This document shows positions 1-53,175 of a stretch of DNA of 53,175 nt, in pieces. The notes beneath the pieces were generated by a model, which was not told the DNA's origin, ran no database searches, and saw nothing but the letters and a program-made list of their open reading frames with translations. A program made the position numbers and the translations under genes. The DNA lies in IMG/VR virus record IMGVR_UViG_3300025652_000006, positions 1 through 53,175 of that record. One strand, written 5' to 3'. This DNA is from a virus. The number at the start of each line of letters is the position of its first letter. Positions within the stretch are counted from its first letter, which is position 1.

Positions 1-127
1 ATCCTTGAATGATTTGACCGTATCGCGCTTGGCAACCATTTCAGAATATGGAACACCCGCCGTTTTTGCGCCCAACTGACTATGTACGTCAATACCTGAA
101 TTAAGCGCATCGCCTAGTCGACTGTAG
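1..127. repeat. Terminal direct repeat, left copy (circular overlap)
   Basis: Bases 1-127 recur exactly at 53049-53175. The repeat lies inside the DNA polymerase gene and keeps its frame when the ends are joined. A length of 127 is a common maximum k-mer in short-read assemblers, so this looks like the overlap of a circular contig and not a biological terminal repeat. Confidence 0.95.
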
Positions 128-1545
128 CCAACCATGTCGTAGCAGCTTTGGGCGTGCGTTCGAAGCTCACACCCGACATAATCACCAGCGATGATCGCCA
201 TGCCGTCACGCGCCACGATGCATTCACGTACTCCCATGTCCTGAGGCATCGTATGTGCGGCCCCGCCGTATCCAATACGGCCAGTCTCCTTAAGCACTCG
301 TGGCTCAAGGGTCAGCGGTTGCACGTTGCCTTTGGGATCGATGCCCTCACGAAGCCAAGGAATGTACGTTGACAGTACCTTGGCAGTCTCATCATACCGA
401 GCAAACTCTAGTAGGTCATCGTCCCCTGACTCGTCTAGCGCGTCTCTGCCTGCACTTACACCTCCGGTAGCTGTCAAAGGATACGGCGCACTCTTCAGGT
501 CCAGCCCGGTAGTGGAGCACGCCTTGCACCCTTTGTAGCCTGCTATCATTTTGCCGGTGTCGCTACACCCCTCGCACCCTTTGCCTTTGCATGGCGTGTG
601 GCGTTTGGTCTTTACGACGGTGCCTGTCATGTTGCACGCTGCGCACTTCTCGCCACCGCACTTTGGGCATTTGGTTTCGCTTGGCACCTTTGCCGTACCG
701 TTGCACGTGTCACACTTGCCGCTAACGCCAAAGGCTTGAGCTACCTTGCGCTTGACCGCAGAGCTGTTTTTGATGACGACGCGTTCGCCCTTTTTGGTCT
801 CCTCACGGAGAAACCCTAGGCGGATCATCTCGGCCTGACGCACGGCGCGATCGTCGATCGTTTTTTTCTCCAGGGCATCGATGCGGGGCGGGTCGACCTG
901 AAAGCCACGAGCGGCGCCGAGTACAAGGCAGAAATCGGTGTACATCTGATTCTGCAGGTCATGTAGGTTGCGGTTCTTTTTGACCTGCAGCATAGCCACG
1001 TCATGCGTGTTTAACACGTCGTCGACAGGATACGTCTTGGCTTGCTCCGGCCAGAATTCAAACGGAATACCGTCAAGCTCTTGATACCTAAGGCGCCACT
1101 TATCGTTCGCTTTGGCGTTTGTCCTGCCGGTCACGATCTCGGTGGTCTGGTCAAGGCTATAACGCACAGGGTCACGGGTGATCGGGTGGTACCCCATGTT
1201 GCCGTCAGCCAACGCGCTAAGCCGCTGACATAGCAGCACATCAAACACGCCTTGGCGTAGGTACGCTTCGAATATCTCAGGGATCAGATCGATGCCTAGC
1301 TTTTTTGCATACGCGATCACGACACCCATATCAAATGGTGCGTTGGCCAAGATCATCGTTTTGCTTTTGATGATCGCACGAAAGAAAGCCAACGCCTTTT
1401 CAGGAGTTAGCAGATCGCCTTTGCTGTCCTTTGCAACTGAGGCGCACACCATGGGCGGGTGCTTCGTGCCTGGCTTGATTAGATGCGTCTCGGTATCAAA
1501 GGCATAGCCGTCTGTGATGACTCGCTGTAGTGCTTCGGGTGTCAT
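1..1545 (-). CDS. polA: DNA polymerase I, family A (N-terminal two thirds; gene crosses the circle join)
   Basis: Replicative DNA polymerase with a proofreading domain. The ATG at 1545 opens a frame that runs off position 1 and continues from 53048 down to a TGA at 52338, giving 751 residues. This piece holds residues 1-515. Seen here: exonuclease motif I (FDTET, D17/E19), motif II (NAPFD), motif III (YPVDD), and polymerase motif A (GDYVGCELR, D455). Between the exonuclease and polymerase domains (about residues 278-343) lies an insertion with repeated CxxC knuckles (CDTC, CPKC, CAAC, CEGC, CKAC) resembling a DnaJ-type zinc domain, which is unusual for the family. The start overlaps the upstream stop as ATGA, implying translational coupling. 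The plus-strand open frames here are shadows. Confidence 0.93.
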   Translation of the reverse strand, partial: MTPEALQRVITDGYAFDTETHLIKPGTKHPPMVCASVAKDSKGDLLTPEKALAFFRAIIKSKTMILANAPFDMGVVIAYAKKLGIDLIPEIFEAYLRQGVFDVLLCQRLSALADGNMGYHPITRDPVRYSLDQTTEIVTGRTNAKANDKWRLRYQELDGIPFEFWPEQAKTYPVDDVLNTHDVAMLQVKKNRNLHDLQNQMYTDFCLVLGAARGFQVDPPRIDALEKKTIDDRAVRQAEMIRLGFLREETKKGERVVIKNSSAVKRKVAQAFGVSGKCDTCNGTAKVPSETKCPKCGGEKCAACNMTGTVVKTKRHTPCKGKGCEGCSDTGKMIAGYKGCKACSTTGLDLKSAPYPLTATGGVSAGRDALDESGDDDLLEFARYDETAKVLSTYIPWLREGIDPKGNVQPLTLEPRVLKETGRIGYGGAAHTMPQDMGVRECIVARDGMAIIAGDYVGCELRTHAQSCYDMVGYSRLGDALNSGIDVHSQLGAKTAGVPYSEMVAKRDTVKSFKD

Positions 1546-2003
1546 GTCGGATCCTTATCTAGCTTGCGTGCGGCCTTTTCTAGCCTGGCCAGTCCCCGAA
1601 AGTCCCCCGTCTGGTTCCCCGCTACAGCCAGACACTTGGCACCAAGGAACGCCGCCTTCCAGTCCTCGGCGCGCCTGTGCTCCCTTTCGATCGTGCGGCT
1701 CATGTGGTCACCAGCAAGGTAGCCAATTGACTGCGCTTTAATCCGCTCGTTCTCTGCCTTTGCTCGCTCCCACTCCTCCTTGTATGCATCCCTGCCTAGC
1801 AGGTTGGCCTGTGCCTCAGCCCTTAGGCGTTCGTTCAGGCGCTGTTCATCCTTGAGACGATCGTTCTCGGCCTTGAGTTGGTTGTTTTCCTGCCCAAGGG
1901 CTTGCTGAACACCAACTCTCACATCAAGTTCGGCCTTAAGCCGTTCGATTTCCTCCTCAAGAGTGAGTGCGTAGGACTTAAGTCTTGCCTCGTAGAGGCT
2001 CAT
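1542..2003 (-). CDS. Coiled-coil protein of unknown function
   Basis: The protein has 153 residues. Residues 5-100 are rich in Glu, Lys, Leu and Ala with heptad-like spacing, as in a long coiled coil; the C-terminus is basic. No enzyme motif is seen. Its stop overlaps the polymerase start (ATGA) and its own start overlaps the upstream gene in the same way, so it is co-translated with the polymerase. An accessory or scaffolding role in replication is possible but is only inferred from position. Confidence 0.75.
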   Translation of the reverse strand: MSLYEARLKSYALTLEEEIERLKAELDVRVGVQQALGQENNQLKAENDRLKDEQRLNERLRAEAQANLLGRDAYKEEWERAKAENERIKAQSIGYLAGDHMSRTIEREHRRAEDWKAAFLGAKCLAVAGNQTGDFRGLARLEKAARKLDKDPT

Positions 2004-2206
2004 GACGCATCCCCCGGCGCATTGCCGACCTCAGCGTTAGGTACGGCGCACAACTGAATAGCCCTGACGTGGTCAACGTACACTAGCCGTGCATTGCATG
2101 ACGTGGGCTCGATGAGTGATAGCGTGATGTCAGACGCCTCCTCAACGATTGAGTACACACTCTGGCCATTTAGTTCTTTGTCGTGTTTCTTTGGTTTGAA
2201 TTTCAT
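2000..2206 (-). CDS. Small hypothetical protein
   Basis: A 68-residue protein. The ATG at 2206 was preferred over an in-frame one 21 bases upstream because a GGTAGAG-type ribosome site stands just before it. No known motif is recognised. Its stop overlaps the next gene's start (ATGA). It is the first gene after the tRNA-like cluster and leads the polymerase transcript unit. Confidence 0.65.
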   Translation of the reverse strand: MKFKPKKHDKELNGQSVYSIVEEASDITLSLIEPTSCNARLVYVDHVRAIQLCAVPNAEVGNAPGDAS

Positions 2207-2221
2207 TTCTCTACCTTTCGC

Positions 2222-2295
2222 GCACAAGGCAGGACTCGAACCCGCACATAGCCGACTTGTTACGCCCGCCGTTCTACCAGTTGAAGTACTTGTGC
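2222..2295 (-). tRNA. tRNA-like gene, middle anticodon-loop triplet AAC (Val?)
   Basis: Read on the minus strand the 74 bases give a perfect 7-bp acceptor stem (GCACAAG/CTTGTGC), a canonical T arm (GCGGG TTCGAGT CCTGC) and a D arm with GG in its loop. The anticodon stem (CGGGC/GTCGG) has a G-G mismatch and closes a 7-base loop GTAACAA with T33 in place. AAC would be a valine anticodon. CCA is not encoded. The odd anticodon stem makes function uncertain. Confidence 0.6.
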
Positions 2296-2302
2296 TAGTG
2301 GT

Positions 2303-2399
2303 GCTGCCGGGAGGACTTGAACCTCCCCAGGTGCCGTGGGCCGTTGGATACTATCCGGGGTCCCGTCGTGCGTTCCATCGAATCCGTCTATACGGCAGC
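2303..2399 (-). tRNA. tRNA-like element with long variable region, anticodon undetermined
   Basis: The minus strand gives a perfect acceptor stem (GCTGCCG/CGGCAGC) and T arm (GGAGG TTCAAGT CCTCC). The 97-base length suits a class II tRNA with a long variable arm; GGATAGTATCC can form part of it. I could not place a normal 5+7+5 anticodon arm with T33, so it may be degenerate, carry an insertion, or be a tRNA mimic. Confidence 0.45.
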
Positions 2400-2406
2400 T
2401 AGTGGT

Positions 2407-2479
2407 ACATAAGGAAGGAATCGAACCAACACACACCGGTTTATATCCCGGCCGCTCTACCTACTTGGCGTACTTATGC
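2407..2479 (-). tRNA. tRNA-like element with a possible 8-base anticodon loop
   Basis: Acceptor arms GCATAAG and CTTATGT pair (one G-T), the loop TTCGATT is canonical, and the D arm carries GTAGGTAGAGCG. The only good anticodon stem (GCCGG/CCGGT) closes an 8-base loop, GATATAAA, and the T stem has two T-T mismatches. It may be a decayed Tyr or Ile tRNA, or a tRNA of altered decoding. Confidence 0.42.
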
Positions 2480-2737
2480 AGGTGGATCCGCGCCTATTAC
2501 ACTCGACCGGATCCGTGTTGCTGGTGAAGATAAATTAGCTAGGTGCCTGACCAACTGCGCACCACTGAAAGGAGTTCCACCGTGGACATTTATCACTAAT
2601 CCGTATCGGTGGTGTGTCTCATGACCAAACAAAAAGTGAGGACTTACCCAAGGCAACGATCAAGCGTTACCCTCAGAATCTGCCTACTCGTCGGTTTTTA
2701 AACCTCCTTCTGGTCTTATGATCCGGTGCCTCTCGGT
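2480..2737. other. Non-coding gap inside the tRNA-like cluster
   Basis: There is no convincing coding frame on either strand. The minus strand shows fragments that resemble D arms (GCGCAGTTGGTCAGGC) and T arms (GGTCGAGT), and matching 6-base acceptor-like arms near 2481 and 2578, but no complete cloverleaf could be assembled. It probably holds further degenerate tRNA-like units. Confidence 0.4.
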
Positions 2738-2812
2738 GTACAGGACAGGAGTTGCACCTGCATCGGTTGCGCCCAAAGGGCCCAGCCTCTTAATCTATTA
2801 GTCGACCTGCAC
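2738..2812 (-). tRNA. tRNA-like gene, anticodon loop CCTTTGG (Lys TTT?)
   Basis: The minus strand gives an acceptor stem GTGCAGG/CCTGTAC with one G-T pair and a T arm GCAGG TGCAACT CCTGT whose loop departs from the usual TTC start. The anticodon stem TGGGC/GCGCA has one G-G mismatch around a 7-base loop CCTTTGG; its middle triplet TTT would read lysine codons, but position 33 is C. The D stem is weak. Confidence 0.45.
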
Positions 2813-2906
2813 ATAAAGGTGGAGCGTTTTTTACAAGGTGCTCGAACCGTGGATCCTTGTGTGACATAGGCCAAAGGCGTCTACTGCCACATACCGTGTT
2901 TACGTC
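2813..2906. other. Short non-coding stretch
   Basis: The minus strand carries GGTTCGAGC inside a hairpin with arms ACAAGG and CCTTGT, which recalls a T arm, but no cloverleaf is visible. No coding frame is supported. Confidence 0.35.
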
Positions 2907-3566
2907 TTAGATACCTAGCGAAGCCGCAAGGTCTGCATTGCCTGCAGGTGCAGGTGCTGCCTCTGGTGTCGTCTCAGGCGCAGACGCGGCAGCAGGTCGG
3001 TACTTTTGGATCTTCTCGATCAAAGCACGCTCTGCCACACGCATCTCTGCCGTCTGTCCTTCGACATGATCAAAGGAGATGTTAGGCCAACGTGGCTTAA
3101 CCTTGCCTTTGCGCCCACCGTCTTTGTACGTGGCCGGTACCTCGGTACCATCGGGCAGCTTTTCCATTTGCTGTTTTCCAAGGTAGCCGCCTGACCGAAT
3201 CAGAATCCCGCGTGCTGGCTGGCTTTTGTCAAGCATCTTTTTACATGTCTCCGACGCTTTCGACTTGTCCGAGATATTGAAAAGTGCCTTCACCATGTCC
3301 ATCATGCGCTTGGCTTCTTTTGCCCGGTGACTTTCGTACTGCCCATCATACGGTTTGAACCGCGTGGATACGACAGAGCCTACGCGGTGCTCGTCGGTTG
3401 CGCACTCCTTGACCAAGAAACTCGCTTCGAACTTGAGAGCCTCCCCCGCCTTGGAACACACAGCAAACTCTGTCAGGGACAGCAGACAGTCACTCACACC
3501 GAGAAACTGAAACTCTTGGACCTTGTCGGCCTCATCGAACATCTCATCAAAATTAATTTCACTCAT
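2907..3566 (-). CDS. Putative DNA-binding or replication accessory protein
   Basis: The protein has 219 residues: a compact N-terminal part (about 1-175) with many charged residues and a low-complexity Ala/Pro/Glu tail (about 178-210) ending in a short hydrophobic patch. This architecture, and its place between the exonuclease and polymerase genes, fits a single-strand DNA-binding or recombination mediator protein. No OB-fold signature can be proved by eye, so this is context-based. A GAAGAGAAAAG purine run precedes the ATG. Confidence 0.6.
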   Translation of the reverse strand: MSEINFDEMFDEADKVQEFQFLGVSDCLLSLTEFAVCSKAGEALKFEASFLVKECATDEHRVGSVVSTRFKPYDGQYESHRAKEAKRMMDMVKALFNISDKSKASETCKKMLDKSQPARGILIRSGGYLGKQQMEKLPDGTEVPATYKDGGRKGKVKPRWPNISFDHVEGQTAEMRVAERALIEKIQKYRPAAASAPETTPEAAPAPAGNADLAASLGI

Positions 3567-3601
3567 TGTCTTTTCTCTTCTTTCCTAGCCCTTTGCGGGC
3601 T

Positions 3602-3928
3602 TTATCCAAAACTCGATGCAAGGAACCATCCGGGCTTTTCCTGCGGGGGTTCAATGTCATATTTCTCAAGAAACGTATTCAGCCTCAGAGTGTATGCCGC
3701 CAGTGTCTCGCTGTCAAGCACGACATCTACACTCTCACACCCCTCTGTGTTCGTCTCAGTCTTCAGAATACACAGGTAGGGCAGTGACTGGCTGCAGAGA
3801 TACCCATAGTATCCCTCTGTGAGTCCTTCACCGTCGTCACTATAGACGCCCTTCTCTAGGAAGTCGTTTTCTTGTTCCTCCTCCCAGAAGTAGCCAAAGG
3901 CCAGTACTGCGTCTGCATTCGATCCCAT
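3602..3928 (-). CDS. Acidic hypothetical protein
   Basis: The protein has 108 residues and is strongly acidic, with several Tyr and Cys residues in the middle (YYGYLCSQ). A GGGAG ribosome site lies ahead of the ATG. No family was recognised. It lies four bases downstream of the DnaQ-like gene and is likely in the same transcript. Confidence 0.65.
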   Translation of the reverse strand: MGSNADAVLAFGYFWEEEQENDFLEKGVYSDDGEGLTEGYYGYLCSQSLPYLCILKTETNTEGCESVDVVLDSETLAAYTLRLNTFLEKYDIEPPQEKPGWFLASSFG

Positions 3929-3932
3929 TTTC

Positions 3933-4475
3933 TTATTCTCCCATCGCTAACATGTAAAGGTCTTTGGCGTCCCTAGCATCCTGTAGTGCAGTATGCGCCA
4001 CGGTGCGGCCTTCGCCTAGCATCTTTACACCTTGCGCACTACCTACTCTGGTAGTGCTCTTTGTGCTACCCATAAGCAAAGAGCCTAGCTCGATTGCGCC
4101 GTGGCTGAATCTTGAGAGTTCCCCGGTAGCCTTGCACGATTTGTTGTAGAAGGCAATATCAAAAGAGCCAACGTTAAAGCCTACAGGCACAGCCTTGTGC
4201 TCTAGGCTGAACCCCCAATCAAAGAGTGCATCGTTAAGTCCCTGGATTGCCCTGCGCTCTGATACCCCTTGTCCCCTGGCCAGCCTTTTCAAGAGAGCCT
4301 GATTCATCTGCAGCGCATAGGCACTACCTATGTATCTCTCATGAGATACTAGAGTTTCAAACTCTCCAAGCGTCTCGCCGGTATTCGTCTCAAAACAGAC
4401 AGCGCCGATCTCTAAGATCTGGTCCTTCTGCGGGTCCACTCCTGTTGTCTCCAAATCAAATGCAACTATTCTCAT
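3933..4475 (-). CDS. DnaQ-like 3'-5' exonuclease (DEDDh family)
   Basis: A 180-residue protein with the RNase T/DnaQ fold signature. FDLETTG at residues 6-12 is motif Exo I (D7, E9), NVGSFDIAF is Exo II, and HTALQDA near residue 161 gives the His and Asp of Exo III. These residues bind two metal ions that cleave DNA or RNA from the 3' end. The polymerase already has its own proofreading domain, so this enzyme more likely acts in recombination, repair or degradation. Its ATG directly follows the TAA of the helicase. Confidence 0.88.
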   Translation of the reverse strand: MRIVAFDLETTGVDPQKDQILEIGAVCFETNTGETLGEFETLVSHERYIGSAYALQMNQALLKRLARGQGVSERRAIQGLNDALFDWGFSLEHKAVPVGFNVGSFDIAFYNKSCKATGELSRFSHGAIELGSLLMGSTKSTTRVGSAQGVKMLGEGRTVAHTALQDARDAKDLYMLAMGE

Positions 4476-6470
4476 TTATTCTCCCATCGCGGTTTGTAGT
4501 TTCTGTGCGCTGCCTAGCGTGGTCTGTACGTATAGGCTTCGCGTCATTGCTTTAGCCAAGCTTGCCTTAAACTCGGGCGTATGTAAATAGACTTCTGCGA
4601 AAACTTCTTTGGCGTTTTGTCCCTGCCGGTGTAGTCGTCCCAAGAGTTGCTCCCATGTCGTCGACGATGACGGTGGATTGCAGATAAGCTGACGGTCAAA
4701 AAGTCTCTGCAGGCCGTCTCGGCCGGTGCCGTGCGCTTGGATGCTGGCAACGATTGATCTTGATCCGTCCTCACGTGCAATACGTGGCGCCGCTTTAGGC
4801 CCTCCACCGTGTAGCGGTAGGCCGGACATCTCTGCGATCCATTCCCCAAGTGCATTGTACGAGTACCACACCACACCTTTGTTACGCAAGCCCCATTCGG
4901 CAGCATCCTCCACAAGGTACGGAGATAGGCGTTCGGGCTTTGTGATCGGCTTTACCGTCGACTTGATCGCCTTCCATGGGGCCCACGCCTCACACTCCCA
5001 TACAGGCCTTGCTGGCACTTTGCCTCTACCTCCGCACTCGTCGCACGCGACAAGCGGCAGCCCGGTAGGGTCCCAAACTATGCAGTCTTGACAATGGTAC
5101 TTGCTGCACTCTCCAGGGTGCCCCGGTGACGTTCGGCCCGAGCCATCGCATGACATGCACATAGACGGATCAAGACCATGTAGCGCACGCTCTGCAGCAC
5201 GCTGACAGAGTAAAGGGCTGTCCAGGAATTCAGCACGAGGCTTTAGCTTTTCCCGAAGCTCTTGATTCCAGGCTTTACGGGCGGCTCGCCATGTATCTAC
5301 CTGTTCTTCTGTTTCTCCGTTTTCAAAGTCCCAGTAATAGTAAAAACCACATGCAGCCTGACGGGCAGACATTGCCACTTCCCACGCTTCTACAAGCTCT
5401 TCGCCGTCTGGCCGTACAAAGGCCCGAATGCCGTCTAGAGCGTCTTTGACAACGTCGGGCATCGGTGGCGGGGTGCGCTCGGTGATCGTCATAGGCGCGT
5501 CAATAGCGGCCTTGCGAGTGAGGATAACGCCAGGTGTCTCAGATAGCCTGCGGTGGAAACCATCGTGTACGTGCTCCCCCGGTGTACAGAGCTTCGTTAG
5601 TGCGCCCATCGGTGCCGGCCAGTCGCTAGGGTCGATCGCTCTTGCCCAGTCGTCGGTCACATGTGGATCAAGCGGTAACGGGCTGCCTTCGCCTAAGCAG
5701 AACCTAGACAGGTGCGCATAATTGTTTAGACTGTCATCGGTAAGACTACCTGTCCACATGGCCCCCTTGGTATCCGGGTTTTCGTCGAAGTACCTTTGTA
5801 CCCTTGCAGCACGTGTCGAGTTGTCAGGGTCTTTGAGTGTGTGGCACTCGTCGGAGATAATCAGATCGGGATCAAGATTCTTGATAAACTCAGCAGCAGT
5901 CTCACGACTAAGGCGAGAGTACGGCATCACATGCAGCCAAGGCGCATCCGGTGATACTTCTAGCCCACGGGGCTTGCCGGTGTGTACGCGCAGGTTTGGC
6001 ACGTGGAAATGTTGCCCGGCCATCCTGTACTCTAGGATCAACTGATCTACTAGCTTGGGCGGCACTAAAAGTAGCGCTGTCTTGCAGTCTTTGATCACCA
6101 TGGAGATCAGAATACCTAGCAGCGTCTTGCCGTGTCCTACACCGATACCTCCAAGGATCCCGCCGTAGACGGCCGCCTCGTAAAGCGTCCAGGCTTGGCT
6201 AGCGTTTAGCTCGGTGATACACCCACCTTTGCGGATGGTCGCACACTCACAGCTAGCGTTCTCCTTGCGGAGCTTGGCCGTCATAAACTGGATCAGCGCC
6301 TCGCACTTGTCCTCTGACGGCTGCTCTCGCCTCGGTAGCTTGATGATGCGTGTGAGGTCAGGGGAGGTCGCTACAGCGGGCTTATATGCCGTAGGCTTCT
6401 GATGTGCGCTCACCTGGCCAGGGCCAGGGGCCACGCCTTTAGGCACTAGGATATCGTCAATGTCTATCAT
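4476..6470 (-). CDS. SNF2/DEAD-like DNA helicase with inserted zinc domain
   Basis: Superfamily 2 ATPase of 664 residues. Seen: Walker A GVGHGKT (about 110-116), DECH box (207-210), and motif VI QLLGRLHRQGQ near the C-terminus, the spacing typical of SNF2-type phage helicases. Between the two RecA-like lobes (about 438-479) is a Cys-rich insertion with CMSC, CQDC and CDECGGRG knuckles, again DnaJ-like. A second cluster (CEC...C) lies near residue 74. I start at 6470 because the 41 in-frame codons upstream are the translation of a tRNA gene. It probably unwinds DNA or remodels forks for the phage polymerase. Confidence 0.88.
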   Translation of the reverse strand: MIDIDDILVPKGVAPGPGQVSAHQKPTAYKPAVATSPDLTRIIKLPRREQPSEDKCEALIQFMTAKLRKENASCECATIRKGGCITELNASQAWTLYEAAVYGGILGGIGVGHGKTLLGILISMVIKDCKTALLLVPPKLVDQLILEYRMAGQHFHVPNLRVHTGKPRGLEVSPDAPWLHVMPYSRLSRETAAEFIKNLDPDLIISDECHTLKDPDNSTRAARVQRYFDENPDTKGAMWTGSLTDDSLNNYAHLSRFCLGEGSPLPLDPHVTDDWARAIDPSDWPAPMGALTKLCTPGEHVHDGFHRRLSETPGVILTRKAAIDAPMTITERTPPPMPDVVKDALDGIRAFVRPDGEELVEAWEVAMSARQAACGFYYYWDFENGETEEQVDTWRAARKAWNQELREKLKPRAEFLDSPLLCQRAAERALHGLDPSMCMSCDGSGRTSPGHPGECSKYHCQDCIVWDPTGLPLVACDECGGRGKVPARPVWECEAWAPWKAIKSTVKPITKPERLSPYLVEDAAEWGLRNKGVVWYSYNALGEWIAEMSGLPLHGGGPKAAPRIAREDGSRSIVASIQAHGTGRDGLQRLFDRQLICNPPSSSTTWEQLLGRLHRQGQNAKEVFAEVYLHTPEFKASLAKAMTRSLYVQTTLGSAQKLQTAMGE

Positions 6471-6496
6471 TCTTAGTCTTTGTCTCTTTCTTCGGT

Positions 6497-6580
6497 GGAC
6501 AGTGCAGGACTTGAACCTGCATCTCCCGATCTGCCGTAATGGGACCGGTCCCGGCGCTCTGCCAATTGAGCTAACTGCCC
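6497..6580 (-). tRNA. tRNA-like gene, class II length, anticodon undetermined
   Basis: The 84 bases on the minus strand show an acceptor stem GGGCAGT/ACTGTCC, a perfect D arm (GCTC AATTGGCA GAGC) and a perfect T arm (GCAGG TTCAAGT CCTGC). The length fits a class II tRNA. The anticodon region is odd: it contains the palindrome GGGACCGGTCCC and no loop with T33 is obvious. ACC follows the acceptor, not CCA. It lies just upstream of the helicase gene. Confidence 0.65.
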
Positions 6581-6619
6581 AGGTGCGCAGCATACCACGA
6601 TAGGCATGCTGCGTGGGGT

Positions 6620-6775
6620 CTATAGTGTGCTCTCGATAAGGGAGCGGACCTGCATAAGGGTAGGCTTTACCTCGACGGGAGAGCTGTACCCTGAGAGCAG
6701 AACGTACGTTTTACCATCCTCCTCCCCGACAGATACTACATATCTAGGGTTGATGAAACTACCCTTTCTGTGCAT
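6620..6775 (-). CDS. Small hypothetical protein (51 aa)
   Basis: The frame encodes 51 residues starting MHRKGSFIN, with a beta-rich look (RYVVSVGEEDG, TYVLLSGYSS) and a Leu-rich end. It fills the gap between the RecB-like nuclease and the tRNA. No family is recognised. The weak ribosome site suggests coupling to the gene upstream, whose TAA is seven bases away. Confidence 0.55.
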   Translation of the reverse strand: MHRKGSFINPRYVVSVGEEDGKTYVLLSGYSSPVEVKPTLMQVRSLIESTL

Positions 6776-6781
6776 CTGTCA

Positions 6782-8638
6782 TTACTGAATCCCCCGTACG
6801 TACGTGGCCGCACCTTCGATCAATGTTGCCGCTATGACCTCATTGATCTCATTGCCGCGAGTGTCGATCATGTATACGCCATCCTCGATCGGCATCGCTC
6901 GGACACATGCCGCCAGCGTGCCGCGCCACTTTCCGAAGTCGAGTTGCTCGTGCTTGCTAGATCGGATGTCTTTGGCGCCACATTGCTCTTCGAGCAGGCT
7001 GCAGAGCTTGCGGGCGTATGCGTCGACACGATCGAACGGTACGCTCGGCACGGCATCGATGTAGAGGGTGAGACCCTCTGCGGACGCCCCTACAATCCCC
7101 CCTGGTGACATAGACGCCTTGCCCTCCACAACACCACGATCAAATGCGGCCATTTCCAGGTCTGTAGTATCCGCCTGCGTCCCTTGTGTGTTCTCTAACA
7201 GATGCCGAACCACTACAGAAAGTTCTGGCTTACTGATCTTCTGACCGGTCCACTTTGGATCCTTGACCATCTCGCGGCATGCGGCAACGTCTGCAGGCTC
7301 TGTCCATGCCTCTACCAGCTCATCCGACGTGAGTTCTCCGGCTTTAGTGGGTGCTGCCATCGTAGATAGCTCGGCATCTGTTGGATCGGCCTTGACCACT
7401 TCCGGTTCAATCTCCACCGTTACACTAGGCAGTTTTACCTCGGGCTTTGGCGCCTCCGCTGGCTTTGGCTTGACCTCGCCCTTTGCCCTGAGGTTTGCCG
7501 CAAGCTTCGCCACGATCTCTACAGAGAGAGGGGAAAGGGTACCGTAGTCACCCTCGCCCGCCAGTGCCTCGCCCGTTACCGGCTGGCCTGTGGCTACCTG
7601 GTAGACCGCTGCAGCCTCTTTGGTGAGCGGAGGAAAGCCCTTTTCACATGCCAGAATGTCCTCCCAATCGGCCTTAAATGCTTGTGCTTCTGCACTGAGT
7701 GCCGGCGCGGACGCACCTAGTACGCCTGCCGATGCTGCCCCTGCCTCTAGATCTGCCAACTCTTTTTCTAAATCCATTTTCGTATCTCCCTTTTTTAGTT
7801 GTGTGGCTTTTGTTATGCCAAAAATGTCGTCAATTGATTGTGGTGCACTTTGCGCGCAAAACGTATGTTTATGCATACACTCCCTGCCCCATGCCTTGCA
7901 AGCGTTCCTGTTCTTAGGAATTTTGCTTACGTCAGACTCCTTTACGAAATCCTTAATCTTTCTAGCAAACGCTTCGATCGCTGTCCAGCGTTTATTGATC
8001 TCTTCTCGTGGTACACGGATAGTTTCTTTGCTGCTACGTGGTGCACCGCGTGTCTGCATGTATACGTGGCTAAGTCTCACAAAGTCGGCCTTGGGGTCAC
8101 GTGCGAGCGCGTACATGCCATAGAGGGGCATTTGCACCGTGTCCATAAGCTTGTCAGCTGGCTTTGACCACTTGGCCACGTCTGATGTCGTTTTCCAGTC
8201 GAGTACCTCCACCGTGGAGAACTCATCGACAAGATCGCCGTACTCGTCTACGGTTGTGATCTGCCCTTCTCGCCAGCCTGGATCTAGTACGTCGATCTCC
8301 CCAACGGTGCGGATGCCTGCAACGGTGAGCGCCCCTGGCTCTATCTTGTGCTCGATAAGCAAGTGGTCGCGTTTTTGCGGGATGTACTGCTTAGCCGTTA
8401 GCGCGATCATCCCTAGCGACATCTCCCCCGTCTTTAGGTGGTGCTCAAGCTCCTTGTGTGTTGTGACTCCGATCTGATTCGCGCCGGTGAAAGGCTCCTT
8501 TAGCTTTTCGACGTAGTGCAGCCGCCCCTTTAGAGGACAGCCCCCGGCCTGGTCTGGATCGTACTTTGAGATTCCCGACGGTGAAAGGTATTGCACCTCC
8601 CCGTCGATGACGTTTAGGCCGTAACTACCTCCTGCCAT
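6782..8638 (-). CDS. RecB/Cas4-like PD-(D/E)xK nuclease with long C-terminal extension
   Basis: The protein has 618 residues. The N-terminal half has the RecB-type nuclease core: an acidic motif VGEIDVLD followed by VEVLDWKTT, the D-(E/D)xK arrangement, and a QMPLYGMYA segment typical of motif IV. A cluster C-x6-C-x5-C (CKAWGRECMHKHTFC) close behind could ligate an iron-sulfur centre, as in AddB and Cas4. The part after residue 290 is Ala/Pro-rich and then forms an unknown globular domain. It likely processes DNA ends during replication and recombination. Its start abuts the upstream gene's stop. Confidence 0.82.
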   Translation of the reverse strand: MAGGSYGLNVIDGEVQYLSPSGISKYDPDQAGGCPLKGRLHYVEKLKEPFTGANQIGVTTHKELEHHLKTGEMSLGMIALTAKQYIPQKRDHLLIEHKIEPGALTVAGIRTVGEIDVLDPGWREGQITTVDEYGDLVDEFSTVEVLDWKTTSDVAKWSKPADKLMDTVQMPLYGMYALARDPKADFVRLSHVYMQTRGAPRSSKETIRVPREEINKRWTAIEAFARKIKDFVKESDVSKIPKNRNACKAWGRECMHKHTFCAQSAPQSIDDIFGITKATQLKKGDTKMDLEKELADLEAGAASAGVLGASAPALSAEAQAFKADWEDILACEKGFPPLTKEAAAVYQVATGQPVTGEALAGEGDYGTLSPLSVEIVAKLAANLRAKGEVKPKPAEAPKPEVKLPSVTVEIEPEVVKADPTDAELSTMAAPTKAGELTSDELVEAWTEPADVAACREMVKDPKWTGQKISKPELSVVVRHLLENTQGTQADTTDLEMAAFDRGVVEGKASMSPGGIVGASAEGLTLYIDAVPSVPFDRVDAYARKLCSLLEEQCGAKDIRSSKHEQLDFGKWRGTLAACVRAMPIEDGVYMIDTRGNEINEVIAATLIEGAATYVRGIQ

Positions 8639-8809
8639 TTAGGTGAACACATACCCGTAAAGGCCCAGTATGTGCGTGAGCGTGGCCCATACCACGTAGG
8701 CAGGGATGGGAAGGAATAGGGCAGCTATAAAGCCGATGCCATTATCTTGGGACCCGTCCTCTATCACGATACAGGCACACAGGTAGCAGATTATGAAGAA
8801 TGCTGTCAT
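8639..8809 (-). CDS. Small membrane protein (56 aa)
   Basis: Two hydrophobic stretches (TAFFIICYLCACIVI and GFIAALFLPIPAYVVW) are separated by a short acidic turn, as in a two-span membrane protein. Its ATG overlaps the stop of the upstream gene (ATGA) and its TAA abuts the nuclease gene start. It could be an inner-membrane anchor or holin-like peptide; nothing decides between these. Confidence 0.65.
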   Translation of the reverse strand: MTAFFIICYLCACIVIEDGSQDNGIGFIAALFLPIPAYVVWATLTHILGLYGYVFT

Positions 8810-9075
8810 CCGGCCCCATTTAGCTCATTCAAAGTGCCTGCCAAAAAGGACCGTACGGACGCCGTGGTCTCATCGATGGCCGATTCTAGATCGGTTGACT
8901 TGAGCCTGAATACGTCAATTGACACGTACCCGGTCATCCACGCAACCCATGAGTCATGATGCCTGTGATCGCGCACGATCGTTATACACGTGCCAGACTT
9001 TCTGAACTCCCACACGTTAGGTATACGCTCTTTGTCGCTCCTACTGTAGGATGATGCGTCTTTCCACTCACTCAT
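8806..9075 (-). CDS. Hypothetical protein (89 aa)
   Basis: The protein is mixed in charge with a His-rich central segment (DHRHHDSW). No known domain is seen. Start and stop both overlap neighbouring genes by one to four bases, which supports a real, tightly packed gene. Confidence 0.65.
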   Translation of the reverse strand: MSEWKDASSYSRSDKERIPNVWEFRKSGTCITIVRDHRHHDSWVAWMTGYVSIDVFRLKSTDLESAIDETTASVRSFLAGTLNELNGAG

Positions 9076-9317
9076 TAGTTCTCAATCCCTTTCTCTTTTC
9101 TGACCACTACGATCATTTCTTTTGCCGCAAGCGGCACAATCTTAAACGCTTTTTTGGCGTCTTTGACGTACAGGATCTTTAGTAGCGTGTAGTCTTTTCG
9201 ACCGGCACGCCATACAACGGCCTTGCCGTTATCATGTCGGATCGGCTCATGGCTCCACACGTCGATCATGTCGTCAAGTACGCCGTCCTCATCCGCATCC
9301 CGAGTAAGATAAATCAT
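9075..9317 (-). CDS. Hypothetical protein (80 aa)
   Basis: I start at the ATG at 9317, preceded by GTGGGGGG and overlapping the stop of the 25-residue peptide gene upstream. The protein opens MIYLTRDADEDG, an acidic segment that could bind calcium, and ends basic. No family is recognised. Confidence 0.62.
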   Translation of the reverse strand: MIYLTRDADEDGVLDDMIDVWSHEPIRHDNGKAVVWRAGRKDYTLLKILYVKDAKKAFKIVPLAAKEMIVVVRKEKGIEN

Positions 9318-9391
9318 ACGCCCCCCACGACTGCTAGCAGCACAAGACCAAGGCCGATACATATCAGTGCAATTCCAAAAAGATCACCCAT
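9314..9391 (-). CDS. 25-residue single-span membrane peptide
   Basis: The frame reads MGDLFGIALICIGLGLVLL and ends shortly after in AVVGGV: one transmembrane helix with almost nothing outside it. GGGGCG stands ahead of the ATG, and its TGA overlaps the next ATG (ATGA). Such peptides often regulate membrane enzymes or lysis; no role can be assigned. Confidence 0.55.
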   Translation of the reverse strand: MGDLFGIALICIGLGLVLLAVVGGV

Positions 9392-9533
9392 TTACGCCCC
9401 ATACCTTTAAAAGACCTTCTGCCTCGTCTTCTGAGAACTGTTCTACAATTTTTTTGTAGTCCGTCCCGCGTGCACCCTGAGCTAGGGCCTCAGCCTCTAG
9501 AAGGGAAAGTAACTTTTTCTTTGCATCGCTCAT
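9384..9533 (-). CDS. Small acidic hypothetical protein (49 aa)
   Basis: I start at MSDAKKKLL (9533), because this ATG overlaps the stop of the upstream gene, although an upstream in-frame ATG exists. The sequence is helical and acidic (SEDEAEGLLKVWG). Function is unknown. Confidence 0.6.
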   Translation of the reverse strand: MSDAKKKLLSLLEAEALAQGARGTDYKKIVEQFSEDEAEGLLKVWGVNG

Positions 9534-9652
9534 GTGTTTAAAAACCACGTGATAAGGGCAAGCGTGCAGCCGAACGGCAACAGCACGATCAGCATCATGC
9601 CTAAGAAAAGTGCGGCAGGGTATGCCGTCGTGCGGATCCACTTGCTAATCAT
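9530..9652 (-). CDS. Small membrane protein (40 aa)
   Basis: The frame begins MISKWIRTTAYPAALFLG and continues into a hydrophobic helix (MMLIVLLPFGCTLALITWFL). The ATG overlaps the upstream stop and the TGA overlaps the downstream start. It is the third short membrane protein in this 1.1-kb stretch. Confidence 0.6.
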   Translation of the reverse strand: MISKWIRTTAYPAALFLGMMLIVLLPFGCTLALITWFLNT

Positions 9653-10077
9653 CGTCGTGCATCCGATAGCGCATGCTCTGCCCAAAACTCCGCGCTCTCG
9701 TCCGAGTCGTCTTCGAACATCTCGCGTGGTGCTGCCGGTCCACCGTATGCTGTGTACAAGCACGCAACCGCCCCGTTATGTGGTCCGCTAACTACCGTGA
9801 CGGTTCGCGATCGGCGGAATGGGCGCATCACAAGCCTGCTTTTGCCGTCTCTGCCAGGGCGCTCGTTATAGTATGCATCGAACTCGGCGACCGGTGCATC
9901 GCCCATCGCCGGTCCATACAGTCCGCACGGGACAGTGCCGAGGTACTCTGGTAGCTCGACCTGCTCGACGAGTACCTCAGAGCTGCCGTGGCAGTTGCTG
10001 AGCGCGTACTCTAGCTGCTCGTCTGTCAGCCCGTGGTCGACATGTGACTCGTCAATCTTATACACGCCGGTGCTCAT
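9649..10077 (-). CDS. Hypothetical protein (142 aa)
   Basis: This is an acidic protein with a basic middle (MRPFRRSRTVTVV) that looks like a beta-strand-rich small domain. No catalytic motif is evident. It is coupled to both neighbours by four-base overlaps. Confidence 0.68.
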   Translation of the reverse strand: MSTGVYKIDESHVDHGLTDEQLEYALSNCHGSSEVLVEQVELPEYLGTVPCGLYGPAMGDAPVAEFDAYYNERPGRDGKSRLVMRPFRRSRTVTVVSGPHNGAVACLYTAYGGPAAPREMFEDDSDESAEFWAEHALSDARR

Positions 10078-10280
10078 AGCGCTGCCCTCACTGCTGCGTC
10101 TTTGGCTTCCAGAAGTTTTCTTAGTGCGACATCGGTCTCAGTAGACTGCTCGCCGCATGTCCGAGTGGCAATTTCTTTTGCAAGCTTGCAAAAGGGCATT
10201 GATACGTCATGCAATCGCTCCGGCAAATGCTCGTATGCAAAGAATTTCAGGATCGCGTTGGTTGATTCGTGGGTTTTCAT
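10074..10280 (-). CDS. Hypothetical protein (68 aa)
   Basis: This is a helical protein with a mixed charge pattern. It starts six bases after the primase-helicase stop and overlaps the next start by four bases. No family is recognised. Confidence 0.62.
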   Translation of the reverse strand: MKTHESTNAILKFFAYEHLPERLHDVSMPFCKLAKEIATRTCGEQSTETDVALRKLLEAKDAAVRAAL

Positions 10281-10286
10281 ATTTTT

Positions 10287-12374
10287 TCACACTCCTACAA
10301 TTTGGGCGAAAAGCCCCTTACCTTGCACCGTCAGTGCCCATCCACTGGCAACTTCGCCGATGAACTGTTTCTCAAGGTATCCCGCCTTCTCAGCATTTAC
10401 AACAGAATTCTTTGCCGCTGCGCTTGGGCCGCCGATCGCCTTGTGAATGTCCCGTGTCGTAACCGGTCCCTCTAGTCTTGCCTCGGCACTGCCAACGGCT
10501 TTAAGTACCTCGGTGACATTGTCATCCGTCCGGGTAGGTGCGCCGTATGATACCTCCCAGCATGCCGCGATCGCCGTGTCCGATACCTCATCGTCTGTGA
10601 TCTTGAGCAGTAGATTCATTGAGCCTACGCCTTTGGCGCCTTTTACCTCGACATCCACACGGTTAGAGATATGCCCCTCTTCCATGTCGGTACCGGTGTT
10701 GCTCATGTACATCCCGCAGTCAAGCGCACCGTGGATGGCACCTGACCCGCGCATGCGCTGCCCTGGCCTTCTCTGTGCGGTATCGGCGCTGCCCTTCGAT
10801 GCGTGGTGTACAAACATGACCGCACAGTTAAGGACCCTGCCAAGCGTGCGAAGCCTGCGCATCACTAGGGACATCTCATCAGAGCTATCCTCTGCGCTAC
10901 TATGTAAATCGCGCAACGGGTCGAGTACCAGGAGCTTTAGGGGTCCGAGTGCGCGGCATGAGGCGATAAGCATTGCCATGCTCAGATCTGAGCCGATGTC
11001 CAGATCGCGCCCACGTGGCTGCAGGTACAGATCGGCGGGGATCTTACCGTCACGAGTGGAGCAAAGGGATTTGATACGGTTTTGCACCGCTGCCCCTTGA
11101 TCCTCTGCATAAAAGTACGCGCACCTGCCTTGTTCTACCTCAAACTCGCCAAACGCCTTTGTGCCGCTCGCCACCGCTATGACCATCTCAGTAGCTGCCC
11201 AGGTCTTACCTGCCTTTGGGTCGGTTGCCAGGGCCGCTAGCGCGTCTTTGGTAAGCATGCCGGTGATAAGCCACGGAGTAGGATCGAAAGTGCTGTCTAT
11301 AAGGTCCTGCGCCGAGAGAAAGAAAGGCACCAGTTCTGTAGCCTCATCCTTGACGCCAAGCGCATCCATATAGTCTTTGGCAGCGTCTAGTACTTTCTCT
11401 TTGAATGATCCTGGTACGGCCACTTCTGAGAATGGGGCGGGGCCTTCCAGGCCTTCGAGAAACTCGTACGTGTCCCGCTTGTCGCCGTATTCGCCTGTAG
11501 CGTATCTGTCGGCATCATTCAGAAATTTACCTAGCTCGTTTGTTTCCCAAGGCGGCTGACATGAGGCGTTCCATTCGACCAGCAAATGGTATGCTTCCGT
11601 GCCGTCTAACGCGTAGTCATTTGTGACGATGGCAGCGGCAGCATACGTGTGAAGTGTGCCACCGCTATCCGAGATAGCCGGACCATGATCTTTCAGTGCG
11701 GCACGTGCGGCCGCTAAAAGACCCTTCGATGCTTCGGGGTAGGTGTGGTCTGCCTTATCCGTTACCGTGATTTCTTCAATCTCGATGCCTTCTAGCAGGC
11801 TATCGACATCTAACGGTGTTCCTGAGAACACCATTGATTGTGGCTTTGCGTCCTCAGGACAGCTCGGCAGGTGCCAAAAGCGGGCCGGGTTGTCTGTCTT
11901 GATGCCCGACGGTATGCCGAGGTACTTAAGCGCCTCGCGCCACAGGGGCTTGAATTCGGCAGCTGTGACAGGGCGGGACAGTGCTAACAAGAGGCGCCAG
12001 GTGCTTTTTTCTGGTGGGGCGTGGGAGTGTGTTGACGATATAATCGCCCTGATCCCCATGTCCTTCAGCCTCTTCATGTGCCGCAATGCTTCGGGCTGTG
12101 TGAGTTGCCCGCCGTCCTCTGATTTATCGAGATCAAAGCAAAGCGCGTGCACCTCTAAGACATTATCTGAGATTGCATGTCCAGCGATGCCAGGGCACTT
12201 GTCAGATCCGCAGTCGCACATGCCCTGCCTAAAAGAGGCAGGTGAGAATCCAGGGCCGGCCTTCTCTTCTCTCCGCTTATGGGTCGTCAGCGTGGTGACG
12301 GTCTGATCCCATGTCAGGATGCGTGTGTGCTCGGTGCCTTTATTAAAAAGGTCGGGGAAAAATGTAAAATGCAA
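10287..12374 (-). CDS. Primase-helicase: AEP-like primase fused to RepA-type ATPase
   Basis: The 695-residue protein has two parts. The N-terminal third shows archaeo-eukaryotic primase features: an acidic pair in CFDLDK (D81, D83), the SSTHSH motif (113-118) and a following Arg in WRLLL. The C-terminal half is a RecA-like hexameric helicase of the RepA/AAA_25 type: Walker A DPKAGKT (385-391), Walker B LLVLDP (D485) and a FVHHASKG segment. CDCGSDKC (53-60) may bind zinc. It should lay primers and unwind DNA at the fork. The start is a TTG preceded by GGAACACT; a different start is possible. It is the first gene of the leftward replication unit. Confidence 0.87.
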   Translation of the reverse strand: MHFTFFPDLFNKGTEHTRILTWDQTVTTLTTHKRREEKAGPGFSPASFRQGMCDCGSDKCPGIAGHAISDNVLEVHALCFDLDKSEDGGQLTQPEALRHMKRLKDMGIRAIISSTHSHAPPEKSTWRLLLALSRPVTAAEFKPLWREALKYLGIPSGIKTDNPARFWHLPSCPEDAKPQSMVFSGTPLDVDSLLEGIEIEEITVTDKADHTYPEASKGLLAAARAALKDHGPAISDSGGTLHTYAAAAIVTNDYALDGTEAYHLLVEWNASCQPPWETNELGKFLNDADRYATGEYGDKRDTYEFLEGLEGPAPFSEVAVPGSFKEKVLDAAKDYMDALGVKDEATELVPFFLSAQDLIDSTFDPTPWLITGMLTKDALAALATDPKAGKTWAATEMVIAVASGTKAFGEFEVEQGRCAYFYAEDQGAAVQNRIKSLCSTRDGKIPADLYLQPRGRDLDIGSDLSMAMLIASCRALGPLKLLVLDPLRDLHSSAEDSSDEMSLVMRRLRTLGRVLNCAVMFVHHASKGSADTAQRRPGQRMRGSGAIHGALDCGMYMSNTGTDMEEGHISNRVDVEVKGAKGVGSMNLLLKITDDEVSDTAIAACWEVSYGAPTRTDDNVTEVLKAVGSAEARLEGPVTTRDIHKAIGGPSAAAKNSVVNAEKAGYLEKQFIGEVASGWALTVQGKGLFAQIVGV

Positions 12375-12506
12375 AGTGTTCCAATCAATAAGTGATCATC
12401 CGGCCCACCCCGTTGGAACAAAGAAGGGGCAGGCCAGACGATCGGGCCATGGCAAGGGTATCACCGTGAGCGCTAAAAGGACAAGGCTAAACGGTCTGGA
12501 TTATCT
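12375..12506. other. Intergenic divergent control region, left part
   Basis: This stretch separates the leftward primase gene from the rightward element. It should hold the leftward promoter of the replication operon, but I could not fix one. A 21-codon minus-strand frame near 12450 is not convincing. Confidence 0.4.
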
Positions 12507-12536
12507 TTGCCAAAAGGATGTTTTTTCTAAAATAAA
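12507..12536 (+). promoter_or_regulatory. Candidate rightward promoter, copy 1 (TTGCCA-18-AATAAA)
   Basis: TTGCCA at 12507-12512 and AATAAA at 12531-12536 are separated by 18 bases. The same pair with the same spacing occurs in two other divergent intergenic regions. The predicted start of transcription falls at the first bases of the conserved RNA stem. Confidence 0.55.
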
Positions 12537-12540
12537 ACTA

Positions 12541-12660
12541 TAAGCTCAGTGGACCATGCGGTGCCTACCGACGGCAACCCCCAACGGGGGGAGGCCTAGA
12601 GGGGCAGAAAGCACAGTCCGAACTGTAGCTTACATATTTGTGATATATGGTCTTGCGTAG
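12541..12660 (+). ncRNA. Structured leader element, copy 1
   Basis: The RNA folds from TAAGCT (12541-12546) with AGCTTA (12627-12632), CAGT with ACTG, then GGAC (12551-12554) with GTCC (12616-12619), short inner helices (TGC/GCA, TGCC/GGCA) and a C5/G5 hairpin (12578-12590). Copies 2 and 3 keep these pairings while changing the bases. A TTGTGATATATGGTCTT tail is also conserved. It leads the terminase operon. Known put RNAs of phage HK022 modify RNA polymerase from a similar position; that role here is inference. Confidence 0.65.
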
Positions 12661-12687
12661 GTGTTTTCTCTGTAGTAGCGTCAGAAT

Positions 12688-13248
12688 ATGAAAATCACAC
12701 TGACGATAGATGACATGGTCTTTGAGTTAGACGCTGCCAGCGGTGCAGATGCTAAGGCACAGGTAGACGGTATCCGGCGCGCCTTTACATGCAAGGCCCC
12801 GAAGGATGACACCCGCCCTGACGCCACGCCGCTGGAGATGCTCGTATGGGTAGACGAGTTTCCGGGTAATCATTCGATCCGCTGGCTGGATCGCAATTGC
12901 CCCTTTGGCAATGCCAAGACCATGATCACCCGCCTGGAAAAAGAAGAGCGGCTTGTACTCGCTGAGACGCTGTACCAGGGTAAGAAGCACATGCAGACAA
13001 TGCAGGCCGTGTACCTGCCAGGCACTGAGCCGTCATCCCTACCAGAAGCGGGCAGTGGGGCGCTACGTGCAAGGTTGGGGGTATGGCTAAAAGACAATCC
13101 CGGCCACGCGGTTAAATTTGTGGAGGATCACTGTGGCATCATCCGTAGCCGGGCAAAAGCGACGTTGACAAAATTGATCACGGCTGACACTGTAGAGGTG
13201 CGCGAGGTCAAAGGTAAGCCGTGCGTGTTTTTGAAAGGAACAAAATGA
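12688..13248 (+). CDS. Hypothetical protein, possible DNA-binding (186 aa)
   Basis: This is the first gene of the rightward packaging operon. The protein has two similar-looking segments (about residues 50-100 and 130-180; for example WLDRNCPFGNAKTMITRLEKE and a later RSRAKATLTKL), each with a helix-turn-helix feel and a following strand pair. That suggests duplicated winged-helix units, but I cannot prove it. No strong ribosome site precedes the ATG. Confidence 0.6.
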   Translation: MKITLTIDDMVFELDAASGADAKAQVDGIRRAFTCKAPKDDTRPDATPLEMLVWVDEFPGNHSIRWLDRNCPFGNAKTMITRLEKEERLVLAETLYQGKKHMQTMQAVYLPGTEPSSLPEAGSGALRARLGVWLKDNPGHAVKFVEDHCGIIRSRAKATLTKLITADTVEVREVKGKPCVFLKGTK

Positions 13249-13511
13249 TCGTAGAATTAGAGGGAAAGACAACACTCACCTGCAGTACATACGGGTGCAA
13301 CGAGGCCATTCAGGTGCCTTGTGTGGTGTACTTTGACACAGAAACAGAGCTTGATGTAGACTCAGTGCCGTCCTGTGTGGGCGAGACCACCGAAGTAGAC
13401 TGGGAGTACCCGAAGGGGTGGGGTGCCGAGACACGTTACATCTATAGCAGCTATCACCCCACTGGGGGCCATGTATGCCCCGTACACCTAAAGGAGCGAA
13501 ATGCCAGTTAA
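13245..13511 (+). CDS. Small putative zinc-binding protein (88 aa)
   Basis: The ATG at 13245 overlaps the previous stop (ATGA) and follows AAAGGAAC. Cys residues lie at the start (CSTYGCNEA) and end (VCPVH), spaced to form a zinc ribbon around a Trp/Tyr-rich middle. Function is unknown. Confidence 0.65.
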   Translation: MIVELEGKTTLTCSTYGCNEAIQVPCVVYFDTETELDVDSVPSCVGETTEVDWEYPKGWGAETRYIYSSYHPTGGHVCPVHLKERNAS

Positions 13512-13989
13512 AAAGACAGCAGAGAACCGGGCCGCAGCACGTGAAAGTCTCGCAAAGAAGAATTTCGACAAGCCACAGCGTACTAAGGCGGGACGATTCC
13601 CCAAAGGCGTAAGCGGCAATCCAGGCGGCACACGCGGAGGTGTAAAGGCCTTGGCCTATCGCATCCAAAAGGAAACGGCCGACGGTATGGAGATTGTGGA
13701 TCTCCTACTGCAGTGCATGCGCGGGCAGTTTGATGCCGAACACCTTAACGCCGGTATGCTTACGGATGCCGAGAAGTTCAAGGCCCGGCAATGGGCGATC
13801 GAGAAAGTCTTTGAACGTGGCTTTGGCAAACCTAAAGAAACGGTTGAGGTTATCTCAGGTTTCGAGGATGGCGGAGACGCTACCATGATTGATACCTCCA
13901 CCATGTCCGACGATGAGCTTGAAGCCCTCTCCAAGGCCGGTGATATCCTTGAGGCGCACGCCGCCAAGAAGGCCCCGATCGATGTCTAG
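13501..13989 (+). CDS. terS: Putative terminase small subunit (DUF5681-like)
   Basis: The protein has 162 residues. Near residue 32 it carries GRFPKGVSGNPGG, the conserved motif of the DUF5681 family, whose members lie beside terminase genes. A helical region follows, with an acidic C-terminus. The gene is four small genes upstream of the large terminase. A small subunit would recognise the packaging site and stimulate the motor. Identification rests on one motif and position. Confidence 0.62.
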   Translation: MPVKKTAENRAAARESLAKKNFDKPQRTKAGRFPKGVSGNPGGTRGGVKALAYRIQKETADGMEIVDLLLQCMRGQFDAEHLNAGMLTDAEKFKARQWAIEKVFERGFGKPKETVEVISGFEDGGDATMIDTSTMSDDELEALSKAGDILEAHAAKKAPIDV

Positions 13990-14227
13990 CGTCTACACCA
14001 TAGGCCTACCCTGTGATCAGACAATGCAGTATTGGGTAGGCCCTGTACTTAATCAGTGGACATTCTTAGGTAAAGAGGCGTGGCGCACTGAAGATAAGGC
14101 CGTTGCGGATCGCATGGTCGACATGATGTGCGAAGGACTTGAGGATCACGAGTTTCCGTCTCAGAGACCGTGGGTGTGTGAGCCGCAGGACGAGGACGAA
14201 CTCAATAGGGAGGATTGGACATGGTAA
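13982..14227 (+). CDS. Hypothetical acidic protein (81 aa)
   Basis: The ATG at 13982 overlaps the end of the terminase small subunit candidate by eight bases. The C-terminal third is very acidic (EPQDEDELNREDW). No family is recognised. Confidence 0.62.
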   Translation: MSSVYTIGLPCDQTMQYWVGPVLNQWTFLGKEAWRTEDKAVADRMVDMMCEGLEDHEFPSQRPWVCEPQDEDELNREDWTW

Positions 14228-14394
14228 CCCTAGGTGCAATAGGCATATTTATAGCCCTTGCGGTGCTTTGCAGCAGGAAGCCTCCACCACCTAAGCCGCA
14301 GGTACTTCCAGCGTGTAAGTTAGGCAAGAGGGCACGCCAGAACAAGCGCAGCTTACGTAGCCGTAGAATTAGAAGGGCAGGTATGAAAAGATGA
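14221..14394 (+). CDS. Small membrane-anchored basic protein (57 aa)
   Basis: The frame opens with one transmembrane helix (MVTLGAIGIFIALAVLC), then a proline patch (KPPPPKP) and a highly basic tail rich in Arg and Lys. Both ends overlap neighbours (ATGA at the stop). The tail would face the cytoplasm and could bind nucleic acid. Confidence 0.6.
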   Translation: MVTLGAIGIFIALAVLCSRKPPPPKPQVLPACKLGKRARQNKRSLRSRRIRRAGMKR

Positions 14395-14705
14395 GCTTCT
14401 GTAAGCACTGTGACGAGCACACCGAAAGGCCGCTAGATGTGTACTATGACGATCACAATCCTGCATTCTGCTCCTCAAGCTGCGAGACAGATTACAGCTA
14501 TCTGGAGTGTAGGGTGTCCGGTAAGCCCGAGCTTATGGACCTACCCCTAGGTGCCGAGGTCTTAGACTTTACGGGCCGGGCGTGGACACGGGGCAGCGTC
14601 GACGGGTCATGTGTGAACCTCACCCGGCCGGGGAACATGCGCGCCATCCTCCGCTTCTATCAGCCGATTGTCTTTACGGATGGCCATTGGCGGCTTTGTA
14701 AATGA
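14391..14705 (+). CDS. Putative zinc-finger protein (104 aa)
   Basis: N-terminal FCKHCDEH and, 18 residues on, FCSSSCETDY form a four-Cys zinc site resembling small DNA- or RNA-binding ribbons. The remainder is a small globular domain of unknown fold. It is coupled to both neighbours by overlaps. Confidence 0.65.
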   Translation: MSFCKHCDEHTERPLDVYYDDHNPAFCSSSCETDYSYLECRVSGKPELMDLPLGAEVLDFTGRAWTRGSVDGSCVNLTRPGNMRAILRFYQPIVFTDGHWRLCK

Positions 14706-14893
14706 TAGAGTCTATCCTAGAGATCACCTTATGTATGGGGCCAGAGGAGACCGTATGGCTAAACCCTACAGCGATAGCCACAGTGAGAGACGACGATCCT
14801 ACCTACTGTAGGGTCACGTTGATAGGTAGTCCCTACATGTACCGGATATACCTGCCTGGCAGCGAGGTACGTGCTATAATCGCCAAGAGGTGA
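14702..14893 (+). CDS. Hypothetical protein (63 aa)
   Basis: This is a small beta-rich protein. Its last codons contain the TGCTATAAT promoter-like box of the next gene, and its TGA overlaps the terminase GTG start. Confidence 0.6.
   Translation: MIESILEITLCMGPEETVWLNPTAIATVRDDDPTYCRVTLIGSPYMYRIYLPGSEVRAIIAKR
14872..14880 (+). promoter_or_regulatory. Extended -10 box before the large terminase (TGCTATAAT)
   Basis: This is a perfect extended -10 (TG-n-TATAAT), nine bases before the GTG start. Transcription would begin at or just before the start codon, although an AAGAGG ribosome site is also present. It lies inside coding sequence of the preceding gene. Confidence 0.45.
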
Positions 14894-16491
14894 GCTGCGA
14901 TCATGACTTTCTGAAGTCCCTGCACCCGCAGGGCAAGTGCCCGGTATGCCCAGACGTACCGGTGCATAAGCCCGTGGTGCAAGACATCAGGGCGCGTGCA
15001 CAGGCCGCTAAGATTGAGCTATCCAAGCGATCCCTTTACCACTTTCTGATAAACGGATGGCACGTTCTCGAACCGAACACCCCACTAGAGGGACACTGGC
15101 ACATCAAGACACTGTGCGATCATGTGCAATGGATGTTCGAGCAATGGGGGGGACGCGTACCTCAGGTGACGCAGAACCTTGATGTAAACGTCCCACCAGG
15201 TAGCCTTAAGTCCCGCATCGTGTCGGTGTACGGCCCAGCCTGGGCATGGCTGCCTAGTAACTGGCCTGGCATGTCTTTCCTGTGTCTGTCCTCCACACCG
15301 ACAGTTGCGATCCGTGATGCGGACTACAATAAAGAACTCATAGAGTCCGACTGGTACCGTCAGAGTTTCAATATCCCCTGGCACGTACGCTCTGATGCTG
15401 ACGCTAAGGGGCTGTTCAAAACCACCGCAGGTGGCCTTAGACAGTCGCAGGGGCTCAACGCTAAGATTGTCGGTGTACGTTGTGACTGTCTTCTGTTCGA
15501 CGATCCGAACGATGTTAAGGACATCTCAGACGTTAAACTGCAGCAGGTGGCCAACGGATACCTAGCTGCACGTAACCGCCTTAACGACCTGCGTAAGGGC
15601 TTCAGACTGGTAATCCAGCAGAGGACACACGAGAAGGACCTGTCCGGCAGGCTCCTGGCGTCTGGCGGGTGGGACCACCTGTGTATACCTATGGAGTACT
15701 CTCAGGCAAAGTGTGCGTGCGGTATGGATAAGTGCACCACAAAGCTAGGGACTGATGATCCTCGTACTGTGCCCGGTGAGGTCCTACACCCTGAGCGCAA
15801 CACCCCAGAGGTCCTAGCACAGGAGATGCTTGGCATGGGCAGTCTGGCGTACGCGGGGCAGATGAATCAAAGGCCGGCGCCTGAGGGTGGTGCGATGTTC
15901 AAGCTTGCCGACTGGCGCCACTACGATGAGCTGCCTCGTGACCGGCCCGGCAACCTGCAGACAGGGCAGGGCGTGCTTAGCATTGACTGCACCTTCGGCA
16001 AGGGCAAGCCAGGTGCGCCGCTGCGGGATAGGTGTGCAATGGTAGTTATCTTCCCCAAGGGCAAGGCCACACGCTTTGTAGACTACGCCTTTGCTGAGCG
16101 TATGGGCATCAAGGCGACCATCGCCAAGATCAAAGAGGTCTATGAGATGTACACCGACCCACGCACTGGCGGGCCGATGATCGGCAAGATCCTTATTGAG
16201 AAGGCCGCCAATGGCGAAGCCGTATGCGAGATGCTAGAGGATGAGCTACCGGGCATTAAGCTGATCATCGCCAACACTGACAAGATGTCACGCGCCAATG
16301 CCTGCTTGCCTACGGTCGAGGCGGGGAATATTCGCTTACGCAAGAATGCCCCGTGGGATGAGCAGTTCACTGCTGAACTGGCTGCATTCCCTACCGGGGC
16401 ACATGACGACTATGTCGACGCTTTCACCCAGGCGATCACCGAGATGGCGAGCGACATGGGCGGTAATTTGGCTAACGCTTGCGTGCTTTAG
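14890..16491 (+). CDS. terL: Terminase large subunit
   Basis: DNA-packaging motor of 533 residues. Seen: an adenine-binding region, a Walker A variant VPPGSLKS (about 101-108), Walker B CLLFDDPND (199-207), and nuclease-domain acidic residues in LSIDCTF and, near the end, HDDYVDA. A CACGMDKC knuckle (275-282) and an N-terminal CPVC are extra putative metal sites. The start is GTG, overlapping the upstream TGA. The protein pumps DNA into proheads and cuts concatemers. Its stop overlaps the last bases of a convergent gene. Confidence 0.93.
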   Translation: MSCDHDFLKSLHPQGKCPVCPDVPVHKPVVQDIRARAQAAKIELSKRSLYHFLINGWHVLEPNTPLEGHWHIKTLCDHVQWMFEQWGGRVPQVTQNLDVNVPPGSLKSRIVSVYGPAWAWLPSNWPGMSFLCLSSTPTVAIRDADYNKELIESDWYRQSFNIPWHVRSDADAKGLFKTTAGGLRQSQGLNAKIVGVRCDCLLFDDPNDVKDISDVKLQQVANGYLAARNRLNDLRKGFRLVIQQRTHEKDLSGRLLASGGWDHLCIPMEYSQAKCACGMDKCTTKLGTDDPRTVPGEVLHPERNTPEVLAQEMLGMGSLAYAGQMNQRPAPEGGAMFKLADWRHYDELPRDRPGNLQTGQGVLSIDCTFGKGKPGAPLRDRCAMVVIFPKGKATRFVDYAFAERMGIKATIAKIKEVYEMYTDPRTGGPMIGKILIEKAANGEAVCEMLEDELPGIKLIIANTDKMSRANACLPTVEAGNIRLRKNAPWDEQFTAELAAFPTGAHDDYVDAFTQAITEMASDMGGNLANACVL

Positions 16492-16811
16492 AACGGAATC
16501 ATAGAGCAGCCGGGCCCGTGCTTCTGTAACCCTCCGATCTCCATCGGCATAGGAAGCCCGCAGTCACTACATGTGGAGGCAACAGGCACAGGGGCGAACT
16601 CCAAACTGTACGTATCCCCTAGCTTAGGGTGGGACAGAGACAGCATTGTGTCGTGCATAGGGATACCTCTTGGCCAGTCTGTAGCACCTACCTCCAGTTT
16701 TGCCTGAATCTGTACCCTAAATAAAGGCACCCGGCCGTCTCTGAGCCGAACGGACGTGCGATCCTCTCGCGTGGCCATTTGGATCCCAATCACTGTGTAT
16801 GTAATTTTCAT
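16488..16811 (-). CDS. Hypothetical protein with C-terminal zinc knuckle (107 aa)
   Basis: I start at MKITYTVIG (16811), which overlaps the upstream stop (ATGA). Near the C-terminus TCSDCGLPM and a later C form a possible zinc site. It is the last gene of the leftward accessory block and runs into the terminase stop. Confidence 0.62.
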   Translation of the reverse strand: MKITYTVIGIQMATREDRTSVRLRDGRVPLFRVQIQAKLEVGATDWPRGIPMHDTMLSLSHPKLGDTYSLEFAPVPVASTCSDCGLPMPMEIGGLQKHGPGCSMIPF

Positions 16812-17176
16812 ATCTGATTTACCCTTTCCAATGCCGCAGGTAACGTGCACGGGCGCGCGTACCACTGTGGCTCTTTTCTCTGTAGACACTGTCCTACCAC
16901 ACGATCGTGGTCGATGACAATGCGCATTTCAATCTCGTATCCTTGTGTGCGATAACGCTCCCACGTGGTTTCGATGTGGTGCGGTGTAACGCGGTCTACC
17001 GTCCACCCTAGCAGTGTGAGTCTTTCGACCATGTCGCCTTGCTTGCGCTCGGTGTACGTCTTTGTGACGTTGAAATGGGTGTACGTGCAGGATGCCCACA
17101 GCAGTAGACACGACAGTGCGGCCGCTGCTAGGTTTCTGGTCTCGGCGGTCGACTCGTACCATGTCTTCTTAAGCAT
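16808..17176 (-). CDS. Putative membrane-anchored or lipoprotein (122 aa)
   Basis: A hydrophobic segment near residues 17-31 (LAAAALSCLLLWASC) follows charged residues and ends in a Cys, resembling a signal anchor or lipobox. The remaining domain is basic and would be periplasmic. Its start overlaps the stop of the metalloprotease gene, so the two are likely co-expressed. Confidence 0.55.
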   Translation of the reverse strand: MLKKTWYESTAETRNLAAAALSCLLLWASCTYTHFNVTKTYTERKQGDMVERLTLLGWTVDRVTPHHIETTWERYRTQGYEIEMRIVIDHDRVVGQCLQRKEPQWYARPCTLPAALERVNQI

Positions 17177-17646
17177 TACCAGCCCCTTTCACATGCTATA
17201 CGGTTTGGCTCTTTAAGCACGTCCCAAAATGCGTCATGGTCGTGTGATCCATTGTAGCTGCCGAACAGCTCAAAGTGTAGCGCGTGGCCGAACTCATGCA
17301 CAAGCGCACTGCCGCATGTCTTCTCGGGATCCTTATTGGAGACCGCCACGTAGACCTCCTCTAAAGACCACATACGCCCATAGTTACACTCGCCACGGTA
17401 GATTACCATGGACAGGCCGTTCTTAGGGCAGATCGTATCCGTCCAATAGACCACGGCATCCGTGTGCATGTCCCCTAGGTCGACACCGTAATGGTCTTCA
17501 ACCGCTAACTGAGTAGTAAAAAGTACCTTGCTTTGGTTAAAGACGCCGATGCGGTCTGAGACCACGATCCCCCGCTCCTCTGGTGTCATGACGCCGCCGC
17601 ATGCGGCTAAGAGTACGATAAACAACGCTAGCGTTTGTTTAATCAT
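17176..17646 (-). CDS. Secreted lipoprotein zinc metalloprotease (zincin)
   Basis: The 156-residue protein begins with a lipoprotein signal (hydrophobic stretch ending LLAAC, lipobox Cys about 16). Near residue 115 it has HEFGHALHFELFG, an HExxH zinc motif with a third His, followed by SHDHDAFW. Four more Cys residues could pair in the periplasm. The predicted product is an envelope-anchored peptidase. It sits two genes from an M23 endopeptidase, so envelope breakdown or blocking superinfection are both possible. No close phage family is recalled. Confidence 0.72.
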   Translation of the reverse strand: MIKQTLALFIVLLAACGGVMTPEERGIVVSDRIGVFNQSKVLFTTQLAVEDHYGVDLGDMHTDAVVYWTDTICPKNGLSMVIYRGECNYGRMWSLEEVYVAVSNKDPEKTCGSALVHEFGHALHFELFGSYNGSHDHDAFWDVLKEPNRIACERGW

Positions 17647-18278
17647 AGAGGCACCTCACAGATTCCCCCTAGGAATTCAATGGCGTCTTCCGGTATCTCG
17701 TCAGGATGATCCCCGAAGGCACACCTAGACACGAAGTCAGTCAGTCGCTCAATCTCCGCATCCTTCTCGGCCAACTTGGCGTCCCGCTGCCTCTCCGTGT
17801 ACGTTAGTGCTGCCAATAATAGGGCTGCACCGTCGCCTGAAAGTTCCTCCTTCACGACTTGGACACCATCGCGTGCAACCATCGCGATTGCAGTGCTCAA
17901 TGCGGATCCACTGGCGTCAATGCCTACCATGACAGTCTGCGAGTCTTGTAGCCGTTCAATCTCCGCCGCCTGTTGGCGTATCGTCTCGTCCTGGCTCGCT
18001 GCCCATGCCTCTCGTGCGTCGACCTCTGATGCGAGTTGAGCAACCTCCTCCACCAGCGCAATCACTGTCTTCGGGTCGGCTGAGGCGATATGTGCGGCAT
18101 CGGCCATAGCGTTCTCATCCATATATGCGCCTGATAAATAGTGCTCTGCACCATCCTTCGTGCGCACCCACACAGATTCACCACCATCGTACGGAACGAA
18201 CCAGGTGCCCTGGGTAGCCGCCTTCGCCTTCGCGAGCACGTCTGCGCGTTTTTCCGGTGTTAGTTTCATCGTGTCCAT
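17643..18278 (-). CDS. Ead/Ea22-like protein
   Basis: The 211-residue protein contains the segment AAHIASADPKTVIALV (about residues 62-77), characteristic of the Ead/Ea22-like phage family. Glu/Ala-rich coiled-coil regions surround a central domain (about 115-165). Members are accessory proteins of lambdoid and other phages with no firm role. Its start overlaps the end of the M23 gene. Confidence 0.65.
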   Translation of the reverse strand: MDTMKLTPEKRADVLAKAKAATQGTWFVPYDGGESVWVRTKDGAEHYLSGAYMDENAMADAAHIASADPKTVIALVEEVAQLASEVDAREAWAASQDETIRQQAAEIERLQDSQTVMVGIDASGSALSTAIAMVARDGVQVVKEELSGDGAALLLAALTYTERQRDAKLAEKDAEIERLTDFVSRCAFGDHPDEIPEDAIEFLGGICEVPL

Positions 18279-18835
18279 CCTCTCAAAAAGTGCTCAGGGT
18301 CGATGGCCTGGCGCGCTCGGTTCCATCGTCCACCTTTTAGGCGTTTATCGGTGTCCCATATTTCAAAATGCAAGTGATTAACACCCTGTCGACCGGCTTT
18401 AGGTGCGTGGGACACTAGCCCAAGGAAGTCCCCCTCTAAGAGCGTCTCACCGAGAGATACCTCTACGTCTTTAAGGTGCCTGTACACGCTCATGTAACGC
18501 CCGTGAGACAGGTAGACCGCTGTACCGTTGCCATCTGTCACAACACGTACCACGGTGCCTGCAGAGCACGCCACAGCCAGCACATTACTAGGGCAGTAAA
18601 AGTGCCGAGTGTAGACCGGCTTATCAAAAGCACCCGACTTAGGGCGGCGGTACATCAGATCAACACCATAGTGTCCTTTGCCGTTGCGCTTTGCCCTTGG
18701 CCCCTTGCGCTCAAAACCATCAGTCACCACAGGGTGGATACCCGGCAGGCAAAGTGGCATGGTGCCCTCTTTAAGGTAATTAGGCTCAGGGCAAGGCTTG
18801 ACGCCAAGCAATGCCTGTAGTAGTTGATTCCACAT
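18266..18835 (-). CDS. M23-family peptidoglycan endopeptidase
   Basis: The 189-residue protein has the LytM/M23 zinc motifs: HYGVDL (first His and Asp), a LSHGRYMSVYRHL strand, and HLHFE with the catalytic and zinc His. Beta-rich linkers containing G-D and GETL match the family. No clear signal peptide is seen, so it would need a holin or act from outside. It is the best endolysin candidate but lies 28 kb from the holin-like genes, inside an accessory block. Confidence 0.85.
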   Translation of the reverse strand: MWNQLLQALLGVKPCPEPNYLKEGTMPLCLPGIHPVVTDGFERKGPRAKRNGKGHYGVDLMYRRPKSGAFDKPVYTRHFYCPSNVLAVACSAGTVVRVVTDGNGTAVYLSHGRYMSVYRHLKDVEVSLGETLLEGDFLGLVSHAPKAGRQGVNHLHFEIWDTDKRLKGGRWNRARQAIDPEHFLRGWTR

Positions 18836-18996
18836 TATGACTGCTCCGCATACACGAGTGCGATCACCAGTGCGACGATCTGCCGGCTTGGTATACCGTG
18901 CGAGTCCGCTAGTGCCTGCATGGCACTCTTGTCTCGATAGGCCTCGCCTACCTTGGTAAGTATGCAGTGCACCTTCTGCTGTTTCTGGTCTGTCAT
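18835..18996 (-). CDS. Small helical protein (53 aa)
   Basis: The frame reads MTDQKQQKVHCIL and ends in an amphipathic helix with IVALVIALVYA. GGAG precedes the ATG, and the TAA overlaps the next ATG. No family is recognised. Confidence 0.58.
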   Translation of the reverse strand: MTDQKQQKVHCILTKVGEAYRDKSAMQALADSHGIPSRQIVALVIALVYAEQS

Positions 18997-19154
18997 AGTA
19001 TCTCCTCGATCATTTTTGCGATTTTCTCCCGTGCATTAAATACACGCACCTTGCGTATACCACGCTGCTCGGGGTTTAGGTTTTTAGGCGTGTACTTGTA
19101 CGCCTGATTTAGTGCCTCGTGGATTGTCATCAGATCTTTGATATCTAAAGACAC
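18993..19154 (-). CDS. Small basic protein (53 aa)
   Basis: The frame starts at GTG 19154, with AGAAGGTGATCAC before it, inside the end of the upstream gene. The protein is basic (about 12 Lys/Arg) and helical. Its TGA overlaps the next ATG. Confidence 0.56.
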   Translation of the reverse strand: MSLDIKDLMTIHEALNQAYKYTPKNLNPEQRGIRKVRVFNAREKIAKMIEEIL

Positions 19155-19318
19155 GTGATCACCTTCTGCCCCAGGTACCTGTCAAAGAACATCCCGAGGA
19201 TCTCTGTACGTACCTTATCGCGGTACCGTCGTGATGTCCACCAGGACCAAGCTACACGTACGTTTACGGTGCCGTCTGTCTCGGTCAGGTTCAGTGATCG
19301 TATCCCGATTCGATTCAT
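19145..19318 (-). CDS. Small Trp/Arg-rich protein (57 aa)
   Basis: The frame has RVAWSWWTSRRYRDKV in the middle. It overlaps the upstream gene's stop (ATGA) and encloses the start of the following gene. Function is unknown. Confidence 0.58.
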   Translation of the reverse strand: MNRIGIRSLNLTETDGTVNVRVAWSWWTSRRYRDKVRTEILGMFFDRYLGQKVITCL

Positions 19319-19641
19319 AGGTTCTCCTCAATGTAGTCGGCGATTTCTGAGAATGAGGTGCCTAGGTCATTCATACGCATTAGGTCAGATGCGTATCCAC
19401 TGCCGACGCCCGTCTTTGCAAGGTACCCACCGGCCAGCACTGCACTATTTTCTTGAAAGGTGCACCGCTGTGACGTTGCCCTAAAATCCCATGCGTCTTC
19501 CCCTTCGACCTCCTCAACAAGTACACCCAGACAGCAGTACTTGGCCCCGTCAGGTGTCAATCGACACAATGCCCCATCGCCTTGTGTGTAGTCTCCACTA
19601 CGTAGTGCAGCGACCCATTTCTTTTTGATTTCTTGATTCAT
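19315..19641 (-). CDS. Conserved phage protein of unknown function (108 aa)
   Basis: The opening MNQEIKKKWVAALRSGDY matches a small protein family frequent in phages and prophages. The rest includes GAKYCCLGVL and an acidic C-terminus. Function is unknown. It is coupled to both neighbours. Confidence 0.7.
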   Translation of the reverse strand: MNQEIKKKWVAALRSGDYTQGDGALCRLTPDGAKYCCLGVLVEEVEGEDAWDFRATSQRCTFQENSAVLAGGYLAKTGVGSGYASDLMRMNDLGTSFSEIADYIEENL

Positions 19642-19796
19642 AGTAATCTCTCCTTTGTTTCTGCGATGTAGTCCACCGCTTGCTCATGTGTTGGGAATGT
19701 ACACTCAATGTACCCCTGATAGTCAAGCTCTATTCGTGCTTTGTACCCGTACGCGGTGCGGGTGATGGTGCTATCTCCTGGCTCTTCCTGGTTCAT
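19638..19796 (-). CDS. Small hypothetical protein (52 aa)
   Basis: The frame opens MNQEEPGDST and contains AYGYKARIELDY. A very strong AAGGAGAG site precedes the ATG after a 100-bp gap, so it may head its own transcript. Its stop overlaps the next start. Confidence 0.62.
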   Translation of the reverse strand: MNQEEPGDSTITRTAYGYKARIELDYQGYIECTFPTHEQAVDYIAETKERLL

Positions 19797-19893
19797 ATTC
19801 TCTCCTTTTGCACGGTGTGTGCCAGCGTATGAGGTAAAGTAAAACTTTAGGTGTGGCGTATAAGTGCCTGTATTTGTTTCTCAGTACAGGACC

Positions 19894-19907
19894 TGCACTA
19901 TAGTGCA
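19894..19907. promoter_or_regulatory. Perfect 14-bp palindrome at a gene end
   Basis: TGCACTATAGTGCA spans the TAG stop of the gene ending at 19898. Next to it, CCTGTA and TACAGG form a longer inverted repeat. This could be an operator or part of an mRNA end structure in the gap 19797-19897. Confidence 0.4.
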
Positions 19908-20374
19908 TGAGACAAGATGGCGCACCTGTCGTTTATTTGGTCGATCGTAGGCAGGTGCCCACAGTAAGAGTCACCAGGGCGTACCTGACTGTATCTGAAG
20001 TCCTTAGGCCAGGTAAACAGCACACGCTCTTCTGAGTCGACGAGAACCACAGTGGCTACGTTCCACACAGAAGCACCGGTATTCTCGAATGTGACCGACT
20101 CTGTACTGGGAGTGACTTTTTTTACAGCATAGAGCGCCCCATCCGCATCACGTAATTCTACGTAGTACGGACCTTGATCTAGGTAGGAGGTACGCTCTCC
20201 AGGATAGAGGATGCCTTCCTGTATGCCTGTGCCCTTGCACGTCGGACAAGGTGCAGCCGCTGCCTTGTCGATAAGCGCCCGCACAGCCTCTGCCATGGTG
20301 CCACCTTGCTTCTGCAGGTAGCGCCGCTGGGCATCGGTGAAACGTACCTGCTGCACGTGCACTAGTTTACTCAT
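19898..20374 (-). CDS. Hypothetical protein with CxxCxGxG knuckle (158 aa)
   Basis: I start at MSKLVHVQQ (20374), eight bases into the upstream gene. The N-terminal part resembles a short DNA-binding helical unit (QRRYLQKQGG, AVRALIDKA). A DnaJ-like half-site CPTCKGTG follows, then a beta-rich domain with two Cys. Function is unknown. Confidence 0.65.
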   Translation of the reverse strand: MSKLVHVQQVRFTDAQRRYLQKQGGTMAEAVRALIDKAAAAPCPTCKGTGIQEGILYPGERTSYLDQGPYYVELRDADGALYAVKKVTPSTESVTFENTGASVWNVATVVLVDSEERVLFTWPKDFRYSQVRPGDSYCGHLPTIDQINDRCAILSHAL

Positions 20375-20624
20375 GATTAAGATCCTCAAGTTCGATCCTG
20401 TAGACAGGCTCTGGGGATTCGAAAAGTTCATCCATACGATCTGTCCAGCTACGATGACAGACCACGACTGCCTGATCACATTCTAGGTATGTCGACCAAA
20501 GTACAGGCGCATGGCCACCGGCCCACGCCGCATGCGCTGCCACAAACTCGTCCGCTGCTGCCTTGAGAGAGGACGACGCGTCATTGAGCCTATGTCTGGC
20601 TGTTTCGGACTTATCACTACGCAT
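20367..20624 (-). CDS. Hypothetical helical protein (85 aa)
   Basis: This is an Ala/Glu-rich helical protein with Trp and Cys in the middle. It overlaps both neighbours by eight bases. No family is recognised. Confidence 0.63.
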   Translation of the reverse strand: MRSDKSETARHRLNDASSSLKAAADEFVAAHAAWAGGHAPVLWSTYLECDQAVVVCHRSWTDRMDELFESPEPVYRIELEDLNHE

Positions 20625-20802
20625 GATCGTACCCGGCTAGCAAGGCTGCCTCGGCATGCTCAAAGGATCGGGCAAATTGGCGTTTTGCGCCTGTGGCTTT
20701 TGACCACCAGGACCGATCGGCCAGATTGATAGCGCCCACCTTGTCACCGTCTAGAAAGTACTCGATGACACCAGGGTTTTGCGCGTGTTGTTTTTTCTCC
20801 AT
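20617..20802 (-). CDS. Hypothetical protein (61 aa), first gene of the leftward block
   Basis: I start at MEKKQHAQ (20802), behind AAAAGGGT. The protein has DRSWWSKATGAKR in its middle. It is the promoter-proximal gene of the accessory block that runs left to 16488. Confidence 0.6.
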   Translation of the reverse strand: MEKKQHAQNPGVIEYFLDGDKVGAINLADRSWWSKATGAKRQFARSFEHAEAALLAGYDHA

Positions 20803-20854
20803 ACCCTTTTGTAGCCTACACAATCTGTGGTGTCTATAGGTTTCTTATTTTATT

Positions 20855-20884
20855 TTGATAGAAGGATGTTTTTCCCAAAATAAA
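20855..20884 (+). promoter_or_regulatory. Candidate rightward promoter, copy 2 (TTGATA-18-AATAAA)
   Basis: TTGATA at 20855-20860 and AATAAA at 20879-20884 are 18 bases apart, exactly as in copies 1 and 3. Similarity to copy 3 extends further left (a TTTTATTTTG run). Confidence 0.55.
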
Positions 20885-20888
20885 ACTA

Positions 20889-21010
20889 TAAGCTCAGAGG
20901 ACCTTGTCGGCCTACCCGCCGGGTTCCCCCTTGGGGGGCCACCCTAGGAGGGGCCTAGACCGATCCGAAGTGAGCTTAACCATTTGTATTATAGGTCTTT
21001 TCGTCCTTGT
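20889..21010 (+). ncRNA. Structured leader element, copy 2
   Basis: The basal stem is an uninterrupted 8 bp: TAAGCTCA (20889-20896) with TGAGCTTA (20971-20978). GGA/TCC and TCGG/CCGA follow inward, with a CCCC-CTTG-GGGG hairpin at the top. The downstream TTTGTATTATAGGTCTTT is shared with the other copies. It precedes the endonuclease-portal operon. Confidence 0.65.
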
Positions 21011-21041
21011 AGGTCCTCTCTAGGCGGGTTATTCTCCACGT

Positions 21042-21413
21042 GTGACCGATGAGAAAAAGAAGGAAAGAGCGCGCAAGAGTCGGATCTGGCATCACCAAAA
21101 TAGGGACAGGGCGCTAGCCAGACAGAAAAAGTACAGGGATGAGAACCCTGACAAGGTCAGAGCGACTCAGCGCAAATCTCGATATGGCGTCACCCAGGAG
21201 CAGTATGACAACCTCTTGATTGAGCAAGCGTACTGCTGTGCCATATGTGTCCTGCCACCTAGAAAAGGCAGGCCACTATCGGTAGATCATTGCCACACAA
21301 CGGGCAAGATTCGAGGGCTCCTATGTAACAAGTGCAACCTTACGCTAGGAAGGTTCGGGGACGACTTAGCAGGAATTATGAGGGTCGCAGCCTATCTTAA
21401 AGGCGAACTCTGA
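21042..21413 (+). CDS. Recombination endonuclease VII-like protein
   Basis: The 123-residue protein matches the T4 endonuclease VII/HNH family: CCAIC (about 65-69) and a CNKCN pair hold the structural zinc, and VDHCHTTGKIRGLLC is the catalytic segment, with the His and Asn spaced as in the family. A basic helical N-terminus would bind DNA. The enzyme resolves branched DNA before packaging or assists terminase. It starts at GTG. Confidence 0.86.
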   Translation: MTDEKKKERARKSRIWHHQNRDRALARQKKYRDENPDKVRATQRKSRYGVTQEQYDNLLIEQAYCCAICVLPPRKGRPLSVDHCHTTGKIRGLLCNKCNLTLGRFGDDLAGIMRVAAYLKGEL

Positions 21414-21461
21414 TAGCCTCTACAGTATAGGTTCACTTTTCCGCGATTAGCTTATTTCCCG

Positions 21462-21470
21462 TGCTATATT
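21462..21470 (+). promoter_or_regulatory. Extended -10 box before the portal gene (TGCTATATT)
   Basis: The box lies in non-coding DNA, and the hexamer ends six bases before the ATG at 21477. The predicted transcript would start essentially at the start codon (leaderless). No clear -35 is seen, as is usual for extended -10 promoters. Confidence 0.45.
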
Positions 21471-21476
21471 AGGTTA

Positions 21477-23018
21477 ATGGCAAAACCTAAAGGGAATCCG
21501 AACATGGTAAAGGGGCGACCATCGATTAACCCTAAAGGCAGAGGCGGCCTCAAGGCACGCATCGATAGCGGTGCATTAGTACATGCTGACGGATGGCGCA
21601 ACCTGATCTCTGGCGTCAATGTGGCCGCCTATGATAAGCGCATGGCCTCGCACCCTGTCTGTGCTGACGTATCCTATGAAGACGCACAGGCGATCTGGCG
21701 TGGCGATGATGTAGGCGGGCGGGCAGTAGAAATCCCAGCTGAGGACATGATCCGCCAGGGGTTCGATTTCATCGCCGATGCCAAAGACGATGAGAGTCTA
21801 GATACCTCAGAGATCCAAGAGCAAGTCGAGAAGGCTTGGAAGGACCTGGGCGTGTTCCCGATCTTCAAAGAGGCTCTCATGAAGCGGGATGCATACGGCG
21901 GGTGTGCGGTGCTAGTCGGCGCCAAGGATAGCCAGGCAGATCTGACAATCCCCCTCAAGATAAAGAACGTGCGAGAGATCTCCTTTATGAACGTCTTTGA
22001 CAAGACGGAAATCATGCCAGAGTATTATTACGGCAATCCTAGAGAGGCCAATTACGGCAAGCCTGCAGTCTTTCAGATCGTGCCACGGGGCACCGGCCAG
22101 ACAGAGGACGGCGTGGTACACCATGAGATCATCCTGATCCACGAGTCCCGCCTTCTCGTTTTCAATGGCCGCCAGGTAGCAAGCCAGATCTCAGGTGACG
22201 GGTGGGGCGATAGCATCTTTGTACAGATGCACGATGTACTAAGGGATTTCAATGCGTCATGGGACGGCACAGGTAGTCTTGTTCAGGAGTTTGGCCAAGC
22301 GACGATTAAGCTCAAGGGCCTAAATGCCCTGCTGTGCACTGCCGATGGTGAGACACAACTAGCCTCACGCCTGCAGGCCATGCAGCTAGCCAAGAGCACA
22401 CTCAAAGCGACGGTACTAGACTCAGAGGATGAGTGGCTAAGACAGTCAGATAGCCTCTCAGGTCTGTCTGAGATCCTCCGGCAATACATGGGACGCATGT
22501 CAAGCGCATGTCGTGGCATCCCGATCACAAAACTTTTTGGCGTCGCACCCTCAGGGTTGAACGCATCGGGGGATAGTGATATCGCTCAATGGGATGATCG
22601 TGTCAAGTCAATGCAGGTGGACGGGGTTCTGCCGAACCTAGAGAAGCTCACACGCATTATTCTCTCAGCGAATAGCATCAAGTGTAAAGAGTGGTCGATT
22701 GTACCACGTCCGCTTAGGCAGCAGACCGACAAGGAGAAGGCCGAGACGCGCAAGATCGTAGCTGAGACGGATGCTATCTATGCGGGTATCGGGGCACTTT
22801 CAGCCGATGAGATCGCCGAGTCAAGATTTTCAGGTGATGTCTATTCTATGGAGACTGTGGTAGACTTTGAAGACAGGTCAGCACTAGAGGCAGAAATGCA
22901 GGCAGAGCAGGACCTCCTAATGAAGCAAGCCGAAACCCCTAACCCAAACCAGGCGCCGGCACCTGCCGAGGGCGAGAGTGCCGAACCTGGGGCCGAAAAG
23001 GCCAAGGAGCAGAAATAG
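21477..23018 (+). CDS. Portal protein (DUF1073/HI1409 family)
   Basis: The 513-residue protein has the DUF1073 portal hallmarks: an early AEDMIRQGFDF segment, the central YGGCAVLVG, RLLVFNGR, and FGVAPSGLNASGDSD motifs. The C-terminus is Glu/Ala/Pro-rich, with a coiled helix from about 440. Twelve copies form the head vertex through which DNA enters. An endonuclease VII gene lies upstream and a MuF-like gene downstream, the usual order. Confidence 0.88.
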   Translation: MAKPKGNPNMVKGRPSINPKGRGGLKARIDSGALVHADGWRNLISGVNVAAYDKRMASHPVCADVSYEDAQAIWRGDDVGGRAVEIPAEDMIRQGFDFIADAKDDESLDTSEIQEQVEKAWKDLGVFPIFKEALMKRDAYGGCAVLVGAKDSQADLTIPLKIKNVREISFMNVFDKTEIMPEYYYGNPREANYGKPAVFQIVPRGTGQTEDGVVHHEIILIHESRLLVFNGRQVASQISGDGWGDSIFVQMHDVLRDFNASWDGTGSLVQEFGQATIKLKGLNALLCTADGETQLASRLQAMQLAKSTLKATVLDSEDEWLRQSDSLSGLSEILRQYMGRMSSACRGIPITKLFGVAPSGLNASGDSDIAQWDDRVKSMQVDGVLPNLEKLTRIILSANSIKCKEWSIVPRPLRQQTDKEKAETRKIVAETDAIYAGIGALSADEIAESRFSGDVYSMETVVDFEDRSALEAEMQAEQDLLMKQAETPNPNQAPAPAEGESAEPGAEKAKEQK

Positions 23019-23019
23019 T

Positions 23020-23202
23020 ATGAGCCACCCTGTAAAACCATCAGCGGCAGAGGCAGAGTGCCTGGCTGATTTTCTTAGCGGCCCACAAAGACGTACGGTA
23101 CAGCGCAGGGAGCCTGGCCCGTACGACCCATGCCGGTGCGGCAAACTCATATGGTACTGTGATGAAACGGGCTGCGATCTCGCCACCAAGGAGCAGAAAT
23201 AG
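23020..23202 (+). CDS. Small zinc-knuckle protein (60 aa)
   Basis: The ATG lies two bases after the portal stop; a GGAGCAGAAATAG site precedes it. Cys residues in CRCGKLIWYCDETGC give a compact metal-binding pattern. The last codons repeat the KEQK ending of the portal gene (GGAGCAGAAATAG occurs at both ends), perhaps a small duplication. Confidence 0.62.
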   Translation: MSHPVKPSAAEAECLADFLSGPQRRTVQRREPGPYDPCRCGKLIWYCDETGCDLATKEQK

Positions 23203-23206
23203 ACAT

Positions 23207-23290
23207 ATGACATGCACACACACGATCCAAGGCGTATGCGAGAAATGTATTATTTTTGTCACAAGGGCATATGCCAAGAAAACTACCTAA
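23207..23290 (+). CDS. 27-residue CxxC peptide
   Basis: The frame opens MTCTHTIQGVCEKC, one Cys/His quartet that could bind zinc, then a basic tail. It starts four bases after the preceding stop and overlaps the MuF-like start. Real status is uncertain because of its size. Confidence 0.4.
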   Translation: MTCTHTIQGVCEKCIIFVTRAYAKKTT

Positions 23291-24056
23291 GCAGCACAGG
23301 CCAGCCGGGATCGAGCGTGACTATGCCAGAGAGTTGCGCAAGATCGCCAAGCGTGTCGACAAAGAGCTTGCGCCTTTAAAGCGTGAGCTGCCTGCCCTTA
23401 TCGAGCAAGCCAATACTGAGCGCAAGCGTGAGAGCGGTAATGTCTTCGACGCTGGCGAGTCTAGGCGTGTGCGTATTCTGCTAGAGCAGGCTGGCGAGCG
23501 CATACAGATCAAGACAGCTGCCCTAGAGGCACTCGCTCGTAAGTTTGCCGTACGCATACAGACGCACCAGCGTATTCAAATGAGCCGGCAAGTTAAAGCG
23601 GTGCTTGGGGTCGATCTGTCCTCTAACATCCCGCTACGGGCCTCTATGGAAGCCTTCGTAGCTGAAAACGTATCCTTGATCAAGGATGTACCGGCTAAGG
23701 TGCTAAGGGATATCCAGGGTATCGTCGATCGTGGCATCTCAGCAGGCGCACTACACAAAGATATCGCCAAAGAGATCCAGTCCGCTACTAGGCTAGGCGT
23801 ACAACGCTCTGCGGGTATCGCACGGGATCAGGTCGGTAAGTACTACGGCCAGGTACAGGCAACTCGACACAAGGCGATCGGCGTTAAGCGCTTTACCTGG
23901 AATTCTGTAGAGGATGAGCGCGTACGAAGTGAACACCAGAGCCTTAACGGTGAGACGTTTAGCTATGACAAGCTCCCTTCTGAGGGCCTGCCCGGTGAGC
24001 CGATCATGTGCCGCTGCTACGCAGATCCTGTGCTAGAGGACCTGCTAGACGGCTAG
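23271..24056 (+). CDS. MuF-like head morphogenesis protein
   Basis: The 261-residue protein has a long helical N-terminal region and, near the end, the MuF/SPP1 gp7 signature: W-N-S-V-E-D-E-R-V-R, then H-x2-LNGE, and a CRCYADP finish. These proteins sit inside the head next to the portal, and some are ejected with DNA. I chose the ATG at 23271 with AAGGG before it; a TTG 15 bases upstream is in frame. Confidence 0.84.
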   Translation: MPRKLPKQHRPAGIERDYARELRKIAKRVDKELAPLKRELPALIEQANTERKRESGNVFDAGESRRVRILLEQAGERIQIKTAALEALARKFAVRIQTHQRIQMSRQVKAVLGVDLSSNIPLRASMEAFVAENVSLIKDVPAKVLRDIQGIVDRGISAGALHKDIAKEIQSATRLGVQRSAGIARDQVGKYYGQVQATRHKAIGVKRFTWNSVEDERVRSEHQSLNGETFSYDKLPSEGLPGEPIMCRCYADPVLEDLLDG

Positions 24057-24059
24057 CGC

Positions 24060-24293
24060 TTAAAGAGCATGCCTGGGCGTCTTGTCTCCATCTCCCTCGT
24101 CGCGAAGGAGTCTGGCATCTTCTAGCAGTTCATCGCTGATGCTGGCGCCTTGCTCGCGCAGGACACTTACGCCCTCCTCTAGGTCTTCGCCGATTTCTAT
24201 CTCGCTGACAATCATCCCTGCACCTATGACCCAGAGCAGGTAGTAGGTGCCGTATTCCAGTACGATTTGCTGTGATTGGGTGTTGTTGGTCAT
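24060..24293 (-). CDS. Hypothetical protein with one hydrophobic segment (77 aa)
   Basis: Residues 14-30 (YGTYYLLWVIGAGMIV) may span or touch the membrane; the remainder is acidic and helical. The gene is directly downstream of the first copy of the leftward 120-bp element, whose end meets its start codon. Confidence 0.62.
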   Translation of the reverse strand: MTNNTQSQQIVLEYGTYYLLWVIGAGMIVSEIEIGEDLEEGVSVLREQGASISDELLEDARLLRDEGDGDKTPRHAL

Positions 24294-24410
24294 GTTCTTA
24301 GGTAATGCACGCAGTGTGCCATACTTTCAGGCATGTCCTTTCAGGCACTTTGGCCAAAGTGTCGCTTTTCAGATCGTAGTCAAAGACGACACTGACTGAA
24401 AAAGCGACAG
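24294..24410 (-). promoter_or_regulatory. Repeated intercistronic element, copy A
   Basis: This 117-bp stretch fills the gap between a stop codon at 24411 and the start at 24293 and is closely repeated at 25100-25218. On the minus strand it begins with a long hairpin (arms at 24396-24408 and 24361-24372, GTCGCTTTTTCAG with CTGAAAAGCGAC), then an 8+8 palindrome CACTTTGGCCAAAGTG, and a GCAC-loop-GTGC hairpin near the start codon. No U tract follows, so a simple terminator is unlikely. Confidence 0.6.
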
Positions 24411-24611
24411 TTACACGCACTGCGAGCAGTAGTAGAAAGTGGACACACAGGCAACTATGGATACACCTTGTACCTTAGTCCAGCCTGCCCGATCTTTGAC
24501 AGTGGTGTTCTCTGCGCAGGATGAACACTCCAGTAGCGACAGTCTGCAGGTCCTGCACACCTTGAGTACCTTACCTTGGACATACACAGGCACATGTACT
24601 AGGCATGTCAT
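24411..24611 (-). CDS. Cys-rich putative zinc-binding protein (66 aa)
   Basis: Cys pairs occur as CRTC, LECSSC and, at the C-terminus, YYCSQC, enough for two zinc sites. The start overlaps the upstream stop (ATGA). Its stop abuts the repeated element. Function is unknown. Confidence 0.6.
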   Translation of the reverse strand: MTCLVHVPVYVQGKVLKVCRTCRLSLLECSSCAENTTVKDRAGWTKVQGVSIVACVSTFYYCSQCV

Positions 24612-24886
24612 CCGAACAAGATCCGATCCTTTGCGGGGCCGTCAGCGTACGCTATGAGGGTCGCCCACTCAGATAGCTCATGCTGCTCTATACACTGCTC
24701 CGTGTACCCTTCAATCTGGTTGGGCATCTGGTCAGAGTAGTAGCTGTAGCCCTCCTCGTAGGAGATTACGTCTGTGGATGCGAAGGCCTCAGCCCAGTCG
24801 CACTGGCGGAAGTCTAGCCCGGTGAACTGATTCAATAGGTAGTCCAGTGCTGCTGATATGCGTGTTTCGATTTGTGCTTTGTTCAT
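24608..24886 (-). CDS. Acidic hypothetical protein (92 aa)
   Basis: I start at MNKAQIETR (24886), eight bases after a strong GGAGG. The protein is acidic with Tyr-rich EEGYSYYSD. No family is recognised. Confidence 0.65.
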   Translation of the reverse strand: MNKAQIETRISAALDYLLNQFTGLDFRQCDWAEAFASTDVISYEEGYSYYSDQMPNQIEGYTEQCIEQHELSEWATLIAYADGPAKDRILFG

Positions 24887-24901
24887 GATATCCACCTCCC
24901 C

Positions 24902-25099
24902 CTAGCGGTGGCTAGCCACTAGTTTGTTTACGATTCCGTTTGCTGCGCTGCGGTTCCAATGGTTGCTAACCATCTCATCAACGATTAGGTCAAGCTCGAC
25001 CTGCAGATCGTACCCGTTAATCTCTGCGACAAGTGCTCGGCTGATTGCGCAAGGGATTGAAGTTTTCTCGGAAGATGAAAGGTAGTCAAGTACGTTCAT
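24902..25099 (-). CDS. Hypothetical protein (65 aa)
   Basis: This is a helical protein with no recognised motif. It stands right after copy B of the repeated element, as the gene at 24293 does after copy A. Confidence 0.6.
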   Translation of the reverse strand: MNVLDYLSSSEKTSIPCAISRALVAEINGYDLQVELDLIVDEMVSNHWNRSAANGIVNKLVASHR

Positions 25100-25218
25100 G
25101 CTCTTAGGTAATGCACGCAGTGTGCCATGCTTTCTAGTACGTCTTTTTAGGTGCTTAGGCCAGAGTGTCGCTTTTCAGATCGTAGTCAAAGACGACACTG
25201 ACCGAAAAAGCGACACTT
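25100..25218 (-). promoter_or_regulatory. Repeated intercistronic element, copy B
   Basis: This is the second copy of the element at 24294-24410, between the lipoprotein stop (25219) and the start at 25099. The hairpin arms (25202-25214 with 25167-25178) and the start-proximal GCAC/GTGC hairpin are almost identical, while the central palindrome has drifted. Keeping both ends while the middle changes suggests selection on the hairpins. Confidence 0.6.
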
Positions 25219-25527
25219 TTAGAACGTTCCCCACGTCGTATAGCAAACGCCTGGCGTGATGAACGGGTGACACCCTGCCGCGTCAATCGCATCAAGGCAA
25301 AAGGGCATCGTGTCGATCTGCAGATCCGTTGCCTCAGCATTACAGTCGTGATCGGTACACTGAGTGGCCATATTGTCTTCGTAGCACGTGGCCGACTCGG
25401 TGAGGCCACACTCGGTCATCTTATCGCACCATGCCGATACAGTGGGCTGTGCGTTCTCCTCGAATGAGGGAGGGATGCCGTCACCGCATGCAGCGATTAG
25501 TAGGCAGATTGCTAGTAGTTTATTCAT
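25219..25527 (-). CDS. Cysteine-rich lipoprotein (102 aa)
   Basis: The signal MNKLLAICLLIAACGDG ends in a clear lipobox Cys (about residue 14). The mature part has Cys at regular spacing (WCDKMTECG, TCYEDNM, then C-D-H-D-C, FCLDAIDAAGC, VCYTTWG), predicting disulfides in the periplasm or outside. This layout closely resembles small lipoproteins common in Myxococcota-type genomes, suggesting capture from the host. A role such as superinfection exclusion is possible. Confidence 0.72.
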   Translation of the reverse strand: MNKLLAICLLIAACGDGIPPSFEENAQPTVSAWCDKMTECGLTESATCYEDNMATQCTDHDCNAEATDLQIDTMPFCLDAIDAAGCHPFITPGVCYTTWGTF

Positions 25528-25639
25528 GTCGGTATCCTAGTCTTTGCGCGTTACACTCAAAGTAGTATTTAAAGAAACTGCGGACGCTCTCTACATGGTG
25601 AGGCCCCCAGTGTATTCTGTTTCCTAGATATATTTTCAT
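25520..25639 (-). CDS. 39-residue hypothetical protein
   Basis: The frame begins MKIYLGNRIHWGPHHVES, rich in His and aromatic residues. The ATG overlaps the upstream stop (ATGA), and its TAA lies inside the lipoprotein start region, which supports it as a real gene. Confidence 0.5.
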   Translation of the reverse strand: MKIYLGNRIHWGPHHVESVRSFFKYYFECNAQRLGYRHE

Positions 25640-25818
25640 GCCAGCCCTACTTCCTCCTGAAGCCTCCGCCCGAAATTACCCTGTCCTGGCCGATGCAGTC
25701 TGTAGATCATCTGATCCCATTTTGTCCACACAGGATCCTTGTCCGTGTGGATACACCCTGCCGCTTCGTTGCATGCCTCGATAAGGCCGTACCGCTCTAC
25801 CTGTCCTCTATTGCTCAT
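25636..25818 (-). CDS. Hypothetical protein (60 aa)
   Basis: I start at MSNRGQVERY (25818), overlapping the upstream stop. It is basic, with WTKWDQMIYRLHR in the middle. No family is recognised. Confidence 0.58.
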   Translation of the reverse strand: MSNRGQVERYGLIEACNEAAGCIHTDKDPVWTKWDQMIYRLHRPGQGNFGRRLQEEVGLA

Positions 25819-25967
25819 AGTACACACCCAGAGCAAAAGCAGAGGCCATGGTGCTCAATATCAGTTGGTTTCTCTTTCATAAGAATTCTTAGGCTTTCTT
25901 TTGCATGTTTGATCTTCTCGCCATCCTCAATCCGGTGGCGGAACATTGTGATTAGTTTCTGTTTCAT
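25815..25967 (-). CDS. Small basic protein with C-terminal Cys cluster (50 aa)
   Basis: I start at MKQKLITMF (25967), overlapping the upstream stop. The end HHGLCFCSGCVL could bind a metal. Function is unknown. Confidence 0.55.
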   Translation of the reverse strand: MKQKLITMFRHRIEDGEKIKHAKESLRILMKEKPTDIEHHGLCFCSGCVL

Positions 25968-26125
25968 AGTCTGTTCTCTGTCCTGCGATCGCGTCGCTCT
26001 TTGATGGCGAGATCCGCGCATTCGGCAGGACTGGTAGTCGTCCAATCCTTGGTACCTGTCATGAAGGCAAGGTATACGCGCTCCCAAAACGAGATCTCTT
26101 CTGTTGTCAATTGTAGTTTGCTCAT
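25964..26125 (-). CDS. Small hypothetical protein (53 aa)
   Basis: The frame opens MSKLQLTTEEISFWERVY and ends in a basic helix. The pattern 'EEISFWERVYLAFM' resembles small phage proteins of unknown role. Its stop overlaps the next start. Confidence 0.57.
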   Translation of the reverse strand: MSKLQLTTEEISFWERVYLAFMTGTKDWTTTSPAECADLAIKERRDRRTENRL

Positions 26126-26132
26126 GTTTTCC

Positions 26133-26294
26133 TTACCCGAACTCTACGAATTTGCCGTCTGAGTCAAATAACATGGCCCAGTTTAGGTGGTCGGACCCTC
26201 TGCCTTGAAGCACCGTTCCGGAACCTGTACGTACCTCCTCAAATTCTACTTCAGCTTCACGTAGCATCTCTAAAACACTATCTAGGTTTCTCAT
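26133..26294 (-). CDS. Small hypothetical protein (53 aa)
   Basis: I start at MRNLDSVLEM (26294), behind GGAAGGATAAAC. It is acidic with a beta hairpin look at the end. No family is recognised. Confidence 0.58.
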   Translation of the reverse strand: MRNLDSVLEMLREAEVEFEEVRTGSGTVLQGRGSDHLNWAMLFDSDGKFVEFG

Positions 26295-26296
26295 GT

Positions 26297-26662
26297 TTAT
26301 CCTTCCACCAGCTCTACAGCGCACTCGTAGCATACCCGCTTACCTCGGAAATCCGCAAGGTCTTCCGACGCACACTCAGGGTGTACATGTGGGATCGGCT
26401 CTGGCTTGATATCGGCGCAGCAGTAGCACACGGTGCTTTCGAGGTACTCTTCTAGGGAATCGACGATCGTACCGTAGTCAATCTCTGAGGCCAGGGCCTC
26501 ACACACCATTGTAGTGACGTCCTCCAACGTGTACCAGCGTCCCCTGACCTGTGCTGAGAACAGGACCTTACCTGTCATCGTGCGGCTGATAACACGACCA
26601 TCAAAGTCCTGTGCAGCGTCGACAAGGTAGCTAAAGATGTACGGTGTAATTGTCGTTTCCAT
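26297..26662 (-). CDS. Putative zinc-binding protein, first gene of the leftward block (121 aa)
   Basis: The C-terminal third has VCYCCADI and, 26 residues on, VCYECAVE, a four-to-five Cys site plus His residues, as in small treble-clef proteins. The N-terminal part is acidic. The gene faces the divergent region 26663-26757. Confidence 0.65.
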   Translation of the reverse strand: METTITPYIFSYLVDAAQDFDGRVISRTMTGKVLFSAQVRGRWYTLEDVTTMVCEALASEIDYGTIVDSLEEYLESTVCYCCADIKPEPIPHVHPECASEDLADFRGKRVCYECAVELVEG

Positions 26663-26734
26663 TCCTAAACACTAGCGCCTTCTGTCATGCAAGTAAAGCG
26701 CAAAGAAAAGTATTTTTAGCCATTGCTTGCATCC

Positions 26735-26740
26735 TATAAG
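26735..26740 (+). promoter_or_regulatory. Possible rightward -10 (TATAAG) in the divergent gap
   Basis: TATAAG stands 17 bases before the start at 26758. TTGCTT nearby is too close to be a normal -35. This divergent gap lacks the structured leader found at the other three, so its rightward unit is driven differently. Confidence 0.3.
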
Positions 26741-26757
26741 AAGAGTACTGTCATGAC

Positions 26758-26961
26758 ATGAACAAGACATACTACGTGAGTGAACACAAAAACGGCCCAG
26801 CAGGACCTTTTAGAAAGGTCAAGGCAGCGTCCCTACAGGGCGCCAAGACAATTGCCCAGCGTGAGCGCGTAAGTGATGACACGATCCTCACAGTCGCCAA
26901 TAAGTCACGCAGGGTTGTTACCAAGCGCATCGGCGCACGGTGGATTGCGTTGGGGTGGTAG
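26758..26961 (+). CDS. Small basic hypothetical protein (67 aa)
   Basis: The protein has many Lys and Arg residues and a KAASLQGAKTIAQRE helix, resembling small phage proteins that may bind nucleic acid. It leads a five-gene rightward unit. Confidence 0.6.
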   Translation: MNKTYYVSEHKNGPAGPFRKVKAASLQGAKTIAQRERVSDDTILTVANKSRRVVTKRIGARWIALGW

Positions 26962-26963
26962 TG

Positions 26964-27212
26964 ATGAAGTCAGACAAGTACTATAAGGCAGATCTTGAAC
27001 TCTGCCCATGGTTAGAGGGTACGACGATAGGCGACATACTCGACATGCCAGAGGTCAGCGGCCTTGAAACGGCCACGTATGCCAGTGGTGAGGTCCGTAT
27101 TGTCGTATTCCCCACCCGTAAGGGGAAAATGTGCGGCATGCTACAGGATCAGCTTGAGACAACATGCCACGTATACCTTACAGGCCCTTGGACGGTGGAG
27201 ATCGCATCATGA
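26964..27212 (+). CDS. Hypothetical protein (82 aa)
   Basis: I start at MKSDKYYKA (26964), two bases after the previous stop. No motif is recognised. Confidence 0.6.
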   Translation: MKSDKYYKADLELCPWLEGTTIGDILDMPEVSGLETATYASGEVRIVVFPTRKGKMCGMLQDQLETTCHVYLTGPWTVEIAS

Positions 27213-27577
27213 GTTTCCTAGACATGTTCAGATCCCCCGGCCGTAAACTGACTGCAGCAGAGGACCTGGAAATCAACGGTCAGGGTGAGACATTTGCTGA
27301 GGAGATGATCCGGATCGCAAAGGAGAACCGAGATCGGGGGCACAATACACAGGTCTCACTGGCATACAACGCAGCGCTAGAGGACATAGCAGAGCATGCA
27401 TCCGATGGACTGGAGTACTTTAATTTCGCGTACCACTATAGTGGTATGGGGGAACCACAGCGTAGGGTAGTGCGAGAAGTGGCAGCCAAGATCAAAGGCC
27501 TAGGTTTCAAAGCGACCACGAAGAAAAAGAAATCATTTGATGACGGGTGGATCATCGACCTTAAGGAGTTACCGTGA
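27209..27577 (+). CDS. Hypothetical protein (122 aa)
   Basis: I start at MSFLDMFRS (27209), overlapping the previous stop (ATGA). The C-terminal half reads like a small alpha/beta domain with a Lys-rich loop (ATTKKKKSF). No family is recognised. Confidence 0.64.
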   Translation: MSFLDMFRSPGRKLTAAEDLEINGQGETFAEEMIRIAKENRDRGHNTQVSLAYNAALEDIAEHASDGLEYFNFAYHYSGMGEPQRRVVREVAAKIKGLGFKATTKKKKSFDDGWIIDLKELP

Positions 27578-27801
27578 CACTAGATAAAGAGGAGAGGGCC
27601 ATATGGGCAGCGCTGCAGGAGCACACTTTTATGGCGTACTCTAAGACGTGCTACCACGTCATGTATGGCGTGCGTCTTGTGTACGGGGAGGCCTTTGTGT
27701 ACCTGTTTGAAAGCAGATACAGGGCGGATCGGTTTGTTGGGAATGTAGGGTACTGCGCTACAGTGTTCGGATACCATCGTGCAGAAAGGATAGAGCCATG
27801 A
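27574..27801 (+). CDS. Hypothetical aromatic-rich protein (75 aa)
   Basis: A GTG start overlaps the upstream stop. The protein has unusually many Tyr, Phe and Val residues (YGVRLVYGEAFVYLF). No family is recognised. Confidence 0.6.
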   Translation: MTLDKEERAIWAALQEHTFMAYSKTCYHVMYGVRLVYGEAFVYLFESRYRADRFVGNVGYCATVFGYHRAERIEP

Positions 27802-27983
27802 GCGAATTCGATAAATTTATCCAAGCCGTTGAGAATGAGGAGATCACCGGTCGTGGTCTTTTAGCGGCATCACTTGAGCACCGTACGGCATTGCGGATCG
27901 CATTTGAGGCGGGGCAGAAGGCACCTAAGGACCTCCATGTCGCGATATGTGGATCGCTATATCGTCTGGGATCAGATGGTTAG
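27798..27983 (+). CDS. Hypothetical protein (61 aa)
   Basis: This is a small helical protein that overlaps both neighbours. No motif is recognised. Confidence 0.6.
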   Translation: MSEFDKFIQAVENEEITGRGLLAASLEHRTALRIAFEAGQKAPKDLHVAICGSLYRLGSDG

Positions 27984-28341
27984 AAAATGCACAGCATGCG
28001 GCGCCGATCTTATCGAGGGGATCACGCCATCATCACCCGGGTGGTGCTCTGCTGAGTGCGATTTGCCCTTTAAGATCACGGTGCCGGAGAACTTTGTGAT
28101 GCCGGACATGTGCAACGGATATGCACGTGCGAAGATTGACCAGAGCATGACGTACTTCATCAGTGAGAACCACGCCGATAGCGGCTCACTCAGCGGACAA
28201 TGGTACGTAAAGACCAAGCCCACACCGGGGTATAAGCCAGCACAGATCTTAGGTGCAAAGGTAGTAGATACCTACCCTAGGTACAACGCTGTAGATCTAT
28301 GTCACGAGGTGGACGGCGTTCCGATCACATGGACGTGTTAG
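27976..28341 (+). CDS. Putative zinc-finger protein (121 aa)
   Basis: I start at MVRKCTACG (27976), inside the end of the upstream gene. KCTACGADL and WCSAECDL form a zinc ribbon at the N-terminus; the rest is a beta-rich domain. Its end overlaps 17 bases of the convergent peptidase gene. Confidence 0.62.
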   Translation: MVRKCTACGADLIEGITPSSPGWCSAECDLPFKITVPENFVMPDMCNGYARAKIDQSMTYFISENHADSGSLSGQWYVKTKPTPGYKPAQILGAKVVDTYPRYNAVDLCHEVDGVPITWTC

Positions 28342-28801
28342 GCCTAGTCAGCACAGCAATACCGTAGTAGAGCCCTCCCTCGTGCACGTCACGGCGGGGG
28401 GCTTTCCATCGTTTGAGTATTGTCTTTGGCAGCAATGCCCAACGGCCCTGACCGGCCTTATTCCACTCCTCACGAGCAGGATCTAGGAGCCACATACGAG
28501 GACCGCATACGCCGGCTACACATACCCAATGCTGCCAGGCGTCGACACACATGATCAGCGGTGCGATCGGTGAGCGGTCGACCAGCCACGCGCGCGCATC
28601 GGCCTTGCGGTTGGTTTCGAGCACATCCCATTGACAGCCCAAAGCGTCCAGAGCGTCAGTCATTTGCTGCTCGTCTGTGCCTTCTAGGCCGGTACCTAGG
28701 AGCCCGGCTAGCCGTCCCTGACCTATCCGTGCTCCGTGGATCTGCAGGGCAGACTGCAAAGCGGCAGGCCCGCACCAGTGAGGTTTTTGCTGATAGGCCA
28801 A
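28325..28801 (-). CDS. C39-like papain-fold cysteine peptidase
   Basis: The 158-residue protein opens with QKPHWCGPAALQSALQ, the Gln-x(n)-Cys-Gly-Pro-Ala active-site block of C39 and related peptidases, and later has WQHWVCVAG (catalytic His region) and WLLDPA (Asp/Asn strand). There is no signal peptide or transporter domain, so it would act in the cytoplasm. C39 domains usually trim bacteriocin leaders. In a phage it could process a virion or host protein. It is the only gene in its leftward unit. Confidence 0.72.
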   Translation of the reverse strand: MAYQQKPHWCGPAALQSALQIHGARIGQGRLAGLLGTGLEGTDEQQMTDALDALGCQWDVLETNRKADARAWLVDRSPIAPLIMCVDAWQHWVCVAGVCGPRMWLLDPAREEWNKAGQGRWALLPKTILKRWKAPRRDVHEGGLYYGIAVLTRPNTSM

Positions 28802-28849
28802 GAGGGAAGTATACCGCCGAAATCAGCGGATCGGGTTTCTCATTTTATT

Positions 28850-28879
28850 TTGCTAGAAGGCTGATTTTTCTTAAATAAA
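28850..28879 (+). promoter_or_regulatory. Candidate rightward promoter, copy 3 (TTGCTA-18-AATAAA)
   Basis: TTGCTA at 28850-28855 and AATAAA at 28874-28879 keep the 18-bp spacing of the other two copies. It would drive the long structural operon. Confidence 0.55.
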
Positions 28880-28883
28880 ACTA

Positions 28884-29002
28884 TAGACTCAGAGAGACCT
28901 TAGGCGGTTGCCCGACGGTTTTCCCCTTGGGGGGTCAACCTAGAGGCGCCACGCTTGGTCGACTCTGTAGTCTACATTATTGTATTATAGGTCTTTTACG
29001 TG
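28884..29002 (+). ncRNA. Structured leader element, copy 3
   Basis: TAGACT (28884-28889) pairs with AGTCTA (28969-28974), CAGAG (28890-28894) with CTCTG (28963-28967) leaving one bulged T, and GACC (28896-28899) with GGTC (28957-28960). GGTTG/CAACC and a CCCC-TT-GGGG tip follow. Relative to copies 1 and 2 at least four base pairs have changed on both sides, keeping pairing. The downstream TTGTATTATAGGTCTTTT is shared. Confidence 0.68.
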
Positions 29003-29013
29003 TAGGGAGATGT

Positions 29014-29304
29014 ATGCTAAGAGAGAACGTGACACGAGGGCACCAGGGATTTATTTACCGCGTAGCCGAAAGACTCCATAGGCATGACGCCCCAGGTGAG
29101 CTGGCAAAAGCAATAGAGCATGCCAAGGCTGAGGGGATGGATACAGAGATCCTCACAGCACTCTGCCTGTTAGTCGTGTGGAGAGACCGCACCTTTGGGG
29201 AACTGTGGCCTATGATAGAGCAGACACGCAGAGGCTGTTTAGATGTTGCCAGCGGTCTGGCCGCCAGCGGACTCTGTAGAGCATCCCAGATAGCACCAGT
29301 GTAG
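29014..29304 (+). CDS. Hypothetical protein (96 aa)
   Basis: I start at MLRENVTRG (29014), with GTAGGGAGATGT as a good ribosome site at the end of leader copy 3. The sequence is helical with several Arg/His and Cys residues. It is the first gene of the structural operon. Function is unknown. Confidence 0.66.
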   Translation: MLRENVTRGHQGFIYRVAERLHRHDAPGELAKAIEHAKAEGMDTEILTALCLLVVWRDRTFGELWPMIEQTRRGCLDVASGLAASGLCRASQIAPV

Positions 29305-29312
29305 GTGGGCGT

Positions 29313-29507
29313 ATGACAAGAGCGATAGCAAACAATGTAGTTTTCAGATGGATGGTAGGGCGCCTGTATGCTCGGACCTTCATAGCTCACATAACAGAGT
29401 ACCCTCCGGCGGGATACGGGGACTGTCTGTGTACTTCCTGTAAAGTGTGCAGATGGCACATGAGCAAAATGAAGCCTGCGCTACCTGAGGCACGTCTAAT
29501 TAAATAG
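29313..29507 (+). CDS. Small Cys-containing protein (64 aa)
   Basis: A basic N-terminus is followed by DCLCTSCKVCRWH, four Cys and a His that could hold zinc. It starts eight bases after the previous stop. No family is recognised. Confidence 0.6.
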   Translation: MTRAIANNVVFRWMVGRLYARTFIAHITEYPPAGYGDCLCTSCKVCRWHMSKMKPALPEARLIK

Positions 29508-29552
29508 ACGCTACAGTATTTGCAGAAAACTACACCCCTGCTGTAATTTCTA

Positions 29553-29561
29553 TGCTAGGCT
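29553..29561 (+). promoter_or_regulatory. Extended -10 box before the prohead protease gene (TGCTAGGCT)
   Basis: This non-coding box ends eight bases before the GTG start at 29570, as at the portal, terminase and fiber genes. The hexamer is weaker (TAGGCT). A TTGCAG upstream offers no better spacing. Confidence 0.38.
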
Positions 29562-29569
29562 AGACCGTA

Positions 29570-30676
29570 GTGGTCACTCGCATTGACATTGGGGAGCTAA
29601 AAGCCCCACGCGTACGCGCAGATGGTAGCCTCATTGTAGAGGCCCTCCTTACGCGTAGTGGTGTCTTTGAGTACCGTAACGATGACGGCACGCCGCGATT
29701 TGAGTACCGCCCACCTGCAGAGGTGTTTAAGGCTGACTCGATGGCTACATTCCAGATGGTCACGGTCACGAATGATCACCCTACTGAGATGGTCGACACT
29801 GAGAATGCTCTCAAAGTTGTAGTCGGCACAGTTGGCGAAAACGTGCGCAAGCATGGTGACCACGTAGCCGCTCCTTTGGTCATCTTTGACGCGTCCACAA
29901 TTGGGGACCTCAAGGGTGGCAAGCAACAAGTCTCATGTGGCTACCACGCTGACATGGTCGAGACTCCAGGCGTTACGCCCGAGGGAGTTTCCTATGACGC
30001 GATCCAAACAAATATTCGCGGCAATCATGTTGCCATTGTAGACATCGGCCGAGCTGGCCCTGACGCACGGATCCGAATGGATGCCGGGAAACTAGTAACG
30101 CCACCAAAGGCACACAAGGATACTAAAAACATGGATCTCATCCAAGCACTACAAAAAGTTGCCGAACTCACGGTAGAGAATACTGCTGAGAAAGCCCGGG
30201 CCGATAAAGCCGAGGCCGATCTCTCCGTTGCCACAGCCAAAGCCGACACGGTCGAAGCCGAGCGCGATGTAGCACAGGCAAAGGTTGACTCTGCCGAGAA
30301 GGCACGTACCGATGCAGACGCTAAGCGTGACGCTGACATCAATGAGGCTGTACAGCTTCGCACGGTAGCCCAGGCCCTTGTGCCTGATGCTGATGAGGCA
30401 GGCCCTGCCCGCTTCGATGGCAAGACAAACAAAGAAATTAAGGTAGCTGTAGTCGAGGCCGTTCACGGCAAATTCGACGCAGAGAAGTCTGACGACTACC
30501 TGCAGTGTCTTTATGACATCGCTGTCAAAGACGCAGCAGCCGGAGACGGTGCACTTGATGCCGCTAACGCTACCGGAAATCTCACAAAAGCAACCCCAAA
30601 AGTTGACGCAGAAGATAAAGCCTACGCCGACATGATGGAACGAAACCGAAACGCCGGTAAAAGGACCTCTAAATAA
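29570..30676 (+). CDS. Prohead protease/scaffold (DUF2213 family)
   Basis: The 368-residue protein has an N-terminal DUF2213 domain (about 1-170): TRSGVFEYRND, a VTNDHP motif with the likely catalytic His, then SCGYHADMVE, and NHVAIVDIGRAG. From about 190 to 270 it is a long Ala/Glu/Lys/Asp coiled coil, as expected of a scaffold. DUF2213 genes precede the cement protein and DUF2184 capsid genes in this phage group. It would template and then mature the prohead. The GTG start is tentative. Confidence 0.8.
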   Translation: MVTRIDIGELKAPRVRADGSLIVEALLTRSGVFEYRNDDGTPRFEYRPPAEVFKADSMATFQMVTVTNDHPTEMVDTENALKVVVGTVGENVRKHGDHVAAPLVIFDASTIGDLKGGKQQVSCGYHADMVETPGVTPEGVSYDAIQTNIRGNHVAIVDIGRAGPDARIRMDAGKLVTPPKAHKDTKNMDLIQALQKVAELTVENTAEKARADKAEADLSVATAKADTVEAERDVAQAKVDSAEKARTDADAKRDADINEAVQLRTVAQALVPDADEAGPARFDGKTNKEIKVAVVEAVHGKFDAEKSDDYLQCLYDIAVKDAAAGDGALDAANATGNLTKATPKVDAEDKAYADMMERNRNAGKRTSK

Positions 30677-31185
30677 TGCCTGTTCAAACTACATTTTCCA
30701 CCACTCGCACAGCTAGCCGAGAAGGCACCCTAGACGGTACCGGATCCTACAGCGTCGAGCCCCTTCGCAACGATGAGGCATCTGCCGAGATTGCTTTCGG
30801 CGTAGCCGTTAAGCAGGGCAGCGCAACAGACGAGCGCTCAGCAAAGCTCCTTACCGCCATCACAGGCGAGAAGGTTGCCGGCATCGTGCTCTACCGGGAT
30901 GAGTACGATACCACTCAGCTCGGTACTACAGGCATCCTGCCGACATACGAAGTCAACGTAGTTCGCCAAGGCCGTATGAAAGTCATTTGCGAAGACGGCT
31001 GCTCTATCGGTGACCCTCTCCACGTGCGCGCAGTTGCCGCAGGTGCAGAGCTTGCCGGTGCATGCCTCGCTGCCTCAGACGGTACCGACACCATCGATTG
31101 TTCGGCTAACGGCCAGTGGCGCACAAGCGCAGCAGCGGGCGAAATCGCTGTCCTCGAATTCGATTTCACCAACTCACCTACCTAG
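30676..31185 (+). CDS. Putative head decoration/structural cement protein
   Basis: The 169-residue protein is beta-rich and Ala/Gly/Thr-heavy, with the GCSIGDPLHVRA and YEVNVVRQGRM segments resembling Gp24-type structural cement proteins. Its place between the protease and the capsid gene is typical. It would stabilise the expanded capsid from outside. The start overlaps the scaffold stop. Confidence 0.7.
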   Translation: MPVQTTFSTTRTASREGTLDGTGSYSVEPLRNDEASAEIAFGVAVKQGSATDERSAKLLTAITGEKVAGIVLYRDEYDTTQLGTTGILPTYEVNVVRQGRMKVICEDGCSIGDPLHVRAVAAGAELAGACLAASDGTDTIDCSANGQWRTSAAAGEIAVLEFDFTNSPT

Positions 31186-31196
31186 GATAAGTTCTT

Positions 31197-31598
31197 ATGG
31201 GCACTCCCCTACCAAGTCTAAATCAGGAGCCGTTTGAGTTTTCATTCTCACACGACTCTCTCACCTCTAGTGAGGTACGGGTAGTGTTATCTGCCCGCCG
31301 CAAGTTTGTTATTGACCGAGCAATCTATGTCAATGACGCGGGCCTAGCTGAGGATGCCGCTAACTTCTTTGCTATCTCTCTAGCTATCAAAGAGCCAGGT
31401 GGTGCCTTTGTTCAGTCTCACTTGTTCTCAACTGAGACAGGCGAGGGCGGGACGATCGCAGCAGCCACGCCTACCACGGTCCCAAAGGTCGGAGTGGCCA
31501 CAGGATCAGCACTCTCACAAGTACGCCTCTCTTACACCGAATCAGGCACAGCAACGCTACCAACCGGGCGCCTCCAAGTCGAAGGCCGTTACCTCTAA
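31197..31598 (+). CDS. Probable virion protein (133 aa)
   Basis: This is a beta-rich protein with Thr/Ala-rich turns (GGTIAAATPTTVPKVG) between the cement and capsid genes. It could be a second decoration protein or a capsid fiber. AAGTTCTT before the ATG is a weak ribosome site. Confidence 0.62.
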   Translation: MGTPLPSLNQEPFEFSFSHDSLTSSEVRVVLSARRKFVIDRAIYVNDAGLAEDAANFFAISLAIKEPGGAFVQSHLFSTETGEGGTIAAATPTTVPKVGVATGSALSQVRLSYTESGTATLPTGRLQVEGRYL

Positions 31599-31607
31599 GG
31601 ATCATTT

Positions 31608-32543
31608 ATGTCACTCAAGAACTACAATCACGAATACTTTGATGCTCCTGCTAACGCGTTTCTTCGCCGAGAGCTTGAGTACGTACGCACCAAGATGTAC
31701 GAAACCCTATTCCCTCAGTTTCAGGCGCGTAGCCTTGTCACTGTAAACCACGAGGTGCCGAACTGGGCCGAAGTCGACACGTTTAACGTGATGGCTGAGT
31801 ACGGTGAAGCGAAACTCGGTGGTGGATACACGACTGCACCCCCACGTGTCGGAGTGTCAATCAGTGACGTATCGGCAGGCATCAAGCCAATCACTGCAGC
31901 TTACGGATGGAGCCTTACAGAGCTTCGCAAGTCAGTTGCAACCGGTCGCCGACTCGACCAACTCAAAGCACGCGTTGCGCGCACGGTAGTTGAGCAACTG
32001 ATCGACCAAACGATCATGCTCGGTAGCTCTGCAGAGGGTCTCGCTGGTCTTTTCCTTCTCTCCGGTACCAACACACAGGCACCTCTTACGGGTGCGGTCG
32101 ATGACACTTGGGCGAACAAGACCTCTGACGAGGTTATCGCTGACCTTAACGCACTTAAGAATAAGTCTGTTAACGTCTCCAAGTCTATCTACTCTGTAGA
32201 TACGATTGCGATGTGTACCCTTGACAAGCAATTCCTTGAAGAGCGGCGCATGCGAGACTCGAACAACACGAGCATTCTCGATCACTTCCGAGGCGTCAAC
32301 CCTGGCATCGAAATCAAGGACTCTATCTTCCTTGAGTCAAACACAGGCTGGACTGGCACCCGCATCATGGCTTATTACAACTCACCAGAGTTTATCGAGT
32401 CTGTCATTCCGCAGGAGTTTGAACAACTCGCACCACAGACAGTCAACTACGAGACTGTTATCAACTGCCACGCACGTATCGCAGGCATCCGCCTTCCGCA
32501 CCCTAAGAGCGTTACGTACATGGATAACGTTCAGTCCTCATAA
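31608..32543 (+). CDS. Major capsid protein (DUF2184, HK97 fold)
   Basis: The 311-residue protein is of the DUF2184/HI1409 capsid family: FLRRELEYV, the AEYGEAKLGGGY loop, AAYGWSLTELRKS, and a C-terminal strand set (RIAGIRLPHPKS). The length is typical. The gene lies where the capsid is expected and is followed at once by a terminator hairpin, as often seen after the most abundant virion gene. Confidence 0.88.
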   Translation: MSLKNYNHEYFDAPANAFLRRELEYVRTKMYETLFPQFQARSLVTVNHEVPNWAEVDTFNVMAEYGEAKLGGGYTTAPPRVGVSISDVSAGIKPITAAYGWSLTELRKSVATGRRLDQLKARVARTVVEQLIDQTIMLGSSAEGLAGLFLLSGTNTQAPLTGAVDDTWANKTSDEVIADLNALKNKSVNVSKSIYSVDTIAMCTLDKQFLEERRMRDSNNTSILDHFRGVNPGIEIKDSIFLESNTGWTGTRIMAYYNSPEFIESVIPQEFEQLAPQTVNYETVINCHARIAGIRLPHPKSVTYMDNVQSS

Positions 32544-32565
32544 GACATACTCTTAGCTTAGGTCT

Positions 32566-32600
32566 AGACCTCCGCTGCCTTTGGTGGTGGGGGTCTTTTT
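32566..32600 (+). terminator. Rho-independent terminator or attenuator after the capsid gene
   Basis: AGACC (32566-32570) and GGTCT (32592-32596) form an outer stem, extended inward by CC/GG pairs, followed by TTTTT. It would lower transcription of the downstream tail genes relative to the capsid gene. Confidence 0.75.
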
Positions 32601-32613
32601 ACAAGGATACCAA

Positions 32614-33129
32614 ATGGGACTCAGCACATATAAAGGCATCGACTCTGACAAGCTAGTATCAGTTAATGAGTTTCTAAAGCTGTCGGCATCGCCTTTTATG
32701 AACGTAGACGGCAGTGTTACGCCCAAGGTTTTCTCTGTCTCGCCTGCCTTACTCGGCGTCAATTTCCTGGTACTCTCTCGCCTTCTTGTACATATCGAGG
32801 ATAACGGTGCCATCACTGCGGATGACTACGGCGCACTAGCAACGTTATCCAGCGGGCTACGTATTCAGAAGACGATCGGCGGCATCACGTACAACCTGGA
32901 CGGAGGGCTACCGATCACAGGAAATACGCACTGGGCACGTCTGGCGTTTGACATGAAGGAGCACGTCTTCGGATCAGGCAATAACTTTGTGACCGCACGT
33001 TGGACCTTTGGGGCCACAGGTATTCCGATGATCCTACAAGGCGCCGATGTGCTCTTTGTAACGGTTAACGATGATTTAACGACTCTCGTCGAGCACACAA
33101 TGCTAGTACAGGGATACACACATAAATAA
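32614..33129 (+). CDS. Hypothetical head-tail region protein (171 aa)
   Basis: I start at MGLSTYKGI (32614), behind AAGGATACCAA. It is a beta-rich protein of unknown fold between the capsid and the connector genes. It may be a head fiber or head completion protein; position is the only support. Confidence 0.65.
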   Translation: MGLSTYKGIDSDKLVSVNEFLKLSASPFMNVDGSVTPKVFSVSPALLGVNFLVLSRLLVHIEDNGAITADDYGALATLSSGLRIQKTIGGITYNLDGGLPITGNTHWARLAFDMKEHVFGSGNNFVTARWTFGATGIPMILQGADVLFVTVNDDLTTLVEHTMLVQGYTHK

Positions 33130-33491
33130 TGGCATCCATCACCTGGTCAGACGTTACAGACTACGCCGCAGAGCTATCTACGGTGGCCGTAGGCGTGCAG
33201 ACAGATATCCTGGCATTGGCCAACGGGTACCTTAAAGTCGACTGTTTCGGTGGAGAGTCAGGCATCAAACTGAAGATTGCCCGGATCAATATCGCCGCAC
33301 ACTTCGGCCTAACGCTCGGCACTACCAACGGCGCCCACGGGCAAGTGCTCTCAGAAGAACTCGGAGACATGAAGCGCCAGTACGGCAAGCAAGCCATGTT
33401 CGCGGATTCGGAATTCGGGTCTACGAAGTACGGCCGTGCATATCTAACGATCCTCGCTGGCGCGAATAGCCGTGGGGGCTTTGTACTTTAG
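33129..33491 (+). CDS. Head-tail adaptor (DUF4054-like)
   Basis: The 120-residue protein is helical with a LEELGDMKRQYG-like segment (VLSEELGDMKRQYGK) and a C-terminal GRAYLTIL, matching DUF4054 adaptors that dock on the portal. Its start overlaps the preceding TAA, and its TAG abuts the next GTG. Confidence 0.76.
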   Translation: MASITWSDVTDYAAELSTVAVGVQTDILALANGYLKVDCFGGESGIKLKIARINIAAHFGLTLGTTNGAHGQVLSEELGDMKRQYGKQAMFADSEFGSTKYGRAYLTILAGANSRGGFVL

Positions 33492-33958
33492 TGGATGTTC
33501 AAATCAACGATAAACGCTGGCGAGAGCTTGTGGCCAAGATCGGAAAAGAGATGGCTAACAAAGGCGTACGCGTTGGTGTGCTCGCTGAAAAGGGGGGCAA
33601 CGAAGATCGGGACGGCATCACCATGATAGAACTCGCTGCCATCCATGAATTCGGAAGCCAGGCCGCAGGCATCCCAGAGCGCAGCTTTATCCGGTCTGCC
33701 TTTGAGGGGTCCACTTCAGAGCATGCTCAGAGGATCATGATGGGCAAGACAATCAAAGGTGTAATTGAGGATCGTATGACGCCAGATCAGGCACTCGAAA
33801 TGCTCGGCCTTTGGGGCGTCTCGCGCATCAAAAAAGGGATCAAGGCAGGCATCGATCCGGCCAACGCTGACAGCACCGTTGCCAAAAAAGGATCAAGCAA
33901 ACCACTTGTAGACACCGGCAGGCTACTAAACGCGATCAATCATAAGGTGGAGTCCTAG
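33491..33958 (+). CDS. Tail completion/neck protein (HK97 gp10-like)
   Basis: The 155-residue protein has the gp10-type core: a GVRVGVLAEKGG strand, IHEFGSQ with following PERSFIRSAF, and a C-terminal GRLLNAINHKV. Such proteins join head and tail. A GTG start overlaps the upstream stop. Confidence 0.74.
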   Translation: MDVQINDKRWRELVAKIGKEMANKGVRVGVLAEKGGNEDRDGITMIELAAIHEFGSQAAGIPERSFIRSAFEGSTSEHAQRIMMGKTIKGVIEDRMTPDQALEMLGLWGVSRIKKGIKAGIDPANADSTVAKKGSSKPLVDTGRLLNAINHKVES

Positions 33959-34308
33959 TGCTTAGCGGTGTCCTCTCATCGTTTCAGACGGGTACGTATA
34001 CAGTGCGCAGGCGTACAGCGCGTACGCTGGTGCTAGGCGTCTCGACACCGGGAGCAGAGTCTACGTTCTCTGTCGATGGGGTAGTACAGCCTTTGACAGG
34101 ACAGCAGCTAAGCCTTTTACCTGGTGGCATGACATCACATAACACGCGCCGTATCTGGACAGAAACAGCACTACAGGCTGAGGCTGACGGTATAGGGCCG
34201 GACATCGTAGAGATCGCTGGGCAGGATTACCGCGTCTATCAGGCACAAGAGTGGACCGGCCTAGACGGTGATCACTATCGCGCACTCGTAACAACGTGGG
34301 TCGAATGA
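33958..34308 (+). CDS. Head closure or neck protein (116 aa)
   Basis: This small beta-barrel-like protein starts at GTG (33958). The gene order adaptor, gp10-like, this gene, neck protein is that of head closure genes in similar phages. No diagnostic motif is seen. Confidence 0.6.
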   Translation: MLSGVLSSFQTGTYTVRRRTARTLVLGVSTPGAESTFSVDGVVQPLTGQQLSLLPGGMTSHNTRRIWTETALQAEADGIGPDIVEIAGQDYRVYQAQEWTGLDGDHYRALVTTWVE

Positions 34309-35897
34309 GTAGATCTCTAACAACAATTCAAGCGGCGATCGCAACGTGGATCGAAGCATCCACAGGCCTGCCTACGCTATGGGCAAACCAGGACACCCCG
34401 CGCCCGCGTGAGGCGTACGTATTGGTCAACTCAACGTGTAGCCCCATCGGTCGACCGTGGGTAGACGGATCGGTAAACCCCTCACCAAGTGCAGGGGCCG
34501 AGGCTGTATATACCGCGCGCATGGTGGAGCGTCTATCGCTGACCATTCAGATTTTCAATACATCCACGCTAGGCGATGCAAGCGCGAGCGACTTGCTTAC
34601 AGGTCTTATCCTCGCGTCTGAGCTACCTACAAGGGCGGTGGCATTGGATGCGGCCGGATGGTCGCCTGCAGCTTTTGGCGATGTCACAGACGTAAGCGCA
34701 CCGAGCGGAGCGGCATACTTTGAGCCTCGCACACTGCTAACATGCTTCGGATACTCGGCACCAGAGGCCAGCGAAACTGGTACAGTCATCGGGTCCGCTG
34801 AGATCATGAATAGCGACGGGGTGATCGACTACGTTGGCACATCGTCTCGCATGAAAGCACAGGCCGCCATCGTGGCACGTGCCGAGGTGTACGCCGCAGC
34901 GTATGTGCAGGTGACAGGGATCTTGGACGGTGCAGCCGCTGTTTCCGCGCAGGCCCTAGTAGCTGCCGCTGTGAGGGCCATACTCAATGTGTCTGCCGAC
35001 GTATCCGCATCAGCAGCGGTAGCCGCATCATGTGCCGCTGTCCTACAGGCAGGCGCATCCACACAGGCACAGGCTGTAGTGGCCGCAGCGGTAGCGTCTA
35101 CACTGGTAGCGGCAGCAGCGGCCTCTGGATCCGCAACTGTGGCAGCCTCCGCCTCACTGACTTCGGCCGCACGATCTTGGACCACTGGCAGGGATTACTT
35201 TAGTTCTGCTTTCGCAACTGATGAATGGTTGATCGGCAACACAACGTACTCTAGCGGGTACGCGCCCAATGTCGGCACAGAAACGCTAGTAGACAACGGA
35301 GCTGGTGGCCTAACTGGGCAGACGTCGACTAATGTTGTCACCGGCGGGGTGGCCTGCGGTGCATGGGACTCTGTAGACACCGGTGATCGTCTTGAGTCAG
35401 ACGGGACTACGGCAGGAGACTTTAATGCACTCACGACCGACTTCGCCTTTCGGATGGTGTTCGAGGTTATCGGTGGATCGCTCCCTAACTCAGAATATCT
35501 CTTAACCAAGTTTAATACGAGCACGGGCGGTTGGCGCATCTACTCTTCGGGCGGAGAGTGGTTCTTTGGGCTTTGGGATAACTCAGGGAACACGGCGGGC
35601 GTATTCGCAGCTAACCCGGCCAGCGGGTCCTATGCAGATGGTGACACCCACTATATGACCGGCTGGGTCGATGCCAGTACCGGCACAATTTACACTAAGG
35701 GTGACCTAAGCGCGGAGGCGTCTGCCTCTATTGCTGCGGACATTGTCGACTCTACGATCACCACAGCAGCGCTGCACGTCAATGGCTACGCAAGTACTAC
35801 CGGTCTGGCCGGACTCAAGTGCATCAGCGTTTCCGTATGTGTCGGGGCGAACGCCCAGAACCTCTACGATGAGACTTTCTGGAACCACCCACCGTGA
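34305..35897 (+). CDS. Neck protein fused to Ala-rich stalk and lectin-like domain
   Basis: The 530-residue protein is a mosaic. Residues 1-165 resemble the LIC_12616/neck terminator family that caps the tail tube (SRSLTTIQAAIATWIE, TPRPREAYVLVN). Residues 175-285 are an Ala/Val-rich repeat region predicted to form a long helix or stalk. Residues 290-510 look like a LamG/concanavalin-type beta-sandwich (GDRLESDG, FAFRMVFEV, WRIYSSGGEWFFGLW, HYMTGWVDASTGT). The fusion would put sugar-binding arms at the neck, as whiskers do. The start overlaps the upstream stop. Confidence 0.72.
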   Translation: MSRSLTTIQAAIATWIEASTGLPTLWANQDTPRPREAYVLVNSTCSPIGRPWVDGSVNPSPSAGAEAVYTARMVERLSLTIQIFNTSTLGDASASDLLTGLILASELPTRAVALDAAGWSPAAFGDVTDVSAPSGAAYFEPRTLLTCFGYSAPEASETGTVIGSAEIMNSDGVIDYVGTSSRMKAQAAIVARAEVYAAAYVQVTGILDGAAAVSAQALVAAAVRAILNVSADVSASAAVAASCAAVLQAGASTQAQAVVAAAVASTLVAAAAASGSATVAASASLTSAARSWTTGRDYFSSAFATDEWLIGNTTYSSGYAPNVGTETLVDNGAGGLTGQTSTNVVTGGVACGAWDSVDTGDRLESDGTTAGDFNALTTDFAFRMVFEVIGGSLPNSEYLLTKFNTSTGGWRIYSSGGEWFFGLWDNSGNTAGVFAANPASGSYADGDTHYMTGWVDASTGTIYTKGDLSAEASASIAADIVDSTITTAALHVNGYASTTGLAGLKCISVSVCVGANAQNLYDETFWNHPP

Positions 35898-35960
35898 TCT
35901 GTGCGAAACAACCTTAAAAAATACTTTTATTTATGATACCCTTACAAAAGGATTACACCT

Positions 35961-36350
35961 ATGGCAGAATTTTCTAACTATGCTGAAAACGCGGTACTAA
36001 ATCACCTACTGCGTAACGTCGCACTGACATCACCGACCACGGTGTACCTCTCCCTCTACAGTACCGATCCTACTGATGCGGACTCAGGCTCAGAGCTGGC
36101 AGCAGCCAACGGGTACGCCAGGATCGCGATCGCTTTTGACGCCCCAAGCGGTGGGGTATGTCTAAGTACAGCAGAACTTACCTTTACCGCATCCGGTGCG
36201 GACTGGTCTGCAGCCACACACATCGGCATCCACGATGCATCGACAGCGGGCAACCTCCTATTTCACACCCCTTTGGCAGCGTCACGCACCGCACTTGATG
36301 GTGACTCGATCGTCTTTGCGGCTAATGCTGTATCGGTAACCCTACAGTAA
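35961..36350 (+). CDS. Conserved phage virion protein (129 aa)
   Basis: The opening AEFSNYAENAVLNHLLRN and the following TTVYLSLYSTDPT match a small protein widespread in phages, often near tail fiber or neck genes, of unknown function. A good AAAAGG site stands ahead of the ATG. It is beta-rich, as expected of a virion decoration. Confidence 0.72.
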   Translation: MAEFSNYAENAVLNHLLRNVALTSPTTVYLSLYSTDPTDADSGSELAAANGYARIAIAFDAPSGGVCLSTAELTFTASGADWSAATHIGIHDASTAGNLLFHTPLAASRTALDGDSIVFAANAVSVTLQ

Positions 36351-36351
36351 T

Positions 36352-36690
36352 ATGGCACACTTAGCATTCGAAGGCGCGGTACTCAACACTGTCACAAAGT
36401 ACGTGGCACTGCGCCCACGTGATGGGTTTGTGTCAGGTACTTTAGGGTGGCTTGACGCTACCAGCAACGCCACATGCACGCTTGAGTACACCGACAGTGC
36501 AGACGCACCGGCAGAGGCCGCAGGCGATGCTTGGCAATGGGCACCTAGTGGCGAGACCGTTACCGGCCCCGTTGCGTCGGCGGCAGGTGTCGAACTCCTC
36601 TCTTTTGCATGCCAGCACAGCAGGGCGAGACTTAAGATCGTGGCCACAGCAGACTGTGATCTATCGATCTGGGATGCACATACACCGTAA
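36352..36690 (+). CDS. Hypothetical virion-associated protein (112 aa)
   Basis: This beta-rich protein with paired Cys (NATCTLEY, FACQHS) and short Thr/Val strands follows its upstream neighbour by one base. It may be another exposed domain or neck ornament. No family is recognised. Confidence 0.6.
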   Translation: MAHLAFEGAVLNTVTKYVALRPRDGFVSGTLGWLDATSNATCTLEYTDSADAPAEAAGDAWQWAPSGETVTGPVASAAGVELLSFACQHSRARLKIVATADCDLSIWDAHTP

Positions 36691-36713
36691 ATTTACAGTA
36701 CCAGCATATTTCA

Positions 36714-36722
36714 TGCTAGAAT
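36714..36722 (+). promoter_or_regulatory. Extended -10 box before the sheath gene (TGCTAGAAT)
   Basis: This non-coding box has its hexamer 11 bases before the ATG at 36734. A TTTACA lies upstream at a 19-bp spacing and may act as a -35. The transcript leader would be only a few bases. Confidence 0.45.
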
Positions 36723-36733
36723 AGAGGCGCACT

Positions 36734-38053
36734 ATGGGCGACATTGACAACACCGTATCACTATCGATTCAATCTGGATCGGTATCTGTCCCACGTGCCG
36801 GGTTTGGCACCGGGATGCTCCTTAGCTACTCGGCCGCTTGGACTGAGCGCGTACGCACGTATAAAAAGCTTTCCAGCGTAGCAGCAGACTTTGCCGTTAC
36901 CACGAGTCCTGAGTACCTCGCTGCACAGGCGTACTTTAGCCAGAATCCACGACCTAAGCAACTCAAAATCGGCCGTTGCGCATTGCCGCCCACTCAGGTC
37001 TATGTGCTTACACCGGTCGCTGCTGACACTACAGACTACGTCCTAGTCGTATCTGGCGAAGGTGTCACGACTACCACGGTCACTGTCACTAGTGACGCAT
37101 CGGCAACCGTTGCCGAGATTTGCGCACTCCTTGAGACCGCTATCAACGGCGTTACCGGGATGAATGCAACGGCTGTTGACGGTACCACGGAGGTCACGAT
37201 CACAGCGGACACTGCAGGCAACTGGTTCTCTCTCGCTCCAAAGAATCCCGCACTACTTGCCGTGTCTCAAACACACGTTGACCCAGGCGTCGCTACCGAC
37301 CTTGCTGCTATTCAAACGGAAGACGCAGAGTGGTACGGGCTGCTTACGAACTACAACTCTAAGCCGATGGTACTTGCAGCCGACGCATGGATCCAAAGCA
37401 ACAAAAAAATCTACCAGGTTGCTACAAACGAAAGCCTCGCAGTCACTGGAGCCGTTGGTTCTGCCGACACTGGCGACGCTATCAAGACGCTCGTACGTGC
37501 ACGCACGCAAGCTAGCTATCACTGGAACCCTGCTGAGTTCATGTCTGCCGCATGGATGGGGCGCCTATTTGCCCTTGATGTCAATGCAGACCCTGCATTC
37601 AAGATACTCACCGGTGTTACCGTGCAGGCTTTGACCGACACACAACGGGCCAACTTGATCGCTAAGAACATGTCTTTTGTTGAGACTGTGGCGACTAAGA
37701 ACGTACCCTTTGACGGCAAGACCGGCGACGGTGATTACCTCAATGTGCAGCGTGGTCTAGACTGGCTCGATGACGACATGAAGAAAGAGGTTTTCGAAAA
37801 CCTCATCGCTCCCGATGTCTTCCCTTTCACAGACGCCGGAGGCCAGGCACTAGCTAGCGCAATGGAGGCAAGCCTAGATCGCGGCATCCAAAAAGGTGTA
37901 CTGGCTGCAGACCCTGCACCTACGGTAGTCGTGCCTCTTGTGGCAGACATCCTGGCAGCGGATAAAGACGCACGCACGTTTACAGGCCTCGAATTTACAG
38001 CGACCAAACTCGGCGCCGTACACAAGGCCAACATCGTAGGGACGGTACTATAA
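36734..38053 (+). CDS. Contractile tail sheath protein (DUF3383 family)
   Basis: The 439-residue protein matches DUF3383 sheaths: N-terminal beta strands, VAADFAVTTSPEYLAAQAYFSQNPRP, a KIGR strand, a central Ser/Thr domain, and a C-terminal core with EFTATKLGAVHKANIVGTV. It surrounds the tail tube and contracts at infection, which sets the morphology as a myovirus. The tube gene follows immediately. Confidence 0.9.
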   Translation: MGDIDNTVSLSIQSGSVSVPRAGFGTGMLLSYSAAWTERVRTYKKLSSVAADFAVTTSPEYLAAQAYFSQNPRPKQLKIGRCALPPTQVYVLTPVAADTTDYVLVVSGEGVTTTTVTVTSDASATVAEICALLETAINGVTGMNATAVDGTTEVTITADTAGNWFSLAPKNPALLAVSQTHVDPGVATDLAAIQTEDAEWYGLLTNYNSKPMVLAADAWIQSNKKIYQVATNESLAVTGAVGSADTGDAIKTLVRARTQASYHWNPAEFMSAAWMGRLFALDVNADPAFKILTGVTVQALTDTQRANLIAKNMSFVETVATKNVPFDGKTGDGDYLNVQRGLDWLDDDMKKEVFENLIAPDVFPFTDAGGQALASAMEASLDRGIQKGVLAADPAPTVVVPLVADILAADKDARTFTGLEFTATKLGAVHKANIVGTVL

Positions 38054-38054
38054 G

Positions 38055-38486
38055 ATGGCAGACTACAATCAATACGATCCGGCTCAGAACATTCTGATTG
38101 TGCATGGGCATATCATCACGGGATTTGCCCCTGGCTCTTTCATCACAGCAGAACGTGACAACGACAGCTTCACCGATGAGGTAGGCGCTGACGGTAGCGT
38201 TACACGTGTAAAGAGCCACGATAAGCGAGGCACGATCACGATCACGCTCATGGGTGAGGCACCGTCAAACAACATCCTCAGCGCTATCAACGTGGCCGAC
38301 GAGCTTATCGGCTCTGGGTCTGGCAACGTCAAACTCACGAACCTAAACAGCGCCACGGCTATCAATGCCGCTAACGGCTGGGTCATGAAACCTGCCAACT
38401 TTGAGGCCGCTGATACAACCAGCCCACGCGAGTGGAAGATCCGTTGCGCCTCTTTGTCGATGTTTATCGGCGGGGCGATCATCTAA
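38055..38486 (+). CDS. Tail tube protein (DUF3277 family)
   Basis: The 143-residue protein is of the DUF3277 type: GFAPGSFITAERDNDSF, DGSVTRVKSHDKRGTITI, then MKPANFEAADT and a C-terminal FIGGA. Hexamers stack to form the DNA channel. It starts two bases after the sheath stop. Confidence 0.9.
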   Translation: MADYNQYDPAQNILIVHGHIITGFAPGSFITAERDNDSFTDEVGADGSVTRVKSHDKRGTITITLMGEAPSNNILSAINVADELIGSGSGNVKLTNLNSATAINAANGWVMKPANFEAADTTSPREWKIRCASLSMFIGGAII

Positions 38487-38504
38487 ACCAGATAGAGGGA
38501 AACT

Positions 38505-38948
38505 ATGCTGATTACAACTGAGACAACGATCCGGGGCATTCGGATCATGACCACACAGCTACGTCCAATGCGTAGCTTTTCTCTTATGCCTAAGATCCTC
38601 AAGATCGTAGGCCCTGCTCTTGCTCCCCTTATGACGGGCGATGTCAAGCTAGCAGAGGATATTGACGTACTCTTTCCGTCACTCATGAGCGCGCTTGAGA
38701 ACCTAGATGCAGAGGATTCAGAGAAACTCGTAGCACGTATCTTAGAGAACACGATCGCGATCAAAGACGGCAGCAAGTACGAACTTAGCAATGATGACAT
38801 GATCAATGCTGCCTTTACCGGCGATGTTAAAGCACTACTTGAGGCTGTGTGGTTTGTGTTGAAAGCGAACTATGAGAATTTTTTCGACGCCGACTTGCTA
38901 AAAGCCGCAGCAAGTCAGCAAGCGGAGATGGCGAGCCCCTCAAGTTAA
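38505..38948 (+). CDS. Tail assembly chaperone, short form
   Basis: The 147-residue helical protein lies between the tube and tape measure genes, the conserved place of tail assembly chaperones. It binds the tape measure during tube growth and is absent from the virion. AGAGGGAAACT precedes the ATG. Codons N-F-F near residue 127 contain the slippery string T_TTT_TTC at 38879-38885. Confidence 0.78.
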   Translation: MLITTETTIRGIRIMTTQLRPMRSFSLMPKILKIVGPALAPLMTGDVKLAEDIDVLFPSLMSALENLDAEDSEKLVARILENTIAIKDGSKYELSNDDMINAAFTGDVKALLEAVWFVLKANYENFFDADLLKAAASQQAEMASPSS

Positions 38949-39118
38949 GCGACGAGTTATCAGAAGTCTGGCCCATCATGCGGCTAGTCTGCGAAGATAA
39001 ATTGGACCTAGGTATGATCGATACACCAAACATAGACGAGATCGATCTAGCCAATGAGGCGCTAGACGAGTGGCACGCTGCAGAGGCGCGCGCGCATAAA
39101 AAGGCCAATAAAAAGTAA
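38505..39118 (+). CDS. Tail assembly chaperone, long form by -1 frameshift
   Basis: A -1 slip at T_TTT_TTC (38879-38885) joins residues 1-127 of the short form to a 77-residue frame that is open from 38885 to a TAA at 39116-39118 and has no good start of its own. The tail is acidic (KLSDELSEVW, PNIDEIDLANEALDEWH) and ends in Lys-rich HKKANKK. The product has 204 residues. The TAA overlaps the tape measure ATG. Such frameshifts set the ratio of two chaperone forms in most long-tailed phages. The slip itself is inferred. Confidence 0.76.
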
Positions 39119-40818
39119 TGTCAATGCAGGTAGCAGACCTATTCGCCCGCATGGGCTTTAGGGTGGACAAAGGGCAGCAAGCGAAAGCGCAAGCCTCTAT
39201 CCAGCGTTTCGGCGCAATGGCTAAGAAGGCGCTGCTGCCACTTGCTGGGCTTGCCTCAGGGGCAGCACTCTTTCAGGCGCTTCGCGGTAACCAGGAGTTT
39301 GCTAAGTCCCTGGTACGTCTTGAGATTGCGTCTAAGGGTGCGATCGGTACGAGCGACGAGCTACGTAAAAAGATCCTACAGGTCTCAGATGCCACAGGTA
39401 TCGCACGGGATAAGGTACTACAGGGCGCGGCTAGTTTCATCTCACTGACTGGCGACAGCAAGTCAGCAGCCGACCAGCTTGAGACATTCGCAAAAGTAGC
39501 GCAAGCGTCCGGTGCAGACACTGACGATGTGGCACGCTCTGCCGCTGCCATGTCTCAGAGCATGGGCATTGCATCTAAAGATTTTGAGAAAGGCTTCTCA
39601 ATCCTTATCGCAGGCGGCAAGGCCGGATCGGTAGAACTTAAAAATGTCGCTCAGGTCATGGCCAAGCTGTCGGCTGTGTCGTCTAACTTCGCAGGCGGTA
39701 CGGGCCTTGACGCGCTAGCTAGCACAAGTGCAGGGCTACAGCTTGTGACACGTGCCTTTGGTGGTGAGGCATCCGAGGGCGCCAACGCACTCCGAAAGCT
39801 CATGGGCACCATGGTTAAATCCGCCCCTAAGCTCAAAGAGGCAGGCGTCAGTATCTTCAACGTCGACCCTGAGACGGGTAAAAAGGTACGCCGCAACTTT
39901 CAAGATATCATTGAAGACATTGAGAAAAGTTCTCTGTCAAAAGATCCCACCGCGCTTGCTCAGGCGTTCGGCTCTAAAGAGGCACTCGCGGCCTACGAAC
40001 AACTCGTACTGAACAAAGACGAGTGGCGCGCCCTCACCAAAGAGGTACGCAACGCAAACGACGTACAAGAGGACTACGCCAAAGTATCTGCCAAGGCATC
40101 GATCAAGATCTCCAAGGCTTGGAACAAGGTCTCCAACCTAATCCTTAGAGGTGCTGCAGCTGTTACCGATGTCTTGATGGTGCTGGCGGGAAGCTTCGAT
40201 GCGGTCAAGGTTACGGTACTCTTAGCAGTGTCCGCATTTGCGCTATTCCGTATCGCCTCAGTGGCCGCAGCACTACAGACTGCTGCAGCATGGGCACTAG
40301 CGGCAGCGCCTATCATTCTCATGGTGGGCCTTATCGCGCTCCTGTATCTCATCGTGCAGGACTTCCTTACCTTTATGGAGGGTGGGGAATCCGTCATAGG
40401 TACGATCTGGGACGGCATCAGTCAGCACTGGAAGGATACTCTCATGGAGTTCTTTGAGTGGTTTGAGAAAAAGATCAACTCTGTTGCATTGATGGCAGAC
40501 GACTTCGTATCTTTCTTCACAGGCAGTGAGTCCAAACGAGAGAAACGCAACAAGGCCCAGGCGGCTGCCGCCACCGCACAATTCGCCAGGGACAGAAGCG
40601 GCCGCTCTTTAGAGGACCGCAACCTCCCTCCGCTGCCTGTGTACGGCCCCCCTACTCCAACACGCCCAAACACCGGGGTGATGCTTAAGCCTGACGGCAG
40701 CAACTGGGCAGAGTATCAGAATCAAAAGATCGAGATTAATGTAAACGGGGTAACCGATCCGATCGCAGTCACAGACGAGGTTGAGAAGCGCCTTAAGAAA
40801 GGGCTTAAAGACCAATGA
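39118..40818 (+). CDS. Tape measure protein
   Basis: The 566-residue protein is Ala/Lys-rich and mostly helical, with a hydrophobic block (about 365-430, including VTVLLAVSAFALF and PIILMVGLIALLYLIV) typical of tape measures that insert in the membrane. At roughly 1.5 angstrom per residue it predicts a tail near 85 nm. A Pro-rich stretch and a short beta domain end the protein. It starts within the chaperone stop (TAATG). Confidence 0.88.
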   Translation: MSMQVADLFARMGFRVDKGQQAKAQASIQRFGAMAKKALLPLAGLASGAALFQALRGNQEFAKSLVRLEIASKGAIGTSDELRKKILQVSDATGIARDKVLQGAASFISLTGDSKSAADQLETFAKVAQASGADTDDVARSAAAMSQSMGIASKDFEKGFSILIAGGKAGSVELKNVAQVMAKLSAVSSNFAGGTGLDALASTSAGLQLVTRAFGGEASEGANALRKLMGTMVKSAPKLKEAGVSIFNVDPETGKKVRRNFQDIIEDIEKSSLSKDPTALAQAFGSKEALAAYEQLVLNKDEWRALTKEVRNANDVQEDYAKVSAKASIKISKAWNKVSNLILRGAAAVTDVLMVLAGSFDAVKVTVLLAVSAFALFRIASVAAALQTAAAWALAAAPIILMVGLIALLYLIVQDFLTFMEGGESVIGTIWDGISQHWKDTLMEFFEWFEKKINSVALMADDFVSFFTGSESKREKRNKAQAAAATAQFARDRSGRSLEDRNLPPLPVYGPPTPTRPNTGVMLKPDGSNWAEYQNQKIEINVNGVTDPIAVTDEVEKRLKKGLKDQ

Positions 40819-41378
40819 CATCTAGAATCGGAGATCTGGAGCTGGACTGCATTGTAAGAATTGTTCCTAACCACAGGAACGAAGCAACGATGCATCCTGT
40901 AGAGACAGGCGCTAACATCACAGATCACGTTATCGAGCGCCCTCTGACGGTAGAGGTGGTCAGTATTGTAAGCGACACTCCTATAGGGCTTGTGGCCGAT
41001 GCACGATCTGACAACTCGATACCGAGCGATATCGCGTACACCTACCTTACCCGTCTCATGGCAGACAAGGAGCTAGTATCTATCGAGTCAGGCGTATACC
41101 CTGTGTTTAAGGATATGCTCTTGCTCTCACTTACCCCACCGAAGGATGCGACCACAGGGGCAAGCTTTCGGTTTACCGCGTCTTTCCAACAGACTGTGTT
41201 CTCCACCGTTAACGTCGACGATATCGAAACACTGGTAGCCCTGCCTTTGGTAAAGAAGAAAAAACAGGCCGGTAACGTAGACACATCTGCGGATGGTCCG
41301 TCAGCAGCGGACTCTCAGCCTAAAAAAGCCGTACCAGATTCTCACCTGTTTAACGCGTTTGAGGCGGTGTTTGACTAA
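40815..41378 (+). CDS. Baseplate protein, Dit-like N-terminal domain
   Basis: The 187-residue protein includes HPVETGANITDHVIERPLTV, the hallmark of Dit-like baseplate proteins in contractile phages, then an acidic linker (NVDTSADGPSAAD). It probably forms part of the hub collar at the end of the tube. It overlaps both neighbours by one to four bases. Confidence 0.78.
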   Translation: MTSRIGDLELDCIVRIVPNHRNEATMHPVETGANITDHVIERPLTVEVVSIVSDTPIGLVADARSDNSIPSDIAYTYLTRLMADKELVSIESGVYPVFKDMLLLSLTPPKDATTGASFRFTASFQQTVFSTVNVDDIETLVALPLVKKKKQAGNVDTSADGPSAADSQPKKAVPDSHLFNAFEAVFD

Positions 41379-41719
41379 TGCCTAGCGTAATCCCATTCAT
41401 TCCCTCTGAGGCGTTCTACACGTTCAGCACGTCTATTGATGAGGTGCAGTACATTTTCGATGTTCGGTGGAACAGCCGTGCCGGTCACTGGTACTACGAT
41501 CTTAAGGACGAGAACGGCGATGTGATCCGTAGCGGTATGCGCGTAGCGCTCGGAGCATTCCCCCTTCACAGATCCGTAGACGCCAGGGCACCGACAGGCG
41601 CTCTTATGGCCGTCGACACCACAGGGCAGGACTTAGAGGCCACCTACGACGATATGGGCGTGCGCGTGCTTATGGTGTACTACACGCTTGCCGAGATTCA
41701 GGAGTTTCTAGCATCGTGA
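41378..41719 (+). CDS. Baseplate plug protein (Pam3 gp18-like)
   Basis: The 113-residue beta protein (FDVRWNSRAGHWYYDLKDENGD, then GMRVALG) is like the small baseplate plug found between the Dit-like and hub genes in cyanophage Pam3-type tails. It would close the tube below the tape measure. Confidence 0.72.
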   Translation: MPSVIPFIPSEAFYTFSTSIDEVQYIFDVRWNSRAGHWYYDLKDENGDVIRSGMRVALGAFPLHRSVDARAPTGALMAVDTTGQDLEATYDDMGVRVLMVYYTLAEIQEFLAS

Positions 41720-42588
41720 GCGTACGGTTCGGTAGGTCGGTAGAGCTTATCTTGGCGTCTGAGCTTGGTCCTGAGGCTATTCAGATCGGTAAGCGGTTTT
41801 TCAACTCGTACACGAAACGTACGACCATTAACGGCCTGCGGGTGCGTTTTCAAGTAGAGAAGACACTCGGCAAAGACAGTAATGCGGCCACGATCCTAGT
41901 CTCGAATCTTAGTGCAGATACGCGCGCAGCATTCCAAACCAAGCCAGCACACATCACACTAAGCGCAGGGTACAAGGGTGATAACAAGATCATCTACAGG
42001 GGCGATATCAAAGACGTAGAAAGCTACCGAGAAGGCACGGACTGGGTAACGTCGATCACCTGTGGCACGGGGGCACACGCCATCAAAGGTGCACACACAA
42101 GCTTCTCATTCGGCGCCGGGACCACGGTAAAGGAGCGCCTTACAAGGCTCGCTAAAGACATGGGTCTGTCCCTGCCGACTAATGTAAAGGAGGGCAAGTC
42201 TTTTATTGAGCAAGTCTCCAGCGGCGAGGTTATGCACGGCCCTAGCATGAATATCATGAAAAGGGTAGTCGGACCGGGCTATAGCGTATCAATTCAGGAT
42301 GACAAGCTAGTGGTTCTAGAGGAGGACGGGGTACGGTTCGCTGCCGGTACACGCATCGCCCAAGACACCGGTATGATCGGCATCCCGACAATTGGGCCAC
42401 CGAGGCACGAAAAGGGGAAGCCGATTCTCACAGTCAAGACGCTCCTCAACGGGGACCTGCAGGCTGGGGGCTTCGCTCAACTACGCACAGATACCGTCAA
42501 TGGAGACTATAAGTGTGAAAGGGTTACACATTCCGGCGATACGCACGGGCAAGAATGGTACTCTAGTGTCGAGGGGCCTGCTTTATGA
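41716..42588 (+). CDS. Baseplate hub protein (gp27/gpD-like)
   Basis: The 290-residue protein has the hub barrel pattern: GLRVRFQVEKTLGKDSNAATILVSNLS, IIYRGDIKDVESYREG and a C-terminal strand set with THSGDTHGQEWYSS. The trimeric hub joins tube and spike. The start is GTG, overlapping the upstream stop. Confidence 0.8.
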   Translation: MSVRFGRSVELILASELGPEAIQIGKRFFNSYTKRTTINGLRVRFQVEKTLGKDSNAATILVSNLSADTRAAFQTKPAHITLSAGYKGDNKIIYRGDIKDVESYREGTDWVTSITCGTGAHAIKGAHTSFSFGAGTTVKERLTRLAKDMGLSLPTNVKEGKSFIEQVSSGEVMHGPSMNIMKRVVGPGYSVSIQDDKLVVLEEDGVRFAAGTRIAQDTGMIGIPTIGPPRHEKGKPILTVKTLLNGDLQAGGFAQLRTDTVNGDYKCERVTHSGDTHGQEWYSSVEGPAL

Positions 42589-43259
42589 GTATCACAGATT
42601 CACTGGTGGAGACACTAGACGCGTTTATCCAACGCAGGCTAGCACAGATCAATGTGTCAATTCCAGGCCGTGTGCAGTCTTACGATGCTTCCCAGCAGTC
42701 CGCTACCGTACAGCCACTCATCCAAGAGGCGTACACAAAAGAGGACGGCACCCGAGGTGTTAGAGACCTCCCAATAATTCAGGCCGTACCGGTCGCCTTC
42801 CCAGGCGCGGGATCATACGGTTTCACTTTTCCCTTGACAAAGGGTGACACTGTCATGTTGCTTTTTTCTCAAGCAAGCATTGACAAGTGGCGTAAGCAGG
42901 GCGGCAAGGTCGACCCTGTGAGAGATCGCAGGCACGATCTGAGTGATGCGATCGCTATCCCTGGACTGCGTAGCTTTAGCGAGGCTACAGATCAGGTGGC
43001 CGATGCCGCTGTACTGTACGGGCTAGAAGTGCGCCTAGGCAGCAAAGACGCCAGTGAGTCTATCCTTCTAGGTGACTCTTATGTGGCTGCGGAGCGCGCA
43101 TGGCTGGATCTGCAACAGGCGTTTAACGCTGCAGTAGCTGTGGCCCTTAGTGGCCTGGGCGCCCCTGTTGCGTCACAGGCAGCAGCGGTGGCAACAGGCA
43201 CGGCCACGTTTAAAAACGCAGGTACGTCAGCAAAAAGCGCGAAGGTAAAGGCCGAATAA
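42585..43259 (+). CDS. Baseplate spike/puncturing protein (Gp138-like N-terminus)
   Basis: The 224-residue protein has an OB-type domain: IPGRVQSYDASQQSATVQPL, PVAFPGAGSYGFTFPLTKGDTVML. The C-terminal part is Ala/Val-rich and lacks a long repeat, suggesting a short needle. It should pierce the outer membrane. It overlaps both neighbours. Confidence 0.82.
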   Translation: MSITDSLVETLDAFIQRRLAQINVSIPGRVQSYDASQQSATVQPLIQEAYTKEDGTRGVRDLPIIQAVPVAFPGAGSYGFTFPLTKGDTVMLLFSQASIDKWRKQGGKVDPVRDRRHDLSDAIAIPGLRSFSEATDQVADAAVLYGLEVRLGSKDASESILLGDSYVAAERAWLDLQQAFNAAVAVALSGLGAPVASQAAAVATGTATFKNAGTSAKSAKVKAE

Positions 43260-43630
43260 TGGCAGACCCGAACGCCGCACTCACGTTCAAGCTAGACGCA
43301 TCGGGCGATCTGGATTTCACCGCTACCGGTATGTCCACGCTGTCCGGCCTAGATGCCGTTGTGCAGAATATCAAGACAGCATGCGCACTATTTAAGGGCG
43401 AATGGTTTTGGGATCTTGATGCCGGCGTCCCGTACTTTGAAGACATTCTGGGCCAGACGTACGACCAACAAACCATTATCACGGCATTCCGTAGGCAGAT
43501 CCTAAAGGTGCCGTACGTGCTTAAAGTGCTTGACATTGAGTCAGCCTTTGATGCGGCCACACGCACGCTGACAGTGACTTTCGAGGTCTCAACAGAATTC
43601 GGTGATGCACAAGACGAGGTAACAATATGA
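43259..43630 (+). CDS. Baseplate wedge protein (gp25/W-like)
   Basis: The 123-residue protein has the gp25-type core: GLDAVVQNIKTACALFKGEWFWDLDAG, PYFEDILGQ and the RRQILKVPYVLKV strand-helix. It links the sheath to the baseplate wedge. It is coupled to both neighbours by overlaps. Confidence 0.84.
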   Translation: MADPNAALTFKLDASGDLDFTATGMSTLSGLDAVVQNIKTACALFKGEWFWDLDAGVPYFEDILGQTYDQQTIITAFRRQILKVPYVLKVLDIESAFDAATRTLTVTFEVSTEFGDAQDEVTI

Positions 43631-44973
43631 CAACGTACGGTTTACTCTCCACAGGCTTTGTGCCTAAGACGGCTACGATTATCCGGGCCGAGATCAACGC
43701 ATTATTTCACGCCAAGTACGGCAGCAGTTTTGACATGAGCGACTTACAGCCTCAGGGCTGGATCGTTGGTGTTATGTCTGAGCGTGAGGCGCTCCTATGG
43801 GAGCTGCTAGACGCTATCGTATCTAGTCGTGATCCTGATGCCGCCTTTGGTACCTACTTTGACACGATCCTGGCACTCAGTGGCGCACTTCGTACCGCTG
43901 CGAAATCGTCGACTGTCACGCTGACGCTTACAGGCACTGCAGCCACGTCGGTACCTGCGCTGTCTCAGGTCAGTAACCAGGTAACGTCCGAGCGTTTTGA
44001 CACCTCTGCTATTGCCGTACTTGTGGCCACAGCCACATGGGGTGGTAGCACAGCATACGTACTGAACGATCGCGTAACCAATGGCGGCAACGTATACCTT
44101 TGCATTACGGCGGGCACCTCTGCGGCAAGTGGGGGGCCGACCACAGAGCTAGCCTCTATCTCAGACGGCACGGTGGACTGGCGGTTTCTAGGCAACGGCA
44201 CTGCAGATGTAGACGTAGCGGCCACAAGTACAAACACCGGTGAGGTCATCGGCGCAAGCGGAGACCTAAACGTCATTGAGACACCGCTATCCGGTTGGGA
44301 CAGCGTGATCAACATTCTTGACGCCACGCTCGGTGCCGCTGTAGAGCTTGATGCTGCGGCCAGACTTAGACGAGAGTCCATCCTCGCCACAGGCGGCACC
44401 ACTCCAGTGGATGCCCTCAGGGCAGACCTGCTTACGGTTACAGGTGTAACTAGCGTTCGCATCTTTGAGAATAATACCGATACCGTCGACGCCGATGGTG
44501 TTCCAGCGCATAGCATCGAAGCGCTGATCCAAGGCGGTGCAGATCAAGACATCTGGGATAAGCTCTTAGCCTCTGGCCCTGCAGGATACAACACCTACGG
44601 CACCGAGTCAGGCACGGCGGCAGACGCGCTCCTTAATGACCACACGATGGCGTTTAGTCGCCCGACAGTGATTCCTATCTACGTGTCGGTGACTCTAGAG
44701 TATGACGCCGCGTTGTACCCTTCGGACGGGGACGATCAGGTTGCAGCGCAGATCGTCGTATTCGGCGACGCGCAAGCCTCAGGCAAAAACGTTGTCAGCT
44801 CTGCAATGAAAGCACAGGCGCACGCCATTACCGGCGTACTTGAAGCGAGTGTTGCCAATATCGGACTATCGGCATCACCGACGCTTGAGACCACACTACA
44901 GATCGGTACGCGAGAACTGGCCACATTTGACACATCACGGATCGTGATCACAAGCGCAGCAGGCACACCTTGA
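43627..44973 (+). CDS. Baseplate J-like protein with inserted sugar-binding-type domain
   Basis: The 448-residue wedge protein has the J-like framework (PQGWIVGVMSEREALLWELLDA; ELDAAARLRRESIL; VTGVTSVRIFENN; IPIYVSVTLEYD). Residues about 136-190 form an insertion with W-G-G-S-T-A-Y-V-L-N-D-R-V, GGNVYLCITAGTS and DGTVDWRFLG, the layout of small CBM5/12-like domains. Insertion at the outer rim of the baseplate could aid surface binding. Confidence 0.8.
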   Translation: MTTYGLLSTGFVPKTATIIRAEINALFHAKYGSSFDMSDLQPQGWIVGVMSEREALLWELLDAIVSSRDPDAAFGTYFDTILALSGALRTAAKSSTVTLTLTGTAATSVPALSQVSNQVTSERFDTSAIAVLVATATWGGSTAYVLNDRVTNGGNVYLCITAGTSAASGGPTTELASISDGTVDWRFLGNGTADVDVAATSTNTGEVIGASGDLNVIETPLSGWDSVINILDATLGAAVELDAAARLRRESILATGGTTPVDALRADLLTVTGVTSVRIFENNTDTVDADGVPAHSIEALIQGGADQDIWDKLLASGPAGYNTYGTESGTAADALLNDHTMAFSRPTVIPIYVSVTLEYDAALYPSDGDDQVAAQIVVFGDAQASGKNVVSSAMKAQAHAITGVLEASVANIGLSASPTLETTLQIGTRELATFDTSRIVITSAAGTP

Positions 44974-45791
44974 GCTTAGCTAAGATCACAGACCACGCTA
45001 TACAGGCGCTAGCCCGCATGCCCTACCAGACAAAGGGTAGGGAGAATATGGAGTTTCTGATCTCCACGCTTTGCGGGCCGATGCAGGATCTAGAGGATGC
45101 GGCATATGACGTACTGCTAGGTTATCTGATCGATAACTCAGTAGGTGCGCAACTAACGACGCTAGGCGGCCTCGTAAAACAGCCACGTAATGGCGTGACA
45201 GATGACGATCTATACCGTCGATATGTTCGAGCCAAGGCAGCCGTGCTAAACAGTAGCGGCACATACCCGGACATCATCGCCGTGTGTTTGCTTGTGCTAG
45301 GCGACAGCGATGTCACGATCACCCTACAGAACAGCACAGCGGCCACTGTACTTGTAGACCTTGGATCGGTAACAGGGGTCACTGCTGCAGTGGCAGACAT
45401 CTTGATCGGGTACTTGCGCAAGACAGTTGTTGCCACGGTTCGGCTACTGCTCACCTACAGTCTTGGTCCTGATGACGAGTCCCTACAGGTCGGCACCGTG
45501 GCTAACATTTCAGTTAGTGGACCTGCTGTAAAGCCTATCGGCACTACTACATTTCAAATGGTGAGCACCTTCGGACTGTACCCAAGCGGATCGATCCTTA
45601 TCGATCCTGGCCTGGCGAGTCAAGAGGTGTGTACGTACACCAGTATTGATGCGACAAACATCTACGGGATCAGCCCAACCACTGCCGCGCACGCGTGGCT
45701 ATCGGAAATCCTGCAATATGACGAAGATACAGGCATGGGAGACACTGCTGACGCGTTAGTCGGCGGGGGCTACGCAAGTGTGCTAGAATAG
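44970..45791 (+). CDS. Baseplate/tail protein (DUF2612-like)
   Basis: The 273-residue protein has TLGGLVKQPRNGVTDDDLYRRYVRAKAAVLNSSGTYPDI, the DUF2612 signature, then a beta-rich C-terminal half. Family members sit after gpJ and connect fibers to the baseplate. It starts at TTG, overlapping the gpJ stop; its last codons carry the TGCTAGAAT box of the fiber gene. Confidence 0.76.
   Translation: MSLAKITDHAIQALARMPYQTKGRENMEFLISTLCGPMQDLEDAAYDVLLGYLIDNSVGAQLTTLGGLVKQPRNGVTDDDLYRRYVRAKAAVLNSSGTYPDIIAVCLLVLGDSDVTITLQNSTAATVLVDLGSVTGVTAAVADILIGYLRKTVVATVRLLLTYSLGPDDESLQVGTVANISVSGPAVKPIGTTTFQMVSTFGLYPSGSILIDPGLASQEVCTYTSIDATNIYGISPTTAAHAWLSEILQYDEDTGMGDTADALVGGGYASVLE
45781..45789 (+). promoter_or_regulatory. 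Extended -10 box before the fiber gene (TGCTAGAAT)
   Basis: The box is identical to the one before the sheath gene and ends eight bases before the ATG at 45798. It overlaps the V-L-E-stop codons of the previous gene, so the match could be partly chance. Confidence 0.4.
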
Positions 45792-45797
45792 GACTTT

Positions 45798-46829
45798 ATG
45801 AGCGATAAACCTACTGTACTGCCCGCATGGGCCACGACTGGCACGGCCACAGAGCCAAGCGCAGGATCTAAGCTCATCGGGTTTATCCCCGGCGCCAAGT
45901 GGGCAGCACAGCATGCCAACTGGCTTTTACTAAATATCTACCTTTGGCTGCTCTGGATCTCCAACGGCGTGTTGCAACGATCGGCCGCTGCCGACAATAG
46001 CCCGGTGTGGTCGTCTGCAGATCGTGACGGAAATCAACGGCATTATGTAGACCCTAACGGGTACTTTGGTGGCCCGGCTATTCAGGAGCTACACCGATGG
46101 GGGCCGGTCTCCACAGGTGTAAATATCACTACAGGCAACCCATGCAGCCGCCTAGGCGCTACGGTCTTTGCAGACACTAACTGCACTGTGCAGGTGCTGT
46201 CGGGGACCTCAGCAGCGGTAGAGGGCGGGGGGCCACAGCTAACCCTTAACGTAGCAACTGGCGCATCTGGCGATCGTGCACTTGTAGTCTCAGAATACGG
46301 CGGAGGCACACCCTCGTCAGACCAGCCGATCACAGATCTAGACGATAACATAGTGGTTATGGAGTGGTCAGCCTACATCAGTAGCACGACACTTACAGGC
46401 ATGGAGTACGCCTCGGGTCTGCACAACTTTGCGGCACACTCCCACGCCGGGCTAGGTGCCGGCACTAACCGCTTTGTACAGTTTTACGCTGCTGCAGGTA
46501 ACGCCAACTGGCTGTGTAGATGCGCAAAAGGTGGGGCCATTACTTCTGATGATTCAGGTGTAGCGGTGACTACAGGCTTTAAACGATTCAGGCTTGAGCT
46601 GCACGGTGCCAATACGGCGCTAGGGGCAAGTGTCGCGCGCTTTTTCATCGATGGCGCGTTAGTGTCTGAGATGTCATCGGACGACTCAGATCAAGTACCC
46701 TCAGGCGGGTCGGCTTTGGGTATGATGCACTGGGCGGGCGGCACGTCTCCAGCATCCAACCGCGCATACTCCATTACCTCATGTCTACTTGCTTGGACAG
46801 AATCAAGGCTTACAGATGTCCCAGTCTAA
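45798..46829 (+). CDS. Putative tail fiber or receptor-binding protein
   Basis: The 343-residue protein opens with LPAWATTGTATEPSAGSK and AAQHANWLLLNIYLW, an N-terminal module seen in phage fibers. The rest is beta-rich, likely a jelly-roll (NRFVQFYAAAGNANWLCRC; FKRFRLELHGANTA; ARFFIDGALVSEM). It is the only fiber-like gene after the baseplate, so it is the best adsorption candidate. No chaperone gene is seen. Confidence 0.74.
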   Translation: MSDKPTVLPAWATTGTATEPSAGSKLIGFIPGAKWAAQHANWLLLNIYLWLLWISNGVLQRSAAADNSPVWSSADRDGNQRHYVDPNGYFGGPAIQELHRWGPVSTGVNITTGNPCSRLGATVFADTNCTVQVLSGTSAAVEGGGPQLTLNVATGASGDRALVVSEYGGGTPSSDQPITDLDDNIVVMEWSAYISSTTLTGMEYASGLHNFAAHSHAGLGAGTNRFVQFYAAAGNANWLCRCAKGGAITSDDSGVAVTTGFKRFRLELHGANTALGASVARFFIDGALVSEMSSDDSDQVPSGGSALGMMHWAGGTSPASNRAYSITSCLLAWTESRLTDVPV

Positions 46830-46986
46830 GAAAACCCCTGAAGAGCGTAGTGCAGCTATGAAGCTGAGACTTGCCGGCATCTTTGCCGGTGTGGTCCTGG
46901 CTATCGTGTGCCACTACGTGCCAGCACAGTACCAGACTGCATGTCATGCGGTCTCAAAAATTGCAGCCGTGAGCTGCGGAGGATAG
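46816..46986 (+). CDS. Small membrane protein (56 aa)
   Basis: I start at MSQSKKTPEER (46816), overlapping the end of the fiber gene. One helix (LAGIFAGVVLAIVCHYV) would span the membrane, with a basic N-terminus inside and Cys residues outside. It could be a holin partner or antiholin given its neighbours. Confidence 0.6.
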   Translation: MSQSKKTPEERSAAMKLRLAGIFAGVVLAIVCHYVPAQYQTACHAVSKIAAVSCGG

Positions 46987-46992
46987 AGAACC

Positions 46993-47553
46993 ATGTTGAG
47001 ATTTTACGCTACCGCTACCGTTTACGCCTTTCTTTCTTTCTTTGTAGCAACGCTAGCCGTTGCACAGGGGGACGAGCTAGCAGAGCTTGCCAAGCCGCTG
47101 TATCAGGCCATTGCCGAGGGGCAATATGCTGCAGCCGCTGCGCTTGGCCTTGTGCTGCTGGTCGCTCTTGTACGTCGATACGGAGGCGCACGCTACCCAA
47201 TTCTTAGTCACAAGCTAGTTGCGCCTTTGCTCGTGTTGCTTGCTTCGTTCGGTGCTGCCGTTGCATCTGCAACGCTGGCAGGCGCTAGCTTATCTGTAGG
47301 CATGGCATACGCTGCGCTTAAAGTGGCTGTACTTGCATCCGGTGGGTACGCTTTGACCAAGCCGTACCTTGCTAAACTTGGCGAATGGGTGCCTTCATGG
47401 GCAAAGCCTTTTGTTGCCATTCTGTCTGCCATCGTGTCTGCCAAGAGCGGGGCCAAGGCTGCCGCTATCAAAAAGGCCGAGAAGGCCGGAGACAAGGCGA
47501 TAGAGGATAGTCCTGCTAAAGGCATTGACATTGACTTCACCGATATCAAATAA
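46993..47553 (+). CDS. Holin-like membrane protein (186 aa)
   Basis: A signal-like N-terminus (VYAFLSFFVATLAVAQG) is followed by about three hydrophobic helices (AAAAALGLVLLVALV; LVAPLLVLLASFGAAVASA; MAYAALKVAVLASGGYAL) and a Lys-rich cytoplasmic tail. The GGAGGATAGAGAACC site is strong. Its place after the fiber gene and before a signal-bearing coiled-coil protein suggests a lysis role; the sequence does not prove it. Confidence 0.62.
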   Translation: MLRFYATATVYAFLSFFVATLAVAQGDELAELAKPLYQAIAEGQYAAAAALGLVLLVALVRRYGGARYPILSHKLVAPLLVLLASFGAAVASATLAGASLSVGMAYAALKVAVLASGGYALTKPYLAKLGEWVPSWAKPFVAILSAIVSAKSGAKAAAIKKAEKAGDKAIEDSPAKGIDIDFTDIK

Positions 47554-47698
47554 ACCACAGGACGAGGAGATAGAGTATACAGAGGAGCAGCTTCGCAAGG
47601 TGCATGTGGTGCAGCTGTTGAAGCATCCTGTGGCCCTGCCTCATGCCTGGAAATGCAGGCTTATTGACGAGTTGGCAAATGGTAAGAAACAAGACTAG
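47525..47698 (+). CDS. Small hypothetical protein (57 aa), TTG start
   Basis: A frame opens at TTG 47525 inside the end of the holin-like gene and stops at 47698. Its residues (DEEIEYTEEQLRKVHVVQLL, then HAWKCRLIDELANG) are helical and look protein-like. It fills a gap that is otherwise empty and overlaps the next start. TTG at 47531 is an alternative. Confidence 0.52.
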   Translation: MTLTSPISNKPQDEEIEYTEEQLRKVHVVQLLKHPVALPHAWKCRLIDELANGKKQD

Positions 47699-48023
47699 AT
47701 TTTTGCTGTCAGCACTGGTGGTGCTACTGGTTCTCTCCCTCGCCCCCGGCGTGGCTGGTGCTGACAGCGCTTTACGTTTTAAGACTCCTGCAGTGTGTAA
47801 GACCGAGGGCGGATCGATAGTCAATATCGATCCGGGTCGCTACCTACCTGAGCCTGTGTGGATCGATCTTGATCTGGACTACAAGACGCAGGAAGATAAG
47901 ATCACGCGCCTTGAGGCTGAGAATAAGTCTTTGCGTCAGAGCGACTCTGGTGTAGGCTGGGTGTGGACCCTTACCGGCATTGTAGCGGGTGGTCTAGTAA
48001 CAAAATATCTCACGGGGGACTGA
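47679..48023 (+). CDS. Putative spanin-like or lysis membrane protein (114 aa)
   Basis: I start at MVRNKTRFL (47679). A signal peptide (LLSALVVLLVLSLAPGVAGA) leads to a periplasmic domain with one Cys, a coiled coil (EDKITRLEAENKSLRQ), and a C-terminal helix (WVWTLTGIVAGGLVTKYL) that could re-enter the membrane. This differs from classical Rz but resembles unimolecular membrane-bridging designs. Position supports lysis. Confidence 0.55.
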   Translation: MVRNKTRFLLSALVVLLVLSLAPGVAGADSALRFKTPAVCKTEGGSIVNIDPGRYLPEPVWIDLDLDYKTQEDKITRLEAENKSLRQSDSGVGWVWTLTGIVAGGLVTKYLTGD

Positions 48024-49168
48024 TGAAGAAATGCACCAAGTGCAAGCAAAAGAAACCGGCCGCAGAATACAATAAAGGAAAGTCTCAGTGTAAGGCATGC
48101 CGCGAGGCAGTAAAGGCCGCATGGAGACTGAAGAAACGACAAGAGGCCAAAGGAGATATCTCGGCACACGAGTACGGCACATCAAAGCTGCCCGAAGGCT
48201 ACGGCATTGAGCGTGTGACGCAGCATGTCGACTCAGCAGGCAATCTTAAACAGCAATGGATCAAGAGTGTTGCCGATAAGAAAGAACGCTTAGAGGAGCT
48301 GATAGCGGCACTTACTGAAACGTTCGAGCCGTTCCGAGCACACGCCCTTAAGATCAAAAAGCCAAAGGGTGCCAGAGAATCGGACCTAATGAATCTGATC
48401 CCGATCGGCGATGCCCACATTGGGCTACTGGCATGGTGGGAGGAGTCCGGCGAAAGCTTCGATCTACAGATCGTTGAGGCGATCATGCAGCAGGCGTTTG
48501 ATAAATGTCTGGCCGTCGCACCAAAGGCCGAGACGCTCACGATCTTCTCCGTGGGTGATTATTTCCACACTGATGGATCTAAGAACGCCACGTCTAAGGG
48601 AACGCCTGTAGATGTTGATGGCCGCTGGCCACAGGTGCTGCGCGTTGGTTTGCGTATCCTTCGGTATGCCATCGAGCGCGGGCTAGAGACACATCCAAAG
48701 GTACATGTCAAGTGCGCACGTGGTAACCACGACAGCGAGCAAACGACCACACTAGTAGTGGCGCTGTCGATGCTTTTCGAAGGAAACCCACGGGTGACTT
48801 TTGATGAGGCGCCGACTAAGCACCACTATCTACGCTTTGGCAAATGTCTCATTGGACTTACGCACGCCGACACTGGTAAGCTGTCTGAGCTGCCAATGGT
48901 GATGGCGGTCGACCGTCAACAGGATTGGGGTGAGACGCTGCACCGTAAATGGTATTGCGGACACTTTCACCATGACAAAAAGATTGATCACACCATCGGC
49001 GAAAAACACGGGTGCACCATCGAGATCGTACGCACGCTAGCGGCTACAGATGCCTGGCACAAAGGGCAAGGCTACCGCAGCGGACGCGACATGAAAATTG
49101 ACACGTGGCACAAAGAGCACGGCCACCAGCATAGGAGCATCGTAGGCATTACGATGCTAGAAGGGTAG
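48023..49168 (+). CDS. Calcineurin-like metallophosphoesterase with N-terminal zinc ribbon
   Basis: The 381-residue protein starts at MKKCTKCKQKK, which with CKACREA forms a zinc ribbon as found in endonuclease VII-type proteins. The catalytic domain has GDAHIG, SVGDYFHTDG, RGNHDSEQ and GHFHHDK, the metal-binding blocks of the calcineurin superfamily (Mre11/MPE type). It may be a nuclease or phosphatase acting on DNA or nucleotides. The ATG overlaps the upstream TGA. Confidence 0.82.
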   Translation: MKKCTKCKQKKPAAEYNKGKSQCKACREAVKAAWRLKKRQEAKGDISAHEYGTSKLPEGYGIERVTQHVDSAGNLKQQWIKSVADKKERLEELIAALTETFEPFRAHALKIKKPKGARESDLMNLIPIGDAHIGLLAWWEESGESFDLQIVEAIMQQAFDKCLAVAPKAETLTIFSVGDYFHTDGSKNATSKGTPVDVDGRWPQVLRVGLRILRYAIERGLETHPKVHVKCARGNHDSEQTTTLVVALSMLFEGNPRVTFDEAPTKHHYLRFGKCLIGLTHADTGKLSELPMVMAVDRQQDWGETLHRKWYCGHFHHDKKIDHTIGEKHGCTIEIVRTLAATDAWHKGQGYRSGRDMKIDTWHKEHGHQHRSIVGITMLEG

Positions 49169-49171
49169 AGA

Positions 49172-49489
49172 ATGATAAGGATTAAAATTGATCTAATAAG
49201 CGCCAGAGGGCCAGAACATAGTAAAAACATAGGCTGTATGTACCTGGCAAACAAAGGCTCAAGCGATGACGGGAAGCGGGGGGACTACGTTGTGGCAGTA
49301 TGTAAGAGGGGATCGGAGTTGCCTCCCATTGAACTGTACGCAGGCACCGAGGTAGCGTCCAGAGACTGCGTGAAAGCACTTAAAAAGGCTACGAGAGTGG
49401 GTGAGGTTCTAAACTACCCTCGTCTCTCATACAACGTTTGGCGGCTGGTCAGTCGTGCGCTGCGTTCTGCATTTCCTGAGGAGGGGTAG
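49172..49489 (+). CDS. Hypothetical protein (105 aa)
   Basis: This is a basic alpha/beta protein. AAGGGTAGAGA ahead of the ATG is a good ribosome site. It has no recognised motif and shares operon position with the phosphoesterase. Confidence 0.64.
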   Translation: MIRIKIDLISARGPEHSKNIGCMYLANKGSSDDGKRGDYVVAVCKRGSELPPIELYAGTEVASRDCVKALKKATRVGEVLNYPRLSYNVWRLVSRALRSAFPEEG

Positions 49490-49492
49490 AGA

Positions 49493-49966
49493 ATGAGAGA
49501 ACCAGTAGACCACTACATGCGAGGTGGTCTAGAGTGCATCGACGCAATGCGGGCAATCTCATCGCCTGAAGAGTTCAGAGGCTACCTGCGGCTGACTGCA
49601 TTTAAGTACCTTTGGCGACTTGGAGAAAAAGACCTACCAGCCAATGAGGCAAAGAAGTGCGGGGACTATGTTCGCTGGCTGCAGGATGAGCTGATGCTAT
49701 CTGAGGCACAGGAGGAGCTTACTCAGGAGGCAGAGTCTCTAGGGCTGTACGGTGAGCGCGCCGAGACCGTCAAGGCGTATAGTGATGCGGTAAAGTTCAC
49801 AGAGGAGGACAAGGTAGCGGCACGCAAGGCCGAGGCACTGGCAGAGGATGCGAAGCGTACACAGCCCGTCGTACAGGTAGAGGACACACCGTACCTCTAC
49901 TGTCCCCACGGTAAAGAAATTGACGCACACTGCGGCACGTGCCTAGGTGGATGGGCCAAGGCGTGA
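49493..49966 (+). CDS. DUF3310-containing protein with C-terminal zinc site
   Basis: The 157-residue protein has the DUF3310 block: DHYMRGGLECIDAM and a following GYLRLTAFKYLWRLGEKD with KKCGDYVRWL. These are found in phage nucleotide-metabolism proteins such as T7 gp1.7 relatives. The C-terminus carries YCPHGKEIDAHCGTC, a likely zinc ribbon. A GGAGGGGTAGAGA site precedes the ATG. Confidence 0.74.
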   Translation: MREPVDHYMRGGLECIDAMRAISSPEEFRGYLRLTAFKYLWRLGEKDLPANEAKKCGDYVRWLQDELMLSEAQEELTQEAESLGLYGERAETVKAYSDAVKFTEEDKVAARKAEALAEDAKRTQPVVQVEDTPYLYCPHGKEIDAHCGTCLGGWAKA

Positions 49967-50121
49967 AACCCTTCGTCAAAGAGATCATCAAGCATGGCAT
50001 CGGCTGCTGTGTCGAGGCGTTCGCATCTGCAGCAGGTGGTCACATTGCAGAGCGCATCTTTGCAAAGCCAGAGGACGATAAGCCTGCAGTCAAAGACGAC
50101 AGTAAGGTGACTGAAAAGTAA
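49951..50121 (+). CDS. Small hypothetical protein (56 aa)
   Basis: The ATG at 49951 lies in the end of the upstream gene; a GTG at 49963 overlapping its stop is an alternative. A Gly/Ala/Cys-rich hydrophobic middle (IGCCVEAFASAAGG) is followed by a charged tail. A terminator follows. Confidence 0.55.
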   Translation: MGQGVKPFVKEIIKHGIGCCVEAFASAAGGHIAERIFAKPEDDKPAVKDDSKVTEK

Positions 50122-50148
50122 ACAGTGCGCCATGCTGTCACGGTAACG

Positions 50149-50170
50149 CCGGCCCAAGTGGCCGGTTTTT
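50149..50170 (+). terminator. Rho-independent terminator
   Basis: CCGGCC (50149-50154), loop CAAGT, GGCCGG (50160-50165) and TTTTT form a textbook terminator. It ends the main structural transcript, 28 bases after the previous stop codon. Confidence 0.88.
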
Positions 50171-50211
50171 CTGTTTGTGTTTTTGGCAAGGTACGTGCAA
50201 TGATAGAGAGC

Positions 50212-50427
50212 ATGAAGCAACCCACCCTAAAGCAATTTCAAGCCATGATCACCAAAGATCTGAAGCGCCTTAAGGTAAAACGATACTCGGTGCTCGCTAG
50301 GAGTTACATCGTTCTAGTGGAGGACGTACTCTTAGACGCGCCACCGGTAGACGACCAAGAGGAGCTAAACGCACTTATCGCACGGGCGGCCAGGAAGATT
50401 ATCTACCGAGAAAACCTAACGAAGTGA
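50212..50427 (+). CDS. Small basic protein (71 aa)
   Basis: I start at MKQPTLKQF (50212), behind ATAGAGAGC; an ATG at 50200 is possible. The TGCAATGATAG just upstream resembles an extended -10. The protein is basic and helical. It lies after the terminator, so it needs read-through or its own promoter. Confidence 0.58.
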   Translation: MKQPTLKQFQAMITKDLKRLKVKRYSVLARSYIVLVEDVLLDAPPVDDQEELNALIARAARKIIYRENLTK

Positions 50428-50537
50428 GAGCCCGCAAGACATTACCTGTAAGACCACTGCCCGATCGGAATGATCCGATATGGGCGCACGGCCACGAGGT
50501 TGTCAGACTTCTGGCAGCGTACTTAGACGGAGAATAG
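50424..50537 (+). CDS. 37-residue protein, GTG start
   Basis: A GTG at 50424 overlaps the upstream TGA. The frame (VRARKTLPVRPLPDRNDP, then EVVRLLAAYLDGE) is compact and ends two bases before the next ATG. Small but well placed. Confidence 0.5.
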   Translation: MRARKTLPVRPLPDRNDPIWAHGHEVVRLLAAYLDGE

Positions 50538-50539
50538 AA

Positions 50540-50737
50540 ATGTACATAGTTAAGACGACCATACTTGGCGAGACAGCCACACTGGTTTGTACAGACAGTT
50601 GGACAACCGCTAGCCTCGCAGCTTTAGAGGCCGCATCTCGTTTTGAGCTTGTCACTATCAGGAATAACTACAGTGACATGACGTTCTTCGTGAACAACGG
50701 CCCTGACGGGTTTCACATACAGCGGTGGGGCGCATGA
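50540..50737 (+). CDS. Hypothetical protein (65 aa)
   Basis: I start at MYIVKTTIL (50540), behind GGAGAATAGAA. It is a beta-rich small protein. Its stop overlaps the next start (ATGA). Confidence 0.62.
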   Translation: MYIVKTTILGETATLVCTDSWTTASLAALEAASRFELVTIRNNYSDMTFFVNNGPDGFHIQRWGA

Positions 50738-50952
50738 AAGCGCGAGACTTCAAACGCACCACACTGCAGGACCTTCTAACGCCTTTGCCGGAGTTCTGGG
50801 AGTACCTAACAGCCGAGCAAAGGCACAGCCTGAGGGTAGGACGGATCCATCACCTGGGGCTTTCGTACTACACGATTCCCGCACCGCCTTTGACCTTCAC
50901 AATTGGGGACTTTTGGCCAGGACGTAAAAAAGCCCCACCCGTAAACAGGTGA
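50734..50952 (+). CDS. Hypothetical protein (72 aa)
   Basis: I start at MKARDFKRT (50734). It is the last rightward gene, and its end lies within the terminator of the opposite strand. No motif is recognised. Confidence 0.6.
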   Translation: MKARDFKRTTLQDLLTPLPEFWEYLTAEQRHSLRVGRIHHLGLSYYTIPAPPLTFTIGDFWPGRKKAPPVNR

Positions 50953-50967
50953 GGCACGGTAGGGGCT
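50925..50967 (-). terminator. Terminator of the leftward replication operon
   Basis: Read on the minus strand: AGCCCC (50967-50962), a loop with a nested CACC/GGTG pairing, GGGGCT (50936-50931), then a T run (50930-50925). It stands 48 bases past the stop of the RuvC-like gene, the last gene of the leftward unit. Confidence 0.78.
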
Positions 50968-51014
50968 GTACGCTGGGCGTCAAGAGAGTCCTACCGGAGG
51001 ATACGTACAGGGTA

Positions 51015-51539
51015 TCACATCGGCCGGCGCTTGCGCTCAAATCTGCCCAGGTGCTTCAGGCCGATGCCAATGGCGTCGATCGTATCGTGGTACTTGACAC
51101 CCTCCCATATGATCAGTTCAGCTGCCGATAGGCGGCTTTTGGTCTTGATGGCCCTGGGGCTCTTCTTAGCTCCCTTAACGGTCTCGTCCTTTGGCACCTG
51201 CCCAGCCCACTCGCCCGGCAAAAGAGCGTGGCACGCGTCAGGACACAGCCCTAGGGACAGCGCCACACCTGCGGCTACGCCGGCCAGAGGTAGCATGTGC
51301 TTTGGACTGCCCTTTGCCTTTGCGGCTTTTCGAATCTCCGGCCACTCAACCACGATCTCTGTGACCGTGTAGTCCTGCAGCCAGAAAAACACCCTTCGGG
51401 ACATGTCAACAGACTGGCGCATAGGACACTTGTACTTCCCCCCCTTTGGCACGTCGACATGATCGGCCACGACGAGTACACCGTCTAAAAAGACGGCCAC
51501 GCCGCAACGGTTAGAGCTTGGATCTAGCGCGAGTAGCAT
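51015..51539 (-). CDS. RuvC-like Holliday junction resolvase
   Basis: The 174-residue protein has the RNase H-like fold pattern: LALDPSSNRCGVAVF (first Asp), IVVEWPE (Glu, second strand), and a C-terminal DTIDAIGIG with the closing Asp pair. Such enzymes cut branched replication products before packaging. It overlaps the end of the methylase gene by 16 bases. Confidence 0.82.
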   Translation of the reverse strand: MLLALDPSSNRCGVAVFLDGVLVVADHVDVPKGGKYKCPMRQSVDMSRRVFFWLQDYTVTEIVVEWPEIRKAAKAKGSPKHMLPLAGVAAGVALSLGLCPDACHALLPGEWAGQVPKDETVKGAKKSPRAIKTKSRLSAAELIIWEGVKYHDTIDAIGIGLKHLGRFERKRRPM

Positions 51540-52126
51540 AGTGCCCCCGTGGCCTCAAAGGCCTTATCGAAACGTGTGTGTGTGTTGGCATTCTTAGACA
51601 TGCAGATAAACGCGCTATCACACGGCGTGCCGGCTACTGGTTTGAGCGTTTCAGAGTCCAGGTACGCGATGCGCTTTGGTGGTATCGCGATCGTCAGTTG
51701 TAGCCCTGCAGGTATCTTGATATTAGACAGGTGCCTTAGCTGATTCACTGAGTACGCCAGATAGACAATCTCTGTACCGATAGCCGACTGTGTTACGCAC
51801 TTCTGCAGGATCCGCTTTGGCAGGCCACAGGTGCATTTACGTGTGCCTCCTGTCTCTGTCTTAACAGATCGGTTGCATCCGATGTATACCCCGTTTACGA
51901 TCTCACATGTGCCTGGGGGGTTTACAAATACACGGCCGTACCAGGAGCGTAGTAGCGGAAAGTCGATAGATGTCCAGAACAACACAGCCTTGACGATCGT
52001 GTTCGCCTTAGCGCTTGAGAACGGGTCAAGATCAATCTGCCCTTGGAATGTCTCCAGTACGGGCACAAGCGCCGTAGGGTTTGTGTACCACTCGCCTGTG
52101 GCCGATAGGTGCTGGGCGTTGCTCAT
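51524..52126 (-). CDS. Phage-type DNA N6-adenine methyltransferase (Dam-like) with Cys insertion
   Basis: The 200-residue protein resembles the phage DNA N-6-adenine methyltransferase family: an N-terminal EWYTNP, IDLDPFSS (SAM-binding region) and FVNPPG, a version of the DPPY catalytic motif. After it lies an insertion with C74, C84, C98, C100 and C110, which may bind zinc. It could protect phage DNA from restriction or mark it. Confidence 0.78.
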   Translation of the reverse strand: MSNAQHLSATGEWYTNPTALVPVLETFQGQIDLDPFSSAKANTIVKAVLFWTSIDFPLLRSWYGRVFVNPPGTCEIVNGVYIGCNRSVKTETGGTRKCTCGLPKRILQKCVTQSAIGTEIVYLAYSVNQLRHLSNIKIPAGLQLTIAIPPKRIAYLDSETLKPVAGTPCDSAFICMSKNANTHTRFDKAFEATGALCYSR

Positions 52127-52341
52127 ATCGTCTCCAAGAATTCCATGACCTGCTGTCTTGTCTCCAGGAGGACAGGGTAGTTTAGGCCTACATAGACGGC
52201 AAACCCGGGCTGTGAGACTAGCCTAGAGGCTACCCGGGCTACCTCTTTGCCGTCCTCCTCTACGATGTAGATTATAGGACACATGGATCCTGTATCGACG
52301 AATTCCATCTTATCTGCTCTTGGTGTTTCTTTGTCTGTCAC
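52123..52341 (-). CDS. Small hypothetical protein (72 aa)
   Basis: The ATG at 52341 overlaps the polymerase TGA, and its stop overlaps the methylase start. It is a beta-rich protein with an acidic centre. It is likely translated with the polymerase. No family is recognised. Confidence 0.64.
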   Translation of the reverse strand: MTDKETPRADKMEFVDTGSMCPIIYIVEEDGKEVARVASRLVSQPGFAVYVGLNYPVLLETRQQVMEFLETI

Positions 52342-53175
52342 ATTCCCTCATTCCAGGGCGTCAAGCGCCCATCCTCATAAATTGTCTTTGCGAACTTCGA
52401 CCACCGCAACATTGCAGCTACGTCGACCTCTGCGGCCGCTTCCATGCGCGGGCACATCTCGACCATACACTCAATCATGATCTGCTTCAAGCGTTCGCTT
52501 GCCTCATGCACGCGATCAAGCGGCGACTCTATCAGAAGCTCATCGTGAACCGGCAAGATCAGAAAGGACCCGTACAGTGCTGACGGTTTGACGCAGTACA
52601 TCTCATAGCTAACACGCTGGATCGCAAGTTTGATCACGTCCGAAGCAAGGCCCTGAAAGAAACCGTTGGCCGTGCTACACAGCGTCATCCCCGATCGGAT
52701 GCGCTTCGTGTAATGCTGAGTTAGTGTGCCGGACTTGTGGATCGCTTTTACCAGCTTGAAATACTCGACGTTCTCCGTCCAAGTCTCTTTCCAGTCTTTG
52801 ATAATCCCCGCCGCAGTGTAGACGCATGCCTCGCACATGGGCGAGATAAGACGATCGTACCACTTTGTGATTTTCTTGGTACCGCACTCAGATTGCCCAC
52901 CTGCCAGGATGCAGAATCGCAGGCCCTTGTATACTTTGCCGTTCGGCGCCGTCGTATCCGGCCCTTGCTTGCGTTGCTGCATGACGAGGGTAGGGGCACC
53001 GAGCAAGCCAGGAGCACCAAAGTTGATGGGCTTGGCAGCGTTCCTCTGATCCTTGAATGATTTGACCGTATCGCGCTTGGCAACCATTTCAGAATATGGA
53101 ACACCCGCCGTTTTTGCGCCCAACTGACTATGTACGTCAATACCTGAATTAAGCGCATCGCCTAGTCGACTGTAG
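52338..53175 (-). CDS. polA: DNA polymerase I, family A (C-terminal part)
   Basis: This is the 3' part of the gene starting at 1545. Bases 53049-53175 repeat 1-127, so the new coding sequence is 52338-53048 (residues 516-751). Polymerase motif B is R-x3-K-x3-FG (R517, K521, F525), and motif C is PVHDELLIESP (H683, D684). The usual tyrosine after F of motif B is not at the expected place (INFGAPGLLG), which may affect nucleotide selection. The frame is intact across the join. Confidence 0.93.
   Translation of the reverse strand, partial: YSRLGDALNSGIDVHSQLGAKTAGVPYSEMVAKRDTVKSFKDQRNAAKPINFGAPGLLGAPTLVMQQRKQGPDTTAPNGKVYKGLRFCILAGGQSECGTKKITKWYDRLISPMCEACVYTAAGIIKDWKETWTENVEYFKLVKAIHKSGTLTQHYTKRIRSGMTLCSTANGFFQGLASDVIKLAIQRVSYEMYCVKPSALYGSFLILPVHDELLIESPLDRVHEASERLKQIMIECMVEMCPRMEAAAEVDVAAMLRWSKFAKTIYEDGRLTPWNEGM
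53049..53175. repeat. Terminal direct repeat, right copy (circular overlap)
   Basis: This is identical to 1-127. Removing one copy leaves a circle of 53048 bp with the polymerase gene intact. Confidence 0.95.

Follow-up and report, generated by a model that had tools for sequence, protein, structure and literature searches.

The DNA analysed here, referred to throughout as the window, is a stretch of 53,175 nt (54% GC) that holds the complete genome of a contractile-tailed phage. An exact direct repeat of 127 bp is found at the two ends (1-127 and 53049-53175), and the DNA polymerase gene is split over them on the minus strand (1-1554 and 52341-53174), with both parts matching one gene of MW202816; the record therefore represents a complete genome, either circularly closed or permuted. 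MW202816, an uncultivated myovirus from Manatee Spring, is the nearest annotated record, with structural proteins 34-46% identical, and a genome-contig search returned one weak MAG match that gives no clue to the host. Genes for tRNA-Val and tRNA-Arg, together with a third tRNA-like sequence detected by Rfam only, are located on the minus strand at 2220-2295, 2406-2479 and 6494-6580. The late genes are organized into three rightward blocks with leftward blocks between them, and each of these late blocks for particle building is headed by one copy of a repeated element, which lies in every case between a leftward gene on its left and the rightward operon on its right, as had been predicted. All three copies share the orientation of the late genes, and the first gene after the element differs among them. 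The features concerned are as follows.

12499..12543, plus strand: AT-rich block of copy 1, presumed promoter/control region, 78% AT
12541..12632, plus strand: imperfect hairpin of copy 1, 92 nt (TAAGCT...AGCTTA)
12637..12654, plus strand: 3' conserved box of copy 1, TTTGTGATATATGGTCTT
12688..16491, plus strand: rightward operon 1, headed by copy 1; three small genes, then the terminase large subunit
13501-13989, plus strand: TerS-like gene of operon 1, with a DUF5681 match
14890-16491, plus strand: terminase large subunit (TerL) of operon 1
20838..20888, plus strand: AT-rich block of copy 2, containing the most AT-rich 45 bp of the genome
20856-20865, plus strand: motif TGATAGAAGG in the AT-rich block of copy 2
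20889..20978, plus strand: imperfect hairpin of copy 2, 90 nt
20984..21001, plus strand: 3' conserved box of copy 2, TTGTATTATAGGTCTTTT
21042..24056, plus strand: rightward operon 2, headed by copy 2; endonuclease VII, portal, MuF-like head protein
28834..28883, plus strand: AT-rich block of copy 3, 78% AT
28851-28860, plus strand: motif TGCTAGAAGG in the AT-rich block of copy 3
28884..28974, plus strand: imperfect hairpin of copy 3, 91 nt (TAGACT...AGTCTA)
28980..28997, plus strand: 3' conserved box of copy 3, TTGTATTATAGGTCTTTT
29014..50427, plus strand: rightward operon 3, headed by copy 3; late particle genes, namely a small ORF (29014-29304), head protease, capsid, tail sheath, tape measure and baseplate
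32568..32600, plus strand: hairpin with T-run resembling an intrinsic terminator, directly downstream of the capsid gene within operon 3

The copies extend over 12501-12654, 20838-21001 and 28834-28997, with identities of 76% between copies 2 and 3 (BLAST E=1e-24), 74% between copies 1 and 2 (4e-17) and 70% between copies 1 and 3, and the sequence AAATAAAACTATARRCTCAG occurs three times in the window against 0 expected. Neither BLAST nor a covariance model with all filters off yields a fourth copy in the window, which bears out the predicted family of three. Read from 5' to 3', each copy is composed of an AT-rich block that ends with the invariant AAATAAAACTATA, an unbranched imperfect hairpin of 90-92 nt and a 3' conserved box; the first start codon follows the end of the hairpin by 41-73 nt. 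The similarity of copies 2 and 3 has fairly sharp edges, as in a mobile (MITE-like) repeat; however, no terminal inverted repeats or target-site duplications are seen when the flanks of these two copies are read directly, and the three copies occupy equivalent operon heads. Together with the conserved pairing described below and E-values far from chance, this makes a mobile repeat or a chance similarity hardly credible.

Both the minimum-energy and the centroid folds of all copies consist of a single unbranched hairpin of ~91 nt, with energies of -43.5, -41.4 and -44.3 kcal/mol for copies 1, 2 and 3 (z -4.0, -1.6 and -3.9). The helix sequences given in the original prediction are correct: copies 1 and 2 share the basal helix TAAGCT/AGCTTA, which copy 3 replaces by TAGACT/AGTCTA, the second helix is CAGT/ACTG in copy 1 and CAGAG/CTCTG in copy 3, the third is GGAC/GTCC in copy 1 and GACC/GGTC in copy 3, and a C-run is set against a G-run at the tip of every copy. 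The second and third helices pair in copies 1 and 3; the prediction did not mention that copy 2 loses two pairs of the second helix to G.G and A.A and keeps only GGA/TCC of the third. One column of the sub-apical helix shows three pair types (C-G, G-C and U-A). The 3' side of the hairpin carries a conserved bulged GA, and a conserved internal loop is formed in copies 1 and 3 by CC-GAC-GG opposite CC-UAGA-GG, the corresponding parts of copy 2 reading GCC and UAGGA.

In a sequence-only MAFFT alignment of the three copies, pairing is found in 91% of cells, and 6 of the 30 pairs have changed on both sides and still pair. The covariation score amounts to 0.322 versus 0.162 in shuffles (1/500), with slid controls reaching at most 0.11; under a null that redistributes the substitutions, pairs are kept at P<0.05 in 4/6 copy-to-copy structure transfers, and double changes in 3/6. 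These values agree with the covarying stems that had been predicted and constitute good evidence, at n=3 sequences and below R-scape-grade support, that the pairing has been conserved between the copies. Whichever 5' end is chosen, the hairpin fold is preferred in transcripts that stop no more than about 30 nt beyond it; when more downstream sequence is included, refolding is predicted for copies 1 and 2 and not for copy 3. A switch in which the 3' box would pair instead with the 5' arm (AGAGGACCU/AGGUCUUUU; GGACCAU/AUGGUCU in copy 1) was rejected, as this pairing is only marginal (P=0.03). In a sliding-window fold scan of the genome, the elements rank with the more stable stretches without being unique.

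The AT content of the AT-rich blocks is 78-80% against a genome mean of 46%, and the blocks of copies 2, 3 and 1 rank first, second and fourth among separate 45-bp stretches of the genome. AT-rich flanks between divergent genes are as expected for a promoter region, and we infer promoter activity from them. An extended -10-like TGnTAGAAGG is present in the flanks of copies 2 and 3 (four matches in the window versus 0.7 expected) and absent from copy 1, where the corresponding site reads TGCCAAAAGG; no -35 sequence and no promoter consistent over all three copies was found. If TATAAG/TATAGA served as the -10 sequence, the basal helix would be left untranscribed. Extended -10 sites of the form TGCTAnnAT before the TerL, portal and sheath genes looked promising in the window and were rejected, as relatives show no enrichment of them.

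The hairpin is nearly symmetric between strands. The reverse complement folds 0.2-3.6 kcal/mol better in all three copies (z -5.0, -2.3 and -5.1), strand-specific pair cells are equal in number (G.U 3, A.C 3), and the covariance model matches its own element on the reverse strand with E=0.0007. Because the opposite strand folds slightly better, the acting strand can be assigned only by inference, and it is the position that points to the rightward (plus) strand as probably the transcribed and acting one: rightward transcripts from the AT block would cross the hairpin first, whereas the leftward start codons next to copies 2 and 3 are only about 30 bp from the left edge of the element, such that leftward promoters should lie in or beside the AT block and their transcripts should miss the hairpin. 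A hairpin that heads or terminates leftward transcripts is accordingly very unlikely, even though the minus strand folds better, the right edge of copies 2 and 3 reads TATAAT on that strand and TATAGTTTTATTT follows leftward in all copies; besides the nearness of the leftward genes, a terminator at this place is needed by no leftward gene, the hairpin is followed by a tail that opens with UAUAG instead of a U-run, and no -35 is present. As an intrinsic terminator, the element lacks a U-run directly after the hairpin in the rightward direction, and in the leftward direction an AU-rich basal helix is followed by UAUAGUUUUAUUU, with only a partial fold of copy 1 scoring. The product of the leftward gene beside copy 3 (28325-28801, minus strand) is C39-peptidase-like and weakly matches an endolysin; the gene starts with TTG 7 nt behind TATACT. 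A strongly folded stretch (z=-5.5) adjoins copy 1 at 12385-12480 on the minus strand, in the leftward leader of a DnaB-like helicase gene.

Related contigs were found by alignment via the helicase, protease and portal genes; single-protein scans detected no close relatives. A homologous element was found neither by blastn in 50,697 phage records and 72,556 plasmids, nor among the ~110 viral contigs related to the phage, where the R1 covariance model was run over 32 sources covering 11 related records and MW202816 and over 81 portal-containing loci, nor in three pattern scans of IMG/VR, from which two matches in coding sequence of unrelated contigs were rejected as copies. Similarly, no Rfam 15 family exceeds its gathering threshold in the elements, the window yielding tRNAs only, and Rfam hits inside the elements are at chance level, with copy 2 covered by the gathering scan only. 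The original prediction had proposed both kinds of search: its remark that it did not recognise the motif from any described family is borne out, and the search of related phage genomes gave no copy in the relatives covered. As a sequence family, the element is thus undescribed in Rfam 15 and found in no other genome searched, and, with no homologue in these relatives, its comparative support is limited to three copies of one genome.

The layout around the element is nevertheless shared. In G001, G011 and G029, as far as each contig extends over the sites concerned, opposite-strand genes interrupt the late region at the same two positions, which makes the split layout a feature of the lineage. 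Strong hairpins (z below -4 in a 95-nt window, gaps of 250-1000 bp) occur in relatives at 9/19 divergent boundaries versus 4/63 tandem or convergent gaps (Fisher P=1e-4), an enrichment that rests on simple shuffles and a few partly related genomes. Several of these hairpins head the TerL operon and have a C-run/G-run tip, with sequences unrelated to the element. In three contigs, the head of the late operon (G004 24122-24778, G006 36167-36682 and G015 16667-17162; L126, L123 and L128) contains many GGGAAYGAAGAC-type motifs in direct and inverted orientation, together with a hairpin whose stem differs between the contigs by compensatory changes. The relatives' hairpins, including those of G001 (about 31780-31875) and G011 (about 9220-9345), resemble the element in syntenic place, length and often the C-run/G-run tip; they differ from it in showing no sequence similarity, in not being multi-copy at operon heads and in having another fold. 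Repeats of an early type in relatives (GGTATACTGAGAA..ATG and the L161/L163 repeats) were rejected as late leaders, being promoter-start repeats of opposite-strand genes.

Repeated motifs such as GGGAAYGAAGAC would suit a replication or operator region, which keeps a role at the DNA level in play: the element would then be a long imperfect palindrome next to an AT-rich stretch and would serve as an operator or activator site or as a structure for replication or single-strand initiation. The strand symmetry of the fold, the AT-rich flank and the DnaB-like helicase gene adjoining copy 1 are consistent with such a role, and inverted as well as direct repeats occupy the corresponding gap of relatives. 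At the same time, all three copies are oriented like the late genes, no replication genes lie near copies 2 and 3, the conserved asymmetric bulges are typical of RNA, and GC skew shows no sharp switch except where gene direction changes; a DNA-level element is therefore regarded as a serious though somewhat unlikely explanation.

The preferred reading, to which a probability of about one half is assigned, is that the element is a duplicated promoter-plus-leader head module of the late transcription unit that acts in cis. The AT-rich block between divergent gene blocks would be the promoter or control region, and the rightward transcript from it would begin with the ~91-nt hairpin as its leader. 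Leftward blocks split the late genes into three rightward units, each of which would have kept its own copy, such that the module would mark three separate operons as one regulon. Once transcribed, the hairpin would affect, in cis, either the transcript or the polymerase that synthesises it; the best guess is that RNA polymerase or an RNA-binding factor of phage or host recognises the internal loop, the GA bulge and the C/G tip, and an RNA-binding protein, whether phage or host, would best explain the conserved internal loop.

Two narrower forms of the head module may be considered. In the first, the leader would be a 5' stabiliser or an RNase III-type cleavage site of the late mRNAs. In phage T7, RNase III sites follow promoters, and the element is alike in anatomy, with an imperfect hairpin containing internal loops that is repeated at operon or gene heads behind a presumed promoter. 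General use of leader hairpins in this genome is also suggested by a second repeat family, unrelated to the three-copy element and with no relatives found: its two direct copies (24290-24412 and 25096-25218; 88.6%) form a strong hairpin, each ending at the start ATG of a small leftward gene (24060-24293 and 24902-25099). However, no helix of the three-copy hairpin has 12 uninterrupted pairs, and the conserved internal loop and tip demand more than generic double strand, leaving mRNA processing or protection a rather unlikely function.

In the second form, the leader would bind the elongating RNA polymerase and allow terminators to be read through without a protein factor, as put RNA does: it suppresses termination through the beta' zinc-binding domain, with no protein factor involved. 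The putL and putR RNAs of HK022 are cis-acting structured RNAs in early phage leaders, placed directly behind promoters or a few hundred nt after them in more than one copy per genome, with ~70 nt and two stem-loops each (PMC9378689). The likeness to put drawn in the original prediction is supported only in part, as regards a structured, multi-copy element at operon heads, with the leader position behind a promoter only presumed from the AT-rich flank directly upstream and no promoter common to all copies identified. It finds no support in the architecture, because put has two stem-loops and serves early operons of a lambdoid phage, whereas each copy here is one ~91-nt unbranched hairpin at a late operon; none has two stem-loops in ~70 nt. 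Apart from position, antitermination is favoured by the conserved internal loop and bulge, which suggest specific recognition, and by the genes scanned, among which no product was recognisable as a sigma factor, RNA polymerase or N/Q-like protein. The terminators to be passed are only partly there: one clear example after the capsid gene (32568-32600) is followed by 17 kb of tail genes in operon 3, but operons 1 and 2 have no convincing internal terminator. Moreover, a terminator-like hairpin after the capsid gene is found in 9/47 related loci tested, including loci in which the R1 model finds no element (L145, L146, L149, L159, L175, L194, L212 and L213). The capsid terminator is thus a feature of the lineage that is not tied to the element, which does not refute antitermination; on balance, put-like antitermination is considered doubtful. 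A still more speculative version, given slightly less weight, holds that a protein-independent RNA with a fold unrelated to put would modify RNA polymerase in cis to a put-like effect, that its three uses would keep the split late transcription processive, and that fast-evolving, unrelated counterparts would head the late operons of relatives.

As a kind, the repeated structured phage leader, the element joins the put RNAs, the T7 RNase III sites and the ESAS repeats. The ESAS of cluster K mycobacteriophages are imperfect inverted repeats of unknown function upstream of several genes, with 17-bp half-sites and a 4-13 bp spacer, and at many genes they go together with a 13-bp start-associated repeat (PMC3203893). 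Both are phage-specific families of imperfect inverted repeats at several genes; the element, unlike ESAS, spans ~160 bp, occurs in three copies at operon heads only and lies 41-73 nt from the start codon, and no repeat adjoins the start codons of the three operons. Provided that the element is a cis-acting leader RNA, inserted blocks would have cut the late regulon and a copied promoter-leader module would hold the pieces together; the three sequences would then serve as a natural experiment for testing how late genes are controlled at the RNA level, in a phage group without a cultured member among those found. At the far end of operon 3, the stretch 50089-50184 has the lowest z of the whole genome (-7.2) and includes a terminator at 50148-50166.
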